From the NCBI GenBank assembly GCA_018304425.1, contig JAGVWE010000006.1:1-64000 (forward strand): 64,000 bases of DNA. Direction: 5' to 3'. This DNA comes from Candidatus Iainarchaeum sp. Its GTDB lineage: Archaea; Iainarchaeota; Iainarchaeia; Iainarchaeales; UBA10219. Below the pieces are notes generated by a model. The model was not told the DNA's origin. It saw only the letters and a list, made by a program, of their open reading frames with translations, and did no database searches. Below, in pieces: positions 1 through 64,000 of this stretch. The first letter of the stretch is position 1. Each line of letters opens with the position of its first letter. A program made the translations under genes and the position numbers.

Positions 1-1
1 C

Positions 2-367
2 TGCGTGAAGCTGCCGGGCGGCATTTCGCCCAGGGACTGCCCGGAGGTGTGGGCGGCCACGGAGATTGCGCCGCACTCGTTCGTCTACGAGTTTTCGACC
101 AGCATTTCCCTGCTGGAGTACATGGCCATGGGCCGGGCCTGTGTGGTTACGGACATGGGCGCGGTGCGCGAGGTCGTGGGAGACGCGGCCCTGGTGGTGG
201 AGCCGGAGAACGCGCGGGCCCTGGCGGAAGGCATTAATAAATTGATTGAAGACAAAAAACGTAGAGAAGAACTCGGCAGGAAAGCGCGCAAGCGCGTGGA
301 AGAAAACTACTCGATTGGGAAAGCGGTGGAAAAACTGGAAGGCGTTTACCGGGAATTGTTGGCGTGA
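2..367 (+). CDS. GT4 glycosyltransferase, C-terminal part (cut by window edge)
   Basis: The reading frame is open to the left edge, so only the C-terminal nucleotide-sugar-binding half of a GT-B glycosyltransferase is present. The GT4 signature is visible as FEFSTSISLLEYMAMGR, with the E-x7-E acidic pair that contacts the donor sugar nucleotide. It is followed by the usual VVGDAALVVEP segment and a helical tail (LGRKARKRVEENYS). A GTG at position 5 is internal to the family fold and is not the true start. The gene ends 4 nt before the next SDR gene, so they are probably one operon. Donor and acceptor cannot be told from this fragment. Confidence 0.85.
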   Translation, partial: CVKLPGGISPRDCPEVWAATEIAPHSFVYEFSTSISLLEYMAMGRACVVTDMGAVREVVGDAALVVEPENARALAEGINKLIEDKKRREELGRKARKRVEENYSIGKAVEKLEGVYRELLA

Positions 368-371
368 GAGC

Positions 372-1364
372 ATGTACAAGCTGAAGCAAATGAAGGGCCA
401 GAAAGCCCTTGTCACGGGCGGCCTGGGGTTCATCGGCAGCAACGTCGCGCACCGGCTCGTGGGGCTGGGAGCAAAGGTAACGGTTTACGATGCGTGCCTT
501 GACCCGTATGGATGGAATTACGCCAACGTCAGGGAAATCAGGGAACACGTGAGGGTCGTCAAGGCGGACACGCGGGACTTTGACAAGCTGTGCGCGCACG
601 TGAAAGGCCAGGACTATGTCTTCAACTGCGCGGGCCAGGTCTCGCACCTGGACTCGATGAAGGACCCCTGGCTGGACCTGGACATCAACTGCAAGGGCAA
701 CCTGAACCTCTTGGAGGCCGCGCGGCGCTTCAACGACCAGGCCAGAATCGTTTACTGTGGCACGCGCGCGCAAATCGGCCGGGCCATGTACTCCCCCATC
801 GATGAAGCGCATCCCACGAACCCGGTGGACATCTACGGCATAAACAAGCTGGCCGGCGAAAAATACCATTTGCTGTACGCGGACGTGTACGGCATGCCCG
901 TGACCTCTTTGCGGCTCAACAACGTGTTCGGCGAGCGGCACCAGATGAAGCACTGCCTGTACGGGATACTCAACTGGTTCATTCGCCTGGCCCTCGAAGG
1001 CAGGGACATCACCATTTATGGCTCGGGCAAGCAGTTGCGGGAATACAATTACGTGCAGGACGTCGTGGACGCCTTGGTTCTCGCGGGCCAAAGCAGGAAA
1101 GCCAAGGGCCGGTTTTACTCCATCAGCACCCGGAAAGCCATGCCTTTCCTTGAAATGGCGCGGCAGGTCGTGAAGGAAGTGGGCCGCGGCCGGGTCGTGA
1201 AAGCGCCTTGGCCCCGGGAACGCAAGCAAATCGAGGTGGGGAACGTCGTGAGCTCGTACCGGAAGGCGAAGCGCGAGTTGGGCTGGGAGCCGCGAACCAG
1301 CTTTGAAGCGGGCCTGGAAAAGACGGTTGCTTTTTACCGGGAGCGGCTCCCCGAGTACGTGTAA
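372..1364 (+). CDS. NAD-dependent sugar-nucleotide epimerase/dehydratase (extended SDR)
   Basis: A 330-aa extended short-chain dehydrogenase. The Rossmann NAD loop is GGLGFIGS near the N terminus and the active-site pair is YGINK (Tyr-x3-Lys) mid-protein. Where dTDP-glucose 4,6-dehydratases have STDEVYG this protein has CGTRAQIG, so the Asp-Glu pair used for dehydration is missing; an epimerase-like or decarboxylase-like role on a nucleotide sugar is more likely than 4,6-dehydration. ATG 372 is chosen because it lies just after the preceding stop; ATG 390 also keeps the whole fold. A run of four sugar genes follows on the same strand. Exact substrate is unknown. Confidence 0.85.
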   Translation: MYKLKQMKGQKALVTGGLGFIGSNVAHRLVGLGAKVTVYDACLDPYGWNYANVREIREHVRVVKADTRDFDKLCAHVKGQDYVFNCAGQVSHLDSMKDPWLDLDINCKGNLNLLEAARRFNDQARIVYCGTRAQIGRAMYSPIDEAHPTNPVDIYGINKLAGEKYHLLYADVYGMPVTSLRLNNVFGERHQMKHCLYGILNWFIRLALEGRDITIYGSGKQLREYNYVQDVVDALVLAGQSRKAKGRFYSISTRKAMPFLEMARQVVKEVGRGRVVKAPWPRERKQIEVGNVVSSYRKAKRELGWEPRTSFEAGLEKTVAFYRERLPEYV

Positions 1365-1374
1365 GGGTTTTGGC

Positions 1375-2235
1375 ATGCACCGCATTCTGGTCACGGGGGC
1401 CAAGGGTTTCTTGGGCAAAAAGGCGTGCACGGTTTTCAAGGCAAAGGGCTTGGAAGTCGTGGAAGCGGATTTGCCGGAACTCGACGTGACCCGGGAAGAC
1501 CGGGTGAGGGAATTCGTTGCCGCAGCCCGGCCGGAGGCGGTCATCCATGCGGCCGCCTTGACGGATGTGGACGGCTGTGAGACCGCGCGCAAACGTGCTT
1601 TCAAAGTCAACGTGGTGGGCACGCAGAACGTGGCCCGGGCCTGCCGGGCCGTTGGCGCCAAAATGGTGTTCATTTCCACGGACTTCGTCTTCGACGGCAA
1701 AAAGCGGGGCGCCTACACCGAGGCCGATGTCCCCCGACCCCTGAACTATTACGCGCAAACCAAGGCCGAGGGAGAGGAAGCCGTCAAGCGCCTGGCAGGG
1801 GACTGGGTCATTGTCCGCACCGGGGTGTTGTACGGCTTCAATGACGCGGGCGACAAGACTACGTTCGCGCACTGGGCCTTGAAAAAGCTGGGGGAAGGCA
1901 GGGAGTTCAGGGTGGTGGATGACCAGTTCGCGCAGCCCACCTTGGTGGATGACCTCGTGGAAGGCATTCACCGGTTGTTGGAAGAGAACGCGGCCGGCGT
2001 CTTCAACTTGACGGGCAGCGAGTACCTGAGCCGGCTGGCCTTCGTCAAAAAAGTGGCCAGCGTGTTTGGCTTCAAGCCGGGCCAGGCGAAGCCCCTGAAA
2101 ACCGCGGAGTTGAAGCAGGCCGCCTTGCGTCCCCTAAAGTTACGCACGAGCCACGCGAAAATCCGGAAGCTCGGCATTCGGATGTCAAGCGTCTTGCAGG
2201 GACTAAAAGAGATGCGGAGGCAGATGAATGCCTAA
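1375..2235 (+). CDS. rfbD: RmlD-like dTDP-4-dehydrorhamnose reductase
   Basis: This 286-aa SDR carries the RmlD family layout: TGAKGFLGK as nucleotide loop, DVTRED, HAAALTDVDGCE, STDFVFDGKKRGAYTE, the YYAQTKAEGE active-site Tyr-x3-Lys, and VRTGVLYG. In the family it reduces dTDP-4-keto-L-rhamnose to dTDP-L-rhamnose with NAD(P)H in the cytoplasm. ATG 1375 lies 10 nt after the previous stop and gives a family-sized protein. rfbA and rfbB genes lie 3-4 kb downstream, which supports the pathway; an RmlC epimerase is not in the window, so related deoxysugar products remain possible. Confidence 0.82.
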   Translation: MHRILVTGAKGFLGKKACTVFKAKGLEVVEADLPELDVTREDRVREFVAAARPEAVIHAAALTDVDGCETARKRAFKVNVVGTQNVARACRAVGAKMVFISTDFVFDGKKRGAYTEADVPRPLNYYAQTKAEGEEAVKRLAGDWVIVRTGVLYGFNDAGDKTTFAHWALKKLGEGREFRVVDDQFAQPTLVDDLVEGIHRLLEENAAGVFNLTGSEYLSRLAFVKKVASVFGFKPGQAKPLKTAELKQAALRPLKLRTSHAKIRKLGIRMSSVLQGLKEMRRQMNA

Positions 2236-3142
2236 AGGCACCACCAAGGCAAGCGCTGAGCATCCCTTTGCCAGCATCGTGGTTCCCGCCTACAACAACC
2301 GTGTGGGCCTCCAAAAAGTGGTCCAGGCCATGCTGGAGCTGGAGTACCCGGGCCAGTACGAGGTCCTTGTCGTGAACGATGGTTCGACGGATGGCACCCG
2401 GGAAATGCTGGAACGCGAGTTCGGGGGCATGGAACGGGTGAGGCTCTTCCACCTGCCCAGGCTCGGGGTGTGCAGGGCCCGGAACACGGGCATCCGGGCC
2501 GCGAAAGGCGAACTCGTCTTCAACATGGACCATGACTGCATTCCGGCCAGGAACTGGTTGGCGCGCATGGTGGAAGGCTTCACCGAAGGCGGCCCCCAGG
2601 TGGGCGTGGTGACCGGTTATGGGGGCTATGGGGGAACGTCCACGGGTTTCCGGAAAAAGCTGCTGGACCAGGTGGGCGGCTATGACGAGGAATACTTTTA
2701 CTACCGGGAGGACACGGACCTTGCCTTCAAAATCATGGACCTCGGGTATGGCTTCCGGCAGGTGGACGCGCCTTACTTTCACGACCACCACATCGAGGCG
2801 CCGAAGAGCTTCCTGGACTCGATTGGCTATGGGTGGAAGCGCGTGTTTTGGCACAAAAACGACGTGCTGTTGTGGAAAAAGCACCCCACCCGGGTTTGCG
2901 CGGAGTTCCTGCACGTGAAATTCGGTTTCCTGGTCGACCCCGCCTACGACTTTGGCATGGCGACCGGCCAGTGGAAGGACAAGGGGAAGTTCGCGTTGAG
3001 TTCGCCACGCGGCATCGTCTTCCTTGAAAACAAGGGGTTCCTGCATGCCTTCGCCATTGCCTTGCTTGGTTTGGCGTATGTGGTGGCGGTCAAGCTCGTG
3101 CGGTTGTATGGGAGCATCAGGTTCGGGAAGTTGTTGATATGA
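2228..3142 (+). CDS. GT2 family glycosyltransferase
   Basis: A 304-aa GT-A fold enzyme. The N-terminal IVVPAYNN strand, VVNDGSTDGT and NMDHDC (the position of the DxD metal site) bind the nucleotide sugar; GGYDEEYFYYREDTDLAFK is the ED-type catalytic-base region. A hydrophobic segment near the C terminus (about residues 272-295) would tether it to the membrane. The start overlaps the RmlD-like gene by 8 nt, so the two are translationally coupled. A role adding a sugar to a lipid-linked glycan is likely, but donor and acceptor are not readable. Confidence 0.85.
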   Translation: MPKGTTKASAEHPFASIVVPAYNNRVGLQKVVQAMLELEYPGQYEVLVVNDGSTDGTREMLEREFGGMERVRLFHLPRLGVCRARNTGIRAAKGELVFNMDHDCIPARNWLARMVEGFTEGGPQVGVVTGYGGYGGTSTGFRKKLLDQVGGYDEEYFYYREDTDLAFKIMDLGYGFRQVDAPYFHDHHIEAPKSFLDSIGYGWKRVFWHKNDVLLWKKHPTRVCAEFLHVKFGFLVDPAYDFGMATGQWKDKGKFALSSPRGIVFLENKGFLHAFAIALLGLAYVVAVKLVRLYGSIRFGKLLI

Positions 3143-3167
3143 TTGACGCCGCGTCACAGGGGTTGTT

Positions 3168-4136
3168 ATGAAAATCAGTGAGAGCCGGGTACTGGTCACG
3201 GGAGTGAACGGCTTTGTCGGGGGATGGGTGGCCAGGCAGTTGCTCAACGAGGGCGCGGAAGTGACGGGGCTGGTGAGGCACCCGACAAAAGACCGGGTGC
3301 TGCGGCTTCATTTAATCGAGGGCGAGGTCAGGCTACGCAAAGGCAATATAACCGACGCAAAAGGCGTTTTCGAGGCGTTTAAAGCCGTACGGCCCGATGC
3401 GGTGGTGCACCTGGCGGCCCAGGCCTCGGCCCGCGTGCAAGGCAATGGCTTGGAGACCGAGCGCGTGAACGTCGAGGGCACGGTGAACGTGTTGAACGCC
3501 TGCGTGGCCCTGGGCATTGAGAACGTGGTCGTGGCTTCCACGGGGAAAGCGTATGGCGAGCACGACCGGAAGCGGGTCACGGAAGCAGGTGCCCTCCAAG
3601 CGCAGTCCGTGTACGGAGCCAGTAAGGCAGCCATGGACTTGTTGTCGCGGGCGTTCGCGGAGACGTATGGCTTGAACCTTGCCGTGACGCGGTGTGGCAA
3701 CGTGTATGGGCCCATGGACTTGTCCGCCGGCCGGTTGATTCCTTCCACGACGCTGAAGGCCTTGCGTGGAAGGAAACCGGTCATCAACAACCGGGAGGCG
3801 AAGCGGGACTTCGTCTTCGTGAAGGACGTCGCGCGGGCCTATGCCCGCATCCTGGAAAGGATTGAACGGAGAAACGTGGCCGGGGAAGCGTTCAACCTCG
3901 CTTCCGGCAAGCAGCAACGCGTGGTGGACGTGGTGGAGCGCATTGGCGCGTTGACGGGGTGCCAGGCGAAACCGGTTTTCAACCGGCTGGCAAGCGTCGA
4001 AGAACAGGAGCCGCTTTTCTCGGTGGAGAAGGCGGGGCGCGTGCTGGGCTGGAAGGCGGAAACGGGCTTCAGCGAAGGGCTGGCAAGAACCGTTGAATGG
4101 ATTAAGGAGAATAAATCGCTTTATCGGCCGAAATAA
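3168..4136 (+). CDS. RfbG-like NAD-dependent sugar dehydratase/epimerase (SDR)
   Basis: A 322-aa extended SDR with VTGVNGFVGG as NAD loop, YGASKAAMDLL as Tyr-x3-Lys site, and CGNVYGP followed by RLIPSTTLKALRGRKPVI, an arrangement typical of CDP-glucose 4,6-dehydratases and GDP-mannose dehydratases. The family strand with SSDKAYG reads ASTGKAYG here, so the Asp that assists dehydration is replaced by Gly. That leaves the reaction open: altered dehydratase, or epimerase. It closes the first sugar operon; about 85 nt with a box A separate it from the next gene. Confidence 0.8.
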   Translation: MKISESRVLVTGVNGFVGGWVARQLLNEGAEVTGLVRHPTKDRVLRLHLIEGEVRLRKGNITDAKGVFEAFKAVRPDAVVHLAAQASARVQGNGLETERVNVEGTVNVLNACVALGIENVVVASTGKAYGEHDRKRVTEAGALQAQSVYGASKAAMDLLSRAFAETYGLNLAVTRCGNVYGPMDLSAGRLIPSTTLKALRGRKPVINNREAKRDFVFVKDVARAYARILERIERRNVAGEAFNLASGKQQRVVDVVERIGALTGCQAKPVFNRLASVEEQEPLFSVEKAGRVLGWKAETGFSEGLARTVEWIKENKSLYRPK

Positions 4137-4153
4137 GGCGTTTGCTGGGTTTG

Positions 4154-4161
4154 TTTAAATA
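4154..4161 (+). promoter_or_regulatory. Box A promoter of the 147-aa gene
   Basis: A TTTAAATA box lies 59 nt before ATG 4221. Transcription starting about 25 nt downstream would give a short leader ending in a strong GAGGAGG ribosome-binding site (4213-4219), so this gene and the following rfbB-rfbA pair probably form their own unit. Confidence 0.5.
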
Positions 4162-4220
4162 ATTATTGCTGCAGTAATTGGTAACTTGCCCGCGGGAAGG
4201 GCAGGACTGTTTGAGGAGGC

Positions 4221-4664
4221 ATGGCATTGGTTGAGGGCGCAAGTCTGAAGCACATCCAGGTTGAAGGCGTTATCAGCGGAATGGACTTCGAGGACGGGGT
4301 CGTAATTGTCCAGGGCCCTGACGAGAAATACTTGAACAGCATCCTGGCCTTGTGCAAGCGCCGCTTCAACCAGTTCATGGTGGTTTCCAAGCAGAACCCC
4401 GCGGCAGCGGTGGAAGCGCTGCCCGTGCGCGAGATGACACACATCCTGACGGATGATGTGGAAGTAAAGGAGAAATGCTCCATCCACTTCTCGGGTCCGG
4501 TGCACGCGGAATTCGAGTTCAGCGAGCAGGCCGGCATCCTGGCAGTCAACTTCACCAAGAAAGAGCTGGGTTCCTCCGGCAAGAAGGCAGGCGCGCCCCC
4601 CTCTGACTGGCTGGGCGGCCTCACGAAGAAGAAAGAGGAAAAGCCGGCCGCGCCCACGGCCTGA
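4221..4664 (+). CDS. Conserved-looking protein of unknown function, 147 aa
   Basis: I do not recognise a family. The protein is soluble, has no signal peptide or membrane segment, and seems to have a compact domain of about 115 residues rich in beta strands (HIQVEGVISGMDFEDGVVIVQ, then HFSGPVHAEFEF). A charged low-complexity tail with Lys, Pro and Ala follows. A near-perfect Shine-Dalgarno (GAGGAGG, 2-3 nt before ATG) and its own box A suggest strong expression, unlike the coupled enzymes around it. It lies between an SDR gene and rfbB, but nothing in the sequence ties it to sugar metabolism. Confidence 0.7.
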   Translation: MALVEGASLKHIQVEGVISGMDFEDGVVIVQGPDEKYLNSILALCKRRFNQFMVVSKQNPAAAVEALPVREMTHILTDDVEVKEKCSIHFSGPVHAEFEFSEQAGILAVNFTKKELGSSGKKAGAPPSDWLGGLTKKKEEKPAAPTA

Positions 4665-4702
4665 GATTCTTTTTGCGTGGATAGTGAGGGTGAGTCAAGA
4701 AC

Positions 4703-5677
4703 ATGAGGCAAATCCTGGTCACGGGTGGCGCGGGCTTCATTGGCAGCAACTTCATCCGCTACTTGATGCAGGCACAGCCCGGCATCCGCGTGGTGAACCT
4801 CGACAAGCTGACGTATGCGGGCAACAAGGACAACCTGCGGGACCTCGAACGAAACCCCCGCTACCGGTTCATCAAAGGCGATATATGCCTCCGGTACGCC
4901 GTAAAACAGGCGATTAAGGGGTGCGATGCGGTCATCAACTTCGCGGCGGAGAGCCACGTGGACCGGAGCATCCACGACCCCATGCCCTTCGTGCGCACCG
5001 ACATCCAGGGAACCCTGAACCTATTGGAGGAAGCCAGGACGCACAAGGTGGAACGATTCATTCAAATCTCGACCGACGAAGTGTATGGCTCCGTGGAAAA
5101 GGGTTCTTCCAGGGAAACCGATGCCTTGAAGCCGCGCAACCCCTACAGCGCGTCCAAGGCTGGCGCGGACTTGCTGGCCCTGAGTTATTTCACGACCTAT
5201 GGCTTGCCGGTCCTGGTCACGCGGAGCTCCAACAACTTTGGCCCCTACCAATTTCCGGAAAAAATCGTGCCCCTGTTCCTCACCAACCTCTTGCGGGGCC
5301 GGAAGGTTCCCTTGTATGGGGATGGCAAAAACGTGCGCGACTGGCTGTACGTCTTGGACAACTGCACGGCCATTGAAAGGGTGTTGCTGGACGGCAAGCC
5401 CGGGGAAGTCTACAATGTGGGGGGCGGGAACGAAGTCAAGAACATCGATTTGGCGCGGCGACTGCTGAAGGGGCTGGGCCTGGACGAGGAAAGGATTGAG
5501 TGGGTGAAGGACCGGCCGGGCCACGACCGGCGCTACTCGTTGGACAGTTCGAAGATTAAGAAGCTCGGCTGGAAGCCCGCGCACAAGTTCGGGGACGCGT
5601 TAAAGGCCACCATGGACTGGTACAAGGCCCATAATGCCTGGTGGGAGCCATTGGTGCACAAGGGGAGAAACGCGTGA
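4703..5677 (+). CDS. rfbB: dTDP-glucose 4,6-dehydratase
   Basis: All RmlB hallmarks are present: TGGAGFIGSN, NLDKLTYAGN, FAAESHVDRSI, STDEVYG with the catalytic Thr-Asp-Glu, YSASKAGAD (Tyr-x3-Lys), RSSNNFGPYQFPEK and the C-terminal KDRPGHDRRYSLD. It converts dTDP-glucose to dTDP-4-keto-6-deoxyglucose using bound NAD. At 324 aa it is of usual length. The stop overlaps the start of rfbA by 4 nt (GTGA), giving coupled production of the first two enzymes of the dTDP-deoxysugar route. The conventional dehydration triad contrasts with the two other SDRs upstream. Confidence 0.96.
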   Translation: MRQILVTGGAGFIGSNFIRYLMQAQPGIRVVNLDKLTYAGNKDNLRDLERNPRYRFIKGDICLRYAVKQAIKGCDAVINFAAESHVDRSIHDPMPFVRTDIQGTLNLLEEARTHKVERFIQISTDEVYGSVEKGSSRETDALKPRNPYSASKAGADLLALSYFTTYGLPVLVTRSSNNFGPYQFPEKIVPLFLTNLLRGRKVPLYGDGKNVRDWLYVLDNCTAIERVLLDGKPGEVYNVGGGNEVKNIDLARRLLKGLGLDEERIEWVKDRPGHDRRYSLDSSKIKKLGWKPAHKFGDALKATMDWYKAHNAWWEPLVHKGRNA

Positions 5678-6408
5678 AGGGCGTGATTTTGGCGGGGGGC
5701 ACCGGTTCGCGGCTGATGCCGCTGACGAAAGTAACCAACAAGCACCTGCTGCCGGTGTATGACCGGCCGATGATTTTTTATCCCCTGCAGACCTTGAAGG
5801 ACGCGGGCATCAAGGACATTTTGGTGGTAACGGGAATGCATCACGCCAGCGCGGTGTCCGCGCTGCTGGGTTCCGGGAAAGAGTATGGCGTGCGGTTTTC
5901 CTACAAGCTGCAGAAAGAGGCGGGCGGGCTCCCGCAGGCCATCGCCTTGGCCGAGGACTTCGTCGGCGGAGGCAAATTCGTGTCCATCAACGGCGACAAC
6001 CTCTTGTTCGAGAACATCAAGCCCTTCGTCAAGAAATTCGCGAAAGGGCGGGAACAGGCCCGCATCCTGCTGGCGAAAACCACGCGCGAAGAGGCGAAGA
6101 AGGCCGGGGTGGCCGTGTTCAAGCGGGGAAAGATTGTCGACCTGGTCGAGAAGCCGAAGGACCCGCCCACGAACTGGGTGAGCATTGGCGTGTATATGTA
6201 TGGCCCCGATGTCTTTGACATTATCCGGACGCTGAAGCCGTCCAAGCGCGGGGAGCTGGAGATAACGGACGTGAACCGCGCCTATTTGGCGCGCGGGACG
6301 CTGAAGTACGACCGGCTCCGCAAGGGCTGGATGGATGCCGGAACGATTGACGAGCTGTGGCGGGCGAACAGGGTCATGCGGGAATTGACGCGTAAAGCCC
6401 GCCAATAG
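5674..6408 (+). CDS. rfbA: Glucose-1-phosphate thymidylyltransferase, short form
   Basis: The nucleotidyltransferase signature GGTGSRLMPLTKVTNKHLLPV opens the protein, followed by FYPLQTL, NGDNL (metal and sugar-phosphate site) and VEKPKDPP. The family joins dTTP and glucose-1-phosphate to give dTDP-glucose. The 244-aa length matches the short RmlA form without the C-terminal allosteric extension of the roughly 290-aa enterobacterial enzyme. GTG 5674 is chosen because it overlaps the rfbB stop and begins directly with KGVILAGG. Confidence 0.93.
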   Translation: MKGVILAGGTGSRLMPLTKVTNKHLLPVYDRPMIFYPLQTLKDAGIKDILVVTGMHHASAVSALLGSGKEYGVRFSYKLQKEAGGLPQAIALAEDFVGGGKFVSINGDNLLFENIKPFVKKFAKGREQARILLAKTTREEAKKAGVAVFKRGKIVDLVEKPKDPPTNWVSIGVYMYGPDVFDIIRTLKPSKRGELEITDVNRAYLARGTLKYDRLRKGWMDAGTIDELWRANRVMRELTRKARQ

Positions 6409-6455
6409 ACGCAATGAAAGGGTTTTACTGGTACAATGGTCGAAGAAAAATAATA

Positions 6456-6466
6456 AGTATATATAG
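6456..6466 (+). promoter_or_regulatory. Box A promoter (AGTATATATAG) of the radical SAM gene
   Basis: A strong TATA element sits 41 nt before ATG 6508 in an otherwise gene-free 99-nt gap. The predicted short leader carries AGGGGAG (6493-6499) as ribosome-binding site. Confidence 0.6.
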
Positions 6467-6507
6467 GGGTAGGCCGTTATCTTAGTAGAACAAGGGGAGC
6501 TTGCAGG

Positions 6508-7959
6508 ATGAGACTCAAGGTTTTGACGCTTAATCCGCCGTTTTTTCCCAAGTACTCGCGGGAATCGCGCTCGCCTTCGGTGACCAAGGGCGGCACGACC
6601 TATTACCCGATGTGGCTCGCGTATGCCACGGGCGTGCTGATGAAGGAAGGCTTCAACACCCGGATGGTGGATGCCGCGGGGGCCTGCAAGACCAAGGAAG
6701 AGGTAACGGACATCATCCGGCACATGAAGCCCGATTACATCGTCACCTACACCTCGACGGGTTCGGTGGTGAACGACGCGGAATACATCCAGAGCGTGAA
6801 GGATGAGGGCCTGGACTTTTACTCGGTGTTCGTGGGGCCGCACGCGACCGCGACCCCGGTGGAGACCCTGAAACTCAATGACGCCATGGACGCGGTTGCG
6901 CGAAGCGAGTTCGACTACATCGTGCGCGACCTGGCGTTCGAGCTGGAAAAGGGCCAGCCGGACTTGTCAAAGGTCCGGGGCCTCAGCTTCAAGGGCTCGG
7001 ACGGAAAAATCAGGCACAACGAGCCCATGGACCCCATCGAGAACCTGGATGAGATCCCCTTCGTGTCCAAGGTCTACAAGCGGTTCCTGAACATCTGGGA
7101 TTACTTTTACTCGGCCAACCTGTATCCGGAAGTGCAGATTGTCACGGGCCGGGGCTGCCCGTATAGGTGCACGTTCTGCCACTGGCCGCAGACCATGACC
7201 GGGAGAAAGTTCCGGACGCGCTCCATCGAAAACGTGATGGACGAGTTCGACTACATCGAGAAGACCTTTCCGGGCCTGGGCGAGGTGTTTTTGGAGGATG
7301 ACACGTTCACGCAGGACCGCAAGCGCGTCAAGGAATTCTGCGAGGCGAAGGCCAGGCACGGCAACGGGCTGGTGTGGAGTTGTAACGCGCGCGCGGACGT
7401 GGACTTGGAGACCTTGAAGGCCATGAAAACCGCGAACTGCCGGCTGGTCTGCGTGGGCATCGAGTCCGGCGTCCAGGAAGTCCTGAACAACGTCAAGAAG
7501 GGCACGACCGTGGAGGGCATCCGCAAGTTTTTCAAGAACACCAAGGAAGCCAATGTCCTGGTGCACGGCTGCTTCATGCTGGGCAACAAGGGCGACACCA
7601 AGGACACGATCAAGAAGACCATCGAGTTCGCGAAGGAGTTGAACCCGGACACGAGCCAGTTCTTTCCCTTGATGGTGTACCCGGGCACGGAAGCCTATGA
7701 GTGGGCCAAGGAACAGGGGCACCTGAAGACCAATGACTACGCGCAGTGGCTGAACGCGGAGGGAGGGCACAACACCATCATCGATAGGCCGGGGTTGACG
7801 CACGAGGAACTCGTGCAGATGTGCAACGACGCGCGCACGGAATATTATTTCAGGCCCAACTACATGGCGACCAAGGTCAAGCAGGTGCTGACCCTGCCCA
7901 TGGAAAGGCGCCGCATCCTCAAGGCGTTCCAGGTGTTCGTCAAGCAGTTGGGCAAGTAA
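6508..7959 (+). CDS. B12-binding-domain radical SAM protein
   Basis: A 483-aa protein of the BchE/HpnJ-like group. The N-terminal 180 residues resemble a cobalamin-binding Rossmann domain (TLNPPFFPKYSRES, YYPMWLAYATGVL, with VGPHAT as the loop end). The radical SAM core holds GRGCPYRCTFCHWPQ at about residues 214-228, the Cys-x3-Cys-x2-Cys that binds the 4Fe-4S cluster, followed by FLEDDTFTQD and CVGIESG. The C terminus has MVYPGTEAYEWAKEQG. Such enzymes methylate or rearrange unactivated carbons of lipids, sugars or cofactors; the substrate here is unknown. It has its own promoter and stands alone between rfbA and fhs. Confidence 0.88.
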   Translation: MRLKVLTLNPPFFPKYSRESRSPSVTKGGTTYYPMWLAYATGVLMKEGFNTRMVDAAGACKTKEEVTDIIRHMKPDYIVTYTSTGSVVNDAEYIQSVKDEGLDFYSVFVGPHATATPVETLKLNDAMDAVARSEFDYIVRDLAFELEKGQPDLSKVRGLSFKGSDGKIRHNEPMDPIENLDEIPFVSKVYKRFLNIWDYFYSANLYPEVQIVTGRGCPYRCTFCHWPQTMTGRKFRTRSIENVMDEFDYIEKTFPGLGEVFLEDDTFTQDRKRVKEFCEAKARHGNGLVWSCNARADVDLETLKAMKTANCRLVCVGIESGVQEVLNNVKKGTTVEGIRKFFKNTKEANVLVHGCFMLGNKGDTKDTIKKTIEFAKELNPDTSQFFPLMVYPGTEAYEWAKEQGHLKTNDYAQWLNAEGGHNTIIDRPGLTHEELVQMCNDARTEYYFRPNYMATKVKQVLTLPMERRRILKAFQVFVKQLGK

Positions 7960-7986
7960 GCCGGTTTGAATCCTTCAACCCAAGCC

Positions 7987-8001
7987 TTTTATTCTCTTTT
8001 T
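7987..8001 (+). terminator. T-rich archaeal-type terminator
   Basis: A run TTTTATTCTCTTTTT begins 27 nt after the stop of the radical SAM gene and just before the fhs start. Archaeal RNA polymerase stops on such U-tracts without a hairpin, and no stem is visible. Confidence 0.4.
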
Positions 8002-8014
8002 CCCTAATGGGGGC

Positions 8015-9676
8015 GTGAAGCCCAAGCTCAAACCCATCCAAGCCGTTGCCCGCAAGGCCGGCCTCCCCCTTGCTTTTCTCGAGCCCTATGGCAGGGGCAA
8101 GGCCAAAATCGATTGGCGGGTGTTAAAGCGCTTGAAAGGCCGGAAGGACGGCAAGCTCATCCTGGTTTCCTCCATGAACCCCACCCGCTTTGGAGAGGGA
8201 AAAACCGTGACCACTATCGGATTAGCGCAGGCGTTGGCGCGGCTGGGCAAGAAGGCCCTGATTTGCCTGCGGCAGCCCAGCATGGGCCCGGTGTTTGGCG
8301 TGAAGGGCGGGGCCACGGGTGGCGGGAAGTCGAAGGTCGAGCCCGCTGAAGACATTAATTTGATGTTCACGGGCGACATCGCCGCGGTCTCGGCAGCTGC
8401 GAACCTGTTGGCGGCCCTCATTGACAATCACTTGGCGCGCGGCAACAAACTGGGGCTGGACCCGGATCGGATTGCGTGGCCGCGCGCCCTGGACGTGAAC
8501 GACCGCGCCTTGCGCGATATCACGGTGTGCCAGGGAACCAACGTGTGCGTGGAACACGAAAGCCATTTCGTGATTTCCGCGGCCTCGGAGGTCATGGCGT
8601 GCCTGTGCCTGGCAAACGACTTGACGGAGTTGAAGGAGATGCTGGGAAGCATTGTGGTCGGTTACTCTCGGAAGGGAGGGACCGTGCGTGCGGTGCGCGC
8701 GCGGCAGTTGAAGGCGGCTGGGGCCATGGCGGCCATTCTCCGCGATGCCTTGAAGCCCAACCTCGTGCAGTCCACGGAGGGCATACCTGCCTTCGTGCAC
8801 GGAGGACCTTTCGCAAACATCGCGCACGGCACCAACTCGGTGCTCGCGACCCGGCTGGCGTTGAAGCTGGCCCATGGAGGCCATGTGGTAACCGAGGCCG
8901 GCTTTGGCTCGGACCTGGGTCTGGAAAAGTTCATGGACATCGTTTCCAGGAAAGCCGGTTATAAGCCGGATTGCGTGGTTTTAGTGGCTTCGTTGAAGGC
9001 TTTGAAGCACCATGGCGGGGCTAGGGAACCGGAGAAACGGAATCAGGCGGCGCTGGAGCAGGGGTTTGCCAACCTCGAAAAGCATGTGGAGAACGCGGCC
9101 TTGTTCGGTTTGCCGTGTGTCGTGGCCATCAACCGCTTCCCGCTGGACTCCGCGCAGGAAACCGAGTGGGTCCGGGGAAAATGCGCCGCACTGGGCGTGG
9201 AAGCGGTTCCATCCAGGGTGTTCGCGGAGGGTGGAAGAGGTGGGGAGGAGTTGGCGCGCGCGGTGCTGAAGGCGGTGCAGCGACCAGGGCAGCGGCCTGG
9301 GAGGGCGCACGCCCTGTATTCCTTGCAGTGGCCGTTGAAGAAAAAAATCGAGGCCATTGCCACGCATGTGTATGGCGCTGGCAGGGTGACGTTTTCGGCG
9401 GAGGCACGCAGGGACTTGAAGCGGCTGGAGGCGCTCGGCTTTGGCCGGCTGCCCGTGTGCGTGTCCAAGACGCAGTACTCGTTGAGCGATGACCCTGAAA
9501 AACGGGGGAGGCCGCGCGGGTTTTCGCTGCGCGTGCGCGGGGCCCAGGTTTCGGCGGGAGCCGGCTTCGTCGTCGTGTACGTCGGTGACCTGATTTCCTT
9601 GCCGGGTCTGCCGGAAAAACCGGCCGCAGAAAGGATGGACGTCGACGAGAAAGGCGAGGTCACGGGCTTGTTTTAG
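8015..9676 (+). CDS. fhs: Formate-tetrahydrofolate ligase (divergent)
   Basis: The 553-aa length and full-length similarity match the family, which makes 10-formyl-THF from formate, ATP and THF. GEGKT forms the P-loop; GGPFANIAHGTNSV, TEAGFGSDLG, KTQYSLSDDP and SAGAGF are recognisable. The family signature GIKGGAAGGGY reads GVKGGATGGGK, the FTGDFHAI segment reads FTGDIAAV, and the segment before ASEVMA is VEHESHFVIS rather than the usual RExGFDIT-type sequence. These substitutions surround the nucleotide and substrate pocket. GTG 8015 is the only start that keeps the N-terminal helix. Activity is likely but not certain. Confidence 0.9.
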   Translation: MKPKLKPIQAVARKAGLPLAFLEPYGRGKAKIDWRVLKRLKGRKDGKLILVSSMNPTRFGEGKTVTTIGLAQALARLGKKALICLRQPSMGPVFGVKGGATGGGKSKVEPAEDINLMFTGDIAAVSAAANLLAALIDNHLARGNKLGLDPDRIAWPRALDVNDRALRDITVCQGTNVCVEHESHFVISAASEVMACLCLANDLTELKEMLGSIVVGYSRKGGTVRAVRARQLKAAGAMAAILRDALKPNLVQSTEGIPAFVHGGPFANIAHGTNSVLATRLALKLAHGGHVVTEAGFGSDLGLEKFMDIVSRKAGYKPDCVVLVASLKALKHHGGAREPEKRNQAALEQGFANLEKHVENAALFGLPCVVAINRFPLDSAQETEWVRGKCAALGVEAVPSRVFAEGGRGGEELARAVLKAVQRPGQRPGRAHALYSLQWPLKKKIEAIATHVYGAGRVTFSAEARRDLKRLEALGFGRLPVCVSKTQYSLSDDPEKRGRPRGFSLRVRGAQVSAGAGFVVVYVGDLISLPGLPEKPAAERMDVDEKGEVTGLF

Positions 9677-9704
9677 GCGCACCGGAAATGCGGTTGGTTG
9701 CGAC

Positions 9705-9712
9705 TTTTTAAA
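9705..9712 (+). promoter_or_regulatory. Box A upstream of the PIN gene
   Basis: TTTTTAAA lies 58 nt before ATG 9771 in the 94-nt gap after fhs. The transcript would begin near 9730, close to the hairpin described at 9722-9774. Confidence 0.4.
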
Positions 9713-9721
9713 GGGGTGGTG

Positions 9722-9774
9722 GCATAGCCCATTGGCTGGCTCCGTTTCGCCTATGAGGAGGGAATAGGCTATGC
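9722..9774 (+). promoter_or_regulatory. Overlapping inverted repeats around the PIN ribosome-binding site
   Basis: GCATAGCC (9722-9729) is the exact reverse complement of GGCTATGC (9767-9774), which contains the start codon. A second pair, GCCTAT (9749-9754) and ATAGGC (9764-9769), forms a stem whose 9-nt loop is GAGGAGGGA, the ribosome-binding site of the PIN gene. The two stems share bases and cannot form together. They could be an operator or a translational switch; this is inferred from base pairing only. Confidence 0.35.
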
Positions 9775-10147
9775 GGCGGATTTACCTGGACACGAACGTG
9801 TTCATCTCCTGGGTCCAAATAGAACTTGGAAAGGGATGGCGGGGGCTCTTTTCGGAAGCGGAATTATTCATGGACAAAGTAAAGCCGGCGGAGATATTGT
9901 AGTGCTCTCAGACTGGTTTTTTGCCGAAGTTGAACGGGCGGGGTACTGGACCAGGCTGGAAGTATTGCACCATTTCGAGAAGAACGGCGTGAACGTAGAG
10001 ATAGTTGAACCTAAAGCACAATTGAACGTAAGAGAATGGCAGAGGTTAGGCATTCCACGGTCTGATGCGGTACACGCCGCAATTGCGGCGTATGCCCGAT
10101 GCGATTGCCTCGTCACATTTAACGTCCGGGATTTCGAGCCAGCTTAA
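9771..10147 (+). pseudogene. PIN-domain (VapC-like) toxin gene interrupted by a frameshift
   Basis: The start frame encodes MRRIYLDTNVFISW with the first catalytic Asp, and continues to KVKPAEIL before a TAG at 9900-9902. The -1 frame then encodes the rest: VVLSDWFFAEVERAGY with the conserved Glu, PRSDAVHAAIAAYARCDCLVT with the third acidic residue, and NVRDFEPA to a TAA at 10147. Joined near 9890-9900 the parts give a PIN ribonuclease of normal size (about 125 aa). A one-base deletion explains it; no clear slippery heptamer is present. It may be a true pseudogene or an assembly error. No antitoxin lies upstream; a ribbon-helix-helix gene faces it downstream. Confidence 0.8.
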
Positions 10148-10176
10148 AGCAGAATAAAGGTTTATGAGCCAAAAGA

Positions 10177-10479
10177 CTATTCGTAAACCCAACCCTTTTC
10201 CTTCATGTATTCCTTTGCCCATTTGTTGCGTTGGGCCTTGGTTGGTTTGCGGCCATTCCATCCCCTGGACCTTGCGATGGCTGCAAGCGCTTGAGCGGAT
10301 TCATGGAGGGCTAACAGGCTGGGGTTATCCTTAATCAATTCAACATAGTTTTTCCGGATGGAATCCTTAATGAACTCGCTGCGGGAAGAATACAATTTGG
10401 ATCGTGCAATGAGGTCATCCAGCGTGCGCGCGTAATCGGCGTTCACGGCAACCGTCAGCATCTTCGTCTTCCCCGCCAT
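10177..10479 (-). CDS. Ribbon-helix-helix (CopG-type) regulator, possible antitoxin
   Basis: A 100-aa protein whose N terminus has the RHH pattern: a short strand (KMLTVAVN), helix ARTLDDLIARSKL, turn YSSRSEF and helix IKDSIRKNYVELI. It binds DNA as a dimer through the strand. The C-terminal 45 residues are basic and of unknown role (GWNGRKPTKAQRNKW). The gene is convergent with the frameshifted PIN gene, 29 nt apart, an unusual arrangement if they are partners. A perfect palindrome directly upstream of its start suggests autoregulation. Confidence 0.75.
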   Translation of the reverse strand: MAGKTKMLTVAVNADYARTLDDLIARSKLYSSRSEFIKDSIRKNYVELIKDNPSLLALHESAQALAAIARSRGWNGRKPTKAQRNKWAKEYMKEKGWVYE

Positions 10480-10484
10480 GATAA

Positions 10485-10499
10485 CCTGTTAATAACAGG
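10485..10499. promoter_or_regulatory. Perfect 15-bp palindrome, likely RHH operator
   Basis: CCTGTTA-A-TAACAGG has 7-bp arms around one central base. It lies 5 nt before the RHH start codon and directly downstream of a box A on the minus strand (CTTTAATA, about 10503-10510), exactly where a bound repressor would block transcription initiation. RHH proteins bind short palindromes of this kind. Confidence 0.6.
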
Positions 10500-10571
10500 C
10501 TATTAAAGCCCTTTCGGTCGGGTTTTAAGGCCGCGAACCGCCTGTTCTTCCAGGATTGTACCAAACCCTTA

Positions 10572-10579
10572 TTATTTAA
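10572..10579 (+). promoter_or_regulatory. Box A of the three-gene glycosyltransferase operon
   Basis: TTATTTAA lies 51 nt before ATG 10631, on the plus strand, in the 150-nt gap between the RHH gene and the GT2 gene. The leader would contain AAGGAGAG (10590-10597). Confidence 0.45.
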
Positions 10580-10630
10580 GGCTTCGCCAAGGAGAGTATG
10601 AAAGGCGTTTAACGGGTTCTAGGTGCTTGA

Positions 10631-11608
10631 ATGGGCTTACAGGCGAGCGTCATCATCCCGGTCTACAACGGGGCGGAAACCATTGCGGCCTGCATCGACT
10701 CGGCGTTGAAGCAGGACTTCAAGAGCCGGTACGAGGTCATTGTCGTCGACGACGGCAGCACGGACCAGACCGGGGAAATCGTGGAAGGCTTTGGCCGAAA
10801 AGTCAAACTGATTTCCCAAAAGAACCGGGGGCCCGCGGCTGCGCGCAACGCGGGCGCGAGGGCGGCAAAAGGCGAGTTCATCGTCTTCATGGACGACGAC
10901 TGCCAGGCCGACAAGCATTGGCTGGCGGAAATGCTGTGGCCCTTTGAGAGCCCGGAAGTCGTGGGCGTCCAGGGCCGGTACAAGAACCGGCAACGCGAAA
11001 TCGTGGCACGGCTCATCCACTTGGAGATAGCGGAACGGTATGAGAAGCTGCGCCAGCAACGGTTTGTCGACCACATTGGAACTTATTCGGCTGCCTACCG
11101 GAGGGAAACCTTTTTGAAGTGCAAGGGCTTCGACGAAAAGTTTTCGATTGCCTCCGGCGAAGACATTGACCTGAGTTACCGCCTCGCGGAAAAGGGGTTC
11201 AAGCTGGTGTTCAACTGGAATGCCGTGGTGTGGCACCAACACCCTACCTCTGCCTGGCACTACTTTAAGGTCAAGTTTTGGCGGGCCTACTGGCGCGTGC
11301 GGATGTACAAGAAACACAAACGGAAAATCGTGCAGGATTCCTATACCTCGCAGAACGTTAAACTGCAGATTGGCCTCTTTTACGTGTTTTTAATCGGCCT
11401 GGCAGGGCTTTTTTTCACGCAAAAGGCCTTGATAGTCGTGGCCCTGACGGCTTTGGCCTGGTTCCTGTCCATTACCAAGTTCTGGGCCTATGCCCTCGGA
11501 AAAGACCCCCTGGTTGGGCTTATAACCCCGGTATTCCTGGCCATTAGGACCCTGGTGTTTGGCGTGGGCTTCGCCTATGGCGTGCTCCGGGAAGGGGTTC
11601 TTGGATGA
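10631..11608 (+). CDS. Membrane-anchored GT2 glycosyltransferase
   Basis: A 325-aa enzyme with a cytoplasmic GT-A domain: VIIPVYNG, VVDDGSTDQT, FMDDDCQ (DxD) and GFDEKFSIASGEDIDLSYR with the ED motif of inverting GT2 enzymes. Two or three hydrophobic helices fill the last 90 residues (IGLFYVFLIGLAGLFF, LIVVALTALAWFL, VFLAIRTLVFGVGFAYG), so the active site sits at the inner membrane face, as expected for transfer to a lipid-linked acceptor. Its stop overlaps the next gene by 4 nt (ATGA). Confidence 0.87.
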   Translation: MGLQASVIIPVYNGAETIAACIDSALKQDFKSRYEVIVVDDGSTDQTGEIVEGFGRKVKLISQKNRGPAAARNAGARAAKGEFIVFMDDDCQADKHWLAEMLWPFESPEVVGVQGRYKNRQREIVARLIHLEIAERYEKLRQQRFVDHIGTYSAAYRRETFLKCKGFDEKFSIASGEDIDLSYRLAEKGFKLVFNWNAVVWHQHPTSAWHYFKVKFWRAYWRVRMYKKHKRKIVQDSYTSQNVKLQIGLFYVFLIGLAGLFFTQKALIVVALTALAWFLSITKFWAYALGKDPLVGLITPVFLAIRTLVFGVGFAYGVLREGVLG

Positions 11609-12708
11609 AAGTCCTGCACGCCGTGCACCACTTCGCTCCCTGCGTGGGCGGCCTGGAACGCGTGGCCCTGGACAGTTGCCTGGCCTTGAAGGCCCGCGGC
11701 CATGACTGCAGGGTCGTGTGCCTCGACAAGTGCTCGAAAGCCGAAACCCGGTTGCCGGCCAGGGAAACCGTGCAAGGCATTGAAGTCCAGCGCGTGCCCT
11801 TTTTCGACTTGAACTATTACAAGGTCGCGCCCCGCATCCTCGAAGCCGCGGAAGGCGTTGACTTGATTCACGTGCACGGCATTGGCTTCTTCTCGGACTG
11901 GTTCCTGTTGACCAAGTTCCTGCACCGCAAGCCGGTGGTTGTTTCCACGCATGGAGGCGTCTTCCACACCCGGAACCTGGGCCTTGCCAAGGGACTCTAC
12001 TTCCAGGTCGTGCAACGGCTGCTGCTGGGCCTCGCGGACGCCGTGCTCGCGGTGAGCAAAAACGACCTGGCCTTGTTCCAAGGCATTTGCCCGAAAACCG
12101 TGTTGCTGGAGAACGCGATTGACGCCGACAAGTTTTCGAAGGTCATTCCCGGCGCGAAGACCAATTGGCTGTTCGTGGGCCGGTTGGCGGGCAACAAGCG
12201 GTTGGACCGGCTCATTGAAACGGTCTGGCACCTGAAGAACGACGTGCCCGGCCTCAAATTGTTCCTCGTGGGAGACGACTTCGGCGGCTTGACGCCGAGA
12301 CTCCAGGCCCTGGCCCGGCAACTGAGCGTGCAGCGGAACGTGGAATTCTGCGGCCCGGCCTCCGACCGGGAATTGAAGGCGTATTTCGCGAAATGCGGGT
12401 TGTTCGTCTCCGCGTCCGAGTACGAGGGCTTTGGGTTGAGCGTGCTGGAAGCCATGTCCGCCGGCCTGGTTCCAGCCGTGCAAAAAAACGAGGCCTTCCG
12501 GCACGTGGTCCGGCACGGGGAAAACGGTTTCCTCTTGGACTACTCGAAGCCGGAACTCGCGGCCGAGGAACTCCACGAAATCCTGAAGCTTCCCGCCAAG
12601 AAGCTCGCGGAAACCGGGAAGGCCGCGCGCGCCGCCGCACAGGGCTTTGACTGGGGCCAGCGCGTGAAGGAACTCGAAGCCGTGTACCAGCAAGCGGTAA
12701 AACGTTAA
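11605..12708 (+). CDS. GT4 glycosyltransferase
   Basis: A 367-aa GT-B enzyme. The N-terminal acceptor domain has HHFAPCVGGLERV and HVHGIGFFSD; the C-terminal donor domain has FVGRLAGNKRLDRLIE, then SASEYEGFGLSVLEAMSAG with the E-x7-E pair. It starts inside the GT2 stop codon and is followed by a DPM1-like gene. Its last 20 codons (DWGQRVKELEAVYQ) reappear as a relic at 22795-22863, showing that a related gene was once present there. Retaining transfer of a hexose to a glycan precursor is likely; specificity is unknown. Confidence 0.9.
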   Translation: MKVLHAVHHFAPCVGGLERVALDSCLALKARGHDCRVVCLDKCSKAETRLPARETVQGIEVQRVPFFDLNYYKVAPRILEAAEGVDLIHVHGIGFFSDWFLLTKFLHRKPVVVSTHGGVFHTRNLGLAKGLYFQVVQRLLLGLADAVLAVSKNDLALFQGICPKTVLLENAIDADKFSKVIPGAKTNWLFVGRLAGNKRLDRLIETVWHLKNDVPGLKLFLVGDDFGGLTPRLQALARQLSVQRNVEFCGPASDRELKAYFAKCGLFVSASEYEGFGLSVLEAMSAGLVPAVQKNEAFRHVVRHGENGFLLDYSKPELAAEELHEILKLPAKKLAETGKAARAAAQGFDWGQRVKELEAVYQQAVKR

Positions 12709-12734
12709 AGGGTTTCGGTGTGAAAGGGGATGGC

Positions 12735-13460
12735 ATGAAAGGAAAAGCCTGCTTCATTTTGCCGACCTACAATGAACGGGAAAACGTTGGCAGCGTGGTG
12801 CGCGGCGTTTTCGGGGAATGCAAGGCATTGGGCGTCGAGGCCACTGTGCTGGTCGTGGACGACCACAGCCCGGACGGCACGGCGGTTGAAGTCGTGAAGC
12901 TCCAGCGTTCGTTTCCCCAACTGAAGCTCCTGCAGCGGCCGGCCAAGGAAGGGCTGGGCAAAGCCTATGTTGCCGGCTTCAAATGGGCATTGGCGAACAC
13001 GGACTGCGACGTGTTGTTCGAGATGGACGCGGACGGCTCGCACCACGCCGCTTACCTCAAGGACTTCTTCGCGAAACTGGCGGAAGGCAACGACGTCGTG
13101 GTGGGTTCGAGGTACATGCCGGGGGGAAGGCACGAGCAGAGCCCCCTGCACCGCACGCTCATCAGTTACGGCGCGAATTATCTCATCAAGGCTTTGCTGG
13201 CCCTGCCGCTGACGGACGTAACTTCAGGGTACCGCGCCATCCGCCGGGGCGCGCTGGAAAAGCTGGACTTGAATGCGTTCAGGTCAAATGGGTATGAGTT
13301 CCAACTCGAGCTGCTGCACAAGCTCCATCATTCGGGCGCGCGCATCGGGAAAACCCCGATTGTGTTCACGCCGCGCGCCAGGGGAAGGTCGAAGATGACG
13401 TTCGGGGACATGGCCTCGTTTCTTTGGCTGGCCCTTCGGTTGTGGTTGAACCGCAACTGA
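12735..13460 (+). CDS. Dolichol-phosphate mannosyltransferase-like GT2 enzyme
   Basis: A 241-aa DPM1-type protein: FILPTYNERENV, VVDDHSPDGT, EMDADGSHH (metal-binding DxD), VGSRYMPGG and a C-terminal RGRSKMTFGDM. The family transfers mannose or glucose from a nucleotide sugar to a polyprenyl phosphate, which then feeds outward-facing GT-C transferases such as those at 21513, 28044, 30804 and 46192. It lacks the membrane tail seen in the enzyme at 58543. ATG 12735 is preferred because AAAGGGGA precedes it at good spacing; GTG 12720 is an alternative. Confidence 0.9.
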   Translation: MKGKACFILPTYNERENVGSVVRGVFGECKALGVEATVLVVDDHSPDGTAVEVVKLQRSFPQLKLLQRPAKEGLGKAYVAGFKWALANTDCDVLFEMDADGSHHAAYLKDFFAKLAEGNDVVVGSRYMPGGRHEQSPLHRTLISYGANYLIKALLALPLTDVTSGYRAIRRGALEKLDLNAFRSNGYEFQLELLHKLHHSGARIGKTPIVFTPRARGRSKMTFGDMASFLWLALRLWLNRN

Positions 13461-14600
13461 CTACTCCTTGGCGGCAGAAAGCACCGATGCCGCACGCAGG
13501 AACTTGGGAAGCACGGCCTCAAGCGCCTTCACCTCACGCCCAGGGAGGGCATCGGAAACAAACAGGCATTCCTCTTTCACGTCAAATGGATTGTAGCCGT
13601 GCATGCCTTTCACCGGCCCGTGGTCGAAGAAGTTGGGGGACAGCACGCGGCCCGGCGAGACGCAGAAGAACTCGTGGCCGGCCTCGGGCACGCGGTCGAG
13701 TTGGAGCGCATTTTTTTCGCGGGTGGACAGGAAGCGACCTCCCTCGACGCCGTTGAAAGCCTCGAAAAGGGCGTTCCGCTGCGCCTCATCGTTTACCCAA
13801 AACCGGGCCATGGTGGAGTCGAGGAAATGCTTGACGCCGTGTAGGCGTTGGAGCGGCTCCCCAATATCGGTTGGACCGGTTACCGGGACCATGCCGTGGT
13901 CCGACCAGAGGAGGAAGGGCGCGCCTTCTTTTTGCGCGCGGGAAACCAGGCGTTCAATGAGGGCGTCCTGCGCGCGAAGGGTGGAAGCGAGGGCATCGGG
14001 GTCGGGGCCGAGGGCGTGGCCGGAGTGGTCCAGGTCCCAGAAGTGGAAGAAGTAAACATCCTTGTCCAGGGAGAGGAGCCGTTCGGCGGTGCGGGCGCGT
14101 GCGGCGTCGGTGGTGGCCGAGAATTCGAGGGAAACGCCCTGCTCGGTGCCGATGACCGGCCAGTTGTGGCAGACGAAGGAGGTGCCTTGGACACGCAGGG
14201 AGTCGAAAACGGTGGGCACGGGGAGCGAGCCTGGCTCGGAAATGAATCTTTCCTGGCTGAGCGAGAAGCCGCGCGCTTTGTTGAGGCCGATGAAGGGCAC
14301 GACGTTGGTGTGGCCTGCGTAGAAACGCTGGAGGCTGAAGTAGTAGGCGTCAAGCGGCCGCGGCAGGAAGGCGGAGACGATGCCGCGTATTTTTTCCGGG
14401 CCGTTGGCGTAGACGTTGAGTTGGCGGTGCTCGGCAAGCGTCTTACCCGAGTAAAAAGTGGCTGGCACGTTGGCGTAACCGAAGGGCTTGGGGACCGAGC
14501 CCAGGCCGTGCCCGTCGAGGAGGGATTGAAGGAACGGCATGCGCTGCCGCGAAAGGTAGGAAGCGTCAAGGGCATCCATCCAGAGGATGAGGGCTTTCAT
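13461..14600 (-). CDS. Alkaline-phosphatase-superfamily phosphodiesterase/phosphatase
   Basis: A 379-aa soluble protein with the metal-site layout of type I phosphodiesterases/nucleotide pyrophosphatases: Asp9 in ILWMDA, Thr48 as nucleophile in VPATFYSG, FWDLDHSGHALGP, WSDHGM and GMHGYNP supply the Asp and His ligands of a two-metal centre. There is no signal peptide or membrane segment, so it appears cytoplasmic. It is the last gene of an eight-gene operon (ATGA overlap with the methyltransferase before it) and meets the plus-strand GT2 gene with no gap. A phosphoester or phosphoglycan intermediate is a plausible substrate; this is inference. Confidence 0.85.
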   Translation of the reverse strand: MKALILWMDALDASYLSRQRMPFLQSLLDGHGLGSVPKPFGYANVPATFYSGKTLAEHRQLNVYANGPEKIRGIVSAFLPRPLDAYYFSLQRFYAGHTNVVPFIGLNKARGFSLSQERFISEPGSLPVPTVFDSLRVQGTSFVCHNWPVIGTEQGVSLEFSATTDAARARTAERLLSLDKDVYFFHFWDLDHSGHALGPDPDALASTLRAQDALIERLVSRAQKEGAPFLLWSDHGMVPVTGPTDIGEPLQRLHGVKHFLDSTMARFWVNDEAQRNALFEAFNGVEGGRFLSTREKNALQLDRVPEAGHEFFCVSPGRVLSPNFFDHGPVKGMHGYNPFDVKEECLFVSDALPGREVKALEAVLPKFLRAASVLSAAKE

Positions 14601-15457
14601 GGGCGTTTCCTCCCAATTACGTAGAAGTGGTGGCTAAGCAGGTATTTGAGGGCGCGTGGCAGGGCCGCTTCAAAGGCCAAAAGCTGGTCCATGGGATGCC
14701 GGCGGGCAAGCAACGCCTCGTTGCCGGCGGGAAGCGCGTCCCACACCCAGGCCTTGGCCTGCTGCCGGCCGAAAAGGAACTTTATTTTCCCGCGGGTGTG
14801 CATGTCGAAGGTATCAAACCAGGGGCAGGTGTCAAAGAAACCGGAGTCAACGATTTCAAGGCCCGCCTGCTTGAAAGCACGCAGGAGGCCACCAGGCCGC
14901 ATCCATTCAAAGTAGCCGTGATCCCATGCCTGGCCGTTGGCGGCGTGATAGAACCGGTGGATGAAGTAGCCGATATTCCAGGCATTCTGGTTGGCGACCA
15001 ACACGTATTTTCGGGAAACACGCGCCATTTCGGTAAGGAGATCCGGGGCGTTGTGAAAGTGTTCGAACAGGCAGTAATTGAAAACCAGGTCAAACGAGTG
15101 GTCTTCGTAGGGAAGGTGGGTGAGGGGCGGCTGCAGGGCATCGAATTTTGCCTTTCTTTTGAGGCCCAGCTTGTTCCAGAACCTGGCGCTATAGTCCAGG
15201 AGTTTTCGGCTGGGGCTTGCCACGGTTACGTTGGCGCCATTGCGTGCAAACAAAACGCCGCTGGCGCCTGAAACCCCCATGAGGCCGTCGGCTGGGGCCT
15301 CCAGAACGTTGTCAACGTCGTTGGCAATGGTTTTCCACAGGATGCGGTTGAAGGAAAGCCGCTCAAAGGCGATGCCAATGCCTTCGTCGAAGTCCTGGGG
15401 CAGGCTGGGCAGGTTACGGTCCAGGAAACCCTGCAGGAGTTTTTCGTCCCGATTCAT
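14597..15457 (-). CDS. Class I SAM-dependent methyltransferase-like protein
   Basis: A 286-aa protein with a class I methyltransferase topology. Motif I is unusual (GLMGVSGASGVLF, no acidic residue before the glycines); motif IV is FDLVFNYCLFEHFHNA, followed by a strand RKYVLVANQNAWNIGYFIHRFYH. The same NxWNxGxFIHxFYH block occurs in the protein at 17785 (NYWNPGTFIHWFYH), so the two are relatives in one operon. ATG 15457 is chosen because it overlaps the SDR stop (ATGA). The odd motif I could mean weak SAM binding or an altered role. Confidence 0.78.
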   Translation of the reverse strand: MNRDEKLLQGFLDRNLPSLPQDFDEGIGIAFERLSFNRILWKTIANDVDNVLEAPADGLMGVSGASGVLFARNGANVTVASPSRKLLDYSARFWNKLGLKRKAKFDALQPPLTHLPYEDHSFDLVFNYCLFEHFHNAPDLLTEMARVSRKYVLVANQNAWNIGYFIHRFYHAANGQAWDHGYFEWMRPGGLLRAFKQAGLEIVDSGFFDTCPWFDTFDMHTRGKIKFLFGRQQAKAWVWDALPAGNEALLARRHPMDQLLAFEAALPRALKYLLSHHFYVIGRKRP

Positions 15458-16461
15458 AAGAGGTCTCTCTCCATATCCCATCGGACGGTGTCATTTAGGG
15501 CCTGCTGGAAGGGTATAACGGGTTTATAGCCCAGGAGGCGCTCGGCTTTGGAGGAAGAGTAAACATGGGGGGTAGTAAAATAGCGCACCGTGTTCACGCC
15601 CATGCGGGGAAACCCGGGCAACAGTCGGGCGATAAAGCTCATGGGATACGCGAGGAGGTAGGCGACGAATACAGGCAGGAAAAGGAGCCTGGCTTTTTTG
15701 CCAAGGGCTACTGCAATGGCTTGGAGGTAGGACCGCAACGCGGGTTTTTCCTGGCCTGAAAGGATGAACGTCTGGTTGCACGCGGCGCGGTTGCCTGGAA
15801 CGCTGGCCATGCCCCTGACGAGGTCGCGGACGTCAACCAAGTCGAATTTGTTTTTGCCGTTGCCGAAGACCACGAAGCCCCCCCGGCTAAGGGCCTTGAA
15901 AATATTTTTCCGGTTGGAGGAGTCGCGGGGGCCACACACAATGGAGGGACGGAGAATGCAATAACGCGTCTTCGTCGGCGCGCAAAGGGCTTTCACGAGT
16001 TTTTCGGCCTCGGCTTTGGTGCGCGCATACTTGGTTTCCGGTTGGTAGGGCGCGCGTTCGTCAAGCCCGTTGGCGGGCGTTGGGCCAAGGACGTCAACGG
16101 TGCTGCAGAAGACAAACAATTCGACCCCTGCCTTGATGGAGGCCAGTGAGAGGTTGCGCGTTCCCTCGACATTGGCTTGCCAGAATGCCTGCTCCGGGTA
16201 ACGCCCTTCGTCGGACAAGGCCGCCAGGTGGAAGACTACTTGACAGCCGGCCACCAGCAGGGCCAGTGCATTCGCATCATCCAAGTCGCCGGCCACGGTT
16301 TGCACGCCGAGGGCTTCCAGGGCCTGCAAGCGGCTGGATGGCCTGGCGAGGCAAACCACGTCATGGCCGCGGCTACGCAGTTCTTCGACCAGGTAACCGC
16401 CAATGAAGCCAGTTCCACCAGTTACTGCGACTTTCACGCCATCACGCAGTCCTTTAGCCAT
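15454..16461 (-). CDS. NAD-dependent epimerase/3-beta-HSD-like SDR
   Basis: A 335-aa extended SDR: VTGGTGFIGGYL nucleotide loop, FHLAAL, CSTVDVLGP and YARTKAEAE (Tyr-x3-Lys), then RPSIVCGPRD. A hydrophobic stretch near residue 250 (LLFLPVFVAYLLAYPM) is common in 3-beta-hydroxysteroid-dehydrogenase-like members acting on lipid or lipid-linked substrates. ATG 16461 begins just before the NAD strand, 11 nt after the preceding stop; upstream extensions run into the neighbour. It is embedded in the eight-gene operon between a methyltransferase and a nucleotidyltransferase-like gene. Confidence 0.82.
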   Translation of the reverse strand: MAKGLRDGVKVAVTGGTGFIGGYLVEELRSRGHDVVCLARPSSRLQALEALGVQTVAGDLDDANALALLVAGCQVVFHLAALSDEGRYPEQAFWQANVEGTRNLSLASIKAGVELFVFCSTVDVLGPTPANGLDERAPYQPETKYARTKAEAEKLVKALCAPTKTRYCILRPSIVCGPRDSSNRKNIFKALSRGGFVVFGNGKNKFDLVDVRDLVRGMASVPGNRAACNQTFILSGQEKPALRSYLQAIAVALGKKARLLFLPVFVAYLLAYPMSFIARLLPGFPRMGVNTVRYFTTPHVYSSSKAERLLGYKPVIPFQQALNDTVRWDMERDLL

Positions 16462-16472
16462 CGAAACCCTTT

Positions 16473-17783
16473 TTAGACGAGTTTTTGGAAGAAGTAAAGC
16501 ACGTAGGCATCGCAGAAGGCCTTGTCGGCTTCCAGCCAGTCTTCCCTGGCAGAGCCGTGGCCCGCGGGCAGGGGGCATACTTGGCTTATTTTTTTGCGGG
16601 CGAGGGAAAGCTGCCGGAGGTCAAGCCCGCCCTCGGCTTGGATGCAGGAAAGGAGGAGGGGTAGGGCCGAAAACAACACAAGGTCAGGGGTCGCCGAATT
16701 CAGGAGCACACGCGGATGGAACACGCCATGGAACCGGAGGAGGCGCAGGAAGAACAGGCAATTCAGGTAGAAACGCGCGAATGGCAGCAGCAGGCTGGCG
16801 GGCAGGGTGAAACCCAGACGATGGCGACAGGCAGCGGAAAGGTACGGTTCAAAGTAGGGGGCCTGAACGCGGCGGGCAATCGCATCCGATAGTTGTTCAG
16901 GCGAGGACATCGAGAGGCCCAGCCACTGGTTGGTGAAGCAAAGCGTTGCCTGCAGAATGCAGTCGCGGGCCTCGAAGAAGAAGGCTGGAGCGTCGAGTTT
17001 TTGCGTGAAGTCCGTGTTGTCCTTGAAGGCAACCACCTGGTTCACGCGTTTTGGCAGGTCAGGAAGCTTTTTGGCGAGTCCGGGAAATTCTTTGGCATAA
17101 GATGCGGCAAATGCCTTGGCGCGTGCGGCATGGGTGGACGCGTACGCGCCCTTCAGGAGCAGGAGGGCTTCCGAAGCCCCCAGAAAGGCCTTGGAACCCA
17201 GCAACAGCAGGCCACGTTTCTCGTTGGGGGTGGGGGGCCTCTCAAAGAATTCAATGGAAAAGTATTCGGCAAGCATGGCCATGCGGTTGAGCAACAAGCG
17301 GAAGCCTTCGGCAAGCGGGAGGGCCCGCGCGGAAAAAGAGGGCAAGTGGTCGAGGAGGTTCACGCCCGCAATGACCGTCGAGGCCTCTCTGAGGTCGTAG
17401 TACCTGACAAGGGGCAGCACACGCGGGAGGTCGGCTTCGGAGAGGGTTTTCACGTCCAGGTAAAACGTGTTCGCGTATTTTTCGCGGTCGAAGAAATAGA
17501 AGGGCACTCCGTGACTGGGCAGGCCGAGTTCGCTGACGAGCGCATTGGCGATGTGGTTGAGCTCGGGTTCGCTGACGCGCGCGTTCGTCACCACGTACAA
17601 GTCGAAGTCGTTGAGGGGAAGGATTTTTCCGTTTTCGCGCGTCCAACCGCCTTCGCCGCGGCCGTAGCCCCCCGCAAGAATGACTGAAACCGCGCCAGGC
17701 ACGCGTTGAAGGAGCCCTTTTCCGACTGCCTGAACCAGTCGCGCGATTTCCTTGTCGGCTTGGGGGTCTTTCACGAACGGCAT
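16473..17783 (-). CDS. Large nucleotidyltransferase-fold protein
   Basis: A 436-aa protein opening with a polymerase-beta-type nucleotidyltransferase motif: AGGYGRGEGG (residues 37-46), then NDFDLYVV with Asp59 and Asp61 as the metal-binding pair. After roughly 150 residues the rest is helical and Leu/Ala-rich (GSKAFLGASEALLLLKGAY, ASLLLPFARFYLNCLFFLRLL) with no assigned family. This is far longer than MNT/HEPN-type toxins. ATG 17783 lies one base after the methyltransferase stop. Within a methyltransferase/SDR/phosphatase operon it could attach a nucleotide to a small molecule or lipid, but no family evidence fixes that. Confidence 0.72.
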   Translation of the reverse strand: MPFVKDPQADKEIARLVQAVGKGLLQRVPGAVSVILAGGYGRGEGGWTRENGKILPLNDFDLYVVTNARVSEPELNHIANALVSELGLPSHGVPFYFFDREKYANTFYLDVKTLSEADLPRVLPLVRYYDLREASTVIAGVNLLDHLPSFSARALPLAEGFRLLLNRMAMLAEYFSIEFFERPPTPNEKRGLLLLGSKAFLGASEALLLLKGAYASTHAARAKAFAASYAKEFPGLAKKLPDLPKRVNQVVAFKDNTDFTQKLDAPAFFFEARDCILQATLCFTNQWLGLSMSSPEQLSDAIARRVQAPYFEPYLSAACRHRLGFTLPASLLLPFARFYLNCLFFLRLLRFHGVFHPRVLLNSATPDLVLFSALPLLLSCIQAEGGLDLRQLSLARKKISQVCPLPAGHGSAREDWLEADKAFCDAYVLYFFQKLV

Positions 17784-17784
17784 G

Positions 17785-18558
17785 CTATCCCTTTTCGGCG
17801 AAAACGTAGATGTGGTGTGCGGCAACCGATTTTATGCTGCCCGGCAACCAGGGGTTCTTCTCGACGAACCAGAGACGCTCGAAGGTCTTCAGCCATTCGG
17901 CGTAGGATTTCGTGGCTGATGAGATGGGCTTGTCCTTGGGGGCGAGGCCGAACTCGCGCTTGGCTTCCTCAAGGGAAAAGCCGATGTCCGGGATGAGGGG
18001 CAGATCGACATAGCCTTGTTCCAGGATGCGGAGGCCGGCCTGGCGGACGAGTCGAGTGACGCCGGCCACGGTTCGAAGCCTTGCGGAGCCCCGTTCCGCA
18101 TGCGTGCAAGCCGCCTGGGAAAAGCGATGGTAGAACCAGTGGATGAAGGTGCCGGGGTTCCAGTAGTTGGGAACGCAGACGAGGACGTAGCGCTTGGAAT
18201 GCGCCACCATCTCTTTCACGATGCCGGGCCGCATCTGGGCGAGCGCGAACGACCAGACGAAATCGTATGTGCCTGGCTTGTCGGTGAACGCGGGCCTTTT
18301 CGGCGCTTGCCACTCCTTGGCATAACGCTTGGCCTCGGCATCGTAAAGGGTCACGTCGCATTTGCCAAGCACGGGGAGGTTATCGTATCCTTTCGTTATT
18401 TCGCAGCCATACTCGCAGACTGACTTGAAACCGTATTTGGCGCGCAGGCGGTCGAGCAGTTCGACGACCATGTACCGCTCGTAGAGCGTGCCCACTCCTT
18501 CGTGGGCGAGGTTCTCGCAAATCCATTTCCGGGCTGCTTCCAATTCCAGTGCATCCAC
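17785..18558 (-). CDS. Methyltransferase-like protein, paralogue of the one at 14597
   Basis: A 257-aa protein with a diverged class I methyltransferase core: VCEYGCEITKGYDNLP stands for motif I, FVWSFALAQMRPG for motif IV, and KRYVLVCVPNYWNPGTFIHWFYH matches the block in the downstream methyltransferase. The C terminus contains a Trp/Pro-rich stretch (WFVEKNPWLPGS). No ATG is available; GTG 18558 is taken, with TTG 18564 overlapping the radical SAM stop (TTGA) as an equal alternative. Two related methyltransferases separated by an SDR and a nucleotidyltransferase suggest two steps on one scaffold. Confidence 0.7.
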   Translation of the reverse strand: MDALELEAARKWICENLAHEGVGTLYERYMVVELLDRLRAKYGFKSVCEYGCEITKGYDNLPVLGKCDVTLYDAEAKRYAKEWQAPKRPAFTDKPGTYDFVWSFALAQMRPGIVKEMVAHSKRYVLVCVPNYWNPGTFIHWFYHRFSQAACTHAERGSARLRTVAGVTRLVRQAGLRILEQGYVDLPLIPDIGFSLEEAKREFGLAPKDKPISSATKSYAEWLKTFERLWFVEKNPWLPGSIKSVAAHHIYVFAEKG

Positions 18559-18560
18559 CT

Positions 18561-19643
18561 TCAACCAATAACGACTTCGGCGGCCACGCTGGCCAGGGTC
18601 TTCAAATCGCAGAGCATCGTGGTGTACGCGGCGTTGGCGAGCGGGCAAAAGCATTCCTTGTCCTTGATGCTCTTGCGGAGCTTGTCTGCCACGGCGTTGA
18701 ACCAGATGCGTGGAAAATCGTATCCGTGGTCGCGGAGGTTTCCCATGGACTGGGCCCTGACGCAGCAGGTCCAGACGTCGCCCTTCCAGTTGATTTGAGC
18801 GGAGGCAACCCCCGCCATGCAGGGAATGGCCTGGGTGCGCTTGCGGAGCACTTCCTTGACCATGGCGTAATAGCGCTTGCGGAAGGCCTGGGTGACCTTT
18901 GAGGTCGCCTTGAAGCTTCGGTCGGCGAGCCGGTCCAGCAAGTGGTCGATGGCCGCAGCATATTCCTCTGCGGAGGGCGTGAGGCCGAAGCCGACCGTGC
19001 CGAGTTCGGGGCGTTCCTCCGCGATTTCCGTGATGTAGGAATCCGGTTCGAGGGCCAGCAAGCCGTCACATATCCTTGGGAATTCCTTGACGTTGTGCTT
19101 GGAGATGACCGTGTGGATGCCGATTTCGAGGTTCTTGAATTCCTTTTTGAGTTCCTTGAGGCCGGCCAGGGTTTCCATGGACTTCTCCCAGTTCCCGGGC
19201 ACGCCGCGGATGCGGTCGTGCTGCTCGCGCAAGCCATCCAGGGAGAGGTTGATGATTATTTTGGGGTCCGGGCAGGATTCCAGGATTTTCCGCGTCTTTT
19301 CGAGGATGGCCTTGGAGAGGATGCCATTGGTGGGGATGTTGATGATGCCGGGCCGGCAGTGCCTGCACACGCTCTGGCACATTTCGGGGAGGTCCTTGCG
19401 CATGAAGGGCTCCCCGCCGCTCATGGTGACCCAGAACAGGTTGTCGCCAATGGATTGAAAGGTTTTGTCCCATTCCTCCAGGGAGAGGTCCTGGGTGCCC
19501 TTGTTCTTCCAGATGTTGCAGGTCAAACACTTCGAGTTGCAGTAGCCCAGCGTGCTCACGGTCAGGTTAAGGGGCAGGGTCCTGGGCCAGCCAAGGGCGT
19601 GAAAGGCTTTCAAAGCCGGAATCCGCGAAACAGGTTCCTTCAT
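18561..19643 (-). CDS. Radical SAM protein with SPASM-like C-terminal cysteines
   Basis: A 360-aa enzyme of the MoaA/PqqE-like group. Cys35, Cys39 and Cys42 in YCNSKCLTC bind the radical SAM 4Fe-4S cluster; MSGGEPFMRKDL is the SAM-binding GGE strand, and NLSLDG follows. C-terminal cysteines (PCMAG, WTCCVR, ECFCPLANA) resemble SPASM or twitch auxiliary clusters. ATG 19643 overlaps the GT2 stop (ATGA). SPASM enzymes modify peptides or small molecules; here the partners are sugar and methyl transferases and no peptide precursor is evident, so the substrate is open. Confidence 0.88.
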   Translation of the reverse strand: MKEPVSRIPALKAFHALGWPRTLPLNLTVSTLGYCNSKCLTCNIWKNKGTQDLSLEEWDKTFQSIGDNLFWVTMSGGEPFMRKDLPEMCQSVCRHCRPGIINIPTNGILSKAILEKTRKILESCPDPKIIINLSLDGLREQHDRIRGVPGNWEKSMETLAGLKELKKEFKNLEIGIHTVISKHNVKEFPRICDGLLALEPDSYITEIAEERPELGTVGFGLTPSAEEYAAAIDHLLDRLADRSFKATSKVTQAFRKRYYAMVKEVLRKRTQAIPCMAGVASAQINWKGDVWTCCVRAQSMGNLRDHGYDFPRIWFNAVADKLRKSIKDKECFCPLANAAYTTMLCDLKTLASVAAEVVIG

Positions 19644-20518
19644 GGAAGTTCCTTGGTAGATTGTAGGGCTTGCCAATTAAAAGGGTTTTTATGGCCCAAA
19701 CAAAGGCGTATGCGTGCAAGCAAGCGGGTGAGACCCTCCAAAAAAGCGCACCCCAAGAGCAAGGGGGCTTCCAAGGGTCTTTCGGCCAGCAAACCATGGA
19801 CGGCCTGGAAAAGGGGCGCAAAGCGGGTGGTGGAAGGCTGGTATCCGCGCCTGGCCAGCCAGTAGTGGCCCAAATGAATGCGAACGCGTTGAGCCAAAAT
19901 CTCCGATAACGTGTCCGGCCCCTTGTTCCGGACAATGGCTTGCGGGGCATAGGCGACCTTCAAGCCCCTGGCCTGGAAAAAGGACTCCAGCCAGGCCTCG
20001 TCCACCGCCGTATCCGGGGGAAGCTGCTTGACTTGGTTTCGGAAGCAAATCAGTTCCCCTGCCTTGGGCTGCAGCAGGGAAACCCGGTGATGCATTTCCC
20101 ACAGGAACCAGGCAAAGTAACCTGAAAGCGTCCGGCGGGGGTTGACCGGAACCGGATGCGCTCCCACCAGGCCCACGGCCGGGTTCGCCAGGCAGTCCAG
20201 CATCCCGGCAATCGCTCCCGGTTCAAGGAGGAGGTCGGCGCCTGCCAGGCAAACGATGTCGCCGGCACACCGGGAGAGGCCGAGGTTGACCGCACTGGCT
20301 TTTCCGAGTTTCTCCGGCTGGACCACCAACCCGATTTTTGGGTTGGCGGCTTGCGCACGCCGGACTTCCTGCACGGTGTTGTCCGTGCAGCCGCTGGCCA
20401 CGACCACGATTTCTTTCAAGGCATGCGGGCCCAGCCGCTGGGCCGCCACGCTCGCAAGCAGTCGGTAAATGTTCTTGCCCTCATTGTAGGCGGGAACAAC
20501 AATGGAGAGGGTAGTCAT
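19640..20518 (-). CDS. GT2 family glycosyltransferase
   Basis: A 292-aa GT-A protein: SIVVPAYNEGKNI, then VVASGCTDNT where DDGSTD is usual, and LAGADLLLEPGA as the metal-site strand. The missing acidic residues in the first motif are a departure from canonical GT2 enzymes but occur in divergent members. A GxxxxDEAWLE block carries the likely catalytic acid. C-terminal helices (LLLGCAFLEGLTRLL) may sit on the membrane. Second gene of the eight-gene operon, 27 nt after the Cys-rich membrane protein. Confidence 0.82.
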   Translation of the reverse strand: MTTLSIVVPAYNEGKNIYRLLASVAAQRLGPHALKEIVVVASGCTDNTVQEVRRAQAANPKIGLVVQPEKLGKASAVNLGLSRCAGDIVCLAGADLLLEPGAIAGMLDCLANPAVGLVGAHPVPVNPRRTLSGYFAWFLWEMHHRVSLLQPKAGELICFRNQVKQLPPDTAVDEAWLESFFQARGLKVAYAPQAIVRNKGPDTLSEILAQRVRIHLGHYWLARRGYQPSTTRFAPLFQAVHGLLAERPLEAPLLLGCAFLEGLTRLLARIRLCLGHKNPFNWQALQSTKELP

Positions 20519-20545
20519 AGGTTCATCCCAGTAAGCATAAAAAAA

Positions 20546-21457
20546 CTAATACGGCCACTGCAAGTCATCCGACGATATGACCCGGTAAAACCCGCTTTCC
20601 TCGGGCAACTGCCTGGGCCCCGTCCAGGCGTCCAAGAGGCTGCCGAACTGGCGCTGGGGGTAGAGCGGGCACAACATCGTTTCGGGCAGGCTGGCCGCAA
20701 TGCGGTCGGCATTGGGTTTGTCGAACACCACCTGCGCGCCCTCCCCCTTTGAACAGTAACTGAAGCCGTGACCGGGATACTGGCAACGCGCGCCCTCGCC
20801 CAGCCTTGGCACGCAGTCGCTGTCCGCGTAGCAGAGGAGCCGGGACTCGATGCGGAACAGGAAGGCCTGCCGGTCGTCCACGCACCAGCTGGTTACCTCC
20901 ACGTCATGGGCCTTCATCTGCAGGGTGTAACCCTTGCCCTTCACGAGGTAGGGCACGAGACCACTCAGCTTGCCGGCTCCCACAAAGCCCTTGCCTGGGA
21001 TTGCTTCCGCCATCAAGTCCCCGACTTCGTCGAAGAGCCTTGCCTCCAGCCGCTGGGGTTGCGGGACATACCGTGCCACGTCGTCCTTGATTCCGGGCCT
21101 GAGCTTTACGTGGAGGTCGCCGAGCCACCCGCTTTTCACGGCATTGAAGTTCACGGAATAGCCTTCAACGGGAAAGGACGCGGTGGTGCAGGCCTCTTCA
21201 TACCGTTTCTCCATGCGGTAAGCCATGGGGGAAAGATCCAGGGGAACGGGCGCGCAACTACCCACCGCCAAACCGGACGAGGAACGCGCTGCGGGCAGGG
21301 TGGGCGGCAGGAAAAACAGGGAGAGCACGACGTATTCCAGCAGAAGCCCCGGCAACACGTATCCTAAGACCATCTTCTTCGCGCCTGCCTGGTTGCGCCC
21401 CCACCGGAAAACCGCATACGAGGCCGCGACAAAAAAAATGACTTCCAGGAGGATCAT
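20546..21457 (-). CDS. Two-TM Cys-rich extracytoplasmic protein (copy A)
   Basis: A 303-aa protein with two N-terminal membrane helices (about residues 3-20 and 31-55) and an outside domain of about 240 residues. The domain has paired cysteines and ends with CQYPGHGFSYCSKGEGAQVVF, clearly related to CIYPGTCHSYCKND and CQFPETCHSYCKHD in the proteins at 29714 and 27212. I know no named family. All three copies lie next to GT-C membrane transferase genes; this one shares a promoter with the GT-C gene at 21513. It heads the eight-gene operon. ATG 21457 fits a leaderless mRNA; TTG 21460 is one codon further up. Confidence 0.75.
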   Translation of the reverse strand: MILLEVIFFVAASYAVFRWGRNQAGAKKMVLGYVLPGLLLEYVVLSLFFLPPTLPAARSSSGLAVGSCAPVPLDLSPMAYRMEKRYEEACTTASFPVEGYSVNFNAVKSGWLGDLHVKLRPGIKDDVARYVPQPQRLEARLFDEVGDLMAEAIPGKGFVGAGKLSGLVPYLVKGKGYTLQMKAHDVEVTSWCVDDRQAFLFRIESRLLCYADSDCVPRLGEGARCQYPGHGFSYCSKGEGAQVVFDKPNADRIAASLPETMLCPLYPQRQFGSLLDAWTGPRQLPEESGFYRVISSDDLQWPY

Positions 21458-21480
21458 CAACGAAACCTAGCATTAAAAAC

Positions 21481-21488
21481 ATTTAAAT
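21481..21488. promoter_or_regulatory. Symmetric box A shared by two divergent genes
   Basis: ATTTAAAT is its own reverse complement and lies 24 nt from ATG 21513 on the plus strand and 23 nt from ATG 21457 on the minus strand. No second AT-rich element is better placed. One TBP site could thus direct both leaderless transcripts. Confidence 0.6.
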
Positions 21489-21512
21489 TATGTTTCAGGG
21501 CCTCGGTTCTTC

Positions 21513-22793
21513 ATGTCCGCCTTCAACCGGAGGGAATGGCAAGCAATTACGGTAATCCTGGTGCTGGCGCTGACTTTACGGGTTTTCACCGCCTGGCCGG
21601 ACGCCCCCATCCCAAACCAGGCACAGATATTCCGCGGTTTTGACGAGACCTCCGTGTTCGAGTACATCGAGCACTTCGTCCTTGAAAAAAGGCAGTTGCT
21701 CAACTACCCTTACCTCCAACAACCCCTGGGCCGGTATCACTGGTGGGCGGATGCCGGCCAGCCGCCCCTGTACTTTTTTCTGATGGCCTTGTTTGCGCAG
21801 GCCCTCTGCTGCATGGATGCCAACGGCTGGGTGCTGGCCCTGCACCTCCCAACCCTCGCTTTTTCGGTGCTGACCGTATTCCTGGTCATGCACATCGCCA
21901 GACAGGTGTTCCCGAAACCCGGGTGGCTGGCGCTTGCGGCCGGCCTGTATGCGGCCCTGCAACCGACAAGGATATTCTTGACCTCCAACCTCCACAACAT
22001 TGGGCTGGCCTACTTCCTGGTAACGGTCTTCGTTTACTTCCTCGTCAAAAGACAAAAGCCCTTGACGCCCAGGGACTTGTTCATCACCGGCCTCCTCATG
22101 GGCCTAGGAATCTGGACCCGCTACACGACGCTGGTAACGGTGCCATTTGCCGCCCTGTGGTTCTACCTCAACCGGCAAAGGCTGGGAAACTGGAAGAGAA
22201 ACCTGGCACTGGCCTTGGGCGTGGCGTTGGTGGTGGCGTTGCCGCATTTCCTTTCCAACCTGGCGGTGTATGGCAAGCCGCTGTCCGCAGGCACGGCCGT
22301 TGCATTGACCGACTACCAGAAGCCTTCGCCTGGCTTGCCTACCTTGGAGGAATTTAAAACCATTCTCCCCGCCTTTTTCACGAGTTTCTGGTACCATAAT
22401 CACCCCGCCACCGCCCTGTCCGAATACCCGGTGTATGCGGGGCTGCTGGTGTTTACCCTGCTTGCCCTTGCCGGCCTGGCCAAATACGTCCAGGAGCGGA
22501 AGGCCCTGGGGGCCCTGCCGTGGAACTTCTTCGTCAGCAGCCTGGCCATGTGCGGCGCCATCTTGTTGGTGTTGTTTCATGCGCTGATGACGACCTACTT
22601 CAACGCCGAAGGCCGGAGGCTGCTCAACGCCGTGCCCTCCGTAAGCATCTTCTTTCCCCTGGGGTTGTACTGGCTCGGCAAGGAGAAAAAGGTGGCTGGC
22701 TGGGACCTGGGGCTGCTGCTGGTGGCGGGATTGCTGCTGGTCATGGCCTACTTCAACTGGCAGACGTTTTTCGACCCGGGCTTCGTCAAATAG
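21513..22793 (+). CDS. GT-C (GT39/PMT-like) polyprenyl-phosphate-sugar transferase
   Basis: A 426-aa polytopic protein with about ten membrane helices. The first outside loop carries the acidic motif of GT-C enzymes (RGFDETSVFEYIEHF), followed by GQPPLYFFLMAL, comparable to HPPLYYVVGASL in the protein at 30804. Enzymes of this type use polyprenyl-phosphate mannose or glucose on the outer face to glycosylate proteins or glycolipids. It is divergent from the Cys-rich copy A gene, sharing its promoter. Donor and acceptor are inferred only from the family. Confidence 0.83.
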   Translation: MSAFNRREWQAITVILVLALTLRVFTAWPDAPIPNQAQIFRGFDETSVFEYIEHFVLEKRQLLNYPYLQQPLGRYHWWADAGQPPLYFFLMALFAQALCCMDANGWVLALHLPTLAFSVLTVFLVMHIARQVFPKPGWLALAAGLYAALQPTRIFLTSNLHNIGLAYFLVTVFVYFLVKRQKPLTPRDLFITGLLMGLGIWTRYTTLVTVPFAALWFYLNRQRLGNWKRNLALALGVALVVALPHFLSNLAVYGKPLSAGTAVALTDYQKPSPGLPTLEEFKTILPAFFTSFWYHNHPATALSEYPVYAGLLVFTLLALAGLAKYVQERKALGALPWNFFVSSLAMCGAILLVLFHALMTTYFNAEGRRLLNAVPSVSIFFPLGLYWLGKEKKVAGWDLGLLLVAGLLLVMAYFNWQTFFDPGFVK

Positions 22794-22794
22794 G

Positions 22795-22863
22795 TTTGAC
22801 GGGGGCCAGCGCGTGAAGGAACTGGTGGCGGTTTACGAGCAGGCTGCCCACCGCATTAGTTAG
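22795..22863 (+). pseudogene. C-terminal relic of a GT4 glycosyltransferase gene
   Basis: One base after the GT-C stop, an open frame reads FDGGQRVKELVAVYEQAAHR and stops at TAG 22861. It matches the C terminus of the GT4 at 11605 (FDWGQRVKELEAVYQQAVKR), including 22 consecutive identical bases (22802-22823 and 12653-12674). There is no start codon or upstream domain. This is the tail of a deleted gene, and it shows that this junction was rearranged. Confidence 0.75.
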
Positions 22864-22878
22864 ACGGAAACGTATAAC

Positions 22879-22886
22879 TTTAAATA
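22879..22886 (+). promoter_or_regulatory. Box A of the AbrB-PIN unit
   Basis: TTTAAATA lies 29 nt before ATG 22916, giving an essentially leaderless transcript. A second TATA-like AGTATATAG follows at 22900-22908, too close to the start to act as box A for this gene. Confidence 0.5.
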
Positions 22887-22915
22887 GGGCTTTGTGCATA
22901 GTATATAGGGCTTAC

Positions 22916-23122
22916 ATGGTATCCGTTGAAGTCACCGTGAAAAAGTGGGGGAACTCCCTTGGACTCATAATCCCCAGGGAAGCCTCTAAAAAGCTTGAAT
23001 TGCGGGAAGGCAAGCGTGTGCGGGTCGAGTTGACGAGCGCTAAATTCGTGGATGCGTTCGGGTTATGCCGGGGACTCAAGCCCTTCAAAAAAGAGGAATT
23101 GATAAGGGAACCCTATAGGTGA
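22916..23122 (+). CDS. AbrB/SpoVT-type antitoxin (VapB-like)
   Basis: A 68-aa protein whose first 45 residues form the swapped-hairpin AbrB DNA-binding fold: VEVTVKKWGNSLGLIIPREASKKLEL, then EGKRVRVEL. The C-terminal tail (GLCRGLKPFKKEELIREPYR) would thread into the toxin active site, as in VapB proteins. ATG 22916 gives the standard start and a leaderless mRNA. It directly precedes the PIN toxin frame; its TGA (23120-23122) overlaps the region where the toxin should begin. Confidence 0.85.
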   Translation: MVSVEVTVKKWGNSLGLIIPREASKKLELREGKRVRVELTSAKFVDAFGLCRGLKPFKKEELIREPYR

Positions 23123-23126
23123 GAAG

Positions 23127-23510
23127 CTGGATTACGTCATAGATACGAGCGCGTGGGTAGAATATCTGCTTGGTACTTCGCGGGGGGGAAAAGTCAAGCA
23201 CCTCTTGGAAACGCCAGGCAACCGATTTTTCACAATGGATTGCTGTGTGGCGGAAGTCTATGCATGGGCTAAACGCCAAGGGGCTGATTTTGGAGAATTG
23301 CTGCGTGCCATTAAGTCGGATAGCTCAATCATTCAAGCAGATTTAAATGATTGGATTGAGGCAGCCGACCTCCGGGACGAGTTGCGGAAGGGAGGCGGAA
23401 AAACCAGCCTGATGGATGCAGTCCAAGTAATCATGGCAAGGCGATTAGGGGCCCGGAACCTCTCCGCCGACTACGACTTCAAGCAAGTCAAGAAAGCCAA
23501 ACTCATTTAA
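23127..23510 (+). CDS. PIN-domain toxin (VapC-like) with no canonical in-frame start
   Basis: The frame encodes a full PIN ribonuclease: YVIDTSAWVEYL (first Asp), CCVAEVYAWAK (Glu), TSLMDAVQVIMARR (Asp) and LSADYDF (last Asp), so the four acidic residues are kept. The frame is open only from 23106 and contains no ATG, GTG or TTG before TTG 23205, which would delete the first catalytic Asp. A GTG at 23119 overlapping the antitoxin stop is one frame off. I place the start at CTG 23127 as the least bad choice. A one-base lesion, a CTG start or a +1 shift at the antitoxin TGA are the options. Confidence 0.7.
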   Translation: MDYVIDTSAWVEYLLGTSRGGKVKHLLETPGNRFFTMDCCVAEVYAWAKRQGADFGELLRAIKSDSSIIQADLNDWIEAADLRDELRKGGGKTSLMDAVQVIMARRLGARNLSADYDFKQVKKAKLI

Positions 23511-23545
23511 CCTCGATGTGGCACCGGAAATGAGGCCTCGAAGCG

Positions 23546-23553
23546 TTTTTATT
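23546..23553 (+). promoter_or_regulatory. Box A of the nucleotidyltransferase/56-aa unit
   Basis: TTTTTATT, 22 nt before ATG 23576; the mRNA should be leaderless. Confidence 0.4.
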
Positions 23554-23575
23554 GGGTTCCTGCCCAATTGATTGC

Positions 23576-24196
23576 ATGGAGTTCGAGTTCAAGGGCAACC
23601 GGTTGAAGTTCGACAAGGAACTGTCCAACCTTGACAAGCTGGTCTTAAAGTTCGTGAAGGTGCTGGACGCCCAGCACGTGGACTACGTCATCATCTCCGG
23701 CTACATCGCTATACTGTTCGGCCGCAGCCGCAACACGGAAGACGTGGACTTGTTCGTAGAGGAGATGCCCAAGGAACAATTCATCCTGTTGTGGAATGCC
23801 TTGGGCGAGGCCGGTTTCGAGTGCATCAACGCTGGGGCTGCTGAGAGCGCTTATGAGGAGTACCTAAAAGACCAGCTCGCCATCCGGTTCGCGGTCCTGG
23901 GGACGATCGAGCCTAATTTCGAACTTAAATTCCCGAAAACCAAGTATAACCGCTATTCGCTGAAAAACAAGCTTTTTGTCGAACTGAATGGTGAAGAATT
24001 GCGCACTTCGGAACTGGAGCTGCAAATCGCGTTCAAGCTCTATCTGGGAGCGGACAAGGATTTGGAGGATGCACGGCATCTTTACAAGGTCTTTAAAGAA
24101 CATCTAAACATAGGTTTAATGCAGGCCCACATCCAGGCGTTGGGCGTGGCAAAGCAAGCCGAGCGGATATTATGGAAAGACAAATACCAAAGCTGA
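23576..24196 (+). CDS. Nucleotidyltransferase (MNT/AbiEii-type)
   Basis: A 206-aa protein with the minimal nucleotidyltransferase signature: VIISGYIAILFGR (residues 38-50) followed by TEDVDLFVEE with Asp56 and Asp58. This is the core of toxins such as MNT and AbiEii that transfer nucleotides to tRNA or protein partners. The C-terminal half is helical with SELELQIAFKLYLGADKDLEDARHL, typical of family members. A 56-aa gene overlaps its 3' end by 25 nt, so the two are translated together and may be toxin and antidote. It has its own box A. Confidence 0.82.
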   Translation: MEFEFKGNRLKFDKELSNLDKLVLKFVKVLDAQHVDYVIISGYIAILFGRSRNTEDVDLFVEEMPKEQFILLWNALGEAGFECINAGAAESAYEEYLKDQLAIRFAVLGTIEPNFELKFPKTKYNRYSLKNKLFVELNGEELRTSELELQIAFKLYLGADKDLEDARHLYKVFKEHLNIGLMQAHIQALGVAKQAERILWKDKYQS

Positions 24197-24342
24197 CCCC
24201 GAAGGACCGCCTGGAGATGGCGAAAGAGAAGCAGCGCAACATGCGACAGCGGATGGAATTCGTCGACCTGCACGCGGAATGGCTCCGGAAGACCCCCAAC
24301 AAGGTGTGGAGCAAACAGCAGAAGGTCCTGCTGGACCCGTGA
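24172..24342 (+). CDS. 56-aa protein overlapping the nucleotidyltransferase gene
   Basis: ATG 24172 lies inside the 3' end of the nucleotidyltransferase gene, in another frame, and the frame runs to TGA 24342. The product is highly charged and probably helical (KDRLEMAKEKQRNMRQRMEF, then WLRKTPNKVWSKQQKVLL). The strong 25-nt overlap and lack of any other gene before the pdxS promoter support a real coupled gene. I do not recognise the family. It may be the partner of the nucleotidyltransferase. Confidence 0.6.
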   Translation: MERQIPKLTPKDRLEMAKEKQRNMRQRMEFVDLHAEWLRKTPNKVWSKQQKVLLDP

Positions 24343-24360
24343 AAGCCGCTTTGCGAAGAT

Positions 24361-24366
24361 TTTAAA
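24361..24366 (+). promoter_or_regulatory. Box A of pdxS-pdxT
   Basis: TTTAAA lies 42 nt before GTG 24409; the short leader carries GGAGG at 24396-24400, 8 nt before the start. Confidence 0.5.
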
Positions 24367-24408
24367 CGCTTTCCAAGGTAAATTCATTGCTGATTGGAGG
24401 ATTGGAAC

Positions 24409-25293
24409 GTGAAGAAACCGTTGAAGGGAACCTGGAAGTTGAAGGAGGGCCTGGCCCAGATGCTGAAGGGCGGCACCATCATGGACGTCGTGAACGCCGA
24501 GCAGGCGCGCATCGCCGAGAAGGCGGGAGCCTGCGCGGTCATGGCGCTTGAAAGGGTTCCGGCAGACATTCGCGCGGCCGGCGGGGTGGCGCGGATGGCC
24601 GACCCCAAGAAAATCAGGGAAATCATCCAGGCCGTGAGCATCCCAGTCATGGCCAAGTGCCGGATCGGGCATTTCGTCGAGGCCCAGGTGTTGCAGGAAC
24701 TCGGCGTTGACTTCATCGACGAGTCGGAAGTGCTGACGCCGGCCGACGAGGCCCATCACGTGGACAAAAAGCGGTTTACCGTGCCCTTTGTCTGCGGGGC
24801 CCGAAATCTGGGGGAAGCCCTGCGGCGCATGAACGAGGGCGCGGCCATGATTCGAAGCAAGGGCGAGGCCGGCACCGGCAACGTCGTGGAAGCGGTGCGG
24901 CACGTGCGCGCGATCAACGAGCAGGTTGACTTGTTGAAGCACATGGGCCTGCACCAGTTGGAAGAGCTGGCGCGGAATTACCGGGTGCCCCTGGAACTGG
25001 TGGAAAGGACGCGGGAAGCCGGGAGGCTGCTGGTCGTGAACTTTGCGGCCGGAGGCATCGCGACTCCCTCGGATGCCGCGTTGATGATGCAACTGGGGTG
25101 CGACGGAGTTTTCGTGGGTTCGGGGATTTTCAAGGCCAAAAACCCCCAGAAGATGGCGAAGGCCATCGTGCTGGCAGTAACCCACTACAAGGACGCCAAG
25201 GTCTTGGCGAGGGTCTCCGAGGGCTTGGGCGAGGCCATGAAGGGCCAGGAGATTTCCAAGCTCGATGTGCGGCTGCAGGAACGAGGCTGGTAG
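24409..25293 (+). CDS. pdxS: Pyridoxal 5'-phosphate synthase, PdxS subunit
   Basis: A 294-aa TIM-barrel synthase with [17 protein letters not shown] (substrate Asp), [14 protein letters not shown] (the Lys that binds ribose 5-phosphate) and [10 protein letters not shown] (second Lys). It builds PLP from ribose 5-phosphate, glyceraldehyde 3-phosphate and ammonia delivered by PdxT. GTG 24409 is preferred over TTG 24394 because GGAGG lies at correct spacing and the protein then matches family length. pdxT follows after 1 nt. Confidence 0.97.
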
Positions 25294-25294
25294 C

Positions 25295-25885
25295 GTGAAG
25301 CGCGTCGGCGTGCTGGCGCTCCAGGGCGATTTCTTTGAGCACCTGCAAACCCTGAAGAAGCTGGGCGTCGAAGCCGCCGAGGTGCGGAACCAGGAGGACC
25401 TGGCGCAGGTGCAGGGCCTGGTCATTCCGGGCGGGGAGAGCACGACCATGTCCCAGTTGCTGGCCGAAACCGGGCTGGACCAGGCCATTCGCGCGCGCGC
25501 CAAGCAGGGCATGGCCGTGTACGGCACCTGTGCAGGCGCCATCTTGTTGGCGAAAAAGGTGTTGAACGACGGCGGGGTCAAGGGCCTGGGGCTCATGGAC
25601 ATTTCCGTGGAGCGGAACGCCTACGGCCGGCAAGTGGACTCCTTTGAAGCGGAACTGGAAGCCAACGGCCTGGGCAAGCTGAAGGGGGTTTTCATCCGCG
25701 CGCCGGTCATCCAGTCGGTGGGCAGGGGCGTGGAAGTGCTGGCCTCCCTGGACGGGAAGCCGGTGCTGGTGCGGCAGGGAAATTTGCTGGCGGGAACGTT
25801 CCACCCGGAAATTGAGGGCGAGGCCCGCGTGCACCAGTGGTTCGTTGAACGGTTAAAAGCTGAATCAACCAAACATAGGTTTTAA
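25295..25885 (+). CDS. pdxT: Pyridoxal 5'-phosphate synthase, PdxT glutaminase subunit
   Basis: A 196-aa class I glutamine amidotransferase: VGVLALQGDFFEH, VIPGGESTTMS, YGTCAGAILLA with the nucleophile Cys, and GTFHPE with the catalytic His and Glu. It hydrolyses glutamine and channels ammonia to PdxS in the 12+12 complex. GTG 25295 is one base after the pdxS stop and begins directly with KRVGVLALQG. Confidence 0.97.
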   Translation: MKRVGVLALQGDFFEHLQTLKKLGVEAAEVRNQEDLAQVQGLVIPGGESTTMSQLLAETGLDQAIRARAKQGMAVYGTCAGAILLAKKVLNDGGVKGLGLMDISVERNAYGRQVDSFEAELEANGLGKLKGVFIRAPVIQSVGRGVEVLASLDGKPVLVRQGNLLAGTFHPEIEGEARVHQWFVERLKAESTKHRF

Positions 25886-25917
25886 CCTAATTGGGGGGAA
25901 TCCACGCCCCCACGCAA

Positions 25918-25950
25918 GTTTCGAATTCTATCGAAACATATTTAAATATG
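25918..25950. promoter_or_regulatory. Promoter/operator of the wHTH-nucleotidyltransferase pair
   Basis: GTTTCGA (25918-25924) and TCGAAAC (25931-25937) form a 7-bp inverted repeat with a 6-nt spacer. It abuts and shares a base with a 14-bp perfect palindrome CATATTTAAATATG (25937-25950) that contains the box A. ATG 25970 follows 19 nt later. The layout suggests that the wHTH protein encoded downstream represses its own promoter. Confidence 0.5.
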
Positions 25951-25969
25951 GTGAGATACAAATAGAAAC

Positions 25970-26554
25970 ATGTTGGAGCGTGACTTGGTTTACCTGGAAC
26001 TGCTTTCCCAGCCGAGGGGCACGAGACTGACTCAGTTGGGGCTCTCCAAGGCATTGGGGGTTTCGCTGAGCACGGTGAACAACGCCTTGAAGCCGTTGCG
26101 CAAGATGGGGGCCGTGACCATCCGGCCGCGCAGCCTGGAAGTCAGCGACTCCGAGCGCGTGCTCCTCCACTTCGGCTCCTGCAGGGACCCTGCCAAAGAC
26201 CTCCGGTACCAGACCCGCGTAGAAGCAGGGCCCATGGAAACCGAACGCTCGATGCCTTCTGGCGTCGCATTCACGGCTTACTCGGGTTACCGGCTGCGAT
26301 TCAGGGAAGCGCCGGCCGACTATGGAGAGGTCCTGGTTTATGCAGACGAGAAAACGTTGGAGGAAATCAGGCGCCGGTTCCCGGAAAAGAGGGGGCCGCC
26401 AAATGTCTTCGCTTTCTTGGCAGACAAACGCCTCCTGGCACGGTGCACGGATAGCGTCGTGCCGGACGCGTTGCTGTTCGCGGACCTCTGGAACCAGCGG
26501 GAATGGTATGCCCGTGAATTCCTGAACGCGCTCAAAAAGAGGCTGGCACCGTGA
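25970..26554 (+). CDS. Winged-helix regulator, AbiEi-like antitoxin candidate
   Basis: A 194-aa protein. Residues 1-55 form a wHTH (LTQLGLSKALGVSLSTVNNALKPLRKMGAV, with the recognition helix in STVNNALKPLRK). The remaining part resembles the effector half of AbiEi-type antitoxins (VLVYADEKTLEEI, then LFADLWNQREWYAREFLNAL). The next gene, a nucleotidyltransferase, starts within its stop (GTGA), the arrangement of type IV AbiE toxin-antitoxin pairs. The N-terminal domain is similar to the wHTH at 62007. Autoregulation is inferred from the palindromes at the promoter. Confidence 0.75.
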   Translation: MLERDLVYLELLSQPRGTRLTQLGLSKALGVSLSTVNNALKPLRKMGAVTIRPRSLEVSDSERVLLHFGSCRDPAKDLRYQTRVEAGPMETERSMPSGVAFTAYSGYRLRFREAPADYGEVLVYADEKTLEEIRRRFPEKRGPPNVFAFLADKRLLARCTDSVVPDALLFADLWNQREWYAREFLNALKKRLAP

Positions 26555-27192
26555 AAGAGTTTTGGCCAGAAATCGTCACGAAGGCAAGCTGGGAGGAACT
26601 CCAGCGCCTGGCGAAGGAAATGGACTTCGTGCTCATTGGCGGCTGGGCTGCCTACTTGTGGACGGACCAACACAAGTCCAGGGACATCGACCTCATCGTA
26701 AGCCATGAAATGCTTGCCCGCCTCAAGGAGCGATATGAGTTGGTGAAAAACGCGCGCCTCAAGAAATACGAGATAAAGCGCGGCGAATTCGATGTCGATG
26801 TGTACGTGCCCTTCTTCTCCCCCCTCGTGGTTCCCCCCGAAGACATTCTGGCGCGGCACCATACGCGCATCCGGGGCATCCAAGTCGTTTCCCTGGAAGC
26901 CCTCCTGGTCCTCAAGCAGGCCGCTTACCTCGACCGCCGGGGCAGCATCAAGGGAAAAAAGGACGAAATCGACCTCTTGACGCTCCTCTTATATGCTTCG
27001 CCTGATTGGACGCGTTACCTGGGCCTCCTCAAAGAATATGGCAAGCAGTCCTACGCGGAAAGCCTCCTCCAAACCGTCAGGGAAGCCCATGCCGAGGACT
27101 TGGACTACTTGGGAATCCCGTTCAAGGACTTCAAGGCATGGCAGAAAAGGACGGTCAAGGAGTTGGCTGCCCGGTTCTCGCGACGCGGCTGA
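26551..27192 (+). CDS. Nucleotidyltransferase, AbiEii-like toxin candidate
   Basis: A 213-aa protein with VLIGGWAAYLW (residues 27-37) and SRDIDLIV with Asp45 and Asp47, the nucleotidyltransferase metal site. The later GEFDVDVYVPF supplies the third acidic residue of the fold, and VSLEALLVLKQAAYLDRR with GKKDEIDLLTLLLY is the usual C-terminal core of AbiEii-type proteins. It is coupled to the wHTH gene by a 4-nt overlap, and together they form a complete AbiE-like unit. Confidence 0.82.
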   Translation: MKEFWPEIVTKASWEELQRLAKEMDFVLIGGWAAYLWTDQHKSRDIDLIVSHEMLARLKERYELVKNARLKKYEIKRGEFDVDVYVPFFSPLVVPPEDILARHHTRIRGIQVVSLEALLVLKQAAYLDRRGSIKGKKDEIDLLTLLLYASPDWTRYLGLLKEYGKQSYAESLLQTVREAHAEDLDYLGIPFKDFKAWQKRTVKELAARFSRRG

Positions 27193-27211
27193 TGCGTCCA
27201 TTCTTTGCAGT

Positions 27212-28042
27212 TCACTTTGAGCAGGCCGCATAGCCCGGCAGTCTCGTCACTTCTTCCATGGCCTTGACGGGTTCCACCGTGAACGCCCCGCCGAAGTCGT
27301 GCTTGCAGTAGCTGTGACAGGTTTCCGGGAACTGGCAGGAGTCGGTGGAGGCTGGGAGGCCGTCCTCGCATGGCGCGTTCGAACGGCACCGCACGAAGCA
27401 GGTGAGTTGCCATTCCGGCACGCCCAGGGGGGTCTTGCAGGGCTTGAAACCGGCAGGCCGTTCCTTCATCCGTCCTTCGAGGTAGTAGGTTTTGCCGGCT
27501 TCGAGGGAAAGCGGTTGCCCGGCCGGGGTCTGGAAGTGGTTTTGGTCCTGGGCGTAGGAGCCGAGCAGGCGATGGGCTTCGTCCGCAAGGGAGAAGTCAT
27601 ACCAGCCGGCGAGGCTCCAGAAGCGGCTGGCCTGGCCTTTTTGGTAGACGCCTTTGACGAGGGGCTCGGAGGGGATACCCGTTTTCCGGGGTTGGAAGCG
27701 GAGGGAGTACTCTTTTTCGAAGTTCATGGTTTCGTTGCAGGCTTCACCGGTTTCGATGGGAAGGGTTAAGGCGAGGGCTTGGAAGGAGGCATCGTTGAGG
27801 CCTGGGCAGGCGGGGTTGCCGGAGAGGCCTTGGAGGGAGTCAGAGAAGTGCAGGGGCTTGTCGAGGGAGTAGAGGAACCAGGCGTGGGAGGCCAGGGCGG
27901 CCAGCAAGAGGAGGGGAACCGCGAGGGCCAGGGCTTTGAGGAACCTTCGGCGGTTTTGGTGGATTAAGTCGAGGGGAATCGTGAGCACGGCGAACAGCAA
28001 GGCGTAGACGAGGAGGGTTTTGAGGAGTTCGGGGAGCGGCAT
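27212..28042 (-). CDS. Two-TM Cys-rich extracytoplasmic protein (copy C)
   Basis: A 276-aa relative of copies A and B. Two hydrophobic helices occupy residues 8-24 and 36-56; the outside domain includes NFEKEYSLRF, VYQKGQASRFW, and CQFPETCHSYCKHDFGGAFTVEP near the end, with at least ten cysteines likely in disulfides. ATG 28042 lies one base after the GT-C stop, so it is the last gene of the B / GT-C / C operon. Function unknown; constant linkage to GT-C enzymes suggests an acceptor or accessory factor at the outer face. Confidence 0.75.
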   Translation of the reverse strand: MPLPELLKTLLVYALLFAVLTIPLDLIHQNRRRFLKALALAVPLLLLAALASHAWFLYSLDKPLHFSDSLQGLSGNPACPGLNDASFQALALTLPIETGEACNETMNFEKEYSLRFQPRKTGIPSEPLVKGVYQKGQASRFWSLAGWYDFSLADEAHRLLGSYAQDQNHFQTPAGQPLSLEAGKTYYLEGRMKERPAGFKPCKTPLGVPEWQLTCFVRCRSNAPCEDGLPASTDSCQFPETCHSYCKHDFGGAFTVEPVKAMEEVTRLPGYAACSK

Positions 28043-28043
28043 G

Positions 28044-29726
28044 TCAGTTGCCTCCCGTTGGCTGGATGAATTCGTAGAGCGAGGCGTCCAAGCCCAAGTC
28101 CGTGTAGGACGCGCGCAGCTGGAACGACGCGGGGTTGGAGCGCGCATAGTCGCGGATGGCCGTGACCTCGTTCCAGGAACCATTGTAGGCGAGGACGTAG
28201 AGGGGCTTTCCCTCCAAGCGGTCCAAGTGCTTGACAAAGTCATCCAGGGGATAGGCCTTCACTTTTAGGGCGTGTTTCCGGTCGTAGGGCAGCAGGTAGG
28301 CGCCGAAGGAGGGCGCGTTGAAGTTGTCGCTGGTGGTGCCGAACACGATTTCGCTGCCGGGGGGGAGGTCGCGGGCGAGTTGCCGGGCAATGGAGTCCAG
28401 GGCCAGGTACTCCTTTTCATGGTCGATGAATGAACCCACCGTCCGGTTTTCGGGCCAGGGCAGGAACTGGAAGACGTCAGGGAAAGCCGTGGAAAGCGTG
28501 AGCAACAGGACGAGGGCAAGCAGGAAGAGGTTCCGGTTCCCTGGATTCAGCCCCATTTTTTGGAGTCGCTTCACGAGCCATTCGAACATCACGCCAGCCG
28601 AAATGGTGAGCAAGGCCAGGATGGAGAAAATGAACCGGATTTCCTTGTTGCGGACGAGCAGGAACGGAACGAACAAGGCAAGCAACGCGAAGAGGAGGAA
28701 CAGCCATCGCCGGGTCATCCTTTTCTCCCCTCCCATCAGATAGCGTCTGCGAATCAACAGCAGGCCCCCCAGGCTGAGCAGGAAAAGCGGGAGATTGAAG
28801 GAATTCAGGATGACGGAGGGATAGATTTCCCAGGCTTCCAGCCGGGTAATCGGCGGGTTGTAGTCCGTGTTGTACGTGCCGCTTCGGAAGGTGAGCTGGT
28901 CCAGCACGGAATGCACGAGGAAGTCTCGTTGGGGCTCCGTGAGGGCGCCTGACGTGGCAAAGACGAGGAGGGCGGCAACGTACAAGAGGAAGGCGCAGAG
29001 GCCGGCCAGGGGCAAAAAGAATCTTTTGCGCTGGCGTCCGTCAAAGCCGCTGGACAGCAGGAGATAGCCGTATGCAACCGGAAAAAACAGCAACCCGATG
29101 TACTTGGTAGTGGAGGCGAGGAACGCGAGCACGGTGCAGGCCAGCAGGTTTTTGTCGAATTTCTTGCCGAACAGGGAAATGCGTTGATTGCATTTATGGG
29201 CTTTGAGGAAATAATAGAAGGCTGCCACCATGAAAAAGGCTACGGGCACATCCAATAGGGCTTTGCTGCCCACAATCAAATAGGCTGGGACGAGGGACAA
29301 GAATACCGCGGCCGCAATTCCAACGGTTCGGTTGAAGAGCACCCAGCCCAGCTTGAAGACATAGTAGAGGAAGGCCACCGTGAAAAGGGCGGCCAACAAC
29401 CGGACCGTGAAAAGGCTGGGGCCCAGTAACAAAAACGCGAGTGCGGAAATAAGGGGGTGCGCAAGGGGATAACTGAAGGCAGGCGCGATGTTTGGATAAG
29501 CGGCAAGGAATGCCGTGAAATAGTTGCCGAACCAGGAAGGCGAAAGGCTTTGCGGCAACTGGTGGAAGGCGTCCCGCGCGAGGTCGCTGAAGTAGAAGCC
29601 GGCCAGGGTGTGCGTGCCCTCATCCCAGGTCAGGGGAATGTTCAACCCCACGTACAACGAGAGCAGGGCGTAGCCGAGCAGGTAGAACTTGAACCAGTGC
29701 ACGGGGTTTTTGGTCAAGGAAAGCAC
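28044..29726 (-). CDS. GT-C (GT39/PMT-like) membrane glycosyltransferase
   Basis: A 560-aa polytopic protein with about twelve helices. The first outside loop has LTWDEGTHTLAGFYFSDL, the DE motif of protein mannosyltransferases and ArnT-like enzymes, and FSYPLAHPLISAL follows. The last 110 residues form a soluble outside domain (SEIVFGTTSDNF, VLAYNGSWNEV). It is closely related to the protein at 46192. The start is GTG 29726 (13-nt overlap with copy B) or TTG 29717 (TTGA overlap). It sits between Cys-rich copies B and C in one operon. Confidence 0.85.
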   Translation of the reverse strand: MLSLTKNPVHWFKFYLLGYALLSLYVGLNIPLTWDEGTHTLAGFYFSDLARDAFHQLPQSLSPSWFGNYFTAFLAAYPNIAPAFSYPLAHPLISALAFLLLGPSLFTVRLLAALFTVAFLYYVFKLGWVLFNRTVGIAAAVFLSLVPAYLIVGSKALLDVPVAFFMVAAFYYFLKAHKCNQRISLFGKKFDKNLLACTVLAFLASTTKYIGLLFFPVAYGYLLLSSGFDGRQRKRFFLPLAGLCAFLLYVAALLVFATSGALTEPQRDFLVHSVLDQLTFRSGTYNTDYNPPITRLEAWEIYPSVILNSFNLPLFLLSLGGLLLIRRRYLMGGEKRMTRRWLFLLFALLALFVPFLLVRNKEIRFIFSILALLTISAGVMFEWLVKRLQKMGLNPGNRNLFLLALVLLLTLSTAFPDVFQFLPWPENRTVGSFIDHEKEYLALDSIARQLARDLPPGSEIVFGTTSDNFNAPSFGAYLLPYDRKHALKVKAYPLDDFVKHLDRLEGKPLYVLAYNGSWNEVTAIRDYARSNPASFQLRASYTDLGLDASLYEFIQPTGGN

Positions 29727-30577
29727 TCCCGGTATTCGGGTGAGGCTTTGACGAGGGCTTCGGCTTGGGCTGGTCTCGTGGTGAACTTCGTGCCGGTATC
29801 GTTTTTGCAGTAGGAGTGGCAGGTGCCAGGATAGATGCAGGTATCCGTGGTGTACGGGTTGTCGTCATAGCAGTCCGGGGCCTGGCCGCAGAAAACAGCG
29901 CAGCCCAGGACCATCACGGGCTGGTTGTCTTGTCGGGGGCAGACTTTTACGCCGGAAGGCCTTTCAAGCATTTGCAGGGCAAGGGTGTAGGTCTCGTCTT
30001 TGGAGAGGAACACCGCATCCAAATTCTTTGCAGGGGATTCAAAGTAGCCGAGGCCATGGTTGAAGGTGCCCAAGAGGGTGCCGCTTGAATCGTAGAGGCG
30101 CGCGTCATAGGCGTAGCGGAGGCCGAACGCTTTTGCTTCCTGTCCACGCTGATAGGCTGCGATGGTGGCTGGCTCGCCGGCAAAACCGCTTCGGGCGATG
30201 CGGAGGGCAAACGAATAGGTTTTTTCGAAGTGGGCCAGGGCATCACAGTCGGTGCCGGTGCTTAGGCCCTGGGTGAGACCAAGCTGACCCTGGGGCATGC
30301 CTTTGGGGGATGGTTCAAGGGAGGGACAAAAGCCGGGCAAACCGGCCAGCGTATACAGGGGGTCCGGGTACTGCCGGAGCTTGACCGCATTCGCGTACAA
30401 CCCCAGCAGCATAACCACCACGAGGAGAACGGCTGGCAGCCCGTATAAGAGGAGTTTGGGGCGCAGCCTTCGATGTCTTTGGGCGAGAAAAAACATCGGT
30501 AAAAGGACTGCCAGCAAGAGGGCCACGAAAAGCAGTAACTCGATCAAGCAACCACGTGAAACGACAAACTGCAGCAC
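29714..30577 (-). CDS. Two-TM Cys-rich extracytoplasmic protein (copy B)
   Basis: A 287-aa protein with membrane helices at about residues 10-32 and 42-62, then an outside domain with HFEKTYSFALRI, AYQRGQEAKAFGLRY, CGQAPDCYDDNPYTTDTC and CIYPGTCHSYCKND. The DCYDDNPYTTDTC segment recalls the CxDxNPCTxDxC repeat of the surface protein at 32065. First gene of the B / GT-C / C operon. GTG 30577 is used, but it lies only 16 nt from the box A, so TTG 30547 may be the real start. Confidence 0.74.
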   Translation of the reverse strand: MLQFVVSRGCLIELLLFVALLLAVLLPMFFLAQRHRRLRPKLLLYGLPAVLLVVVMLLGLYANAVKLRQYPDPLYTLAGLPGFCPSLEPSPKGMPQGQLGLTQGLSTGTDCDALAHFEKTYSFALRIARSGFAGEPATIAAYQRGQEAKAFGLRYAYDARLYDSSGTLLGTFNHGLGYFESPAKNLDAVFLSKDETYTLALQMLERPSGVKVCPRQDNQPVMVLGCAVFCGQAPDCYDDNPYTTDTCIYPGTCHSYCKNDTGTKFTTRPAQAEALVKASPEYRECFP

Positions 30578-30593
30578 ATAAAGCCGGAAACTG

Positions 30594-30600
30594 TTTTAAA
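30594..30600. promoter_or_regulatory. Box A between divergent genes
   Basis: TTTTAAA lies 22 nt before GTG 30623 on the plus strand and 16 nt from GTG 30577 on the minus strand. It is the only AT-rich element in the 30-nt gap and may serve both directions. Confidence 0.4.
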
Positions 30601-30607
30601 GGATTTG

Positions 30608-30844
30608 GTGGCTTTATCCGTCGTGAAAGCGCATCAGATCGTGTTGGTCTTGGCCGCCTTCCTCCTCTTGGCTTATGCCCATTTCGTTTTGACGCCAACG
30701 GAGCCAGGAGCCTCCTACAAGGCGGTTTCCTTGAACCCCAAGAAAACCACGTTGGAGCGTTGCCAGGGCCCGGGCCCCGAGTGCAACCTCGTGGAAGTCG
30801 AAGTCAAAAAAAGTAGTAGTGGGCGAGAAAGGCCAGCAGGATGA
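30608..30844 (+). CDS. Small single-TM protein, unknown
   Basis: A 78-aa frame with an N-terminal membrane helix (VLVLAAFLLLAYAHFVL) and a short outside part with two cysteines (ERCQGPGPECNLVEVEV). GTG 30608 and GTG 30623 are both possible; the latter fits the box A for a leaderless mRNA. The 3' end overlaps the convergent GT-C gene by 41 nt, and the last dozen residues are low complexity. It may be a further member of the local set of membrane proteins with outside cysteines, or a chance frame. Confidence 0.45.
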   Translation: MALSVVKAHQIVLVLAAFLLLAYAHFVLTPTEPGASYKAVSLNPKKTTLERCQGPGPECNLVEVEVKKSSSGRERPAG

Positions 30845-32009
30845 GGTAAGCGGGGCCATACAGATAGTGCGGGCTCCGCTTGAATCGTTCAGCGAATTGT
30901 TTCAAGCCGAGCAGGAAGAAGGCGGGGGCGAAGGGAATGAAGTCCAGCCAGCGCCGACCGTATTGGGCGAAACCCACTGGCACTTCGTAGGTGAGTTGCC
31001 AGAACACCATGACGGCAAAGACCGTGAGGCCGCCCAGCAGGAACGCCCGCTGGATTTGGCTGTGCGCCCGGAAGCGTGCAAGGAACAACGCGAAGCCCAG
31101 CAGGGAAGCCAGGGCCAGCAGGAACAAGGCCGCATAGAGCGCCGGGGGCGCGCTGAGTTTGGGGTCGAATTGGTTGAAGAAGTAAACGAACAAGCTGCGC
31201 AAGTAAGCCCCAATAGCGGCAGGCGTTTTTGGCACGAGTTCCAGGAAAACCGCGGTGGGCAATAAGTTTCCCGTGGATTGCTTGAAAAAAAGCATTAAGG
31301 CAAGGCTGGGAACCGCCACCACGGAGAGAAACAGCAGTCCCTGCTTGATGCCGCGCCCCCAGGCATTGGATTGAACCTTGTTCTTGTACGCGAACAGGCT
31401 TACCGCCAGCGGAATGCTGGTAAGGGTAGTCAAATGCGTTAGGGCCAGGAGAATGGAGAGCACTGCAATGGCCATCACTTTAGCGGTGGTGAACGCTTTT
31501 TGCCAGTTCCTGAGAAGCAGGTAGACGAGGAGGGGGTAGAGGAAGTAGACCAGGGCATAGTTGTTGGCGGTCGTGGAAAAGTAGACGTGCGTGGGCCACA
31601 CGGCGAGAAACAACGCGGTTAAAATGGCAAAGGAGTGGCTGAACACTTGCTTGAGGGCATGGTAGCTGAAGGCGATTCCGGCCACGCCAAGCAAAATGGA
31701 GAATAGCTTGAGCACCAGGAGTTGCTGGGGAAGCGCCAACGCCGTGGTCCAGAGCAGCAGGCTGGCGCCGACAACGTAGTAGAGCGGGGGATGGAAGGCC
31801 ATGATGTAGTCGCCGCCCTTTGCATTGTCCAGCGTAAAGAGGGTTTTCTCCAGGGCCACGTGCGTCATGTACTGGAGGCTCGAACCCTCATCCTGGTTGC
31901 CCACCATTTGGCCGACCTGGCTGAAGGGAAAGGGCAAAAGCGCGACCCGTAAGAGAAAAGCGAAGAAGAGGACAAGTGCAAGGGTTTTTTGCTCCCGGGT
32001 CAAAGACAT
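30804..32009 (-). CDS. GT-C (GT39/PMT-like) membrane glycosyltransferase
   Basis: A 401-aa polytopic protein. The first loop reads VGNQDEGSSLQYMTHVALEK, aligning with RGFDETSVFEYIEHFVLEK in the protein at 21513, and FHPPLYYVVGASLL matches its GQPPLYFF segment, so the two form one subgroup distinct from 28044 and 46192. It lacks a large C-terminal outside domain and ends in a membrane helix (YLILLAFLAHYYFF). ATG 32009 with a box A 23 nt upstream gives a leaderless transcript. Confidence 0.82.
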   Translation of the reverse strand: MSLTREQKTLALVLFFAFLLRVALLPFPFSQVGQMVGNQDEGSSLQYMTHVALEKTLFTLDNAKGGDYIMAFHPPLYYVVGASLLLWTTALALPQQLLVLKLFSILLGVAGIAFSYHALKQVFSHSFAILTALFLAVWPTHVYFSTTANNYALVYFLYPLLVYLLLRNWQKAFTTAKVMAIAVLSILLALTHLTTLTSIPLAVSLFAYKNKVQSNAWGRGIKQGLLFLSVVAVPSLALMLFFKQSTGNLLPTAVFLELVPKTPAAIGAYLRSLFVYFFNQFDPKLSAPPALYAALFLLALASLLGFALFLARFRAHSQIQRAFLLGGLTVFAVMVFWQLTYEVPVGFAQYGRRWLDFIPFAPAFFLLGLKQFAERFKRSPHYLYGPAYLILLAFLAHYYFF

Positions 32010-32032
32010 GCTGCATTATTGGGAGGTTTTAC

Positions 32033-32040
32033 ATTTAAAA
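32033..32040 (-). promoter_or_regulatory. Box A of the GT-C gene at 30804
   Basis: Read on the minus strand the element is TTTTAAAT, 23 nt before ATG 32009. Confidence 0.45.
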
Positions 32041-32064
32041 AGCCAAGGGCACGAAAGCCACGCG

Positions 32065-33363
32065 TTATTTTTTGAGCAGGGAAACGATTTGCAATACCAC
32101 GATGACTGCTCCTATCACTACTAGGACGAGGACTAATGGAGAGGACCAGAGGTCTTGGGTGGGGGGAGGGGTTGCTTGGCCGCCGACGACTTTGAGGCAG
32201 ATGCCGCCCTGGCAGCTGGCGCCTTCCGCGCACTTGGTGCCGTCGATGGCGGCCGCGTACGCGCAGGCATTGTCTTTACAGAGGTCAATGGTGCAGGGGT
32301 TGTTGTCGTTGCAGGAAAGGCCGCCGCAGAGTGCTTGGCTGACGACTAGTTGCTTGCCAGGGAGCTCCGCGGTTTCCTTTTCCTCAACCGGGACGGTTTC
32401 CTTGGTCTCGGCAGGCTCCGGGGAAGCAGGTTCGCTTGCCGCTGCGCCTTCGCACGCGCCTTCCCTACATACACCCACGCTGCAGGCGATGCCGTTCGGC
32501 AGGGGCCCAGTCACGCATTGGCCTTCAAAGCAGCCGTCGGCCGTGCACTCGTTGCCGTCGTCGCAAACGATGTTCTCACAGGAGGGCTTTGCGCCTGAGT
32601 CGTCGAACAAGGCGTAGGGGGTTTCGGCTGCGTTCACCGTGAAGGTCACCGAATTGGTTATATGGTTTAGAACGAAACCGCTGATTTCCTGCCAGGAATC
32701 GTTCTTGAATTTGAATGGCTTGATGGTTTTTTCGCTGACCTTGACCTGGCTCTCATCATAATTGAGTGTGATGGTGGGCTGCACGCTGCCTTGAATGGAA
32801 ATTTCGTAGCCAGTCAGGAAATGCCACTCCGGGGCCATAGAATCCAGTTCCGGCAGGGCCGTGGTTATTTTTTCTATTTTTCCCAATTGTGCCTTGGTTT
32901 CCTTTTCGCTGGAAAGCGCAATCTGCAAATCCGAGCCGAAAATCAGGATTTGCGGCTTGGTGGGGCTCACCGAAACTTCTTTTATGCCGGCTTCGATAGC
33001 CTGCTGGGCGGATATTTCCACAGGCACCGACAAATCAAGTTTCAGGCTGGCTCCATTGTCGAACTTGATGGTTTCATTCGCTTTAATGCCGTTTACAAAA
33101 AACTCTACCGTCGTATTCCGTCGCACACCATCTGGGTCACGGATGAAAAACAAGGCCGGGCTATAGCCATATTTGCTTTGGTACACGCCGCCATTGGCGA
33201 CTTCCTGTCCATCGATGCGCGCCGAGACCAGCATACCGTCCAGGGCAGGGCCGTTCAAGAATTTGACTTCCCCGAAGTATTGGGCCGGCACGCCCGGAAT
33301 GGCGTATGCGAGGCCAAAAAAGAATAATACCAACGCCAAGGGCAGGAGGTGCTTGATATTCAT
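32065..33363 (-). CDS. Secreted, C-terminally anchored Cys-rich surface protein
   Basis: A 432-aa protein with a signal peptide (LLPLALVLFFFGLAYA), a beta-rich region, and two Cys-rich modules at about residues 260-310 and 344-395. Each is built on CxxxxCDDxNxCTxDxC (CENIVCDDGNECTADGC and CGGLSCNDNNPCTIDLC). A Glu/Pro/Thr-rich linker separates them. A membrane helix (PLVLVLVVIGAVIVVLQIV) and a KK tail anchor it. Three N-glycosylation sequons (NTT, NET, NDS) are present. It follows the 790-aa surface protein by 9 nt and is probably co-transcribed. A cell-surface role is likely; ligand unknown. Confidence 0.82.
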   Translation of the reverse strand: MNIKHLLPLALVLFFFGLAYAIPGVPAQYFGEVKFLNGPALDGMLVSARIDGQEVANGGVYQSKYGYSPALFFIRDPDGVRRNTTVEFFVNGIKANETIKFDNGASLKLDLSVPVEISAQQAIEAGIKEVSVSPTKPQILIFGSDLQIALSSEKETKAQLGKIEKITTALPELDSMAPEWHFLTGYEISIQGSVQPTITLNYDESQVKVSEKTIKPFKFKNDSWQEISGFVLNHITNSVTFTVNAAETPYALFDDSGAKPSCENIVCDDGNECTADGCFEGQCVTGPLPNGIACSVGVCREGACEGAAASEPASPEPAETKETVPVEEKETAELPGKQLVVSQALCGGLSCNDNNPCTIDLCKDNACAYAAAIDGTKCAEGASCQGGICLKVVGGQATPPPTQDLWSSPLVLVLVVIGAVIVVLQIVSLLKK

Positions 33364-33372
33364 ATGCGCACC

Positions 33373-35745
33373 TTAGACGGCAGGGCAGACCGAGGTTGGC
33401 ACGGGTGCATAGATGTAGGCGTTGGCGACCAGTCCTGAAGTAAGTCCTGGGATGAGGAACCAGTAGCCCTTTCCGTCCTGTAGTTTGCTGCTGACTAAGT
33501 CGCCTACCGAGGTGAGAGTTGAACCAGTATAGGTCAGCAACTGCGTCCACGGGATGCGGAGGATGCCATCGCTGCCGTTGTTTACGATTCTGCCCAAAAC
33601 GCATCTTACGGTCTGGTCAACTGAATTGTAGTGGCCGATGAGGTTCCACCCGAAGTTCAAGCGCCTGCTGGGGAACGTGTTGGGGCCCTGCAGGAACAAG
33701 CTACCTGAACCGCTTAACGTGTTAGCGTCAGCCATGTTCACCCAGTAGCCGTAACCGGCCGTCATGGAACTGAGGCAACCGGCAGAAGCGGCACTGCACG
33801 GATTGGCTGGGTTGAAGGAACGCCAGCCGTCCACGGCATTGGAGTCAAAGGAGTCATAACTCCAAACCGATGTGACGTCGCTTAAAATCGAGGCCAAGAC
33901 CTTGGAGATGTTGGTGTCGGCTGGCACTTCAGGCAACGAGGCCAGGTTCCACCCAGCAGACAAACTGAGACTATAGGCGTTTGCAGTCGTGAAATTCCAT
34001 TCTTTTTGTTCCGCCAAAGCATTGCTGGCCGAATCCGTTACCGTGGTCTTCACTCGCACGGTGTAGGTGGTGCCAGTATTCAAATCGGGGCTTGGGTCAA
34101 AGGTGGCCACATTGTTGTTCGCGTTGAGCGTAATCGTGCCAGCTATGAGGCTCACGCCATTGTTCACGTCGATGCCGTTTTGGACGCTGCTCGCGTTCAT
34201 GGCCTCGCTGAACGTAACCACGATGTTGGCCGTGGAAGCCACGCCCTGCTGACCTTCAAATGGGCTGACGGAGGTAATCGTTGGAGGCGTGGTGTCGCTC
34301 ACGGTTTCAATCCATAGCTTTCCAATGGCGCTACCGTTTCCAGCCAGGTCAGAGGCATTGAAGTCATATTGGATGTTTCCGTCAACCGTCTGGAAGATGT
34401 AATGTGTTCCGCCAGAAACCGTGTTGAAATCGCTTGTCGAATACCTATAATAGCTCGTCATGTTGACGCCGGAAGTGGCATCGGTGCACGTCAGCGTGAC
34501 TTTCTGTGGCGGGGCCGCCCAAGAATAATCGCTACTGTCCTGCGCCGTACTGGAGCCATCGTTGACGTTTACGTCAATGAAATAATTGCCGTCAGTTACG
34601 TTTGGACTTACCGTATTCCACGCATAGTTCACGTCATATTGTCTAGACGTGTTGCCGTCAAAGTTAAATATAGTCACATTGTTTTTGTCTAGATTCGTGA
34701 CCTGGAATGAATTCACGTAAGTGTCATAGCCTCCACCTTGCCTTGCAGTCGCTCCGAAAAATCCACGTGTGCCCCACTTAAGCGCAACATTCAAACTCCC
34801 CAAATAGTTCCAGTCCGTTCCTGTGTCCCCCCAGTAAAACTCAAGGTTGTTACCGTCATGGTAAGTCGACGAATTATGCTCGTTCACGATTAGCTTCAAG
34901 TACACCGCTTTGTTGTAATCCCATCCACCGCCATTTGCAATAAAACCACCCGTGACCGATTTAATCACCGTATAAGTACTTTGGTTTCCACCGGACGCAG
35001 TCCAATCGAGTTTACGCAAAGCAAATTCAAGGGAGCCATACCCATTATAGGTGGTAGCTTGGAAGGCATATCCGTTTTTCTTGGCATCATCCTTTCCCCC
35101 AGCAAAGAAAATACCAGCACTATTGAGGGCGTGGTTTGAAAGCGAGGAACTGTCAGGCCTAACCTTCATCACATATTCTGCGCTGGCTATGTTGAAATCC
35201 TCTGTGAAGGGCGTGAAAACCACGATGGCGTGCCCACCATGCCCGGTGTTATTGCACGGTCCTGCGCTCACATTACCATCATCACCACCGAGATAAAGCG
35301 CATTTCCCGAACCAGGCATTGAAACCCGGCGCGCATTTCCACAATCATATTGGTATGTTTTGTCAGAAAAGTTTGAGTTGGAGTCAACAGCATTAAAGTC
35401 TTGGAACCAAGTCTTGTTCAAGCCCACATTGAAGTCTTGTGAGATTAGGTTTTGCCGCGTGCCAGCAGTTGACGAATAATAGAGGCTTGCGCTTAACTCA
35501 GCACTTGGATTGCTACCTGCATCGAGCTTAAAATTGACTGGGTGCGTAGGATTTCTAGAAGCGATGTAAATGCCGGGTGTGTTGGGGGAACTGACGGTAA
35601 CCGCTGCATAAACAAATCCGATGAATAAAATTGTGAATAGCGCAACCCCTAGGTCCCTTGAGACTTTGATTTTCCCCCACCTTAGTGCCAATGTGAACAG
35701 CAAAGCGAATAAAAGGGGATTGGTTGGTGCTGGAATATAAGACAT
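33373..35745 (-). CDS. Large glycosylated surface protein with Big_5-like domain
   Basis: A 790-aa secreted protein. Two hydrophobic stretches at the N terminus (about residues 11-20 and 32-46) export or anchor it. A beta-rich region with many aromatic residues follows, then at about residues 480-587 a Big_5/SbsA-like Ig domain (DTTPPTITSVSPFEGQQGV to EWNFTTANAY). The C-terminal region repeats GWNLASLPEVPA and GWNLIGHYNSVD blocks with GYWVNM and GYWFLIPG, a common surface-protein module. About fifteen N-x-S/T sequons make it a strong candidate acceptor. ATG 35745 is preferred; the frame extends to 35808. Confidence 0.75.
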   Translation of the reverse strand: MSYIPAPTNPLLFALLFTLALRWGKIKVSRDLGVALFTILFIGFVYAAVTVSSPNTPGIYIASRNPTHPVNFKLDAGSNPSAELSASLYYSSTAGTRQNLISQDFNVGLNKTWFQDFNAVDSNSNFSDKTYQYDCGNARRVSMPGSGNALYLGGDDGNVSAGPCNNTGHGGHAIVVFTPFTEDFNIASAEYVMKVRPDSSSLSNHALNSAGIFFAGGKDDAKKNGYAFQATTYNGYGSLEFALRKLDWTASGGNQSTYTVIKSVTGGFIANGGGWDYNKAVYLKLIVNEHNSSTYHDGNNLEFYWGDTGTDWNYLGSLNVALKWGTRGFFGATARQGGGYDTYVNSFQVTNLDKNNVTIFNFDGNTSRQYDVNYAWNTVSPNVTDGNYFIDVNVNDGSSTAQDSSDYSWAAPPQKVTLTCTDATSGVNMTSYYRYSTSDFNTVSGGTHYIFQTVDGNIQYDFNASDLAGNGSAIGKLWIETVSDTTPPTITSVSPFEGQQGVASTANIVVTFSEAMNASSVQNGIDVNNGVSLIAGTITLNANNNVATFDPSPDLNTGTTYTVRVKTTVTDSASNALAEQKEWNFTTANAYSLSLSAGWNLASLPEVPADTNISKVLASILSDVTSVWSYDSFDSNAVDGWRSFNPANPCSAASAGCLSSMTAGYGYWVNMADANTLSGSGSLFLQGPNTFPSRRLNFGWNLIGHYNSVDQTVRCVLGRIVNNGSDGILRIPWTQLLTYTGSTLTSVGDLVSSKLQDGKGYWFLIPGLTSGLVANAYIYAPVPTSVCPAV

Positions 35746-35812
35746 GTGAAAGGCATAAGCAACTTGGGGCAAAGGCAGAATAGTCGATGGAAAGATAAGT
35801 GCGAGCAAGTGG

Positions 35813-36559
35813 TTGCCGGCGTATTTTGACGTGCCAAATGACGACGCCTTGCTGAACCTGGGTTCGGGTTATGGTGCACAGAACGTGGTGTTCGGCCCGC
35901 TGGTCAAGCACATTGTGTGCGTGGACATCGCCAAGCACCGGCATCTGGAAGCGCGCACGAACGAGGCGCGGTTTGGGGTCAGGCACTGCGCGTACGTGGT
36001 GGCGGACGCCTGCCGTCTGCCATTGAAGAAAAATGCGTGCGCGAAAGCCATTGCCTGCGACGTTATCGAGCATGTGGATAACGTGCCGGCATTCTTGGCC
36101 GAAGCCCAGCGGGCGATGAAGCCGGGCGGCAAGCTGTTGTTGACGGTGCCAGCCTTGCACGAGTTCTATAAGGACGTGTCCGGCTTCTTCGGCGACATCC
36201 TGCGTGCATTGAAGATTTTGAAACCAACTGAGACCACCCATGCAGACCTTCACAACCAGGTCCATTCGATGCAGGAATGGCTGCGGCTCGTTCGCGAAGC
36301 CGGATTCGAAGTCGAGGACGCACGAGCTTCCACGATGTTCCCGCCCCTTCACTGGTTTGGGGTGCCAAGGTTCTGGTCCTCGAACAAATGGGTGCGTGCA
36401 GTCGACGACTTCTTCTGCCGTCTGCCGGGGTTCAAATGGCTGGGCCAGGCGGCCGTGTTCGAGTTGAAAGCTGCTCAATCACAAGTGGGCAAGTTGGCTG
36501 GCGTTGTCGTGAACGCCAAGCCACAGAAGCCAAACGAATTTAAGGCGAACGCCCAATAA
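35813..36559 (+). CDS. Class I SAM methyltransferase, start unclear
   Basis: A 248-aa methyltransferase: ALLNLGSGYGAQN (motif I), VCVDIAKHRHLEARTN (motif II), CDVIEHVDNVPAFL (motif IV) and GGKLLLTVPA. Only a TTG at 35813 is available; the frame is open further up to 35759 and still looks coding (GRIVDGKISASKWLPAYFD) but has no ATG, GTG or TTG there. Either a rare start is used or the 5' end was lost when the surface-protein gene came to lie next to it. Its product may methylate a sugar or lipid intermediate of the glycan island. Confidence 0.78.
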   Translation: MPAYFDVPNDDALLNLGSGYGAQNVVFGPLVKHIVCVDIAKHRHLEARTNEARFGVRHCAYVVADACRLPLKKNACAKAIACDVIEHVDNVPAFLAEAQRAMKPGGKLLLTVPALHEFYKDVSGFFGDILRALKILKPTETTHADLHNQVHSMQEWLRLVREAGFEVEDARASTMFPPLHWFGVPRFWSSNKWVRAVDDFFCRLPGFKWLGQAAVFELKAAQSQVGKLAGVVVNAKPQKPNEFKANAQ

Positions 36560-36569
36560 ATCCAGCAGT

Positions 36570-38033
36570 ATGCCCTATGAAAAAGTCTTGAAGGGGGCGT
36601 CACTGCTGACGCTCTCCAATTTTGTTGGCGGGATCCTGTCATTGGCTCAATTGATACTGGTTGCGAGGGTGCTTACAATCACAGCGTTTGGAATATTTTC
36701 CCTTGTTACCGCCATTGCCCAGCTCGCTTCCGAACTTGTCCTTCCCGCCTTTTCACAGGCTGTCCTCACCCACTATTCCAAATTCGCTTTACGGGGAAGG
36801 GGCGAGGTAAGCAAATTCATGGCCTCAACCATGCTTCTGACTATTGCCTGTTCCATAGTCGTAATGGGAACTCTTCTGCTTTTGTCTGGCTTTGTTGCGA
36901 ACAATCTCTACAATGAACCGGCTATCTTGCCTTATCTGACTTTGGCGGCTTTCCTTGTTGTCCTTGTTCCTGCCAGCAACAATCTTGAAGCGTTTCTTCT
37001 GGCTATGGAACGCTTCAAAGCGTACTCCGCGCTCACGATTCTCCTGCCTCTAATGTCTCTTGTCCTGTCGGCTGCTGCCGCCATTGGAGGGCTTGGAATT
37101 ACAGGGTTTGTTTTGGCCTTGGTAGTGTCCCAAGCAATCAACCTCGGCACCATCCTGCTGCTATTAAGGAACCATTTCACGTTAAGGGGCCTTGAAATAC
37201 CCCGGCAGACCATCAAGTTTTGGCTGCCCATTGGCGCCGGCGCCGTCGTTAAATCGGTGCAGGGAAGCCTGCCGGCGCTTATTATCGGAAAAATACTGGG
37301 CTTGGAGGCAGTGGCCTTCTATGGACTTGCCCGGAAGACGGCACAAATCGTCCCCTCCATTACAGACCCCTACATTACCAGCATAACCGTTGTCTGCCTC
37401 AACGTTTACACCAGGGCGAGGAACAAATTTGATGACCTCCTTAACCTTGGAATAAAGCATTTGGCTGTTTTGGTTTTTTATTTGGCTGGCGCGTTTATTT
37501 TGTTGGCCGACAAAATCATTCTCCTCTTTTACGGCCAAAAATATGCTCCCATCATTTACGTGGCGATCTTCATTGCATTCGCTCTTGCGGTCATCCAGTC
37601 CGGCTTCTTTCTTAGAATCGTCTTGTTCCCAAGAAATGCATCAAAAGATTATCTAATGGCATCCATCCTCAGCCTCGTGGCCCAAGTTGCATTATTGTCA
37701 ACCATGCCGCTTTACTTTGGTTTAAACGGTATAGGCTACAGCGAGCTGCTGCGTGGTGTAACCCTGTTCATGATTGCCATGGCATTCGCGAAAAAACACG
37801 GCCAGCAGATTAAGGTCAGCAATATCTTAATTCCAATGGGGTTGTGCCTGGCATTGCTCGGACTGGTGGGTCTGCTGCCAGTCAACGAAATATTGGCAGC
37901 CGCCTCCTTTACCGCCCTATATTCGCTGTTCCTCATTGGCACGGGCTTCATCAGCTATGCGGAGTTGAAGAAAACCCTCGCAACGGCCTTCCGGAAACTT
38001 ACAGGGAATGGTTTCCCTCCCACACCCTATTAA
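36570..38033 (+). CDS. Polysaccharide flippase (Wzx/MOP superfamily)
   Basis: A 487-aa protein with about twelve to fourteen membrane helices and the MOP-type start GASLLTLSNFVGGILSLAQLILVARVL, then TAFGIFSLVTAIAQLAS. The family flips lipid-linked oligosaccharides from the cytoplasmic to the outer face. It follows the methyltransferase gene by 10 nt and sits at the head of the AT-richer island with many glycosyltransferases, the natural place for the exporter of their product. Confidence 0.9.
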   Translation: MPYEKVLKGASLLTLSNFVGGILSLAQLILVARVLTITAFGIFSLVTAIAQLASELVLPAFSQAVLTHYSKFALRGRGEVSKFMASTMLLTIACSIVVMGTLLLLSGFVANNLYNEPAILPYLTLAAFLVVLVPASNNLEAFLLAMERFKAYSALTILLPLMSLVLSAAAAIGGLGITGFVLALVVSQAINLGTILLLLRNHFTLRGLEIPRQTIKFWLPIGAGAVVKSVQGSLPALIIGKILGLEAVAFYGLARKTAQIVPSITDPYITSITVVCLNVYTRARNKFDDLLNLGIKHLAVLVFYLAGAFILLADKIILLFYGQKYAPIIYVAIFIAFALAVIQSGFFLRIVLFPRNASKDYLMASILSLVAQVALLSTMPLYFGLNGIGYSELLRGVTLFMIAMAFAKKHGQQIKVSNILIPMGLCLALLGLVGLLPVNEILAAASFTALYSLFLIGTGFISYAELKKTLATAFRKLTGNGFPPTPY

Positions 38034-38036
38034 GCC

Positions 38037-39176
38037 TCACATCACGGATTCGTATACTTCCAGCGTCTTCTTGGCAATGACCCCCCAATCATGGTTTTTG
38101 ACCACGTATTCCCTTGCCGCCCTTCCCAGCCTCGATTTCCTGGCATCATCGCCCAGCAGGCCAGCAATGGCCTCGGAAAGGGCATTAATTTTTTCAACCG
38201 GCAAAGAAGCCGGCGGCAGATAATTGGATGCATGGGAGTCAAACAAATCCACCAGCATGCCACGCTCGTCGTCGCCCAGCAAGCCAGGGAAAGCACCCAC
38301 CGCACTTGCAACCACTGCCTTCTGCATGGACATGGCCTCCAAACAACTTAGGCTCGTGGACTCCGCGCTTGAAGGAAACACCACGACATCGGCTTGAGCA
38401 AAAAACGGGGTCAGGTCTTCGTTTTGGATTGCGCCCCTGAAAGAAACATGCTCGTTCACACCCAACTCAAGGACTCTTTGCTTGAGGCTTGCCGCAAGCG
38501 GGCCATCCCCGATAATCACGAAACGGGTTTCCGGGGCTTCCCGCAAAATCCCGGGAATAGCTTCCACGAGGAACTGGATACCCGTTTTCGGCACCAGCCT
38601 CCGCACAGCCAAAACAATTCTTTCAGAAGAAGCCTTCCGAGCCTGGTTCCGTGGAGGGGCAAAGAGGGCAGTGTCCACTCCATTGGGGATGTCGAACACC
38701 TTTTCCTTTGGTGCGAACCTTTGAGCCACCCCGGTTAATTCCGGGCTGGTGGAGATAATGGCGTCAGCGGCTTCCAATGAATAACGCCGGAAAAATTTGT
38801 ACGTCAGGCGATTGAAGAATGGATAATACTCACGGTCAAGGGTTCCCAAGCCATGAAGCGTCAGGACCAGGGGCAGGCGAAGTTTTTTGCACACGGGCAC
38901 GGCCATTGCGCTGAGCCGATGCGAGTAATGGGAGTGGACGAGGTTGGCTTCCGAGCAGAAACCTGTGAGTTTTTGGTGGTGGTTGAGCAGGCCCTGTAGG
39001 CTTGGCTTCCACGGCACTCGAGTAACCGGAAAATCGGAGGGACAGTCTTCGATGGTGTTGGTGAAAAGTCGAATGTCATGGTTGAGCTTCAATAACTCGC
39101 GGGTGAGATAGTAAATGTGCAGCTCTGCTCCGCCAATGAGGGGCAAATAGCTTTCCGCCAGCATGGAAACCTTCAT
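38037..39176 (-). CDS. GT4 glycosyltransferase
   Basis: A 379-aa GT-B enzyme: ESYLPLIGGAELHIYYL at the N terminus, VHSHYSHRLSAM, IPNGVDTALF, then VRRLVPKTGIQFLVEAI and SAESTSLSCLEAMSMQ with the E-x7-E pair. It is the last gene of a long minus-strand run and ends 3 nt from the flippase stop. Its ATG overlaps the methyltransferase stop (ATGA). Confidence 0.9.
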   Translation of the reverse strand: MKVSMLAESYLPLIGGAELHIYYLTRELLKLNHDIRLFTNTIEDCPSDFPVTRVPWKPSLQGLLNHHQKLTGFCSEANLVHSHYSHRLSAMAVPVCKKLRLPLVLTLHGLGTLDREYYPFFNRLTYKFFRRYSLEAADAIISTSPELTGVAQRFAPKEKVFDIPNGVDTALFAPPRNQARKASSERIVLAVRRLVPKTGIQFLVEAIPGILREAPETRFVIIGDGPLAASLKQRVLELGVNEHVSFRGAIQNEDLTPFFAQADVVVFPSSAESTSLSCLEAMSMQKAVVASAVGAFPGLLGDDERGMLVDLFDSHASNYLPPASLPVEKINALSEAIAGLLGDDARKSRLGRAAREYVVKNHDWGVIAKKTLEVYESVM

Positions 39177-40102
39177 TTTCCCACTCCTGCCACGCGATTC
39201 TGTTTTTTCAGGACGAGGTGCATGATATACCCGTCAGCTGGAAACAACAAGGAAAATAGGGAAGCAAAAAGCCTAAGCAGGCCCTGGCTGTCGTCCGCCT
39301 TGCAAAAAAAATTCTTGGTCAACTGATACTCCACAATGCATTCATTATTCAAGCCAGACACAAGGTTTTCGACCAAGAATCCTCTGCCCTTGTCCAGCTT
39401 TCCAGCGGCTGTGGGGGAATGAATATCCACCAATGCTTGAATTTCGGCATCGGTAAGCGTTTTTGGCAGGGAAAGCCTGGTTTGAATCGCGGCACGAAAC
39501 CTATCGTAAATGCTGCGACCCTTTTTCCCCTGCCTGGGCCTAACCTCGGCTGCCAGCCCCCGGGCATAGCCTACAAGCCTTGAAAAGGCCACCAGCAACC
39601 CATTTTGGGAAAAGCGCTTGTTGGGCTCATGTAGGATAAACAGTCTGCCTCCCTCTTTTAAGACCCGGCTGGCTTCTTGCAGAGACCGCCCATAGTCAGG
39701 CAAATGATGCAACACCGAAAATAAAATGATGGCATCAAAAGACCGGGAGGCAAAAGGCAAATAATCCGCGTCCAGTTTTACGAACGAAATACCTGTGGAA
39801 AAACCTTTGACCTGTTTTTCCCTGCTTTTTTTCAGCATTTGCAGGGAAATATCCCCGCAGATTAAGGCAGACCCCGTCGGGCGGCAGGCGTTGAGGGTGC
39901 TTGGCACAAAACCAGTGCCACTGCCAATGTCGAGTATAACCTGCTTGGCGGCGCCGGCAAAGAACCTCGAAAAAATGTCTTGTGCGGTTTTCTTTTCCCC
40001 GACAAAAATCTCGTCATGGCTGCAATCATACGCATCTGCTTCGATGTCGTGAAACACCTCGTTAATCACCTTTATTTCCGCGTCACTAAAATCCAAAACC
40101 AT
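39173..40102 (-). CDS. SAM-dependent methyltransferase
   Basis: A 309-aa class I methyltransferase with VILDIGSGTGFVPSTL (motif I), ICGDISLQML (motif II), DADYLPFASRSFDAIILFSVLHHLPD (motifs III-IV) and GGRLFILHEPN. ATG 40102 lies 4 nt after the wecB stop and is preceded by TGAGGGG. The C-terminal 140 residues (RPRQGKKGRSIYDRFRAAI) are of unknown function. The ATGA overlap with the GT4 downstream suggests a modified sugar is made and used together. Confidence 0.83.
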   Translation of the reverse strand: MVLDFSDAEIKVINEVFHDIEADAYDCSHDEIFVGEKKTAQDIFSRFFAGAAKQVILDIGSGTGFVPSTLNACRPTGSALICGDISLQMLKKSREKQVKGFSTGISFVKLDADYLPFASRSFDAIILFSVLHHLPDYGRSLQEASRVLKEGGRLFILHEPNKRFSQNGLLVAFSRLVGYARGLAAEVRPRQGKKGRSIYDRFRAAIQTRLSLPKTLTDAEIQALVDIHSPTAAGKLDKGRGFLVENLVSGLNNECIVEYQLTKNFFCKADDSQGLLRLFASLFSLLFPADGYIMHLVLKKQNRVAGVGK

Positions 40103-40106
40103 CCCC

Positions 40107-41213
40107 TCAATCCTGCCTAACCGAATCCACAAAACAGTTAATTCTCTCCACTATTCTATGACCCGCTTTCCCGTCCCCGAACGGGCTGGAACCCGCAAAA
40201 GGCTTCCCGCCACCAGAACGGTTGAACTGCTTATACGCTTCAAGTATTTTTTTGACTGAATAACCTGCCAATACCCCGTGACGGCCCAGCACTTCGGGGC
40301 GCTCGGTGTTGTTCCGCACAATGATAACCGGCTTTTTGTAAATGGTGGCCTCTTCTTGAATGCCGCCGGAGTCAGTTACCATTAACTTGCTGTGGCTGCA
40401 TAAGTTCAGGAAATCGAGGTATCCAAGCGGTTCAATGAAGGAGAGGTTGGAGTGGTTCTTGAATTTATTGAACAACCCAAATCGCTTGAGCATTTTGAGG
40501 GAGCGGGGATGAACCGGATAGATTACGGGCTCCTTGAATTTTGCCACGGCTGAAAGCACGGCTTTCAGTCTCGGCTTGACATCCACGGTTTCCTGGCGGT
40601 GGGCCGTGAGCACCACATAAGCGCCTTCCTCCAGTGAAAGACGCTCTAGAATCCGTGATTTTTTGGCCTTGTGCAGGTTTTTGGTGGTGGCTTCCACAAT
40701 GGGGTTGCCGGTGAGGAAAATAGTCTTCCTATCCACGCCCTCTGCCTGCAGGTTCCCCACGGCAGTCTTGGTCGGCGCAAAGTTCAGCAAAGCCAGATGG
40801 TCGGCCATGATGCGGTTTACCTCTTCGGGCATGTTCAGGTCAAAGCTCCGCAAACCGGCTTCCACGTGCGCGAACGGAACGCCCATCTTAGCTGAAACAA
40901 GGGCTGCGGCAAGAACGGAGTTTGTGTCTCCTTCGGCCACCACCAGAGCGGGTTCCTTGCCCTTGAACGCCCGCGCCAATGCCGAAACCATTTTGTCGAC
41001 TTGCCTTCCATTGCTTTCCTCTACAACGCCCAGATTGAGATCCGGAGAGGGGAGGGCCAACTCATTCAAAAAAACCGAGCTTAGGGAAGGGCTGTAATGC
41101 TGCCCTGTGTGAACAAGCAACAAATTTTTCCGATAACGTTTCTTGAGTGACTTCACGATGGGGGAAAGCTTTATTATTTCGGGCCTGGTTCCAAACACGA
41201 TAGCAATACGCAT
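40107..41213 (-). CDS. wecB: UDP-N-acetylglucosamine 2-epimerase
   Basis: A 368-aa WecB-type enzyme: IVFGTRPEIIKLSPI, HTGQHYSPSLSS, VVAEGDTNSVLAAAL, HVEAGLRSFDLNMPEEVNR, LTAHRQETVD, YPVHPRS and VTDSGGIQEEA, with the catalytic Asp, Glu and His residues in place. It converts UDP-GlcNAc to UDP-ManNAc, the precursor of ManNAc or ManNAcA residues in archaeal and bacterial surface glycans. No ManNAc dehydrogenase is found nearby, so ManNAc itself may be used. Confidence 0.95.
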   Translation of the reverse strand: MRIAIVFGTRPEIIKLSPIVKSLKKRYRKNLLLVHTGQHYSPSLSSVFLNELALPSPDLNLGVVEESNGRQVDKMVSALARAFKGKEPALVVAEGDTNSVLAAALVSAKMGVPFAHVEAGLRSFDLNMPEEVNRIMADHLALLNFAPTKTAVGNLQAEGVDRKTIFLTGNPIVEATTKNLHKAKKSRILERLSLEEGAYVVLTAHRQETVDVKPRLKAVLSAVAKFKEPVIYPVHPRSLKMLKRFGLFNKFKNHSNLSFIEPLGYLDFLNLCSHSKLMVTDSGGIQEEATIYKKPVIIVRNNTERPEVLGRHGVLAGYSVKKILEAYKQFNRSGGGKPFAGSSPFGDGKAGHRIVERINCFVDSVRQD

Positions 41214-41221
41214 AGCATCCC

Positions 41222-42031
41222 TTACTTCAGCGCCACGGCCGTTGTGCCATACCCAAAATAATTGAGGGGAAAGGTCTTTCTTAGTTTGTCAATCAAACGC
41301 TGGAATGGGAGGGTAAAAGGCAGGTAAGCGCAAAGATATGGAATACAAAGGGTGGAGGCCTCTAAGGCTCGAACCTGGAACTTGGCTTGCCTCAGCCGGT
41401 GCAAGAAAACCCAGGGGTATTGCCATAAGTGGGGGAACTCTTCCTTGCAGGCATATTTTTCATAGACTCCCTGACCAAGCAAGTTAACGAGCACCAGAAA
41501 AACCCCTTTGAGCAGCGCAACAGGCGCATTTAATGTGAGCTCCCAGAACCTTCCGCCCCCAATCATTGTCATGCTGCAAAGGTTTAAACAGGTTGGCACT
41601 GCAATGACCGCTCGGGAGTTGGTTACCCGCCATATCTCTCTTAGGCCCTTGTCAAAGTCAGGCAAGTGCTCCAATACATGGGACGAGACGACGCAGTCAA
41701 AGCCATTATCCTTGAAGGGTAGGTTTTCAGCGTCTGCCACGACAAAGTAAACGTTTTGCACGTCTTTCTCTGAAAGGATGCGTCGTGCGGTCTGAATGTT
41801 GGGACAGGAGAGGTCAACCGCTACGAGGGCGCGGCAGTTGTGCGCGAGAAGGAAGGCCAATACGCCTTCCCCGCAGCCGGTGTCCAAGACGAAAGCATGA
41901 GGTGGAACATGCTCGACAATGGAGGCATACTGCTGGCGGTGGGCATACCGGCGGAGGGGGTTAGGAGACTCGAAGCGCTTGGCCCAAATCGCGTCCGCGT
42001 GAGCGAAATAGCCCTCCTTTGTCTTGTCCAT
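41222..42031 (-). CDS. SAM-dependent methyltransferase
   Basis: A 269-aa class I methyltransferase: FVLDTGCGEGVLAFLL (motif I), VAVDLSCPNIQTAR (motif II), VADAENLPFKDNGFDCVVSSHVLEHLPD (motifs III-IV). The C-terminal part contains a hydrophobic stretch (ALLKGVFLVLVNLLG) and Tyr/Trp-rich segments that may contact a lipid-linked substrate. Stop and start with the GT4 before it share one base (TAATG). Confidence 0.83.
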   Translation of the reverse strand: MDKTKEGYFAHADAIWAKRFESPNPLRRYAHRQQYASIVEHVPPHAFVLDTGCGEGVLAFLLAHNCRALVAVDLSCPNIQTARRILSEKDVQNVYFVVADAENLPFKDNGFDCVVSSHVLEHLPDFDKGLREIWRVTNSRAVIAVPTCLNLCSMTMIGGGRFWELTLNAPVALLKGVFLVLVNLLGQGVYEKYACKEEFPHLWQYPWVFLHRLRQAKFQVRALEASTLCIPYLCAYLPFTLPFQRLIDKLRKTFPLNYFGYGTTAVALK

Positions 42032-43233
42032 TAAGCATCTCCCTCGATGAAGCCAAGGACTGCCCTTGCCCTCTTTTCCCAGGTATATTTTTGCATTACT
42101 TCTTTTTTCGCGTTTTCGCCGATTTTTTTCGCAAGCGCCTCATCAGTCAGAACCCGTAAAATACCGTTGGCAAGGGATTCCGAGTCAGATGGCCTGACAA
42201 GAACGGCGCTTGTCCCATCCTGCAGTATTTCCCGTATCGATGGAAGACCAGTGGCCACAATGGGTTTTCCGGCGGCCATGTACTCGAATAATTTTAGAGG
42301 GGATGCGTAATACGCGAAATGCTCGGTCCATGGGAAGGGGATGACACAGACGTCAAAGGAATTAATGAATTGCTTGACTTCAGCCGGCACAACATAGTCG
42401 AATACCAACAGTTTTTCGTTCATGCCAAGCTTGGCCGCCAAAGTCGTATACCCTGGAATCATCTCCTTGGGCCCTCCGACCAGGCACAGCATTGTTTCAG
42501 GAAATTTCCGCAAAACAATCTGCATGGCTTGAATCAGCGTCTCGAGCCCTTTTTCCATGCCAAGCGTGTGGAACCGGCCAATGTAGCCGATTATTTTTTT
42601 GTCCGGCAAGCCAAGCCGTTCCTTTGTGGTTACCGAAGGCTCAGAAAACGAAAGCACGCGTTCGTCAACAGCGTCATGGGCCACAAGGATCCTTTCAGGT
42701 CGTATGCCGGCAAGCTTTGAAAGCCTCTCCCTGGTTGCATGGGTCAGAACAACGTAGGAAAAGCGCTTGGAGAGCGCCAGCAAAAAGAAAATGGAGTGGG
42801 GATGCAGGGAGTGAAGTTCAAAAACCACCCTTATTTTCTTGAACAAGGCGATTAACCTGAGAAGGCTCGCGGTAGGGTAATCCCTTACATAATAAATGTC
42901 GGCTGTGTCACGCAAGAGAAGGAAAAAAAACAAGGCGAAGAGAAAACTCGCACAATATAGTGGAAACGCCAGCAACCGTTGCACGATGTAGGGGGTAACC
43001 TCAAGCAGGTCAATGCAGGGCAGTTGCCTGAAGTTAAATGGGTTTACGCCATAATAAGAAAAAATATTTGGGCTGTGTTGGGCCCTCATTTCCTTTGACT
43101 GGTGCCATCGTTTTGGAACAATCAAGGTGACTTCAAGCCCTTTGGAGACAAGGGCGCTGCAGAACTTCATAATCTGATTGCTTTGGGCCTTTTCCGAGGG
43201 AATTCGGGCAAGCGACAGGTAAACCAACTTCAT
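42031..43233 (-). CDS. GT4 glycosyltransferase
   Basis: A 400-aa GT-B enzyme with LARIPSEKAQSNQIMKFC at the N terminus, a hydrophobic patch (LYCASFLFALFFFLLL) that could bind the membrane, and the donor-domain YIGRFHTLGMEKGLETLI and YASPLKLFEYMAAGKPIVAT. ATG 43233 is chosen for its ATGA overlap with the gene before it. Confidence 0.88.
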   Translation of the reverse strand: MKLVYLSLARIPSEKAQSNQIMKFCSALVSKGLEVTLIVPKRWHQSKEMRAQHSPNIFSYYGVNPFNFRQLPCIDLLEVTPYIVQRLLAFPLYCASFLFALFFFLLLRDTADIYYVRDYPTASLLRLIALFKKIRVVFELHSLHPHSIFFLLALSKRFSYVVLTHATRERLSKLAGIRPERILVAHDAVDERVLSFSEPSVTTKERLGLPDKKIIGYIGRFHTLGMEKGLETLIQAMQIVLRKFPETMLCLVGGPKEMIPGYTTLAAKLGMNEKLLVFDYVVPAEVKQFINSFDVCVIPFPWTEHFAYYASPLKLFEYMAAGKPIVATGLPSIREILQDGTSAVLVRPSDSESLANGILRVLTDEALAKKIGENAKKEVMQKYTWEKRARAVLGFIEGDA

Positions 43234-44297
43234 GCAAGGCAACCCCTAAACACGTTAACCAGGTTATTGGCCAGGTTTTTTATAGAGTGCTTTTCCACTA
43301 CCCTCCTTCGAAGCCCTTTGGAAAGGCGGGCCCGCTGTTTTTGGTCAAGGCTTAAAACAAACTCTATTTTCTTGGCAAGGCTTGTTGAGTCACCCTCAGC
43401 AAAGAAAAGAGGTTCACCAAACGCACCCAACAGTTTTTTCAGGGCTATATTCGAAGTCAACAGAAGGAGCCCGGTTGACATCGCTTCAAGTGCTGCCTTG
43501 TCAATGCTTCCCGTTCTGCTTGCGTGAAGAAACACCCCATAGCCACGCAAGCGGGTGGGCAACGCAGAGAAAGCCACGCCGCCCAAAAAGCACACGGTTT
43601 TTTCCAACCAGCATGCCAAGACTTTTTGCTTGAGCGAAGCAAGATAAGCAATACCTTGAGGCATTAGGGGTTCACCGATGACGTCAAGCATGAGGTCTTG
43701 GAATCCCCGAGTTCTAAGCCGGGACATCGCCGCAACCAGGGTTTCATAGTCTTTGATAGGGCTTATTCTGCCCACCGAGACAAATTTTCTTGCGTCTGGA
43801 ATAAATCCAGGCAAGGGCTTAAAAAAATCGGTGTCAATGCCCTGGCCTACCACGACTTTCTTTGGGCTGGGAAGGCGAAAGCCTTCCGCAGAGGAGGTTA
43901 CAATTTTCGTGGCAAACGCCTCTGCTACCCGAAGCAGCAGGCTAACGTTTTTATGGGCGTACCACATCACAATTGGTTTCCCATACAGCGCAGCAAATGG
44001 GGCCATCAAGAGCGTGAATTCAGGAAACATGTGGCAGAAGATGACGTCCACCCGGTGCCGGGAAAAAATCATGGAAACGGTTTTCAGGAAGCGGGGCAAC
44101 AAAAACAGGGGGTGAGGCACGCGCGATTTGTTTAGTGAATAGATGGTGATGTTCGGCGGCAGGTTTGTTTCGCAGGCATCCAAAGTCAACACCACAAGTG
44201 AATCCACTTGGGTTGCCAGTGCCCTAATCCAGCCACAGGCAAAACCCAGGAAGGGGTCGGATGGATCCACTTTGGGGGTGAACATCAGGACGTTCAT
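43230..44297 (-). CDS. GT4 glycosyltransferase
   Basis: A 355-aa GT-B enzyme. FTPKVDPSDPFLGFACGWI and MWYAHKNVSLLLR mark the acceptor domain; VSVGRISPIKDYETLVAAM and HASRTGSIDKAALEAMSTG mark the donor domain, where the first Glu of the E-x7-E pair is replaced. ATG 44297 overlaps the asparagine-synthase-like gene's stop. Confidence 0.87.
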   Translation of the reverse strand: MNVLMFTPKVDPSDPFLGFACGWIRALATQVDSLVVLTLDACETNLPPNITIYSLNKSRVPHPLFLLPRFLKTVSMIFSRHRVDVIFCHMFPEFTLLMAPFAALYGKPIVMWYAHKNVSLLLRVAEAFATKIVTSSAEGFRLPSPKKVVVGQGIDTDFFKPLPGFIPDARKFVSVGRISPIKDYETLVAAMSRLRTRGFQDLMLDVIGEPLMPQGIAYLASLKQKVLACWLEKTVCFLGGVAFSALPTRLRGYGVFLHASRTGSIDKAALEAMSTGLLLLTSNIALKKLLGAFGEPLFFAEGDSTSLAKKIEFVLSLDQKQRARLSKGLRRRVVEKHSIKNLANNLVNVFRGCLA

Positions 44298-46186
44298 GGT
44301 TTTCCCCTGTGGCTGCCCCCCAGAATGAACAACCGGTGCCATTCGGAGAAGGCCAAGAGCGTCATAAGCTTGGATATCTGACGGCTACGCCATTTCTTCT
44401 GTGCCGCGATCCGCTCGACGAGGGCATGCACGGCGCGGTCGTCGAAAAGGTTGCAATGAGCCTTTAATTCTCCAAACCGTTGTTCGGCGTATTCCCGCAG
44501 TTCCGCGTCAAACCAAAGTTTCAACGGCAGCTGGAAGCCCTGCTTGGCACGCGCCAAAATAGGCGGTGGCAGCTTGTCTTTGACGCTCTTCAAATAAAGG
44601 TAGCGCAATCCCCCTTTTCCAAACCCTTTCACCAATAGGTTGAGCGGGAGGGTAAATGAAAACTCGACCAGTTTGTGGCTGGCCAGGGGAACCCTTCCCT
44701 CCAATGAATGCGCCATCGTTATTTTGTCGAAATTTTGCAGAACGTAGTACTGGAACCAGTTCGCATAATCTGCGTAGCGCAGTTGATTGAGGTAATCGAA
44801 TTTCCGGGCCGCCGAAAAATATTGGGCTGCAAGCCTTTTCGGCGTATCTGCCAGCACTTGACTTTTGACTTCCTCCGAGACCACCAGCCGCTTCTCGTCC
44901 TCATCCATCACGGCATTGACGGCCAAATAGTTCTCTTCGAGGGTCTTCTCAGCGAAGCGGAGGGGGCTTTGAAGCGAGGGCGCAAATTCGAAGGGAGCGT
45001 GTCGACCCGCCATGGAGGCTAGGAGGCGCCGGACAGGGGATGGCAGGCATTCGAAAGCCCTTTGTGTTTTGGCGAGGAGATACTTTTCATAGGTGGCAAA
45101 AGCTTCGTCGCCTCCGCTACCTGTGAGAACAACTTTCACGTGCTTTCTCGCCAATTCCGCCAGGTAATATTCTGCGATATAGTGTTCTGGGGCCGTCGGC
45201 TGCTCGAGGTGCCACAGGATTTTTGATAAATCGCGGAGGACACGCGGTTTGACGATGAACTCATGGTGGTCGGTGTCATAGAGACGTGCTATTTCAGCGG
45301 CGTACGGCAGCTCGTTGTAGCAACCTTCACTCTCAAACCCTATGGTGAAACTGGCAAGGGGCACCTCGCTTGACTCGCGCAAAAAGCCGAGCACGGCGCT
45401 GGAATCGATGCCGCCAGACAGATAAATCCCGATGGGCACGTCGCTTATTAGGCGTTCCTGCACGGCTTGTCGGATTACTTCGCGCGTGCGGGCAATGAAA
45501 TAAGCCTCAGTGCCGGTAGAAATGTTTTCTTTCAGTTGCCAATAGCGCCAGCAACGGATGCCAGCAGCATCCACCGTCATGGCATGGGCGGCAGGCAGGC
45601 TAAAGACGCCTTTGAACATGGTTTCGGGGGTGGGCACGAATCTGAAGGTGAGATAGCCGTCCAATGCTTGGAAGTTCACTTCCGGTTCCACTGCAGGGAA
45701 TGCAAGCAGGGCCTTTATTTCCGAAGCAAAAAGGAATACCCCTTCATTCTGCCAATAGTAAAGGGGTTTCTTACCTGTTCGATCGCGTGCCAAAAACAAT
45801 TGTTTTTTGTTTGCATCCCAGATCGCGAAGGCAAACATGCCGTTCAAGCGTTGAAGGCAATCAAAACCGTATTCCTCGTAGGCATGGATGACGGATTCCG
45901 TATCGGCATTCGTGGCGAATCTGTGGCCTTTTGCCTCTAGTTCCTGCCGTAATTCCCTGTAGTTCCAGATTTCACCATTGAAAACAATCCACACGCTGCC
46001 GTCCTCGTTGGACATCGGCTGGTGCCCGCCTGCGAGGTCAATAATGCTTAAGCGACGGAATCCCAATTCGAGGTTTTTGTCAGAGTAATAGCCTTCGTCG
46101 TCGGGGCCGCGGTGTTCCATGATTCGAGTCATGGACTTAATCAATTGCTTGTCATTGAATCCATACACGCCACAAATGCCGCACAC
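44294..46186 (-). CDS. asnB: Asparagine synthase-like glutamine amidotransferase
   Basis: A 630-aa two-domain enzyme. GTG 46186 gives MCGICGVYGF, so that removal of Met exposes the nucleophilic Cys; the longer GTG 46195 reading would bury it. The class II glutaminase domain shows MEHRGPDDEGYY and NGEIWNYRELR. The synthase domain has YLSGGIDSSAVLGFL (PPi loop) and TGSGGDEAFATYEKY. In surface-polysaccharide loci such proteins often amidate uronic acids rather than make free asparagine; the location among glycosyltransferases favours that reading, as inference. Confidence 0.9.
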   Translation of the reverse strand: MCGICGVYGFNDKQLIKSMTRIMEHRGPDDEGYYSDKNLELGFRRLSIIDLAGGHQPMSNEDGSVWIVFNGEIWNYRELRQELEAKGHRFATNADTESVIHAYEEYGFDCLQRLNGMFAFAIWDANKKQLFLARDRTGKKPLYYWQNEGVFLFASEIKALLAFPAVEPEVNFQALDGYLTFRFVPTPETMFKGVFSLPAAHAMTVDAAGIRCWRYWQLKENISTGTEAYFIARTREVIRQAVQERLISDVPIGIYLSGGIDSSAVLGFLRESSEVPLASFTIGFESEGCYNELPYAAEIARLYDTDHHEFIVKPRVLRDLSKILWHLEQPTAPEHYIAEYYLAELARKHVKVVLTGSGGDEAFATYEKYLLAKTQRAFECLPSPVRRLLASMAGRHAPFEFAPSLQSPLRFAEKTLEENYLAVNAVMDEDEKRLVVSEEVKSQVLADTPKRLAAQYFSAARKFDYLNQLRYADYANWFQYYVLQNFDKITMAHSLEGRVPLASHKLVEFSFTLPLNLLVKGFGKGGLRYLYLKSVKDKLPPPILARAKQGFQLPLKLWFDAELREYAEQRFGELKAHCNLFDDRAVHALVERIAAQKKWRSRQISKLMTLLAFSEWHRLFILGGSHRGKP

Positions 46187-46191
46187 GAAAA

Positions 46192-47820
46192 TCACTTGAC
46201 CCCATACAGCTCTATTGTTTCACCGTTTCTTTGACTAAACGCCTTAACTAATTCAAAACCTTGGCTTCCCTTAACCTTTTGCCATAAATGCCCTTGATTT
46301 CCATCGTATAAAACAATGTATACCGGCAACCCTTTTCCTTTTAATCCCTGTACTCTGCGGTCGAATTCGTTAACTGGGAATTCCGTTACCTTTCGTGAAT
46401 GTCGCCTGTCATACTTAAGCGTGTAAAAAGAGAAATTAACCCAGTTCACCCGAATGTCATGCGAGGCAAGAATCACCGCTGAATTGTCCGGAAAACTGTC
46501 AACAACGTATTTTGCTATATTGTCCAGATCTATCGTTGAGTAGCTGTTAGCATACGTGAAGATTGTCTCCTGCTTGTTCCCGACCAGCACAAAAGAGGGC
46601 AAGGCCACTGAAAGAATTAACAGAAACAGAATCTTCCGTTCATGGCCAACGAAAAACGTTTTCGCCAGCGAATTCGCTTCATTGAAGGCAACCAAGAAAA
46701 AAGCGGCAATCATCGGAAAGACAAACCTTGGCTCCTTGTTCGGAATAAGCGTAAAAACAACGAAGTAAACGGCGGTTAGTACAAGCAAAACCCGGGCAGC
46801 CGGATTTTTGTTTCTAAAAGCCCCATACAAACCAACCAAGCCAATCAAGAAAAGAGGCCAGTTTGCCACTTCAAGCAGAGCAACGAGGTAAAAAGCGATA
46901 ACCCTTGCACCCATCGAAGAGATAGCGGATGAAGCGGAAAGTTTTTCGCTGCCTGGCAAAAGCCAGCCAAGAGTATTTCCAATCAATGTTCCCCTCTCGG
47001 TTGAGTCCTCGGGAAAAAAGCCTGCAAACACGAGAACAAGTGCCAAGTAAAGCAAAAAACCGAGAAAGGCGCAGCCAAGAATTCTAACATTCTTCTGCCT
47101 CAAAAACACAAACGACCGGTGCTTGAGTAATAAGTAGAAGAATATTATTGGGAAAACCAGGGCAGCCGGAAACTTGATCATTGAACCAAGAAAGGCAGAG
47201 GCCGCTGCAAGAAAAGCGGGCCTGTTCAAACCTGATTGCTCGCTTTTCAGGAAATAATAAAGTGTTGCGAGAACTGCAAAAGTCGAAGGGACATCCCGCA
47301 TAATTAAAACAGAATGCTGCAGGAAAATAAAGCTCAGAGAAAAAGCCACGGTCGAAGCAATGGCGGCCGCCCTGCCAAATACTTGTCTGCCAAGCTTGTA
47401 AACAAAAACCAAGGCCAAAAACGAAAAAACCGTTGAAACGATTCTTGCAGCAAAGTCATTAACCCCAAACGCAGCAAACGAAGCAGCCATAACAAGTGCA
47501 TACGCTGGCGGATAATTGAAGCCAGAGGAAAAGATTGCAAAGTAATTGGAAATATAACCGTAAACATATGTATACAGCCAAGTGCCTGAAAGGCTTGTTG
47601 GCAGAGAATTCAAGAAATCTTTTGCAAGGTCATACACGAATATGCCCGCAATGGTGTGGCTACCTTCATCCCACGTCAAAGAAAGATTGGATGCAAGTAA
47701 GAAAGTGAACACAGAGTAAGCAAAAAGATAGCCTATAAGAGCAGTCTCCGCCTTATGTACAATGCCATGGTTGCTGGCAATGGCGCCAAAATAGGCTCGT
47801 ACCCTTTCAATAGAATTCAT
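46192..47820 (-). CDS. GT-C (GT39/PMT-like) membrane glycosyltransferase
   Basis: A 542-aa polytopic protein with LSLTWDEGSHTIAGIFVYDLAK in the first outside loop (Asp-Glu motif), FNYPPAYALVMA, RDVPSTFAVLATLYYFLK and a C-terminal outside domain (NSAVILASHDIRVNW, VYIVLYDGNQGH). It aligns along its length with the protein at 28044. ATG 47820 overlaps the preceding GT4 gene by 14 nt; an upstream ATG at 47865 only adds a basic, Trp-rich stretch. Likely uses a polyprenyl-phosphate sugar on the outer face. Confidence 0.85.
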   Translation of the reverse strand: MNSIERVRAYFGAIASNHGIVHKAETALIGYLFAYSVFTFLLASNLSLTWDEGSHTIAGIFVYDLAKDFLNSLPTSLSGTWLYTYVYGYISNYFAIFSSGFNYPPAYALVMAASFAAFGVNDFAARIVSTVFSFLALVFVYKLGRQVFGRAAAIASTVAFSLSFIFLQHSVLIMRDVPSTFAVLATLYYFLKSEQSGLNRPAFLAAASAFLGSMIKFPAALVFPIIFFYLLLKHRSFVFLRQKNVRILGCAFLGFLLYLALVLVFAGFFPEDSTERGTLIGNTLGWLLPGSEKLSASSAISSMGARVIAFYLVALLEVANWPLFLIGLVGLYGAFRNKNPAARVLLVLTAVYFVVFTLIPNKEPRFVFPMIAAFFLVAFNEANSLAKTFFVGHERKILFLLILSVALPSFVLVGNKQETIFTYANSYSTIDLDNIAKYVVDSFPDNSAVILASHDIRVNWVNFSFYTLKYDRRHSRKVTEFPVNEFDRRVQGLKGKGLPVYIVLYDGNQGHLWQKVKGSQGFELVKAFSQRNGETIELYGVK

Positions 47821-49009
47821 AGTTTCCCTGCCCCACCGTTGCCAAGAGTGAATGGTAATGGTCATAAAAGGATTGCTCCGAATACCGTCGGCGCACCAGT
47901 TCCCTGCCTTTTAAGCCTATTGAGGCTGCCTTGTCGGGGTGGTCAAATAAGTAAATCATTTTCTCGGCAAGTGCTTTGGGGTTCCTTGGCTTTACGAGGA
48001 AGCCGTTGACCCCATCGGTTACCAACTCAGGTATGGGCCCAATGGCAGTGGTTATTACGGGTTTGCCACAGGCATTTGCTTCAACGATAACCCTACCAAA
48101 ACCCTCGGAGAGGGTGGGAAAAACCAAAAGAGTGGAAGCAGCATACTCTTTTGCTAACTCCGCCAAGGACAGAAAGCCTTGAAATGCGACATTCTGTGTT
48201 AATCCCAGCTTGCCTACAAGTTCCTCCAACTCTTTCTTCCTTGGTCCTCCACCCCTAATCACTAGCCTAGCAGCTGGATGGCATTTAACAACTTCCGCCA
48301 TTGCCAAGATAGTATCTTCGGGGGCTTTTCTCTTTCCAAGCGTTCCAACAAATAAAGCAATTTTTTCCTTGTTTTTGTTTTGTTGGGCTAAAAAAGGCTT
48401 CAAATCCATGTATCCCGGAAAAATGATAATGGGCTTTCCTGGCACCAACTGCTCGATTTTTTGCTTCATGTAGGCGGTTACGGCCCTAATCCAGTCTGCA
48501 TGCGAAAAAGAATTTTTCACTACATAATGCAAGGCGCCTTTAGCCAGCCACTGAAAGGGCCCGCTCATCTCATGCAAATATGTTTCCTCCCACTCCCCGT
48601 GACAGTGAACAAGCAATTTTACCTCTCTCCCAAGAAGCCTTAGGAGTGAAGTAAGCCCTGAAGAGACAAATCCTGACACCACTGGATCCTCAGCATCTAT
48701 GATGCGGACATTTCTTCGTAAGGCCAGCCATAATCCAAGAAAGCCGGTTACCAGAGTGTACCATAGGATATCCAAAAATGCTATTGGAAGCACGGGCACT
48801 AAGTGAAAATCTGCTCCACAACGGAATTTCAAAAATCTTGGCTGGTTTGTCCGCGCAATCACCGTTAACTGGTGTCCCTGAGAAAGATTCAACCACTTTG
48901 CCCGAATGCTATTATCAAATGGAACCACGTTGGCGCTCCATTTAACCCTCTTTTCAGTGCATTTGTTCGACTGAACATAAATTGTTCGGCCGATAAACAA
49001 CACGTTCAT
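47807..49009 (-). CDS. GT4 glycosyltransferase
   Basis: A 400-aa GT-B enzyme: an unusual N terminus (FIGRTIYVQSNKCTEKRVKW), HCHGEWEETYLHE, then FVGTLGKRKAPEDTILAM and PTLSEGFGRVIVEANACGKPVIT with the E-x7-E pair. ATG 49009 overlaps the next GT4's stop (ATGA). Codon use is AT-rich, as in its neighbours. Confidence 0.89.
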   Translation of the reverse strand: MNVLFIGRTIYVQSNKCTEKRVKWSANVVPFDNSIRAKWLNLSQGHQLTVIARTNQPRFLKFRCGADFHLVPVLPIAFLDILWYTLVTGFLGLWLALRRNVRIIDAEDPVVSGFVSSGLTSLLRLLGREVKLLVHCHGEWEETYLHEMSGPFQWLAKGALHYVVKNSFSHADWIRAVTAYMKQKIEQLVPGKPIIIFPGYMDLKPFLAQQNKNKEKIALFVGTLGKRKAPEDTILAMAEVVKCHPAARLVIRGGGPRKKELEELVGKLGLTQNVAFQGFLSLAELAKEYAASTLLVFPTLSEGFGRVIVEANACGKPVITTAIGPIPELVTDGVNGFLVKPRNPKALAEKMIYLFDHPDKAASIGLKGRELVRRRYSEQSFYDHYHSLLATVGQGNYEFY

Positions 49010-50145
49010 TGCTTCATCCCCTGTGCTTCCTCGAACACGGCCAGCGTGGCGTCGGCAAGCTTTCCCCAGGAATAACCTTTAACCTTTTGCTTCGCGTTTT
49101 TGACGAGTTCCCGCGCAAAAGCCTGGTTGGAGAGCACTTGCTTGAGCCTGTCTGCCAGTTGGTTTAAGTCATGGGAATCAACGAGCAAGCCGTTCACGCC
49201 GTCTTCAATGAGTTCCCGGTTAGGTTCAAGGTCAGAGGCAAGAACGGGTGCACCAGCAGCCATGGCTTCCAAGAGCAAGTGGCTTTGGCCTTCGTATGAG
49301 CTGTACAAGACAAAGGCATCGCAAACGGAAAGGAACTGGAGGACTTTTTCGTGGGGTTGCCGCCCCAAAAACAAGGCATCCACCTTCAGTCGCTGCGCCA
49401 GTTCCTTGAGGTTCCGCTCCTGGTCCCCTTCCCCAATCACAACCAGCAGGGCATTGATTTTGTGGGCAGCCATGCATTCAATGATTTTGTCCACGCGCTT
49501 GAAGGGATAGAGGCGGCCAATCGTTAACACGATTGTTTGGTTGGACGGCAAACCCAGCGAGTCTCTTGTTAGTTCCGTGGTTGGAGGCTCCACCGCGTTT
49601 GAGACCAGGCGAAACTTGTTTTCCGGAATGCCCCACCCAGCCCACAACCGTTTATTGTAATTGCTCGGGACAATGACAAAGTCAGCTCTATGGGCAACAA
49701 ATTCCTGAATGAAACGAAGCAATTCAACTCGCAAGCCGAAGCGTTTTTGCTGGAATTCCTCAATATCCACTGCGCTACCAAGCCATCCTACGCGGACAGC
49801 ATGCTCCCATGCAAAATTGCCTACAAGCCGAAGAATAAACGGCTTGTTCATAAGTTTGGCGGCGATTAAGGCAGGAACTCCTGCAATGACAGGATCAGTG
49901 GCAAGGATTACGTCACATTTTCTGGCATGAATTAACGCTTTCCAGGTCGCTAAAGGGATTTTAACCAATGGATGAAGGGTTCCATTAACCCAGAAAATGC
50001 TTTCCCTTGATGAACTCGGTTCACCATAAGTAATTACCTCCACTGAATGGCCTTTGGCTTTAAGCCGTTGAGAAAATTGCTTGCAATACGTTGCAGGACC
50101 GCCAATCTGGGGCGGGAATATACCTGAAAGAATGCATGCCTTCAT
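49006..50145 (-). CDS. GT4 glycosyltransferase
   Basis: A 379-aa GT-B enzyme: GIFPPQIGGPATYCKQF, LRLVGNFAWEHA, then LTIGRLYPFKRVDKIIE and YSSYEGQSHLLLEAMAAGAPVLAS with the E-x7-E pair. It is coupled by ATGA overlaps both to the membrane protein before it and to the GT4 after it. Confidence 0.9.
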   Translation of the reverse strand: MKACILSGIFPPQIGGPATYCKQFSQRLKAKGHSVEVITYGEPSSSRESIFWVNGTLHPLVKIPLATWKALIHARKCDVILATDPVIAGVPALIAAKLMNKPFILRLVGNFAWEHAVRVGWLGSAVDIEEFQQKRFGLRVELLRFIQEFVAHRADFVIVPSNYNKRLWAGWGIPENKFRLVSNAVEPPTTELTRDSLGLPSNQTIVLTIGRLYPFKRVDKIIECMAAHKINALLVVIGEGDQERNLKELAQRLKVDALFLGRQPHEKVLQFLSVCDAFVLYSSYEGQSHLLLEAMAAGAPVLASDLEPNRELIEDGVNGLLVDSHDLNQLADRLKQVLSNQAFARELVKNAKQKVKGYSWGKLADATLAVFEEAQGMKQ

Positions 50146-51875
50146 TGAATCACGATTTCCACAAATGGTTGAAGGGTGTTGTCGTCAGCGTAATAATTTT
50201 TGCCATCAAAATCCAGTTTATAAACGGTTACCGGTCCCGCGTCAAATACTTTGTCAAAGTTGGGGTTGCGCAGATGTGAGTATTTTCGTTTAATCCAGTC
50301 AGTCGTTTGCCCAAAGTTTATAATATTTGCATTCTCTTCGCCTGCAACAATAACATGCCGTATGTCAAATGACTTGAGGTACGATATCGCTTCCTTGATG
50401 TTGCCCTTCCACACGCCGGTAAGTCTCCTAAAATTCTCGCCGTGGGGCGGATACAGGGAGGTTATTTCATCGGTTGCGACGGCATTGAAATCCTTTAAAT
50501 AGCCAGAGGAGTCACTTTCCAAAATGGTTTTGTACTCGGTCATTTTCGCTAAATCACTTGAATCCGAGACTTTAAAACCAATTATGTAAAGGTTTGAGGC
50601 AAAGACTGTTAAAAGGAAGACTGACACGATTAATTTTAAACCGAGCGAAAAATTAATGCCTTTAAACCATTCAACAATCGGCAACGAAAGCCTTCCTAGC
50701 CTGTAATCCCCTGAAAATTCTTTAAAGCCAAAGATAGCCAGAATGACGAGGGGCAAAATCAATTCGCTTTCAAAGCGATACATGAAAAAATCCAGGCCCA
50801 GAACGGCGTTCCTTGAAAGAAATGAAGCCGAGACAAACAAGGCGATGACAAAGAGCTCTGCGCTGGATGGCTTCCTTGACAATAATCCATGGAAATAGTA
50901 AAAAACAAAATAAAACCCGATTAAATAAACGATTCCGGGGAAGGTCCAGCTAACGGGGAAAACAAGCAGCAGTAGAGAGATACAGCCCAGCCAAAAAACG
51001 AGTTTTTGCTGAAAAGAACTTGTCCTCCCACTATGCAAATAAGCGTAAATGGCGTAAGTCAGTATTATGCTCGAAACAAAAACAATTAAACCGAGTTTTG
51101 ATGGATACATGGTCAGCGAAAGATTGTAGAGGCCGTAAATGGTAGTCGAATAATTAAAATAAGCGGGTAAAACCAAATCCATCAGGGTGCGAAAAGCATT
51201 AATTCCAACGAAGGCAAGCCCTAGCATGGCCGCCAAAAAAGTGAGTGGTCGCCTTTCAACCGCATGATGAGCTGCAAACACAACTAACAGAAAAATGAAC
51301 AGCGCAACAGTTGCAACAAGGAAAGTTATTTCGTGTGAAAACGCAATTAGGCCAAACAAGAACGAAGCAAAAAGCAAATACTTGAATTTAGGCTTAAGCT
51401 TTCTAATATCAGACGTGTCCAACGCGCCAAGAAATTTTGTGCACGCAAAAGTAAATCCTGCCATGAAAATACCTGCAAACATTTGCCTTAGTGCCACGGT
51501 TATGAGATTGAATTGGTATGCATTGAAAACGAATACGAAACTGGCGAGAACCGATAAAGCCACGCTCTTTGTTAGAAACCTTGCAAGGAAAAAGAATACA
51601 ACCAATCCAAAAATAAAGACCAGCTTGCTTGCTCGTATAGTGTTTAATGAATCAAGTCCAGTGATTTTCTGTAAAAAATTTGTGAACGCATTAAAGCCCA
51701 TTTGCAGCGAAGAATTTGGCTGAGCGCGCAATTGGTAAACATAATACGCTACGTCGTTAAGGGCGTATTCCTGCAAGGGCGTTGGTGCCGCCCTATAAAC
51801 AAAGGCACCTATAACTAAGGCCAGCAAGACCATGGCGAGAAAAGACCTTTTAAGCAATTTAACCCCTTCAATCAA
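50142..51875 (-). CDS. Polytopic membrane protein, GT-C-like
   Basis: A 577-aa protein with about twelve membrane helices and a C-terminal outside domain of about 130 residues (LESDSSGYLKDFNAVATDE, FDIRHVIVAGEENAN). The first outside loop has ALNDVAYYVYQLRAQ, an acidic-aromatic motif like those of GT-C enzymes, and the architecture resembles the proteins at 28044 and 46192, but sequence similarity is weak. It could be a divergent GT-C transferase or a polymerase-like protein. Start TTG 51875; first gene of the run ending at 38037, with a box A near 51890. Confidence 0.72.
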   Translation of the reverse strand: MIEGVKLLKRSFLAMVLLALVIGAFVYRAAPTPLQEYALNDVAYYVYQLRAQPNSSLQMGFNAFTNFLQKITGLDSLNTIRASKLVFIFGLVVFFFLARFLTKSVALSVLASFVFVFNAYQFNLITVALRQMFAGIFMAGFTFACTKFLGALDTSDIRKLKPKFKYLLFASFLFGLIAFSHEITFLVATVALFIFLLVVFAAHHAVERRPLTFLAAMLGLAFVGINAFRTLMDLVLPAYFNYSTTIYGLYNLSLTMYPSKLGLIVFVSSIILTYAIYAYLHSGRTSSFQQKLVFWLGCISLLLLVFPVSWTFPGIVYLIGFYFVFYYFHGLLSRKPSSAELFVIALFVSASFLSRNAVLGLDFFMYRFESELILPLVILAIFGFKEFSGDYRLGRLSLPIVEWFKGINFSLGLKLIVSVFLLTVFASNLYIIGFKVSDSSDLAKMTEYKTILESDSSGYLKDFNAVATDEITSLYPPHGENFRRLTGVWKGNIKEAISYLKSFDIRHVIVAGEENANIINFGQTTDWIKRKYSHLRNPNFDKVFDAGPVTVYKLDFDGKNYYADDNTLQPFVEIVIQ

Positions 51876-51888
51876 TTAGAATGCAGTG

Positions 51889-51932
51889 AATTTATTAATT
51901 GCTTTTCGACGGGAAGCCGTGCGATTTTAAAC
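51889..51932. promoter_or_regulatory. Divergent promoter region
   Basis: On the minus strand a TTAATAAATT element (about 51889-51898) sits about 14-24 nt before TTG 51875. On the plus strand TTTTAAAC (51925-51932) lies 53 nt before ATG 51986. The 110-nt gap holds no other feature I can see. Confidence 0.4.
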
Positions 51933-51985
51933 TTTGTTGCTCAAGGGCATTAAAAAGGCTAACGCCCAAGTCATTCAATGATAGC

Positions 51986-53098
51986 ATGAAGTTCGTGCTC
52001 GTAATTCCAAATTATTTTCCTGCCGTATTCGGGGCAGAAAAGGCACTGCAAGAAACCTGCGAGTATTTGGCAAAAAAACACGAGGTTCACGTCATTACGC
52101 GGCAATTCGATGGAACGCCTGCGGAAGCCGAAATGAATGGCGTGAAAATCCATCGCGTGTTTCCCTGCATCGGTTTCCAAACAATCAACCACCGATTTTA
52201 TGCTGCGTTGTTTTTTCCAAGTGCTTGGCTGAAATTGTTTAAATTGGGAAAAGATGCAATGATACTGAGCCAGGGATTCAGCGCCAACTTGGCGGGGTCC
52301 GTTTACTCACGAGTGAGTGGCCAGCCACTCATTATTTTTTTCCAAGGTGGCGACATGGGAGATTATACCGAGCACGCCATTCCGTTCAGCGATATTTTGA
52401 TGGGGTTCATTGTGCGTTCCGCAAGGAAGGCAGTTTGCGTAAGCAATTATGTGGCAAAAAGGGTTTCGATTTTCCGGCCAAGGGCTTGCGTCATTGTGCC
52501 AAACGGCGTGGATCTACACAAATTCACGCCAACCAAGCAGAAGGACGGCAAGCCACGGGTGCTTTTGAGTGTCTCGAGGCTCACCCCCAAAAATGGCTTG
52601 GACTTGGTCATCCAGGCATTGCCCCTTGTTAGGGACATCGATTTTTGGGTGGTGGGCGAAGGAGATCAAAGAGGAGCACTTGAAGGCTTGGCAAAAAAAC
52701 TGGGAGTCGCTGAGCGAGTACGGTTTCTTGGCTATGTCCCGCATGACCGGCTAAATGAGTATCTACATAAAGCCCATGCCTTTATTAGAGTGTCTAGGGA
52801 CGAAGGATTCGGGATTGCTTATTTGGAGGCAATGGCGGCTGGGATTCCCATCATTTCAACTGGAGTCGGTGGGATAGCGGAGTTTGCGGTGTACGAGAAA
52901 TGCGCGTTTGAGCCGGAAAGCATTGCAAACGCAATCCAGCAAGTTGTTGGTAATACAACCGTTTCAGAAAGGTTGGCAAGAGAAGGGCTGCAGAAAGCCA
53001 AAGAATTCGCGCAAGAAGAGATCTGCAAAAAAATTGAAGCAGAACTACTCGAGGTGAGGGATTGGGGGAAAGAAAGGCAAATTCTGTTGAGCCATTAA
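51986..53098 (+). CDS. GT4 glycosyltransferase
   Basis: A 370-aa GT-B enzyme: VIPNYFPAVFGAEKALQET, FQGGDMGDYTEHA, VPNGVDLHKFTP, then LSVSRLTPKNGLDLVIQAL and VSRDEGFGIAYLEAMAAGIPIIS with the E-x7-E pair. ATG 51986 begins directly at the first beta strand. The 3' end overlaps a methyltransferase gene by 37 nt. Confidence 0.9.
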   Translation: MKFVLVIPNYFPAVFGAEKALQETCEYLAKKHEVHVITRQFDGTPAEAEMNGVKIHRVFPCIGFQTINHRFYAALFFPSAWLKLFKLGKDAMILSQGFSANLAGSVYSRVSGQPLIIFFQGGDMGDYTEHAIPFSDILMGFIVRSARKAVCVSNYVAKRVSIFRPRACVIVPNGVDLHKFTPTKQKDGKPRVLLSVSRLTPKNGLDLVIQALPLVRDIDFWVVGEGDQRGALEGLAKKLGVAERVRFLGYVPHDRLNEYLHKAHAFIRVSRDEGFGIAYLEAMAAGIPIISTGVGGIAEFAVYEKCAFEPESIANAIQQVVGNTTVSERLAREGLQKAKEFAQEEICKKIEAELLEVRDWGKERQILLSH

Positions 53099-53814
53099 CC
53101 ACTGGAAACTTGGCAAAATTGTATTGCTTAAATTGGATGGAACAATACATCCGCAAAAACGGGGGAAAAGCAACGATTCTAGACTTAGGCTGTGGGGAAG
53201 CCCTCAACTTTGCCCGGTTGTTGAGCACCTGTCCTCGGATTAGGTACGTTGGAATTGAACCATCAGAAGAGTCGTGCCGCAAAGCACGACACAACCTGCA
53301 AGGCCTCCCTACAACCATAATCCACGCAAACGCGTATACTGCTTATGAACAACTGAAGGAAAAATTTGATTTGGTGGTGTCTTTCAGCACCTTTGAACAC
53401 GTGTATCGACGCCTCAGTTACCTTGAAGCCGCCAAACACTGCCTAAAGGAAGATGGCTATTTCCTGATAAACTATGATGCAGGTCATTTCCTGCAAGGCA
53501 AGGAATGGCTCAAAAACATGGTGGGCCCTCTGCTTGCTAACCTTGGCATCGAACGTTATTTCCAAGCCTTCATCAGGGAGGAGGAGTTCCTTGCACTAGT
53601 CAAAAAAGCAGGGTTTGAAGTGATGGAAGCAAAATCCTTTAACACGCGGTTGAAGGAGGTCTATAAAATCATTCCGGCTTCCAAACAACCCGCTTTCATG
53701 GAAAAGTGGCTCGAATTCGAGGTATGGCTGAACAGCCTAGGAATCGGCTATAATGACGGTATGGCTCCGGTTTTTGGGACACGTAACTTTATACTCAAAC
53801 ACAAAAGCCGCTAA
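53062..53814 (+). CDS. SAM-dependent methyltransferase
   Basis: A 250-aa class I methyltransferase: TILDLGCGEALNFARLL (motif I), VGIEPSEESCRKAR (motif II), FDLVVSFSTFEHVYR (motif IV), KEDGYFLINYD. The start is TTG 53062 inside the GT4 gene; the nearest ATG (53137) would drop the N-terminal helix. Paired with GT4, it may methylate the sugar being transferred. Confidence 0.8.
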   Translation: MGERKANSVEPLTTGNLAKLYCLNWMEQYIRKNGGKATILDLGCGEALNFARLLSTCPRIRYVGIEPSEESCRKARHNLQGLPTTIIHANAYTAYEQLKEKFDLVVSFSTFEHVYRRLSYLEAAKHCLKEDGYFLINYDAGHFLQGKEWLKNMVGPLLANLGIERYFQAFIREEEFLALVKKAGFEVMEAKSFNTRLKEVYKIIPASKQPAFMEKWLEFEVWLNSLGIGYNDGMAPVFGTRNFILKHKSR

Positions 53815-53915
53815 TGCATACACTTATGTAACCCCTCTGCGTGTTTGCCGCCCCATCATGGCCAGAATGTAAGGGGGGTAAAGTCGAATAGGTCTCTAAG
53901 CCGGGGCATAGGGCG

Positions 53916-55403
53916 TCAATGAGCCACCCGCTTATTTTTCTTGAGACTCGTAGACAAGAAGAAACCAGCAACAAACCCGGCGAGCCCAAGATAGTTATAA
54001 ATGATTTGATTGGGAGCATGGACAGGGGAAACTTCCACTCGTTTCGCTATTTCCTCGGTTGTCGCCGCGTTGTTTGCCTCGAATTGGGAAAATTGCGAAA
54101 CGCGGGTATCATGCGAAAGGAAGGCATCTAGGTTTGCTGATTGGGTGTAGGCATAAAGCATCTTGTCCGCATGAAAGGCTCCCACTAGGGCAAACCAACC
54201 GACAAGGAGGAATAAGGAAAGGGAAATGGCTGGCCCTGAAATAAAAGACGGAGCCTTTACAACTAAGGCAAAGGCAACGTACAGCAAGAGGAGCAAAGAG
54301 TTAAACAATAAATATTTCGGAAAAAGCTGGTAGAGAGCAAAATCAAGAAGCACTGCAAACAGCAATAAAAACAGCCATTTATGGCGGCTATTGTTTGCCA
54401 GGTTATAGAAGGTGTTAACGCCGCTGCCAAGCATTAAAACAAATAATGGGATAGTAGGGGTAATATAGCGAACTAAGTCGAAATGGTCTATCGAAAATTT
54501 AGAAACAATAACCCAATACAGGGTGACCAGCACGATTGACAATGAAAACATAGGAGACTTTCTTGATTGCCCCCACCCCAAGAGCGCGAGCAAAAACAGG
54601 AAAGAGGAATTGAACAAAAAAACGGCCAGAAACCCGACAAATGCAAAAGCGTTGTAAAAAATATCACGGTGGGTGTAGATGGGGTGTGCATCCGTCAGGT
54701 AAACGTCTGAACGGTTCGGCACGATGAATTGGCTCCAATAAAAATGGATAAACACAGCGATGAGCACGAAAATAACAAGGTAACCAAGGAGGGCATGTAT
54801 GCTAAAGGGAAATCCGCTGTTCCTTTTGCGCAGTTCAATTACGGAGTAGAGAAGCAGAATGCCTCCAATTAGGAGGTTCTCTGGACGGGTGAACATGAAA
54901 GCGCCGACCAATACGGCAAAAATGGGGAATTGGCGGGGGCTCTCAAGAACCTTTTGATGAAACAACAGAACGGCAACAAAAAGGCTTAAATTCACTGCCA
55001 AGGACAGCGGTGCATTGAGCCAGGGAGGAACGAGCAACAAAAGGACGACCACTGAAAAAAAGGCAAACAAATCATCTTTTAAGAAGCGCAAGGCAAGCGC
55101 GAAAAAGGCAAAAAATAACAGGATAGCTGAGAAAATAATAGGCACATGCAGGGAAAGAATGGTATCGCCAAAAAAGACTGTTGACATGGCAATGAGAATG
55201 GGGTAGAGGGGTGAATCCCATTGGTACGCAAGCCCTCTTTGAACAGGTGCATATTCACCCTGCAAAAAACCAACCGCGGCCGATCTATAACGAAAGGAAT
55301 CATCCAACATTATAGGCCTGTCAAGCCAAATACGCCCCAGCACGAGCAGACCCAGAATAATCAAGTAGAATAGCCTGTGCTGACCCCCCTCACCAAGCCC
55401 CAT
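53916..55403 (-). CDS. Polytopic membrane protein, GT-C-like
   Basis: A 495-aa protein with about twelve membrane helices. The first outside loop is RPIMLDDSFRYRSAAVGFL, a DD motif in the place of the catalytic Asp of GT-C enzymes, followed by YQWDSPLYPILIAM, comparable to the PPLYF blocks of the other GT-C proteins here. It stands alone on the minus strand, with a box A (ATTTTAAG on the minus strand, about 55424-55431) for a leaderless ATG at 55403. Confidence 0.77.
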   Translation of the reverse strand: MGLGEGGQHRLFYLIILGLLVLGRIWLDRPIMLDDSFRYRSAAVGFLQGEYAPVQRGLAYQWDSPLYPILIAMSTVFFGDTILSLHVPIIFSAILLFFAFFALALRFLKDDLFAFFSVVVLLLLVPPWLNAPLSLAVNLSLFVAVLLFHQKVLESPRQFPIFAVLVGAFMFTRPENLLIGGILLLYSVIELRKRNSGFPFSIHALLGYLVIFVLIAVFIHFYWSQFIVPNRSDVYLTDAHPIYTHRDIFYNAFAFVGFLAVFLFNSSFLFLLALLGWGQSRKSPMFSLSIVLVTLYWVIVSKFSIDHFDLVRYITPTIPLFVLMLGSGVNTFYNLANNSRHKWLFLLLFAVLLDFALYQLFPKYLLFNSLLLLLYVAFALVVKAPSFISGPAISLSLFLLVGWFALVGAFHADKMLYAYTQSANLDAFLSHDTRVSQFSQFEANNAATTEEIAKRVEVSPVHAPNQIIYNYLGLAGFVAGFFLSTSLKKNKRVAH

Positions 55404-55423
55404 TATAGTATTGCGGGCTGAAC

Positions 55424-55484
55424 GCTTAAAATGCTATCCGTAAGTCAGTTTATAGCTTTATAACCCCCTATAAAAATTTAAAAT
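55424..55484. promoter_or_regulatory. Divergent promoters of the GT-C and SGNH genes
   Basis: On the minus strand ATTTTAAGC (about 55424-55432) lies about 21 nt before ATG 55403. On the plus strand AATTTAAAAT (about 55474-55483) lies about 20 nt before ATG 55502 and 26 nt before ATG 55508. Two further TATA-like runs (TTTATAG, CTATAAAA) lie between. Confidence 0.45.
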
Positions 55485-55501
55485 GGTGGCTGCGGAGTAG
55501 T

Positions 55502-56668
55502 ATGCTAATGAACCGAGAACTGAAAATAGGCCTCATGATTTCCATTGCAACAATCTTGCTTTTCTTCTTGGCATTGGAAATCGTTCTCCGAATCGTTTAT
55601 CCGGATAACCCGGAAATGTTATGGCAACCAGACCAGGAATTATGGATCGTGCATGCCCCCAATTTTACAACAACGATTAAAGCTCCCTATGGAGAAACAA
55701 GAGTTACCACGAATTCATTTGGCATGCGGGACAAGGAAATCATGCCCAAACAGCTTGGGCAGTATAGAATCCTGGTGGTGGGGGATAGTATAACGTTTGG
55801 GCTTGGAATAGCGTTGGATGAAACCTATCCAAGGGTGTTGGAAAGGAAACTCAAGGCGGCCCTTCCGACGAAAAACATCGAGGTGTTGAATTTTGGCATA
55901 CCTGCCTACGGCACGGACAGGGAACTTATCTACCTAAAATACCACATTGACAGAATACAGCCCGATTTGATTGTGCTTGGATTTTACGTGGCTAATGATA
56001 TATCCGACAATCTTGCCGGGCAGCGGTTCCGCGTGGAGGGGGGCAGACTCATCAAAAACACTGAATACCTTGACAACAAAATCGAATTGAGAAGGGCGAG
56101 CTATCAACTGAAGAAAACCTTCTATTCGTACGCATGGCTCTCTGATAGGCTGTATTTCCTAATCCGAGTCATTAACGAGTGGATTAACCTGCATGTTCCG
56201 GTGCGGCTGGACGAGAGCATATTCAGATACGAACTGCTGCTAAAGGACACCCCACCTCGAATCTTGGAGGGGTGGAAGCTCACTGCTGCGTTGGTCGGTG
56301 AAATGGCTTCCACAGCCAAGGCCCATGGCGCTGAATTCATGATGCTGATTATCCCGGACGATATACAATACGATCGAAGAAAGTGGGAGCAGATGAAGGC
56401 GGTGGCCAACCTCCGCGATGCGGATGTTGATTTGAATAAATCGGTTGAAGAGGCATTAGCTATGTGCACCCGATTGGAGGTGAATTGTATCAATCTGCTT
56501 CCAAGGTTTAAGGAGGAACGCGAGCCTCTTACGTGGGAGAATGATCCACATGCAAACGTCAGAGGCCATGAAGTTATGGCAGACGGGCTTGCCAAACATT
56601 TAATTGAATTGGGAATACTGGAAATCAGCATAGCTCCTTCAACGACCGAACAACAGTACAAATCGTAA
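55502..56668 (+). CDS. Membrane-anchored SGNH/GDSL hydrolase
   Basis: A 388-aa protein with an N-terminal membrane helix (GLMISIATILLFFLALEIVL) and an outside SGNH-hydrolase domain: VVGDSITFGLGIALDETYP with the nucleophile Ser, GIPAYGTDREL, YVANDISDN for the Asn block, and NDPHANVRGHEVMADGL with the catalytic Asp and His. Such proteins add or remove acetyl groups on exported glycans. ATG 55508 may be the actual start of a leaderless mRNA. The 3' end overlaps a convergent GT2 gene by 30 nt. Confidence 0.85.
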   Translation: MLMNRELKIGLMISIATILLFFLALEIVLRIVYPDNPEMLWQPDQELWIVHAPNFTTTIKAPYGETRVTTNSFGMRDKEIMPKQLGQYRILVVGDSITFGLGIALDETYPRVLERKLKAALPTKNIEVLNFGIPAYGTDRELIYLKYHIDRIQPDLIVLGFYVANDISDNLAGQRFRVEGGRLIKNTEYLDNKIELRRASYQLKKTFYSYAWLSDRLYFLIRVINEWINLHVPVRLDESIFRYELLLKDTPPRILEGWKLTAALVGEMASTAKAHGAEFMMLIIPDDIQYDRRKWEQMKAVANLRDADVDLNKSVEEALAMCTRLEVNCINLLPRFKEEREPLTWENDPHANVRGHEVMADGLAKHLIELGILEISIAPSTTEQQYKS

Positions 56669-57322
56669 ACTTCTCCAACCATCCCTGATGGTTCGCAGCT
56701 TGGAAGGAGCTCGGCGTGGATAATAAGGGGTTGGAATCTCTGTCTCTTTTAGGCCGAGCCTTGCAGCCCGAATGCAAAGTTCCAAGGCAAACTCCATACC
56801 TTTGGCCCTTGGATTCATCCTCTCAAAGGCATCCCTTGTAAAAGCCCTTAAACCACAGTAACTATCGTTTGCCTTTGAACCGGACATCAACTTTACCATC
56901 AGGGACAGCAAGGGGTTTCCGATGGCCTGGTGGAGGAAGGGCATTGCGTTCGGCTTAATGCCCCCCTTGAAACGATTACCGACTACATAGTCATAGCCGC
57001 TCTCAAGGGCTCTCACAAACTTCGGCAAATCGTTTACCTCATAGGTTCCATCACTGTCAACCATGACAATGAATCTGCCAGAGGAGGCCTGTATGGCTGA
57101 AAGGTAGGCATTGCCATAGCCGAGACCGTCAACCCCAACAACCCTTGCCCCAAGCTTCCCGGCAATTTCTGGGGAACCATCGGTCGAGCCGCAGTCACCC
57201 ACAACAACCTCGCCTTTAAGATGGTGGCTCCGAAATACCTTCCAAGCAGTCTCAATACATTTACCAATCGTTGCCGCCTCATTGAGGCAGGGAAGGATTA
57301 GGGAGACCGTAGGCGTGGGCAT
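56639..57322 (-). CDS. DPM1-type GT2 glycosyltransferase without membrane tail
   Basis: A 227-aa enzyme: LILPCLNEAATIGKCIE, GDCGSTDGSPEIA, VDSDGTYEVNDLPKFV (DxD) and GNRFKGGIKPNAMPFLHQAIGNPLLS. It matches the first 230 residues of the enzyme at 58543 closely, but stops at RFVLLFGR, exactly where that protein continues with FSPDYLFVLPG into four membrane helices. The C terminus lies over the end of the convergent SGNH gene. It may be catalytic-only or a copy truncated at the island edge. A box A (57344-57351) gives a leaderless mRNA. Confidence 0.83.
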   Translation of the reverse strand: MPTPTVSLILPCLNEAATIGKCIETAWKVFRSHHLKGEVVVGDCGSTDGSPEIAGKLGARVVGVDGLGYGNAYLSAIQASSGRFIVMVDSDGTYEVNDLPKFVRALESGYDYVVGNRFKGGIKPNAMPFLHQAIGNPLLSLMVKLMSGSKANDSYCGLRAFTRDAFERMNPRAKGMEFALELCIRAARLGLKETEIPTPYYPRRAPSKLRTIRDGWRSLRFVLLFGR

Positions 57323-57343
57323 ACCTGTATTTGGATGACTAAA

Positions 57344-57351
57344 CCTTAAAA
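57344..57351 (-). promoter_or_regulatory. Box A of the short DPM1-type gene
   Basis: TTTTAAGG read on the minus strand, 21 nt before ATG 57322. Confidence 0.45.
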
Positions 57352-57402
57352 GATGGGGTGTCAGAATCCAGTATCCATTACATGGTGAGTGGCAAAGGCG
57401 AA

Positions 57403-58536
57403 TTAGCCATTCACCATTTCAATCATCTGCTGAATGTGGTGTAACCAATCCAATTTTCCTTCGATACATTTTCTTGCATTCAAGGAAAGCCGCGATAGCA
57501 GAGGCCTGTCGGCCTGCAGCAACCGCGCTTTTTCAACAATAGCTTGAACATCTGGTTTAACGAGGAAACCGTTCACTTCATTCTGAATTATTTCTCTTTG
57601 GCCACCGGCATCCGTGGCAATGACTGGCAACCCGCTTGACAAGGCCTCAAGAACCGCCAAGGGAAACCCTTCCCCGCTCCGCGAAGGCAAGACAAACAAG
57701 TCCGCTGCCTGATAATGGGCTGGCAATTGCTCGTCGGAAACAAACCCCAGCACACGAAAGTTCGGCAAACCACTGGCGGCTGCAAGGATTTTGGCTTTGT
57801 CGGGGCCGTTTCCCGCCACCAAGAAAAGCAAGTCCTCCCTGTCTTTCAGTTGCCTGGCGGCCCCCAAAAGAAAGTCAATTCCGTTCTTGAAGGAAAGCGT
57901 GCGCACGGTGAAAACAACGAACTTGTCCAATGGAATGCCCAGGGTTTTCCGCACTGTCGCCTTGTCTTTGGCGGGAGCGAATTTCTGCAGGTCCACGCCA
58001 TTGTAAAGAACGACTGTACGCGCCGCCGGACACACGGTTTTCACATAGGTCTCGGTTGCCTTGCTCACACACACCACTTTCTTGGCGGCCGAAAGGCTGT
58101 AACGGCCAACCAGCCAGTCGTTCAGGCGTTCCAGCCAGTTGAGTGGAAAAGGATACTCAATGAAGGTGTTGTGCTGCACGAGGAAGAAAGGCTTTCCGGC
58201 TTTTCTTGCGGCACGGGCGGCAAGAAAGGAGGAAAGATAGGGGTGTCCATGCGCCAAGACCACGTCGGCCCACCGGGTTTTCTCGGCGAGAATGTATGGG
58301 AGGCGGGGATGGAAGAAAATGTAGGCCGGTCCAAAACCCCACAATGGATTGAAGCAGGGCACGCGCGTAACGTGAAAGCTCTCCATTCCTTCCTCAGGAA
58401 GGACATTGTCGCGGTTGGAAGTTACCACGCACACCCCGTGGCCTTGCCCAGCAAGGCCCTTGGCTTGCTCATAGGCCACTCGTTCAATGCCACCGGGATG
58501 GGGCGGAAACGAATGCGTGACGATGAGTATGTTCAT
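57403..58536 (-). CDS. GT4 glycosyltransferase
   Basis: A 377-aa GT-B enzyme: THSFPPHPGGIERVAYEQ, AHGHPYLSSFLAARA, LYNGVDLQKFAPA, then TVRTLSFKNGIDFLLGA and PSRSGEGFPLAVLEALSSGLPVIAT with the E-x7-E pair. GC-rich codon use resumes from here. It follows the GT2 gene at 58543 by 6 nt and closes a three-gene operon headed by the GalE-like gene. Confidence 0.9.
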   Translation of the reverse strand: MNILIVTHSFPPHPGGIERVAYEQAKGLAGQGHGVCVVTSNRDNVLPEEGMESFHVTRVPCFNPLWGFGPAYIFFHPRLPYILAEKTRWADVVLAHGHPYLSSFLAARAARKAGKPFFLVQHNTFIEYPFPLNWLERLNDWLVGRYSLSAAKKVVCVSKATETYVKTVCPAARTVVLYNGVDLQKFAPAKDKATVRKTLGIPLDKFVVFTVRTLSFKNGIDFLLGAARQLKDREDLLFLVAGNGPDKAKILAAASGLPNFRVLGFVSDEQLPAHYQAADLFVLPSRSGEGFPLAVLEALSSGLPVIATDAGGQREIIQNEVNGFLVKPDVQAIVEKARLLQADRPLLSRLSLNARKCIEGKLDWLHHIQQMIEMVNG

Positions 58537-58542
58537 GCCAAT

Positions 58543-59691
58543 CTACTTCTTGATTCCGACGATGCTCAGGAAAAAAGCATTGAAAACGACTTGAACGCCC
58601 AGTATGGCCGCAATGGAAAGCACCACAGCGCTCTTGAGTTCGTTGACTGAAATGATGCCATATTGCAGCCAGTCCACGAGCTTCCAAAAGCCAAAGGAAA
58701 GGGATACCAATAAGAGTAAGAAGCCCAGGAAAGCCGTTTTTTCGAGGTTAAAAAACTTGTTGACAAAGGCATAAAGGGCATCCTTTTGCTCATAACCTTC
58801 CACCACGGCATAGGACTTGGCCGAGATGCCAAAGGAAATTATTTGAAAACCAAGGAGAAACAAGAAGCCACCAAACATCAACTGCAACACTTGAAAGAGG
58901 GGGTCCGCAGACCAAAAAACGGATAGTCCAAGCGAGTTAACTCCAAACGCCACAAACACCAACCCGGCAACCGCTAACAAGGTGCCGGGCAACACAAACA
59001 AATAATCAGGGCTAAACAATAACAGGAAGCGGATGTTCCTCCAACCGGCGCCAAACGTGCTGAGTTTCGAGGGCACTTTCCTCGGCAAATAATGAACGGG
59101 AATCTCACAGGTCTTGAGACCTAGCTTGGCTGCTTTTATCCCCATTTCGGTTGCGAATTCCCATCCCCTTGCCTTCAAGTTCATGCGGTTGAATGCTTTC
59201 CTTGTAAAAGCACGAAAACCGCAGTGCGCGTCCCCCAAGGATGTCTTGAACATCGTGTTTTGCATAAAGGTCAGCAAAGGATTCCCAATGAACTGGTGCA
59301 GGAACGGCATGGCTCCCAGTGCAATGCCTCCCTTGAACCGGTTGCCGACTACATATTCATAGCCGCTTGCCAACGCCTCCACAAATTTTGGGAGGTCAGC
59401 CAAGTCATAGGTGCCATCGCTGTCTGCCTTGACAATCCACTGGCCTTTCGCGGCTTCGACTCCGATTTTGTGGGCCAAGCCATAGCCACGATGCTTGTCC
59501 CGTATCACGCGGGCGCCCAGTTTTTCCGCGATTTTGTCAGAACCATCGGTTGAGCAACCATCCACCACAATGATTTCGCCCTCGATTTTGTTTGCCTGGA
59601 ACGCTTCTTTCGCCCTCTGAATACAATCACCAATGGTGAGGGCCTCGTTCAGGCAGGGCAGGATGAGTGAAACCTTTGGCATAACCGTCAT
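58543..59691 (-). CDS. DPM1-type GT2 glycosyltransferase with C-terminal membrane domain
   Basis: A 382-aa protein: KVSLILPCLNEALTIGDCI, VVDGCSTDGSDKIAEKLG, KADSDGTYDLADLP (DxD) and GNRFKGGIALGAMPFLHQF in the catalytic domain, then four membrane helices in the last 140 residues (from YLFVLPGTLLAVAGLVFVAFG). This domain order is typical of polyprenyl-phosphate glucosyl- or mannosyltransferases. ATG 59691 overlaps the SDR stop (ATGA). It may supply the donor for the outward-facing GT-C enzymes. Confidence 0.9.
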   Translation of the reverse strand: MTVMPKVSLILPCLNEALTIGDCIQRAKEAFQANKIEGEIIVVDGCSTDGSDKIAEKLGARVIRDKHRGYGLAHKIGVEAAKGQWIVKADSDGTYDLADLPKFVEALASGYEYVVGNRFKGGIALGAMPFLHQFIGNPLLTFMQNTMFKTSLGDAHCGFRAFTRKAFNRMNLKARGWEFATEMGIKAAKLGLKTCEIPVHYLPRKVPSKLSTFGAGWRNIRFLLLFSPDYLFVLPGTLLAVAGLVFVAFGVNSLGLSVFWSADPLFQVLQLMFGGFLFLLGFQIISFGISAKSYAVVEGYEQKDALYAFVNKFFNLEKTAFLGFLLLLVSLSFGFWKLVDWLQYGIISVNELKSAVVLSIAAILGVQVVFNAFFLSIVGIKK

Positions 59692-60623
59692 CCGCTCAAG
59701 TTCTCCTTTACAGCCAGCCTCACAGCCTGCTCGCTGTTGTATTTGGGCGTGAAGCCGAGTTTGCGGAGAGCCGAAATGTCTAACATGTATTTTGGCACGT
59801 CTCCTGGCCAGCCGCTTCTGCCGCCGGTGTAGCGGAGCTTGACGTTTTCGAGCTTCATTTCCTCGCAAACGATTTCCGCGAGTTTCTTGATGACCAGCCA
59901 GTCCATGGAGCCAAGGTTGTAAACCGAGATAGGGGCTTTTTCGTGCCGGGCAATGTAAAGCATGGCGTTCACGCAGTCCGAGACATGCAGGAAGGGCTTG
60001 GACTGGTGGCCATCGCCCAGGATTTCGAGTTCGCGCGGGTTCTTGTGGAGCTTGGCCAGGAAGTCCGGGATGACGCCATGCGTGGAGTTCTTTCCCACGA
60101 TGTTGGCAAAGCGGAACAACCAGGCCTGCAAGCCGAACAGGTTCGCGTACGCGGAAACAAAGGCCTCGGCCCCCACCTTGCTGGCGCCATACACCGACCA
60201 AGGAAAGACCGGCGCATAGCTCTCCGGAATCGGCAGCTGCCGGGCCTCGCCATAGACCGCGGAAGTCGAAGCAAAGGCCAGCTTCTTCACACCCGCCAAG
60301 CGCATGGCCTCCAAGACGTTCCAAGTGGCCAAGACGTTCTGCTCAAGGTCAACGTGGGTACGCGTGAAACCACCCCGCACATCCGCATTGGCCGCGAGGT
60401 GCCACACCAGGTCCTGACCCTTGACGGCCTTTTTTACGGCCGCCAAATTGAGTAGGTCGGCTTTCACGAGCTTAAAGGACTTGTTTTTCTCGAAGGGCTT
60501 GAGATAGGCCTTTCGGCCCGTACTAAAGTTGTCAAAGCAGGTGACTTCGTGGCCTTGCTGCAGCAACGCGGCGACGAGGTGCGAACCGATGAACCCCGCG
60601 CCCCCGGTTACCAGTGCCTTCAT
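59688..60623 (-). CDS. UDP-glucose 4-epimerase-like SDR
   Basis: A 311-aa extended SDR: VTGGAGFIGSHLVAAL, FDNFSTGRKAYL, WHLAANADVRGG, ASTSAVYGEARQLPIPE and YGASKVGAEAF (Tyr-x3-Lys), FRFANIVG, and a C-terminal LRYTGGRSGWPGDVPK. This set matches GalE-type epimerases, which interconvert UDP-Glc/UDP-Gal or their N-acetyl forms. ATG 60623 sits 22 nt from a box A, so the transcript is leaderless. First gene of the GalE / GT2 / GT4 operon. Confidence 0.88.
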   Translation of the reverse strand: MKALVTGGAGFIGSHLVAALLQQGHEVTCFDNFSTGRKAYLKPFEKNKSFKLVKADLLNLAAVKKAVKGQDLVWHLAANADVRGGFTRTHVDLEQNVLATWNVLEAMRLAGVKKLAFASTSAVYGEARQLPIPESYAPVFPWSVYGASKVGAEAFVSAYANLFGLQAWLFRFANIVGKNSTHGVIPDFLAKLHKNPRELEILGDGHQSKPFLHVSDCVNAMLYIARHEKAPISVYNLGSMDWLVIKKLAEIVCEEMKLENVKLRYTGGRSGWPGDVPKYMLDISALRKLGFTPKYNSEQAVRLAVKENLSG

Positions 60624-60642
60624 GGCATAATTCCATGGAAAA

Positions 60643-60653
60643 CCCTTTAAAAG
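60643..60653. promoter_or_regulatory. Shared symmetric box A between divergent genes
   Basis: CCCTTTAAAAGG surrounds a TTTAAA core (60646-60651). It lies 22 nt from ATG 60623 on the minus strand and 27 nt from ATG 60679 on the plus strand, so one element could serve both genes, as at 21481-21488. Confidence 0.55.
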
Positions 60654-60678
60654 GCTTTTTAGGCAAGGGAATGGAGTG

Positions 60679-61089
60679 ATGGAGGAAAAAGAATTCGAGC
60701 AATTCGTGGCCAACCTGGTCATTGCCCTCGCTTTGCTTGCCATCGTGGGGTTGGTGGCCACGGCCAAGCCCAAGACCACGCCAGACTATTACTCGGCGCT
60801 TTACCTGGTGCCCGGCAGCTATGAAAACACGGCCGCCAACGGCTTGACTGGCTTCACCTACGCGATTGAAAACCATGAAGCCGGAGACCAAGAGTATGCC
60901 GTGGCCCTGGGCGTGGACGGAAGAGTCGTCGAAACCCGGAAAGTGAGGGCAGCCAAGGAAGGAAAAGTCGAAGAACGCGTGGAGCTTCCAATCCCCCAGG
61001 CAGGCTATTCGAAGCCGGCGAAAGTCACGATAACGACTGCTGCGGCAGGCAGGCAATACGAGGTATACTATTGGCTGCTGCCCCCGTGA
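60679..61089 (+). CDS. Small membrane protein with DUF1616-like outside domain
   Basis: A 136-aa protein with one N-terminal membrane helix (LVIALALLAIVGLVATA) and a beta-rich outside domain beginning at YYSALYLVPGSYENTAANG and containing FTYAIENHEAGDQEYAVAL. This resembles the exterior domain of DUF1616 membrane proteins of Archaea, here detached from their multi-helix part. It starts at ATG 60679 (GTG 60676 is one codon upstream). It shares a promoter with the GalE-like gene, which suggests a glycan-related surface role. Confidence 0.65.
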   Translation: MEEKEFEQFVANLVIALALLAIVGLVATAKPKTTPDYYSALYLVPGSYENTAANGLTGFTYAIENHEAGDQEYAVALGVDGRVVETRKVRAAKEGKVEERVELPIPQAGYSKPAKVTITTAAAGRQYEVYYWLLPP

Positions 61090-61111
61090 AAAAACTTAAG
61101 AGGCGAACGAC

Positions 61112-61882
61112 ATGGATTTCCTGCAAACCATCAACCAAGCCGTTTTCGGCCGGACCTTTTTGCCGCACTCGCTGGCGCGGGCCCGGAAACTCAACGACTT
61201 CCTGCGCGGCGAGCGGGGCCTGTTCCTCGACTTTGGTTCGGCGGACTGCAAGGTCGAGACCTTCATCGACAACCCGGACATTACATTCATCGCCTTCGAC
61301 TTCGAAGAAAGAGAGGTGGCCAGGGCGCGGAAGCGGAACGCCAACGCGCTCCTCGCCGACGGCCGCAGGCTCCCCTTCAAAGACCAGGCCTTCGACGGCT
61401 GCGTCGCGGCAGAAGTCCTCGAACACATCGACCGGGACCTCGACGCGGCCAAAGAAATCCACCGCGTCCTCAAACCCGGTGCCAAACTCTTCACCCTCGT
61501 ACCCAACGGAGCGGCCCGAAAAAAATGGGGCCCCAAAGCCGACGCCTACTACTACATCCCCTCCATCCCCCACGGCGGCTCGCACGTCCGCGAAGGCTAT
61601 ACCCCCGAGACCCTGAACCGGTTGCTCACCCAAGCCGGCTTCCAAACCCGGCAAAGCGGGTACAGCGGAAAGGGCCTCATCGCCTGGCTCGGCCTCACCT
61701 ACTACAACTTCCGCTTCCGAGAAGAAACCCGGAAATCCCTGGCCTGGAAGCTCTTGCGAATGACCCTCGTCCGGTTGATGCTCTTCCTGTCCCTCCTCGG
61801 CCTCGTGCCAGGACTGGACGCCCAATTCCAGGGCGAAGGCATGGACGTCTACGGGGTTCACCAAAAGCCAAACAACAATTAA
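61112..61882 (+). CDS. SAM-dependent methyltransferase
   Basis: A 256-aa class I methyltransferase. Motif I is LFLDFGSADCKVET, in which the usual GxGxG is reduced; motif II is IAFDFEEREVARAR and motif IV DQAFDGCVAAEVLEHIDRD, followed by KPGAKLFTLVPNG. A C-terminal hydrophobic stretch (LRMTLVRLMLFLSLLGLV) points to a membrane-bound substrate. It follows the small membrane protein by 22 nt. Confidence 0.82.
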   Translation: MDFLQTINQAVFGRTFLPHSLARARKLNDFLRGERGLFLDFGSADCKVETFIDNPDITFIAFDFEEREVARARKRNANALLADGRRLPFKDQAFDGCVAAEVLEHIDRDLDAAKEIHRVLKPGAKLFTLVPNGAARKKWGPKADAYYYIPSIPHGGSHVREGYTPETLNRLLTQAGFQTRQSGYSGKGLIAWLGLTYYNFRFREETRKSLAWKLLRMTLVRLMLFLSLLGLVPGLDAQFQGEGMDVYGVHQKPNNN

Positions 61883-61937
61883 TTATCGTTTTTGAAAATC
61901 CCCCCATAGCCCTATTTTCGTTTACGATAATTAATTG
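61876..61937. repeat. 14-bp perfect inverted repeat, nested
   Basis: CAATTAATTATCGT (61876-61889) and ACGATAATTAATTG (61924-61937) are exact reverse complements, 34 nt apart. Inside lies a second pair, GAAAAT (61894-61899) and ATTTTC (61914-61919). The left arm covers the methyltransferase stop codon. It could end transcription, act as operator for the wHTH gene 70 nt downstream, or mark a recombination site. Confidence 0.6.
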
Positions 61938-61974
61938 CGGATTCCAAAGCAAAAAGTATAACTCAATTAATAGG

Positions 61975-61982
61975 TTTAAATA
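61975..61982 (+). promoter_or_regulatory. Box A of the wHTH gene
   Basis: TTTAAATA, 24 nt before ATG 62007; the mRNA should be leaderless. Confidence 0.55.
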
Positions 61983-62006
61983 GATTATTGATTTTATTAT
62001 ACTTTT

Positions 62007-62351
62007 ATGGTTAGTGTGACCCAGGCCGGGCTGTTACAGCGGTTGTTGGCAGGCGACCGAACAACGGAGAAACGGGTAGCCAGGGAATTGGGGCTGACCC
62101 AGGGCACGGTTTCCCAGGCCCTGAAAGGGCTTAAAAAGCAGGGATTCCTCAAAGACAACCAGGCATGGGCCGGCACCCCCCACGCGCTGGCCCTCAAAAA
62201 CTGTTTGGCGAAAAACCGGGTCGGGCTCCCGAAAAACCGGGAAATCGAGGGCGGGCTGGCAGGCAAGGAAGTCGAAGACTGGCCAAGACTGCAGGACTTG
62301 ACCAACATGGCTGAAACCAATGACGTGAAACTGCCTCGGGCAGGAAAGTGA
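62007..62351 (+). CDS. Winged-helix transcription regulator
   Basis: A 114-aa protein with a MarR/Lrp-like wHTH in residues 1-50 (GLLQRLLAGDRTTEKRVARELG, then TQGTVSQALKGLKKQGFL as recognition helix and wing). It resembles the N-terminal domain of the regulator at 25970. Like that gene it is followed at once by a nucleotidyltransferase frame, but here that partner is truncated (62356-62511). The C-terminal 60 residues are charged and of unknown role. A 14-bp inverted repeat upstream may be its operator. Confidence 0.75.
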   Translation: MVSVTQAGLLQRLLAGDRTTEKRVARELGLTQGTVSQALKGLKKQGFLKDNQAWAGTPHALALKNCLAKNRVGLPKNREIEGGLAGKEVEDWPRLQDLTNMAETNDVKLPRAGK

Positions 62352-62355
62352 AACC

Positions 62356-62511
62356 GTGTTCCAAAACTTCACGGCAGAACAACTCCGGGAAATCGTCGAG
62401 GAAATCGCCCGGGTCCTGGAAACGTGTTTGACGGTGTACGCGTTTGGCGGCGCCGTCATGGTCTTCGACGCCCTCAAAAACGGCTCAAAACCGCAAAAAA
62501 GACGCCGTTAA
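62356..62511 (+). pseudogene. Truncated nucleotidyltransferase (antitoxin-linked type)
   Basis: GTG 62356, 4 nt after the wHTH stop, opens a 51-aa frame: FTAEQLREIVEEIARVLETC, then LTVYAFGGAVMVFDALKNGSK. This is the N terminus of nucleotidyltransferases related to AbiEii (helix, then YxFGGAxMxxxxLKxxxK). In intact proteins the lysine is followed by the DxD metal site; here the frame reads KPQKRRR and ends at TAA 62511. All of the catalytic core is missing and no continuation is seen before the next gene at 62570. Confidence 0.6.
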
Positions 62512-62569
62512 AACCAGGATTGCACCAAAAGGTTTAATGGGGCCCACACACTAAAAGGATGGGATTGAC

Positions 62570-63517
62570 ATGGTTTCCATCGGCGTAATCGGAATGGGCA
62601 AATGGGGGTACAACCACGTGAACACCCTGGCAAACCTGGGCCACAAACCAGCCGCCATCGCAGACCCCGCGCCCCACGCCCAAGCCAAGGCAGCGTCGCT
62701 GAACGTTGAACACTTCTCCGACTACCGGAAAATGCTGCCAACCGTGGAAGCCGTGGTCATCGCCGCGCCCACCAACCTCCACTACCGGATTGCCTTGGAC
62801 TGTTTGCAGGCAGGCAAGCACGTGCTCGTCGAAAAACCCATCGCGGAAACGGTTGTGGAGGGAAAGAAACTGCAGGCCCTGGCCGCGAAGAAAAAACGGG
62901 TGCTGGCGGTAGGCCAATTATTCCGCTTCAACCCCGCGCTCGCCGAATTGAAGCGGCAGCTGAAGGAAGCCGGCCGGCCTCACTACCTCACGGCGCGGTT
63001 CATCCACTCCAGCAACCCCCCGCGCACGGACAGCGGCGCGATAGACAATTTTGGCACGCACGCCTTTGACTGGCTCAACTATTTGCTGGACGCGAAGCCC
63101 AAAAAGGTTTTCGCGTTGAAGCACCACTTCCTGTCCCGGGAACGCGAGGACGCGGCCGTGTGCCTCCTCGACTACGGCAAGTTCTTCGCCTCCGTGGAAC
63201 TGGGCTGGCTGCATCCCCTCAAGCGACGGGATGTCTGGCTGATTGCGGAGAAAAACAAGGTGCACGCGGACCTGCTGGAACAACGGGTTGAGGTAACGCC
63301 GATAATGGTGGGCTATGAAGGCAACCAGGTGGGCGCGAAAACCGAGGCCCGCGTGCAAAAAACGGAGCCCCTGGAAGCAGAGTTAATCCACTTCCTGGAC
63401 TGCATCGAGACCGGAAAGCGGCCGCTCAACGACGCGCAGGCCGGCCTGGACGCCCTCGAGGTATGCCTTGCCTGCCACAGGGCCGCGGAAACCGGGAAGC
63501 CGGTAGACTTAAAATAA
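62570..63517 (+). CDS. Gfo/Idh/MocA-family oxidoreductase
   Basis: A 315-aa NAD(P)-dependent enzyme: IGVIGMGKWGYNHVNTL (Rossmann loop), VIAAPTNLHY, GKHVLVEKPIAETV with the family Glu-Lys-Pro, and DNFGTHAFDWLNYLL with the catalytic Asp and His. A DegT/DnrJ aminotransferase gene follows after 21 nt; together they recall WlbA-WlbE-type pairs that oxidise and then aminate a UDP-sugar at C3. The acid or alcohol substrate cannot be set from the sequence. A TTTAAT box lies at 62533-62538. Confidence 0.87.
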   Translation: MVSIGVIGMGKWGYNHVNTLANLGHKPAAIADPAPHAQAKAASLNVEHFSDYRKMLPTVEAVVIAAPTNLHYRIALDCLQAGKHVLVEKPIAETVVEGKKLQALAAKKKRVLAVGQLFRFNPALAELKRQLKEAGRPHYLTARFIHSSNPPRTDSGAIDNFGTHAFDWLNYLLDAKPKKVFALKHHFLSREREDAAVCLLDYGKFFASVELGWLHPLKRRDVWLIAEKNKVHADLLEQRVEVTPIMVGYEGNQVGAKTEARVQKTEPLEAELIHFLDCIETGKRPLNDAQAGLDALEVCLACHRAAETGKPVDLK

Positions 63518-63538
63518 GTGCCAACGAGGTGTAATGCC

Positions 63539-64000
63539 ATGCAAGTGCCATCCGGTAGACCCGCCATGACGCCTGAAATGATTGAGGCCGCGGTGCAGGT
63601 CCTGAAGAGCGGCCGTTACGTCAAGGGCCCCAAGAACGAGGAATTCGAGCAAGGCTTTGCCGCCTACTGCGGGGCCAGCCGGGGAATCTCCGTCAGCAAC
63701 GGCACGATAGCCCTTTACCTGGCCCTCCAGGCCCTGGACGTGAAAAAAGGCGACGAAGTGCTGGTGCCAGCCAACACCTTCATTGCCACGGCCGAGCCCA
63801 TCAAGCTGTTGGGCGCCAAACCCGTCTTCGTGGACTGCAACGAGGCCTACCTGATTGACTTGAAGGACGCCGAGAAAAAGGTGACGAAAAAGACGAAGGG
63901 CCTCATCCCCGTGCACTTGTACGGGCAGCCCTGCGACATGAAGGAAGTGAGCGACTTCAAGAAACGCCACGGCTGCTGGGTGCTGGAGGACTGCGCGCAA
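63539..64000 (+). CDS. DegT/DnrJ/EryC1 aminotransferase, N-terminal part (cut by window edge)
   Basis: The first 154 codons of a PLP-dependent sugar aminotransferase run off the right edge. Recognisable are RPAMTPEMIEAAVQVLKSGRYVKG, YCGASRGISVSNGTIALYLAL, EVLVPANTFIATAEPI and LIPVHLYGQPCDM, followed by VLEDCAQ, the Asp that pairs with the pyridine nitrogen. The catalytic Lys lies beyond the edge. ATG 63539 is chosen for the GAGGTG upstream. Such enzymes aminate keto-sugar nucleotides; the oxidoreductase upstream probably makes the keto substrate. Confidence 0.9.
   Translation, partial: MQVPSGRPAMTPEMIEAAVQVLKSGRYVKGPKNEEFEQGFAAYCGASRGISVSNGTIALYLALQALDVKKGDEVLVPANTFIATAEPIKLLGAKPVFVDCNEAYLIDLKDAEKKVTKKTKGLIPVHLYGQPCDMKEVSDFKKRHGCWVLEDCAQ

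Follow-up and report, generated by a model that had tools for sequence, protein, structure and literature searches.

A conserved nucleotidyltransferase and phosphodiesterase-fold gene pair in an archaeal operon: a candidate surface-glycan tailoring module

The window, the 64,000-nucleotide stretch of DNA analyzed here, contained eight minus-strand genes (g1 to g8) between positions 13461 and 21457. All eight open reading frames (ORFs) were intact, and neighboring genes either overlapped by 4 nt or were separated by no more than 27 nt. Specifically, gaps of 27 nt, 1 nt, and 11 nt were found at the g1/g2, g4/g5, and g5/g6 junctions, respectively, the g2/g3, g6/g7, and g7/g8 junctions were ATGA overlaps, and the g3/g4 junction was a TTGA overlap. 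These values confirmed the coordinates, overlaps, and gaps of the eight-gene minus-strand operon described in an initial annotation of this DNA. A palindromic TATA-like sequence, ATTTAAAT, was read at positions 21481 to 21488 (no strand assigned), about 28 nt from the start codon of g1 and about 28 nt from that of a divergent plus-strand gene for a PMT_2-type glycosyltransferase. This archaeal TATA-box-like element is a putative promoter and, judging from the sequence, g1 to g8 form a genuine operon that looks co-transcribed. The surroundings of the operon were a large glycan island, shuffled and rich in glycosyltransferases, SDRs, and methyltransferases, and sugar pyrophosphorylases (NTP_transferase fold) were encoded by separate genes nearby. 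The genome was archaeal by its SSU rRNA and STT3.

The first gene, g1 (20546 to 21457, minus strand, as are all genes below), encoded a 303-aa protein with eight Cys residues and N-terminal hydrophobic segments, based on hydropathy and Cys count. The protein matched no Pfam or NCBIfam model, no homologue was present in any of the 86 further genomes of its phylum, and no relatives were detected in the related loci considered below. Because it had no relatives in the phylum or those loci, g1 was dropped as a module member, and it is a lineage-specific first gene outside the conserved core.

The next two genes were assigned via Pfam. The 292-aa product of g2 (19640 to 20518) was a GT2 glycosyltransferase (Glycos_transf_2, 6e-25), and its best matches in a comparison of seven loci were the GT2s encoded at L079, L082, and L010, which are homologous to the window locus. 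The 360-aa product of g3 (18561 to 19643) was a radical SAM/SPASM enzyme (Radical_SAM PF04055, 6e-14; SPASM PF13186, 9e-6), in which a CX3CX2C motif could be read; it was 51% identical to the radical SAM protein of L082 and 43% identical to that of L010, and no NCBIfam equivalog scored above its cutoff. Pfam also placed g6 (15454 to 16461, 335 aa) among the extended SDRs of the NAD-dependent epimerase/reductase type (Epimerase, 2e-44), with SDR relatives in L079, L082, L010, L012, and L078. The nearest NCBIfam model for g6, HpnA-like TIGR03466, scored 177.6 bits, below its cutoff of 367.65, and we rejected an identity as the HpnA hopanoid-associated epimerase on that basis.

Two methyltransferase-like proteins were encoded by g4 (17785 to 18564, 259 aa, TTG start) and g7 (14597 to 15457, 286 aa). 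As previously proposed, the two were related to each other (29% identity, E 6e-12). The product of g4 matched no Pfam or NCBIfam model but was 37% identical to the operon methyltransferase of L079, and g7 had relatives among the methyltransferases in the operons of L079 and L082. Motif I (GxGxG) looked degenerate in both proteins and their relatives, and methylation by g4 or g7 is therefore not assured; g7 nevertheless matched Methyltransf_11 (9e-11). The family assignments of the initial annotation were borne out by Pfam for GT2, radical SAM with SPASM, SDR, g7, and g8, but g4 and g5 matched no model.

The 436-aa product of g5 (16473 to 17783; referred to as NT) had previously been called nucleotidyltransferase-like, and this description held up. 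NT matched no Pfam, NCBIfam, or PADLOC model, and it was identified as AadA-like from a family alignment, an AlphaFold model (pLDDT 92.6), and the match of that model to AadA. It consisted of a nucleotidyltransferase core, a HEPN-like helical domain, and an extra C-terminal helical region of about 150 residues. In an alignment of 47 sequences, G38, G39, G41, D59, and K198 were invariant, and D61 and D110 were nearly so. The model aligned with AadA 5g4a over 225 residues (Z 12.1, rmsd 4.2). The AadA matches spanned NT residues 1 to 289 with a Z of about 12, much of it helix, and no Foldseek match had an E of ≤0.001; the similarity is at the fold level only, and sequence comparison gave it no support. 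In its predicted structure, NT resembles the aminoglycoside adenylyltransferase AadA and has an intact catalytic triad. An AadA-like fold does not imply antibiotic resistance, and the glycan context of NT makes aminoglycoside adenylylation unlikely. Single-sequence searches with g5 found no match in plasmids or viral contigs, a search of plasmids with a bacterial NT relative also found none, and single-sequence searches of the phylum and relatives with g5, g8, and g4 were likewise negative.

The structural neighbors of NT also included MNT antitoxins, HEPN proteins, and HalB. We judged these matches to be at the fold level and did not adopt them as the identity of NT, but they raised the idea of a defense or toxin-antitoxin-like system (MNT/HEPN-type or Hailong HalB-like) inside the glycan island. 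This idea is extremely unlikely, given that PADLOC models matched neither NT nor the g8 product, that the radical SAM protein had only superfamily-level viperin matches, and that the partners of NT were consistently glycan-assembly genes.

The last gene, g8 (13461 to 14600), encoded a 379-aa NPP/ENPP-like protein of the alkaline phosphatase superfamily (referred to as AP; Pfam Phosphodiest, 1e-14) with no TM-like segment. In an alignment, AP kept all six Asp/His metal ligands (D9, D191, H195, D234, H235, and H334). The Thr/Ser nucleophile that precedes the TG helix in NPP/ENPP enzymes was not found, and Ala43 occupied the aligned position, as judged by sequence alignment through a gapped loop. 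AP relatives mostly had Ser, Thr, or Cys at this site (Ser in L079 and L082), and others differed. Because Ala replaces the usual nucleophile, ordinary NPP catalysis is doubtful for the AP of the window. The top structural match of the AlphaFold model (pLDDT 85.7) was the choline phosphodiesterase ENPP6 (5ege; Z 26.5, rmsd 3.1, 319 aligned). LicD-type enzymes have a nucleotidyltransferase fold, and together with the ENPP6 match this allows NT to be viewed as a LicD/fukutin-like phospho-X transferase that takes a phosphocholine-like or alditol-phosphate-like group from a CDP donor and attaches it to a glycan, with AP removing or editing the group as ENPP6/7 do on phosphocholine esters. We consider this improbable because NT carries the classical GGxGRGE...NDxD signature and third acidic residue typical of NTP-using enzymes, and CDP-choline or CDP-alditol genes were not noticed beside the module.

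Similar operons were found elsewhere. The closest relatives of the window locus, L079 and L082, had the layouts GT2-MT-MT-NT-SDR-AP and rSAM-SDR-MT-NT-AP, respectively, where MT is methyltransferase and rSAM is radical SAM, and L010, from a CPR bacterium, had the layout GT2-rSAM-SDR-DUF362-NT-AP. All of the operon genes but g1 (seven of eight) had relatives in such look-alike operons, so the proposed eight-gene unit stood for those seven genes and not for g1. The expectation of a dedicated gene set was also upheld. The radical SAM protein, the 436-aa protein, and AP were neighbors in other genomes, and the suggestion that their homologues might be scattered failed for that reason; the combination was not peculiar to this genome but a conserved module that recurs in L079, L082, and L010. 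Gene fusions joined the same parts: NT-AP-GT2-TPR-rSAM/SPASM-MT in L021, B12rSAM-NT-AP-GT2 in L023, AP-NT in L028, and GT2-NT in L044 and L050. What looked like an AP-GT2-NT triple fusion in L050 was a misframing artifact in a GC-rich locus, in which AP was a separate ORF.

NT and AP were also linked by their distribution. Within one DPANN order, 103 genomes were compared, and the 10 genomes with NT (E ≤1e-10) were exactly the 10 with strong AP-subfamily matches (E ≤2e-51; all other genomes had E ≥6e-14). The chance of identical sets is 1/C(103,10), or 4e-14, if the genomes are treated as independent and their relatedness is ignored. The two genes were at most one gene apart in all nine testable loci of these genomes. 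The window grouped with L079 in the NT tree (99/93) and with L079 and L082 in the AP tree (100/99), and the NT and AP distance matrices were correlated (r = 0.80; 0 of 2,000 permutations). Chance assembly, in which local shuffling gathered common glycan-island genes that share no pathway, would suit the surrounding island and the fact that all families except those of g4 and g5 are common. The identical presence of NT and AP in 10 of 103 genomes, the translational overlaps, the similar layouts of L079, L082, and L010, and the repeated fusions make it very unlikely overall; it is contradicted for NT and AP and is possible for g1.

A scan of 84,980 species genomes, steered toward motifs likely to be conserved, placed NT loci in more than 10 bacterial phyla, mostly in exopolysaccharide clusters. 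The search peptides were chosen from an alignment of native g5 and four artificial conservative variants, which served only for that choice, and matches were confirmed via tblastn with native g5. The loci were limited to carriers of a GG[YF]GRGEG or ND[FY]DLY motif, and family membership was assigned with profiles on six-frame ORFs. AP was present in 33 of the 47 NT loci; the other 14 lacked it in the examined flank, several of which were truncated by contig ends. The essential unit is supported as NT plus AP, often with GT2, and the radical SAM protein, SDR, methyltransferases, and DUF362 are interchangeable additions.

The surface lipid or glycan setting proposed earlier was consistent with the genes around the pair. 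In Pacearchaeota, NT-AP adjoined STT3/AglB, a PF00953 glycosyl-phosphate transferase, LPG_synthase_TM, and GT2. In Spirochaetota, Cloacimonadota, Lentisphaerota, and other bacteria, NT-AP, often with GT2, lay among Poly_export, Bac_transf, glycosyltransferases, and flippases. The bacterial relatives included culturable ones such as Rubritalea marina. In archaea and bacteria that differ greatly, NT-AP recurs next to genes for surface sugars, which suggests an undescribed route of glycan decoration.

Some loci suggested instead that NT and AP make and recycle an activated donor and that NT does not touch the glycan. A protein of the PRK/uridine kinase family directly adjoined NT in the bacterial loci L020, L030, L041, and L051, a Thymidylate_kin-like protein followed AP in L013, and the NPP fold includes nucleotide pyrophosphatases. 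A kinase would then phosphorylate an alditol or sugar, a pyrophosphorylase-like NT would make an NDP-activated compound, and AP would hydrolyze an NDP or polyprenyl-linked phosphodiester by-product. We regard this as unlikely, though worth keeping in mind, since the window operon and its archaeal relatives L079 and L082 were without kinases, and NT looks like the adenylyltransferases that act on an acceptor hydroxyl, not like the sugar pyrophosphorylases with their NTP_transferase fold.

Our preferred reading, which we hold tentatively but consider quite plausible, is that the operon represents one form of a conserved module for tailoring surface glycans, with NT and AP at its core and a nucleotidylation-then-phosphodiester mechanism. 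The module is supported by operon structure, layout, co-occurrence, adjacency, fusion, context, predicted folds, and active-site residues; its chemistry, including the substrate, donor nucleotide, order of steps, and direction of the AP reaction, is what we infer. On the cytosolic side, GT2 would add a sugar to a polyprenyl-phosphate-linked glycan, and this sugar would then be modified by the radical SAM, SDR, and methyltransferase-like proteins. NT would use an NTP to nucleotidylate a hydroxyl, in the manner of AadA acting on the sugar of an aminoglycoside, and AP would work on the phosphodiester so formed. The residue would end up phosphorylated, or processed in some other way, through a two-step phosphorylation relay, and the glycan would be exported or passed on to protein after the AP step. 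The predicted folds fit the earlier suggestion that the pathway may nucleotidylate and then trim, but g8 lacks the usual AP-superfamily nucleophile. It is conceivable, if somewhat doubtful, that NT-AP is an undescribed two-enzyme relay that serves both protein glycosylation in archaea and exopolysaccharide assembly in bacteria and results in net glycan phosphorylation without a kinase. A search of open-access PMC text found nothing relevant on the gene combination, the NT-AP pair, or nucleotidylated glycans, and the pair in surface-glycan loci is undescribed in the literature searched. What stands out is that a nucleotidyltransferase family outside Pfam and an obligate-looking phosphodiesterase-fold partner occur in surface-glycan loci of both domains; the module predicts that surface glycans of archaea and bacteria carry an uncharted modification with nucleotidyl or phosphate groups.

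Each part of the module can be compared with a known system. NT shared the nucleotidyltransferase fold, helical domain, and catalytic acidic residues of the AadA/ANT(3'')(9) streptomycin-spectinomycin adenylyltransferases, and AadA acts on the hydroxyl of a sugar-like acceptor, to which the proposed NT reaction is likened. However, identity was only about 11 to 14% over aligned residues, and NT differed in its extra C-terminus, its absence from Pfam, and its location in glycan loci without a drug resistance context. AP had the fold and metal ligands of the NPP/ENPP family (PF01663), but it had no TM-like segment, it was located in biosynthetic operons, and the nucleophile found in most AP relatives was Ala in the window. 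In the case of archaeal N-glycosylation (Agl) clusters, the Pacearchaeota loci were similar, whereas the one STT3 of the window genome was on a different contig (C4) from the operon; characterized Agl pathways are not known to contain an AadA-like NT and NPP-like pair. Finally, although the pair was in no described exopolysaccharide pathway found in open-access PMC text, the bacterial NT-AP loci, with their export, transferase, and flippase genes, were reminiscent of Wzx/Wzy-type exopolysaccharide loci.

The eight genes at 13461-21457 on the minus strand were all intact and closely packed on reading the sequence. The gene for a Cys-rich membrane protein (g1) was separated from the GT2 gene (g2) by a 27-nt gap, g2 and the radical SAM/SPASM gene (g3) shared an ATGA overlap, and g3 and a methyltransferase-like gene (g4) shared a TTGA overlap. 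A 1-nt gap separated g4 from g5, which encodes a 436-aa AadA-like nucleotidyltransferase (NT), and an 11-nt gap separated g5 from g6 (SDR). ATGA overlaps joined g6 to g7 (methyltransferase-like) and g7 to g8, which encodes a 379-aa NPP/ENPP-like protein of the alkaline phosphatase superfamily (AP). Pfam matches in the operon were to GT2, radical SAM plus SPASM, extended SDR, Methyltransf_11 (g7), and Phosphodiest (g8), and g4 and g5 had no match in Pfam or NCBIfam; g4 and g7 were related (29%). The palindromic, TATA-like ATTTAAAT at window positions 21481-21488, 5' of g1, was located symmetrically, about 28 nt from the start codon of each divergent glycan gene. Such spacing would be expected if the element were a shared archaeal TATA box and both transcripts were leaderless, as we infer.

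The initial annotation had proposed that the eight genes form a dedicated set, an idea that scattered homologues would have undermined. That objection failed because the same operon recurred elsewhere. The layouts of the closest archaeal relatives were GT2-MT-MT-NT-SDR-AP (L079) and rSAM-SDR-MT-NT-AP (L082, with GT2 just upstream, past a transposase-like ORF), where MT is a methyltransferase and rSAM a radical SAM protein, and short overlaps joined several of their genes. A CPR bacterium (L010) carried GT2-rSAM-SDR-DUF362-NT-AP-MT. Among seven loci compared, the closest relatives of g2, g4, g5, g7, and g8 were in L079 or L082, that of g3 was in L082 (51%), and that of g6 was in L010 (33%). The NT tree grouped the window with L079 (support 99/93), and the AP tree grouped it with L079 and L082 (100/99). 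NT and AP are the constant parts, commonly with GT2; rSAM, B12-rSAM, SDR, DUF362, and MT are interchangeable. A second GT2 and radical SAM/SPASM pair, its rSAM 36% identical to g3, was found outside the window on the same contig (G000:C6:77102-79185) with no NT or AP nearby, and the GT2-rSAM pair may be a separate module of its own.

A genome-collection scan aimed at the likely NT signature yielded 47 loci. Profile searches identified a same-family AP in the examined flank of 33 of them, at most 1.5 kb from NT in 26 of the 33 and on the same strand in 30. NT and AP distances correlated over 41 loci (r = 0.80; 0 of 2000 permutations reached that value). When both were sought in 103 genomes of one DPANN order, NT was present in 10 (E <= 1e-10), and strong AP-profile matches (E <= 2e-51) occurred in exactly those ten; the best match in the remaining genomes had E >= 6e-14 and was limited to a short stretch. 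The chance of an identical ten is 1/C(103,10) = 4e-14 assuming independent genomes, a figure weakened by kinship, though the ten span nine genera. NT and AP were adjacent or one gene apart in nine; in the tenth, they were on separate contigs, with NT at the end of its own. Neither g1, g5, nor g8 was found in any other genome of the window's phylum (87 genomes searched).

Fusions were also observed. One Myxococcota MAG (L021) contained a single uninterrupted ORF of 3274 aa (3-9827, cut off by the contig start) with NT, AP, GT2, TPRs, radical SAM/SPASM, methyltransferase, and TPRs, and another (L023, 1210-6321) encoded B12-rSAM, NT, AP, GT2, and TPR within 1703 aa. AP was fused to NT in L028, and GT2 was fused to NT in L044 and L050; L021, L023, L028, and L044 contained no N bases. 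These MAG-borne fusions cover most of the window operon's enzyme list.

The GGxGRGE, NDxD, and third-Asp signature was kept across the 47 aligned NT sequences, and because of this conservation NT is probably enzymatically active. The NT family had no match above cut-off in Pfam, NCBIfam, or PADLOC, its sole PHROGs match was at chance level, and its best match among PDB sequences was a marginal one to AAD(9) (E 0.7). For AP, all six metal ligands were conserved in the alignment. Most relatives had Ser, Thr, or Cys at the aligned nucleophile site, whereas g8 had Ala43, as assigned by sequence alignment in a gapped loop, and several archaeal and CPR members had other residues. Given Ala43, catalysis by g8 may rely on a different nucleophile (Asn44, Thr48, or water), or g8 may be a transferase or a binding partner.

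The window genome, archaeal by SSU rRNA, encoded one STT3 oligosaccharyltransferase on a different contig, and the operon sits inside a glycan island of about 100 kb. A long minus-strand run at 38037-51875 included an asparagine-synthase-like amidotransferase, UDP-GlcNAc 2-epimerase, GT4s, and two methyltransferases, and glycan genes on the contig extended past it, to about 100 kb. Also inside the island, one of two small ORFs at 22892-23510 read as a putative AbrB-type antitoxin and the other as a putative PIN-type toxin, and at 6508-9676 a B12-binding radical SAM gene (483 aa) adjoined formate-tetrahydrofolate ligase; genes of the same broad B12-radical SAM family adjoined NT-AP in many DPANN loci. 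In Pacearchaeota-type genomes, NT-AP adjoined STT3/AglB, PF00953 glycosyl-phosphate transferase, LPG_synthase_TM, and B12-binding radical SAM. Bacterial NT loci were mostly exopolysaccharide clusters (Poly_export, Bac_transf, GTs, and flippases) in Spirochaetota, Cloacimonadota, Lentisphaerota, Verrucomicrobiota, Acidobacteriota, Planctomycetota, and others. In four of these (L020, L030, L041, and L051), a PRK/uridine-kinase-family gene and a hexapeptide-repeat NDP-sugar-pyrophosphorylase-like gene were directly upstream of NT.

Because an acceptor-hydroxyl NT is apparently obligately coupled to an NPP-fold enzyme in glycan assembly, the data suggest hydroxyl nucleotidylation followed by phosphodiester resolution. 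NT would nucleotidylate a hydroxyl on a sugar linked to a lipid or a nucleotide, and AP would then resolve the resulting phosphodiester. The leading alternatives are kinase-dependent donor synthesis, in keeping with the PRK-family kinases that adjoin NT in some bacteria, and LicD-like phospho-transfer.

The predicted g8 structure (pLDDT 85.7) was nearest to ENPP6, autotaxin, and ENPP7 (Z ~26). For the g5 model (pLDDT 92.6), the nearest solved structures were AadA-type adenylyltransferases (5g4a: Z 12.1, rmsd 4.2, 225 residues), with which it shares an NT core and a HEPN-like helical domain; this likeness is at the level of the fold, since Foldseek returned nothing at E <= 0.001 and a Z of ~12 is moderate given much helix. 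No description of the NT-AP pair was found in open-access literature text, and we rate the window operon as a surface-glycan gene cluster, a known kind, built around an undescribed enzyme pair.
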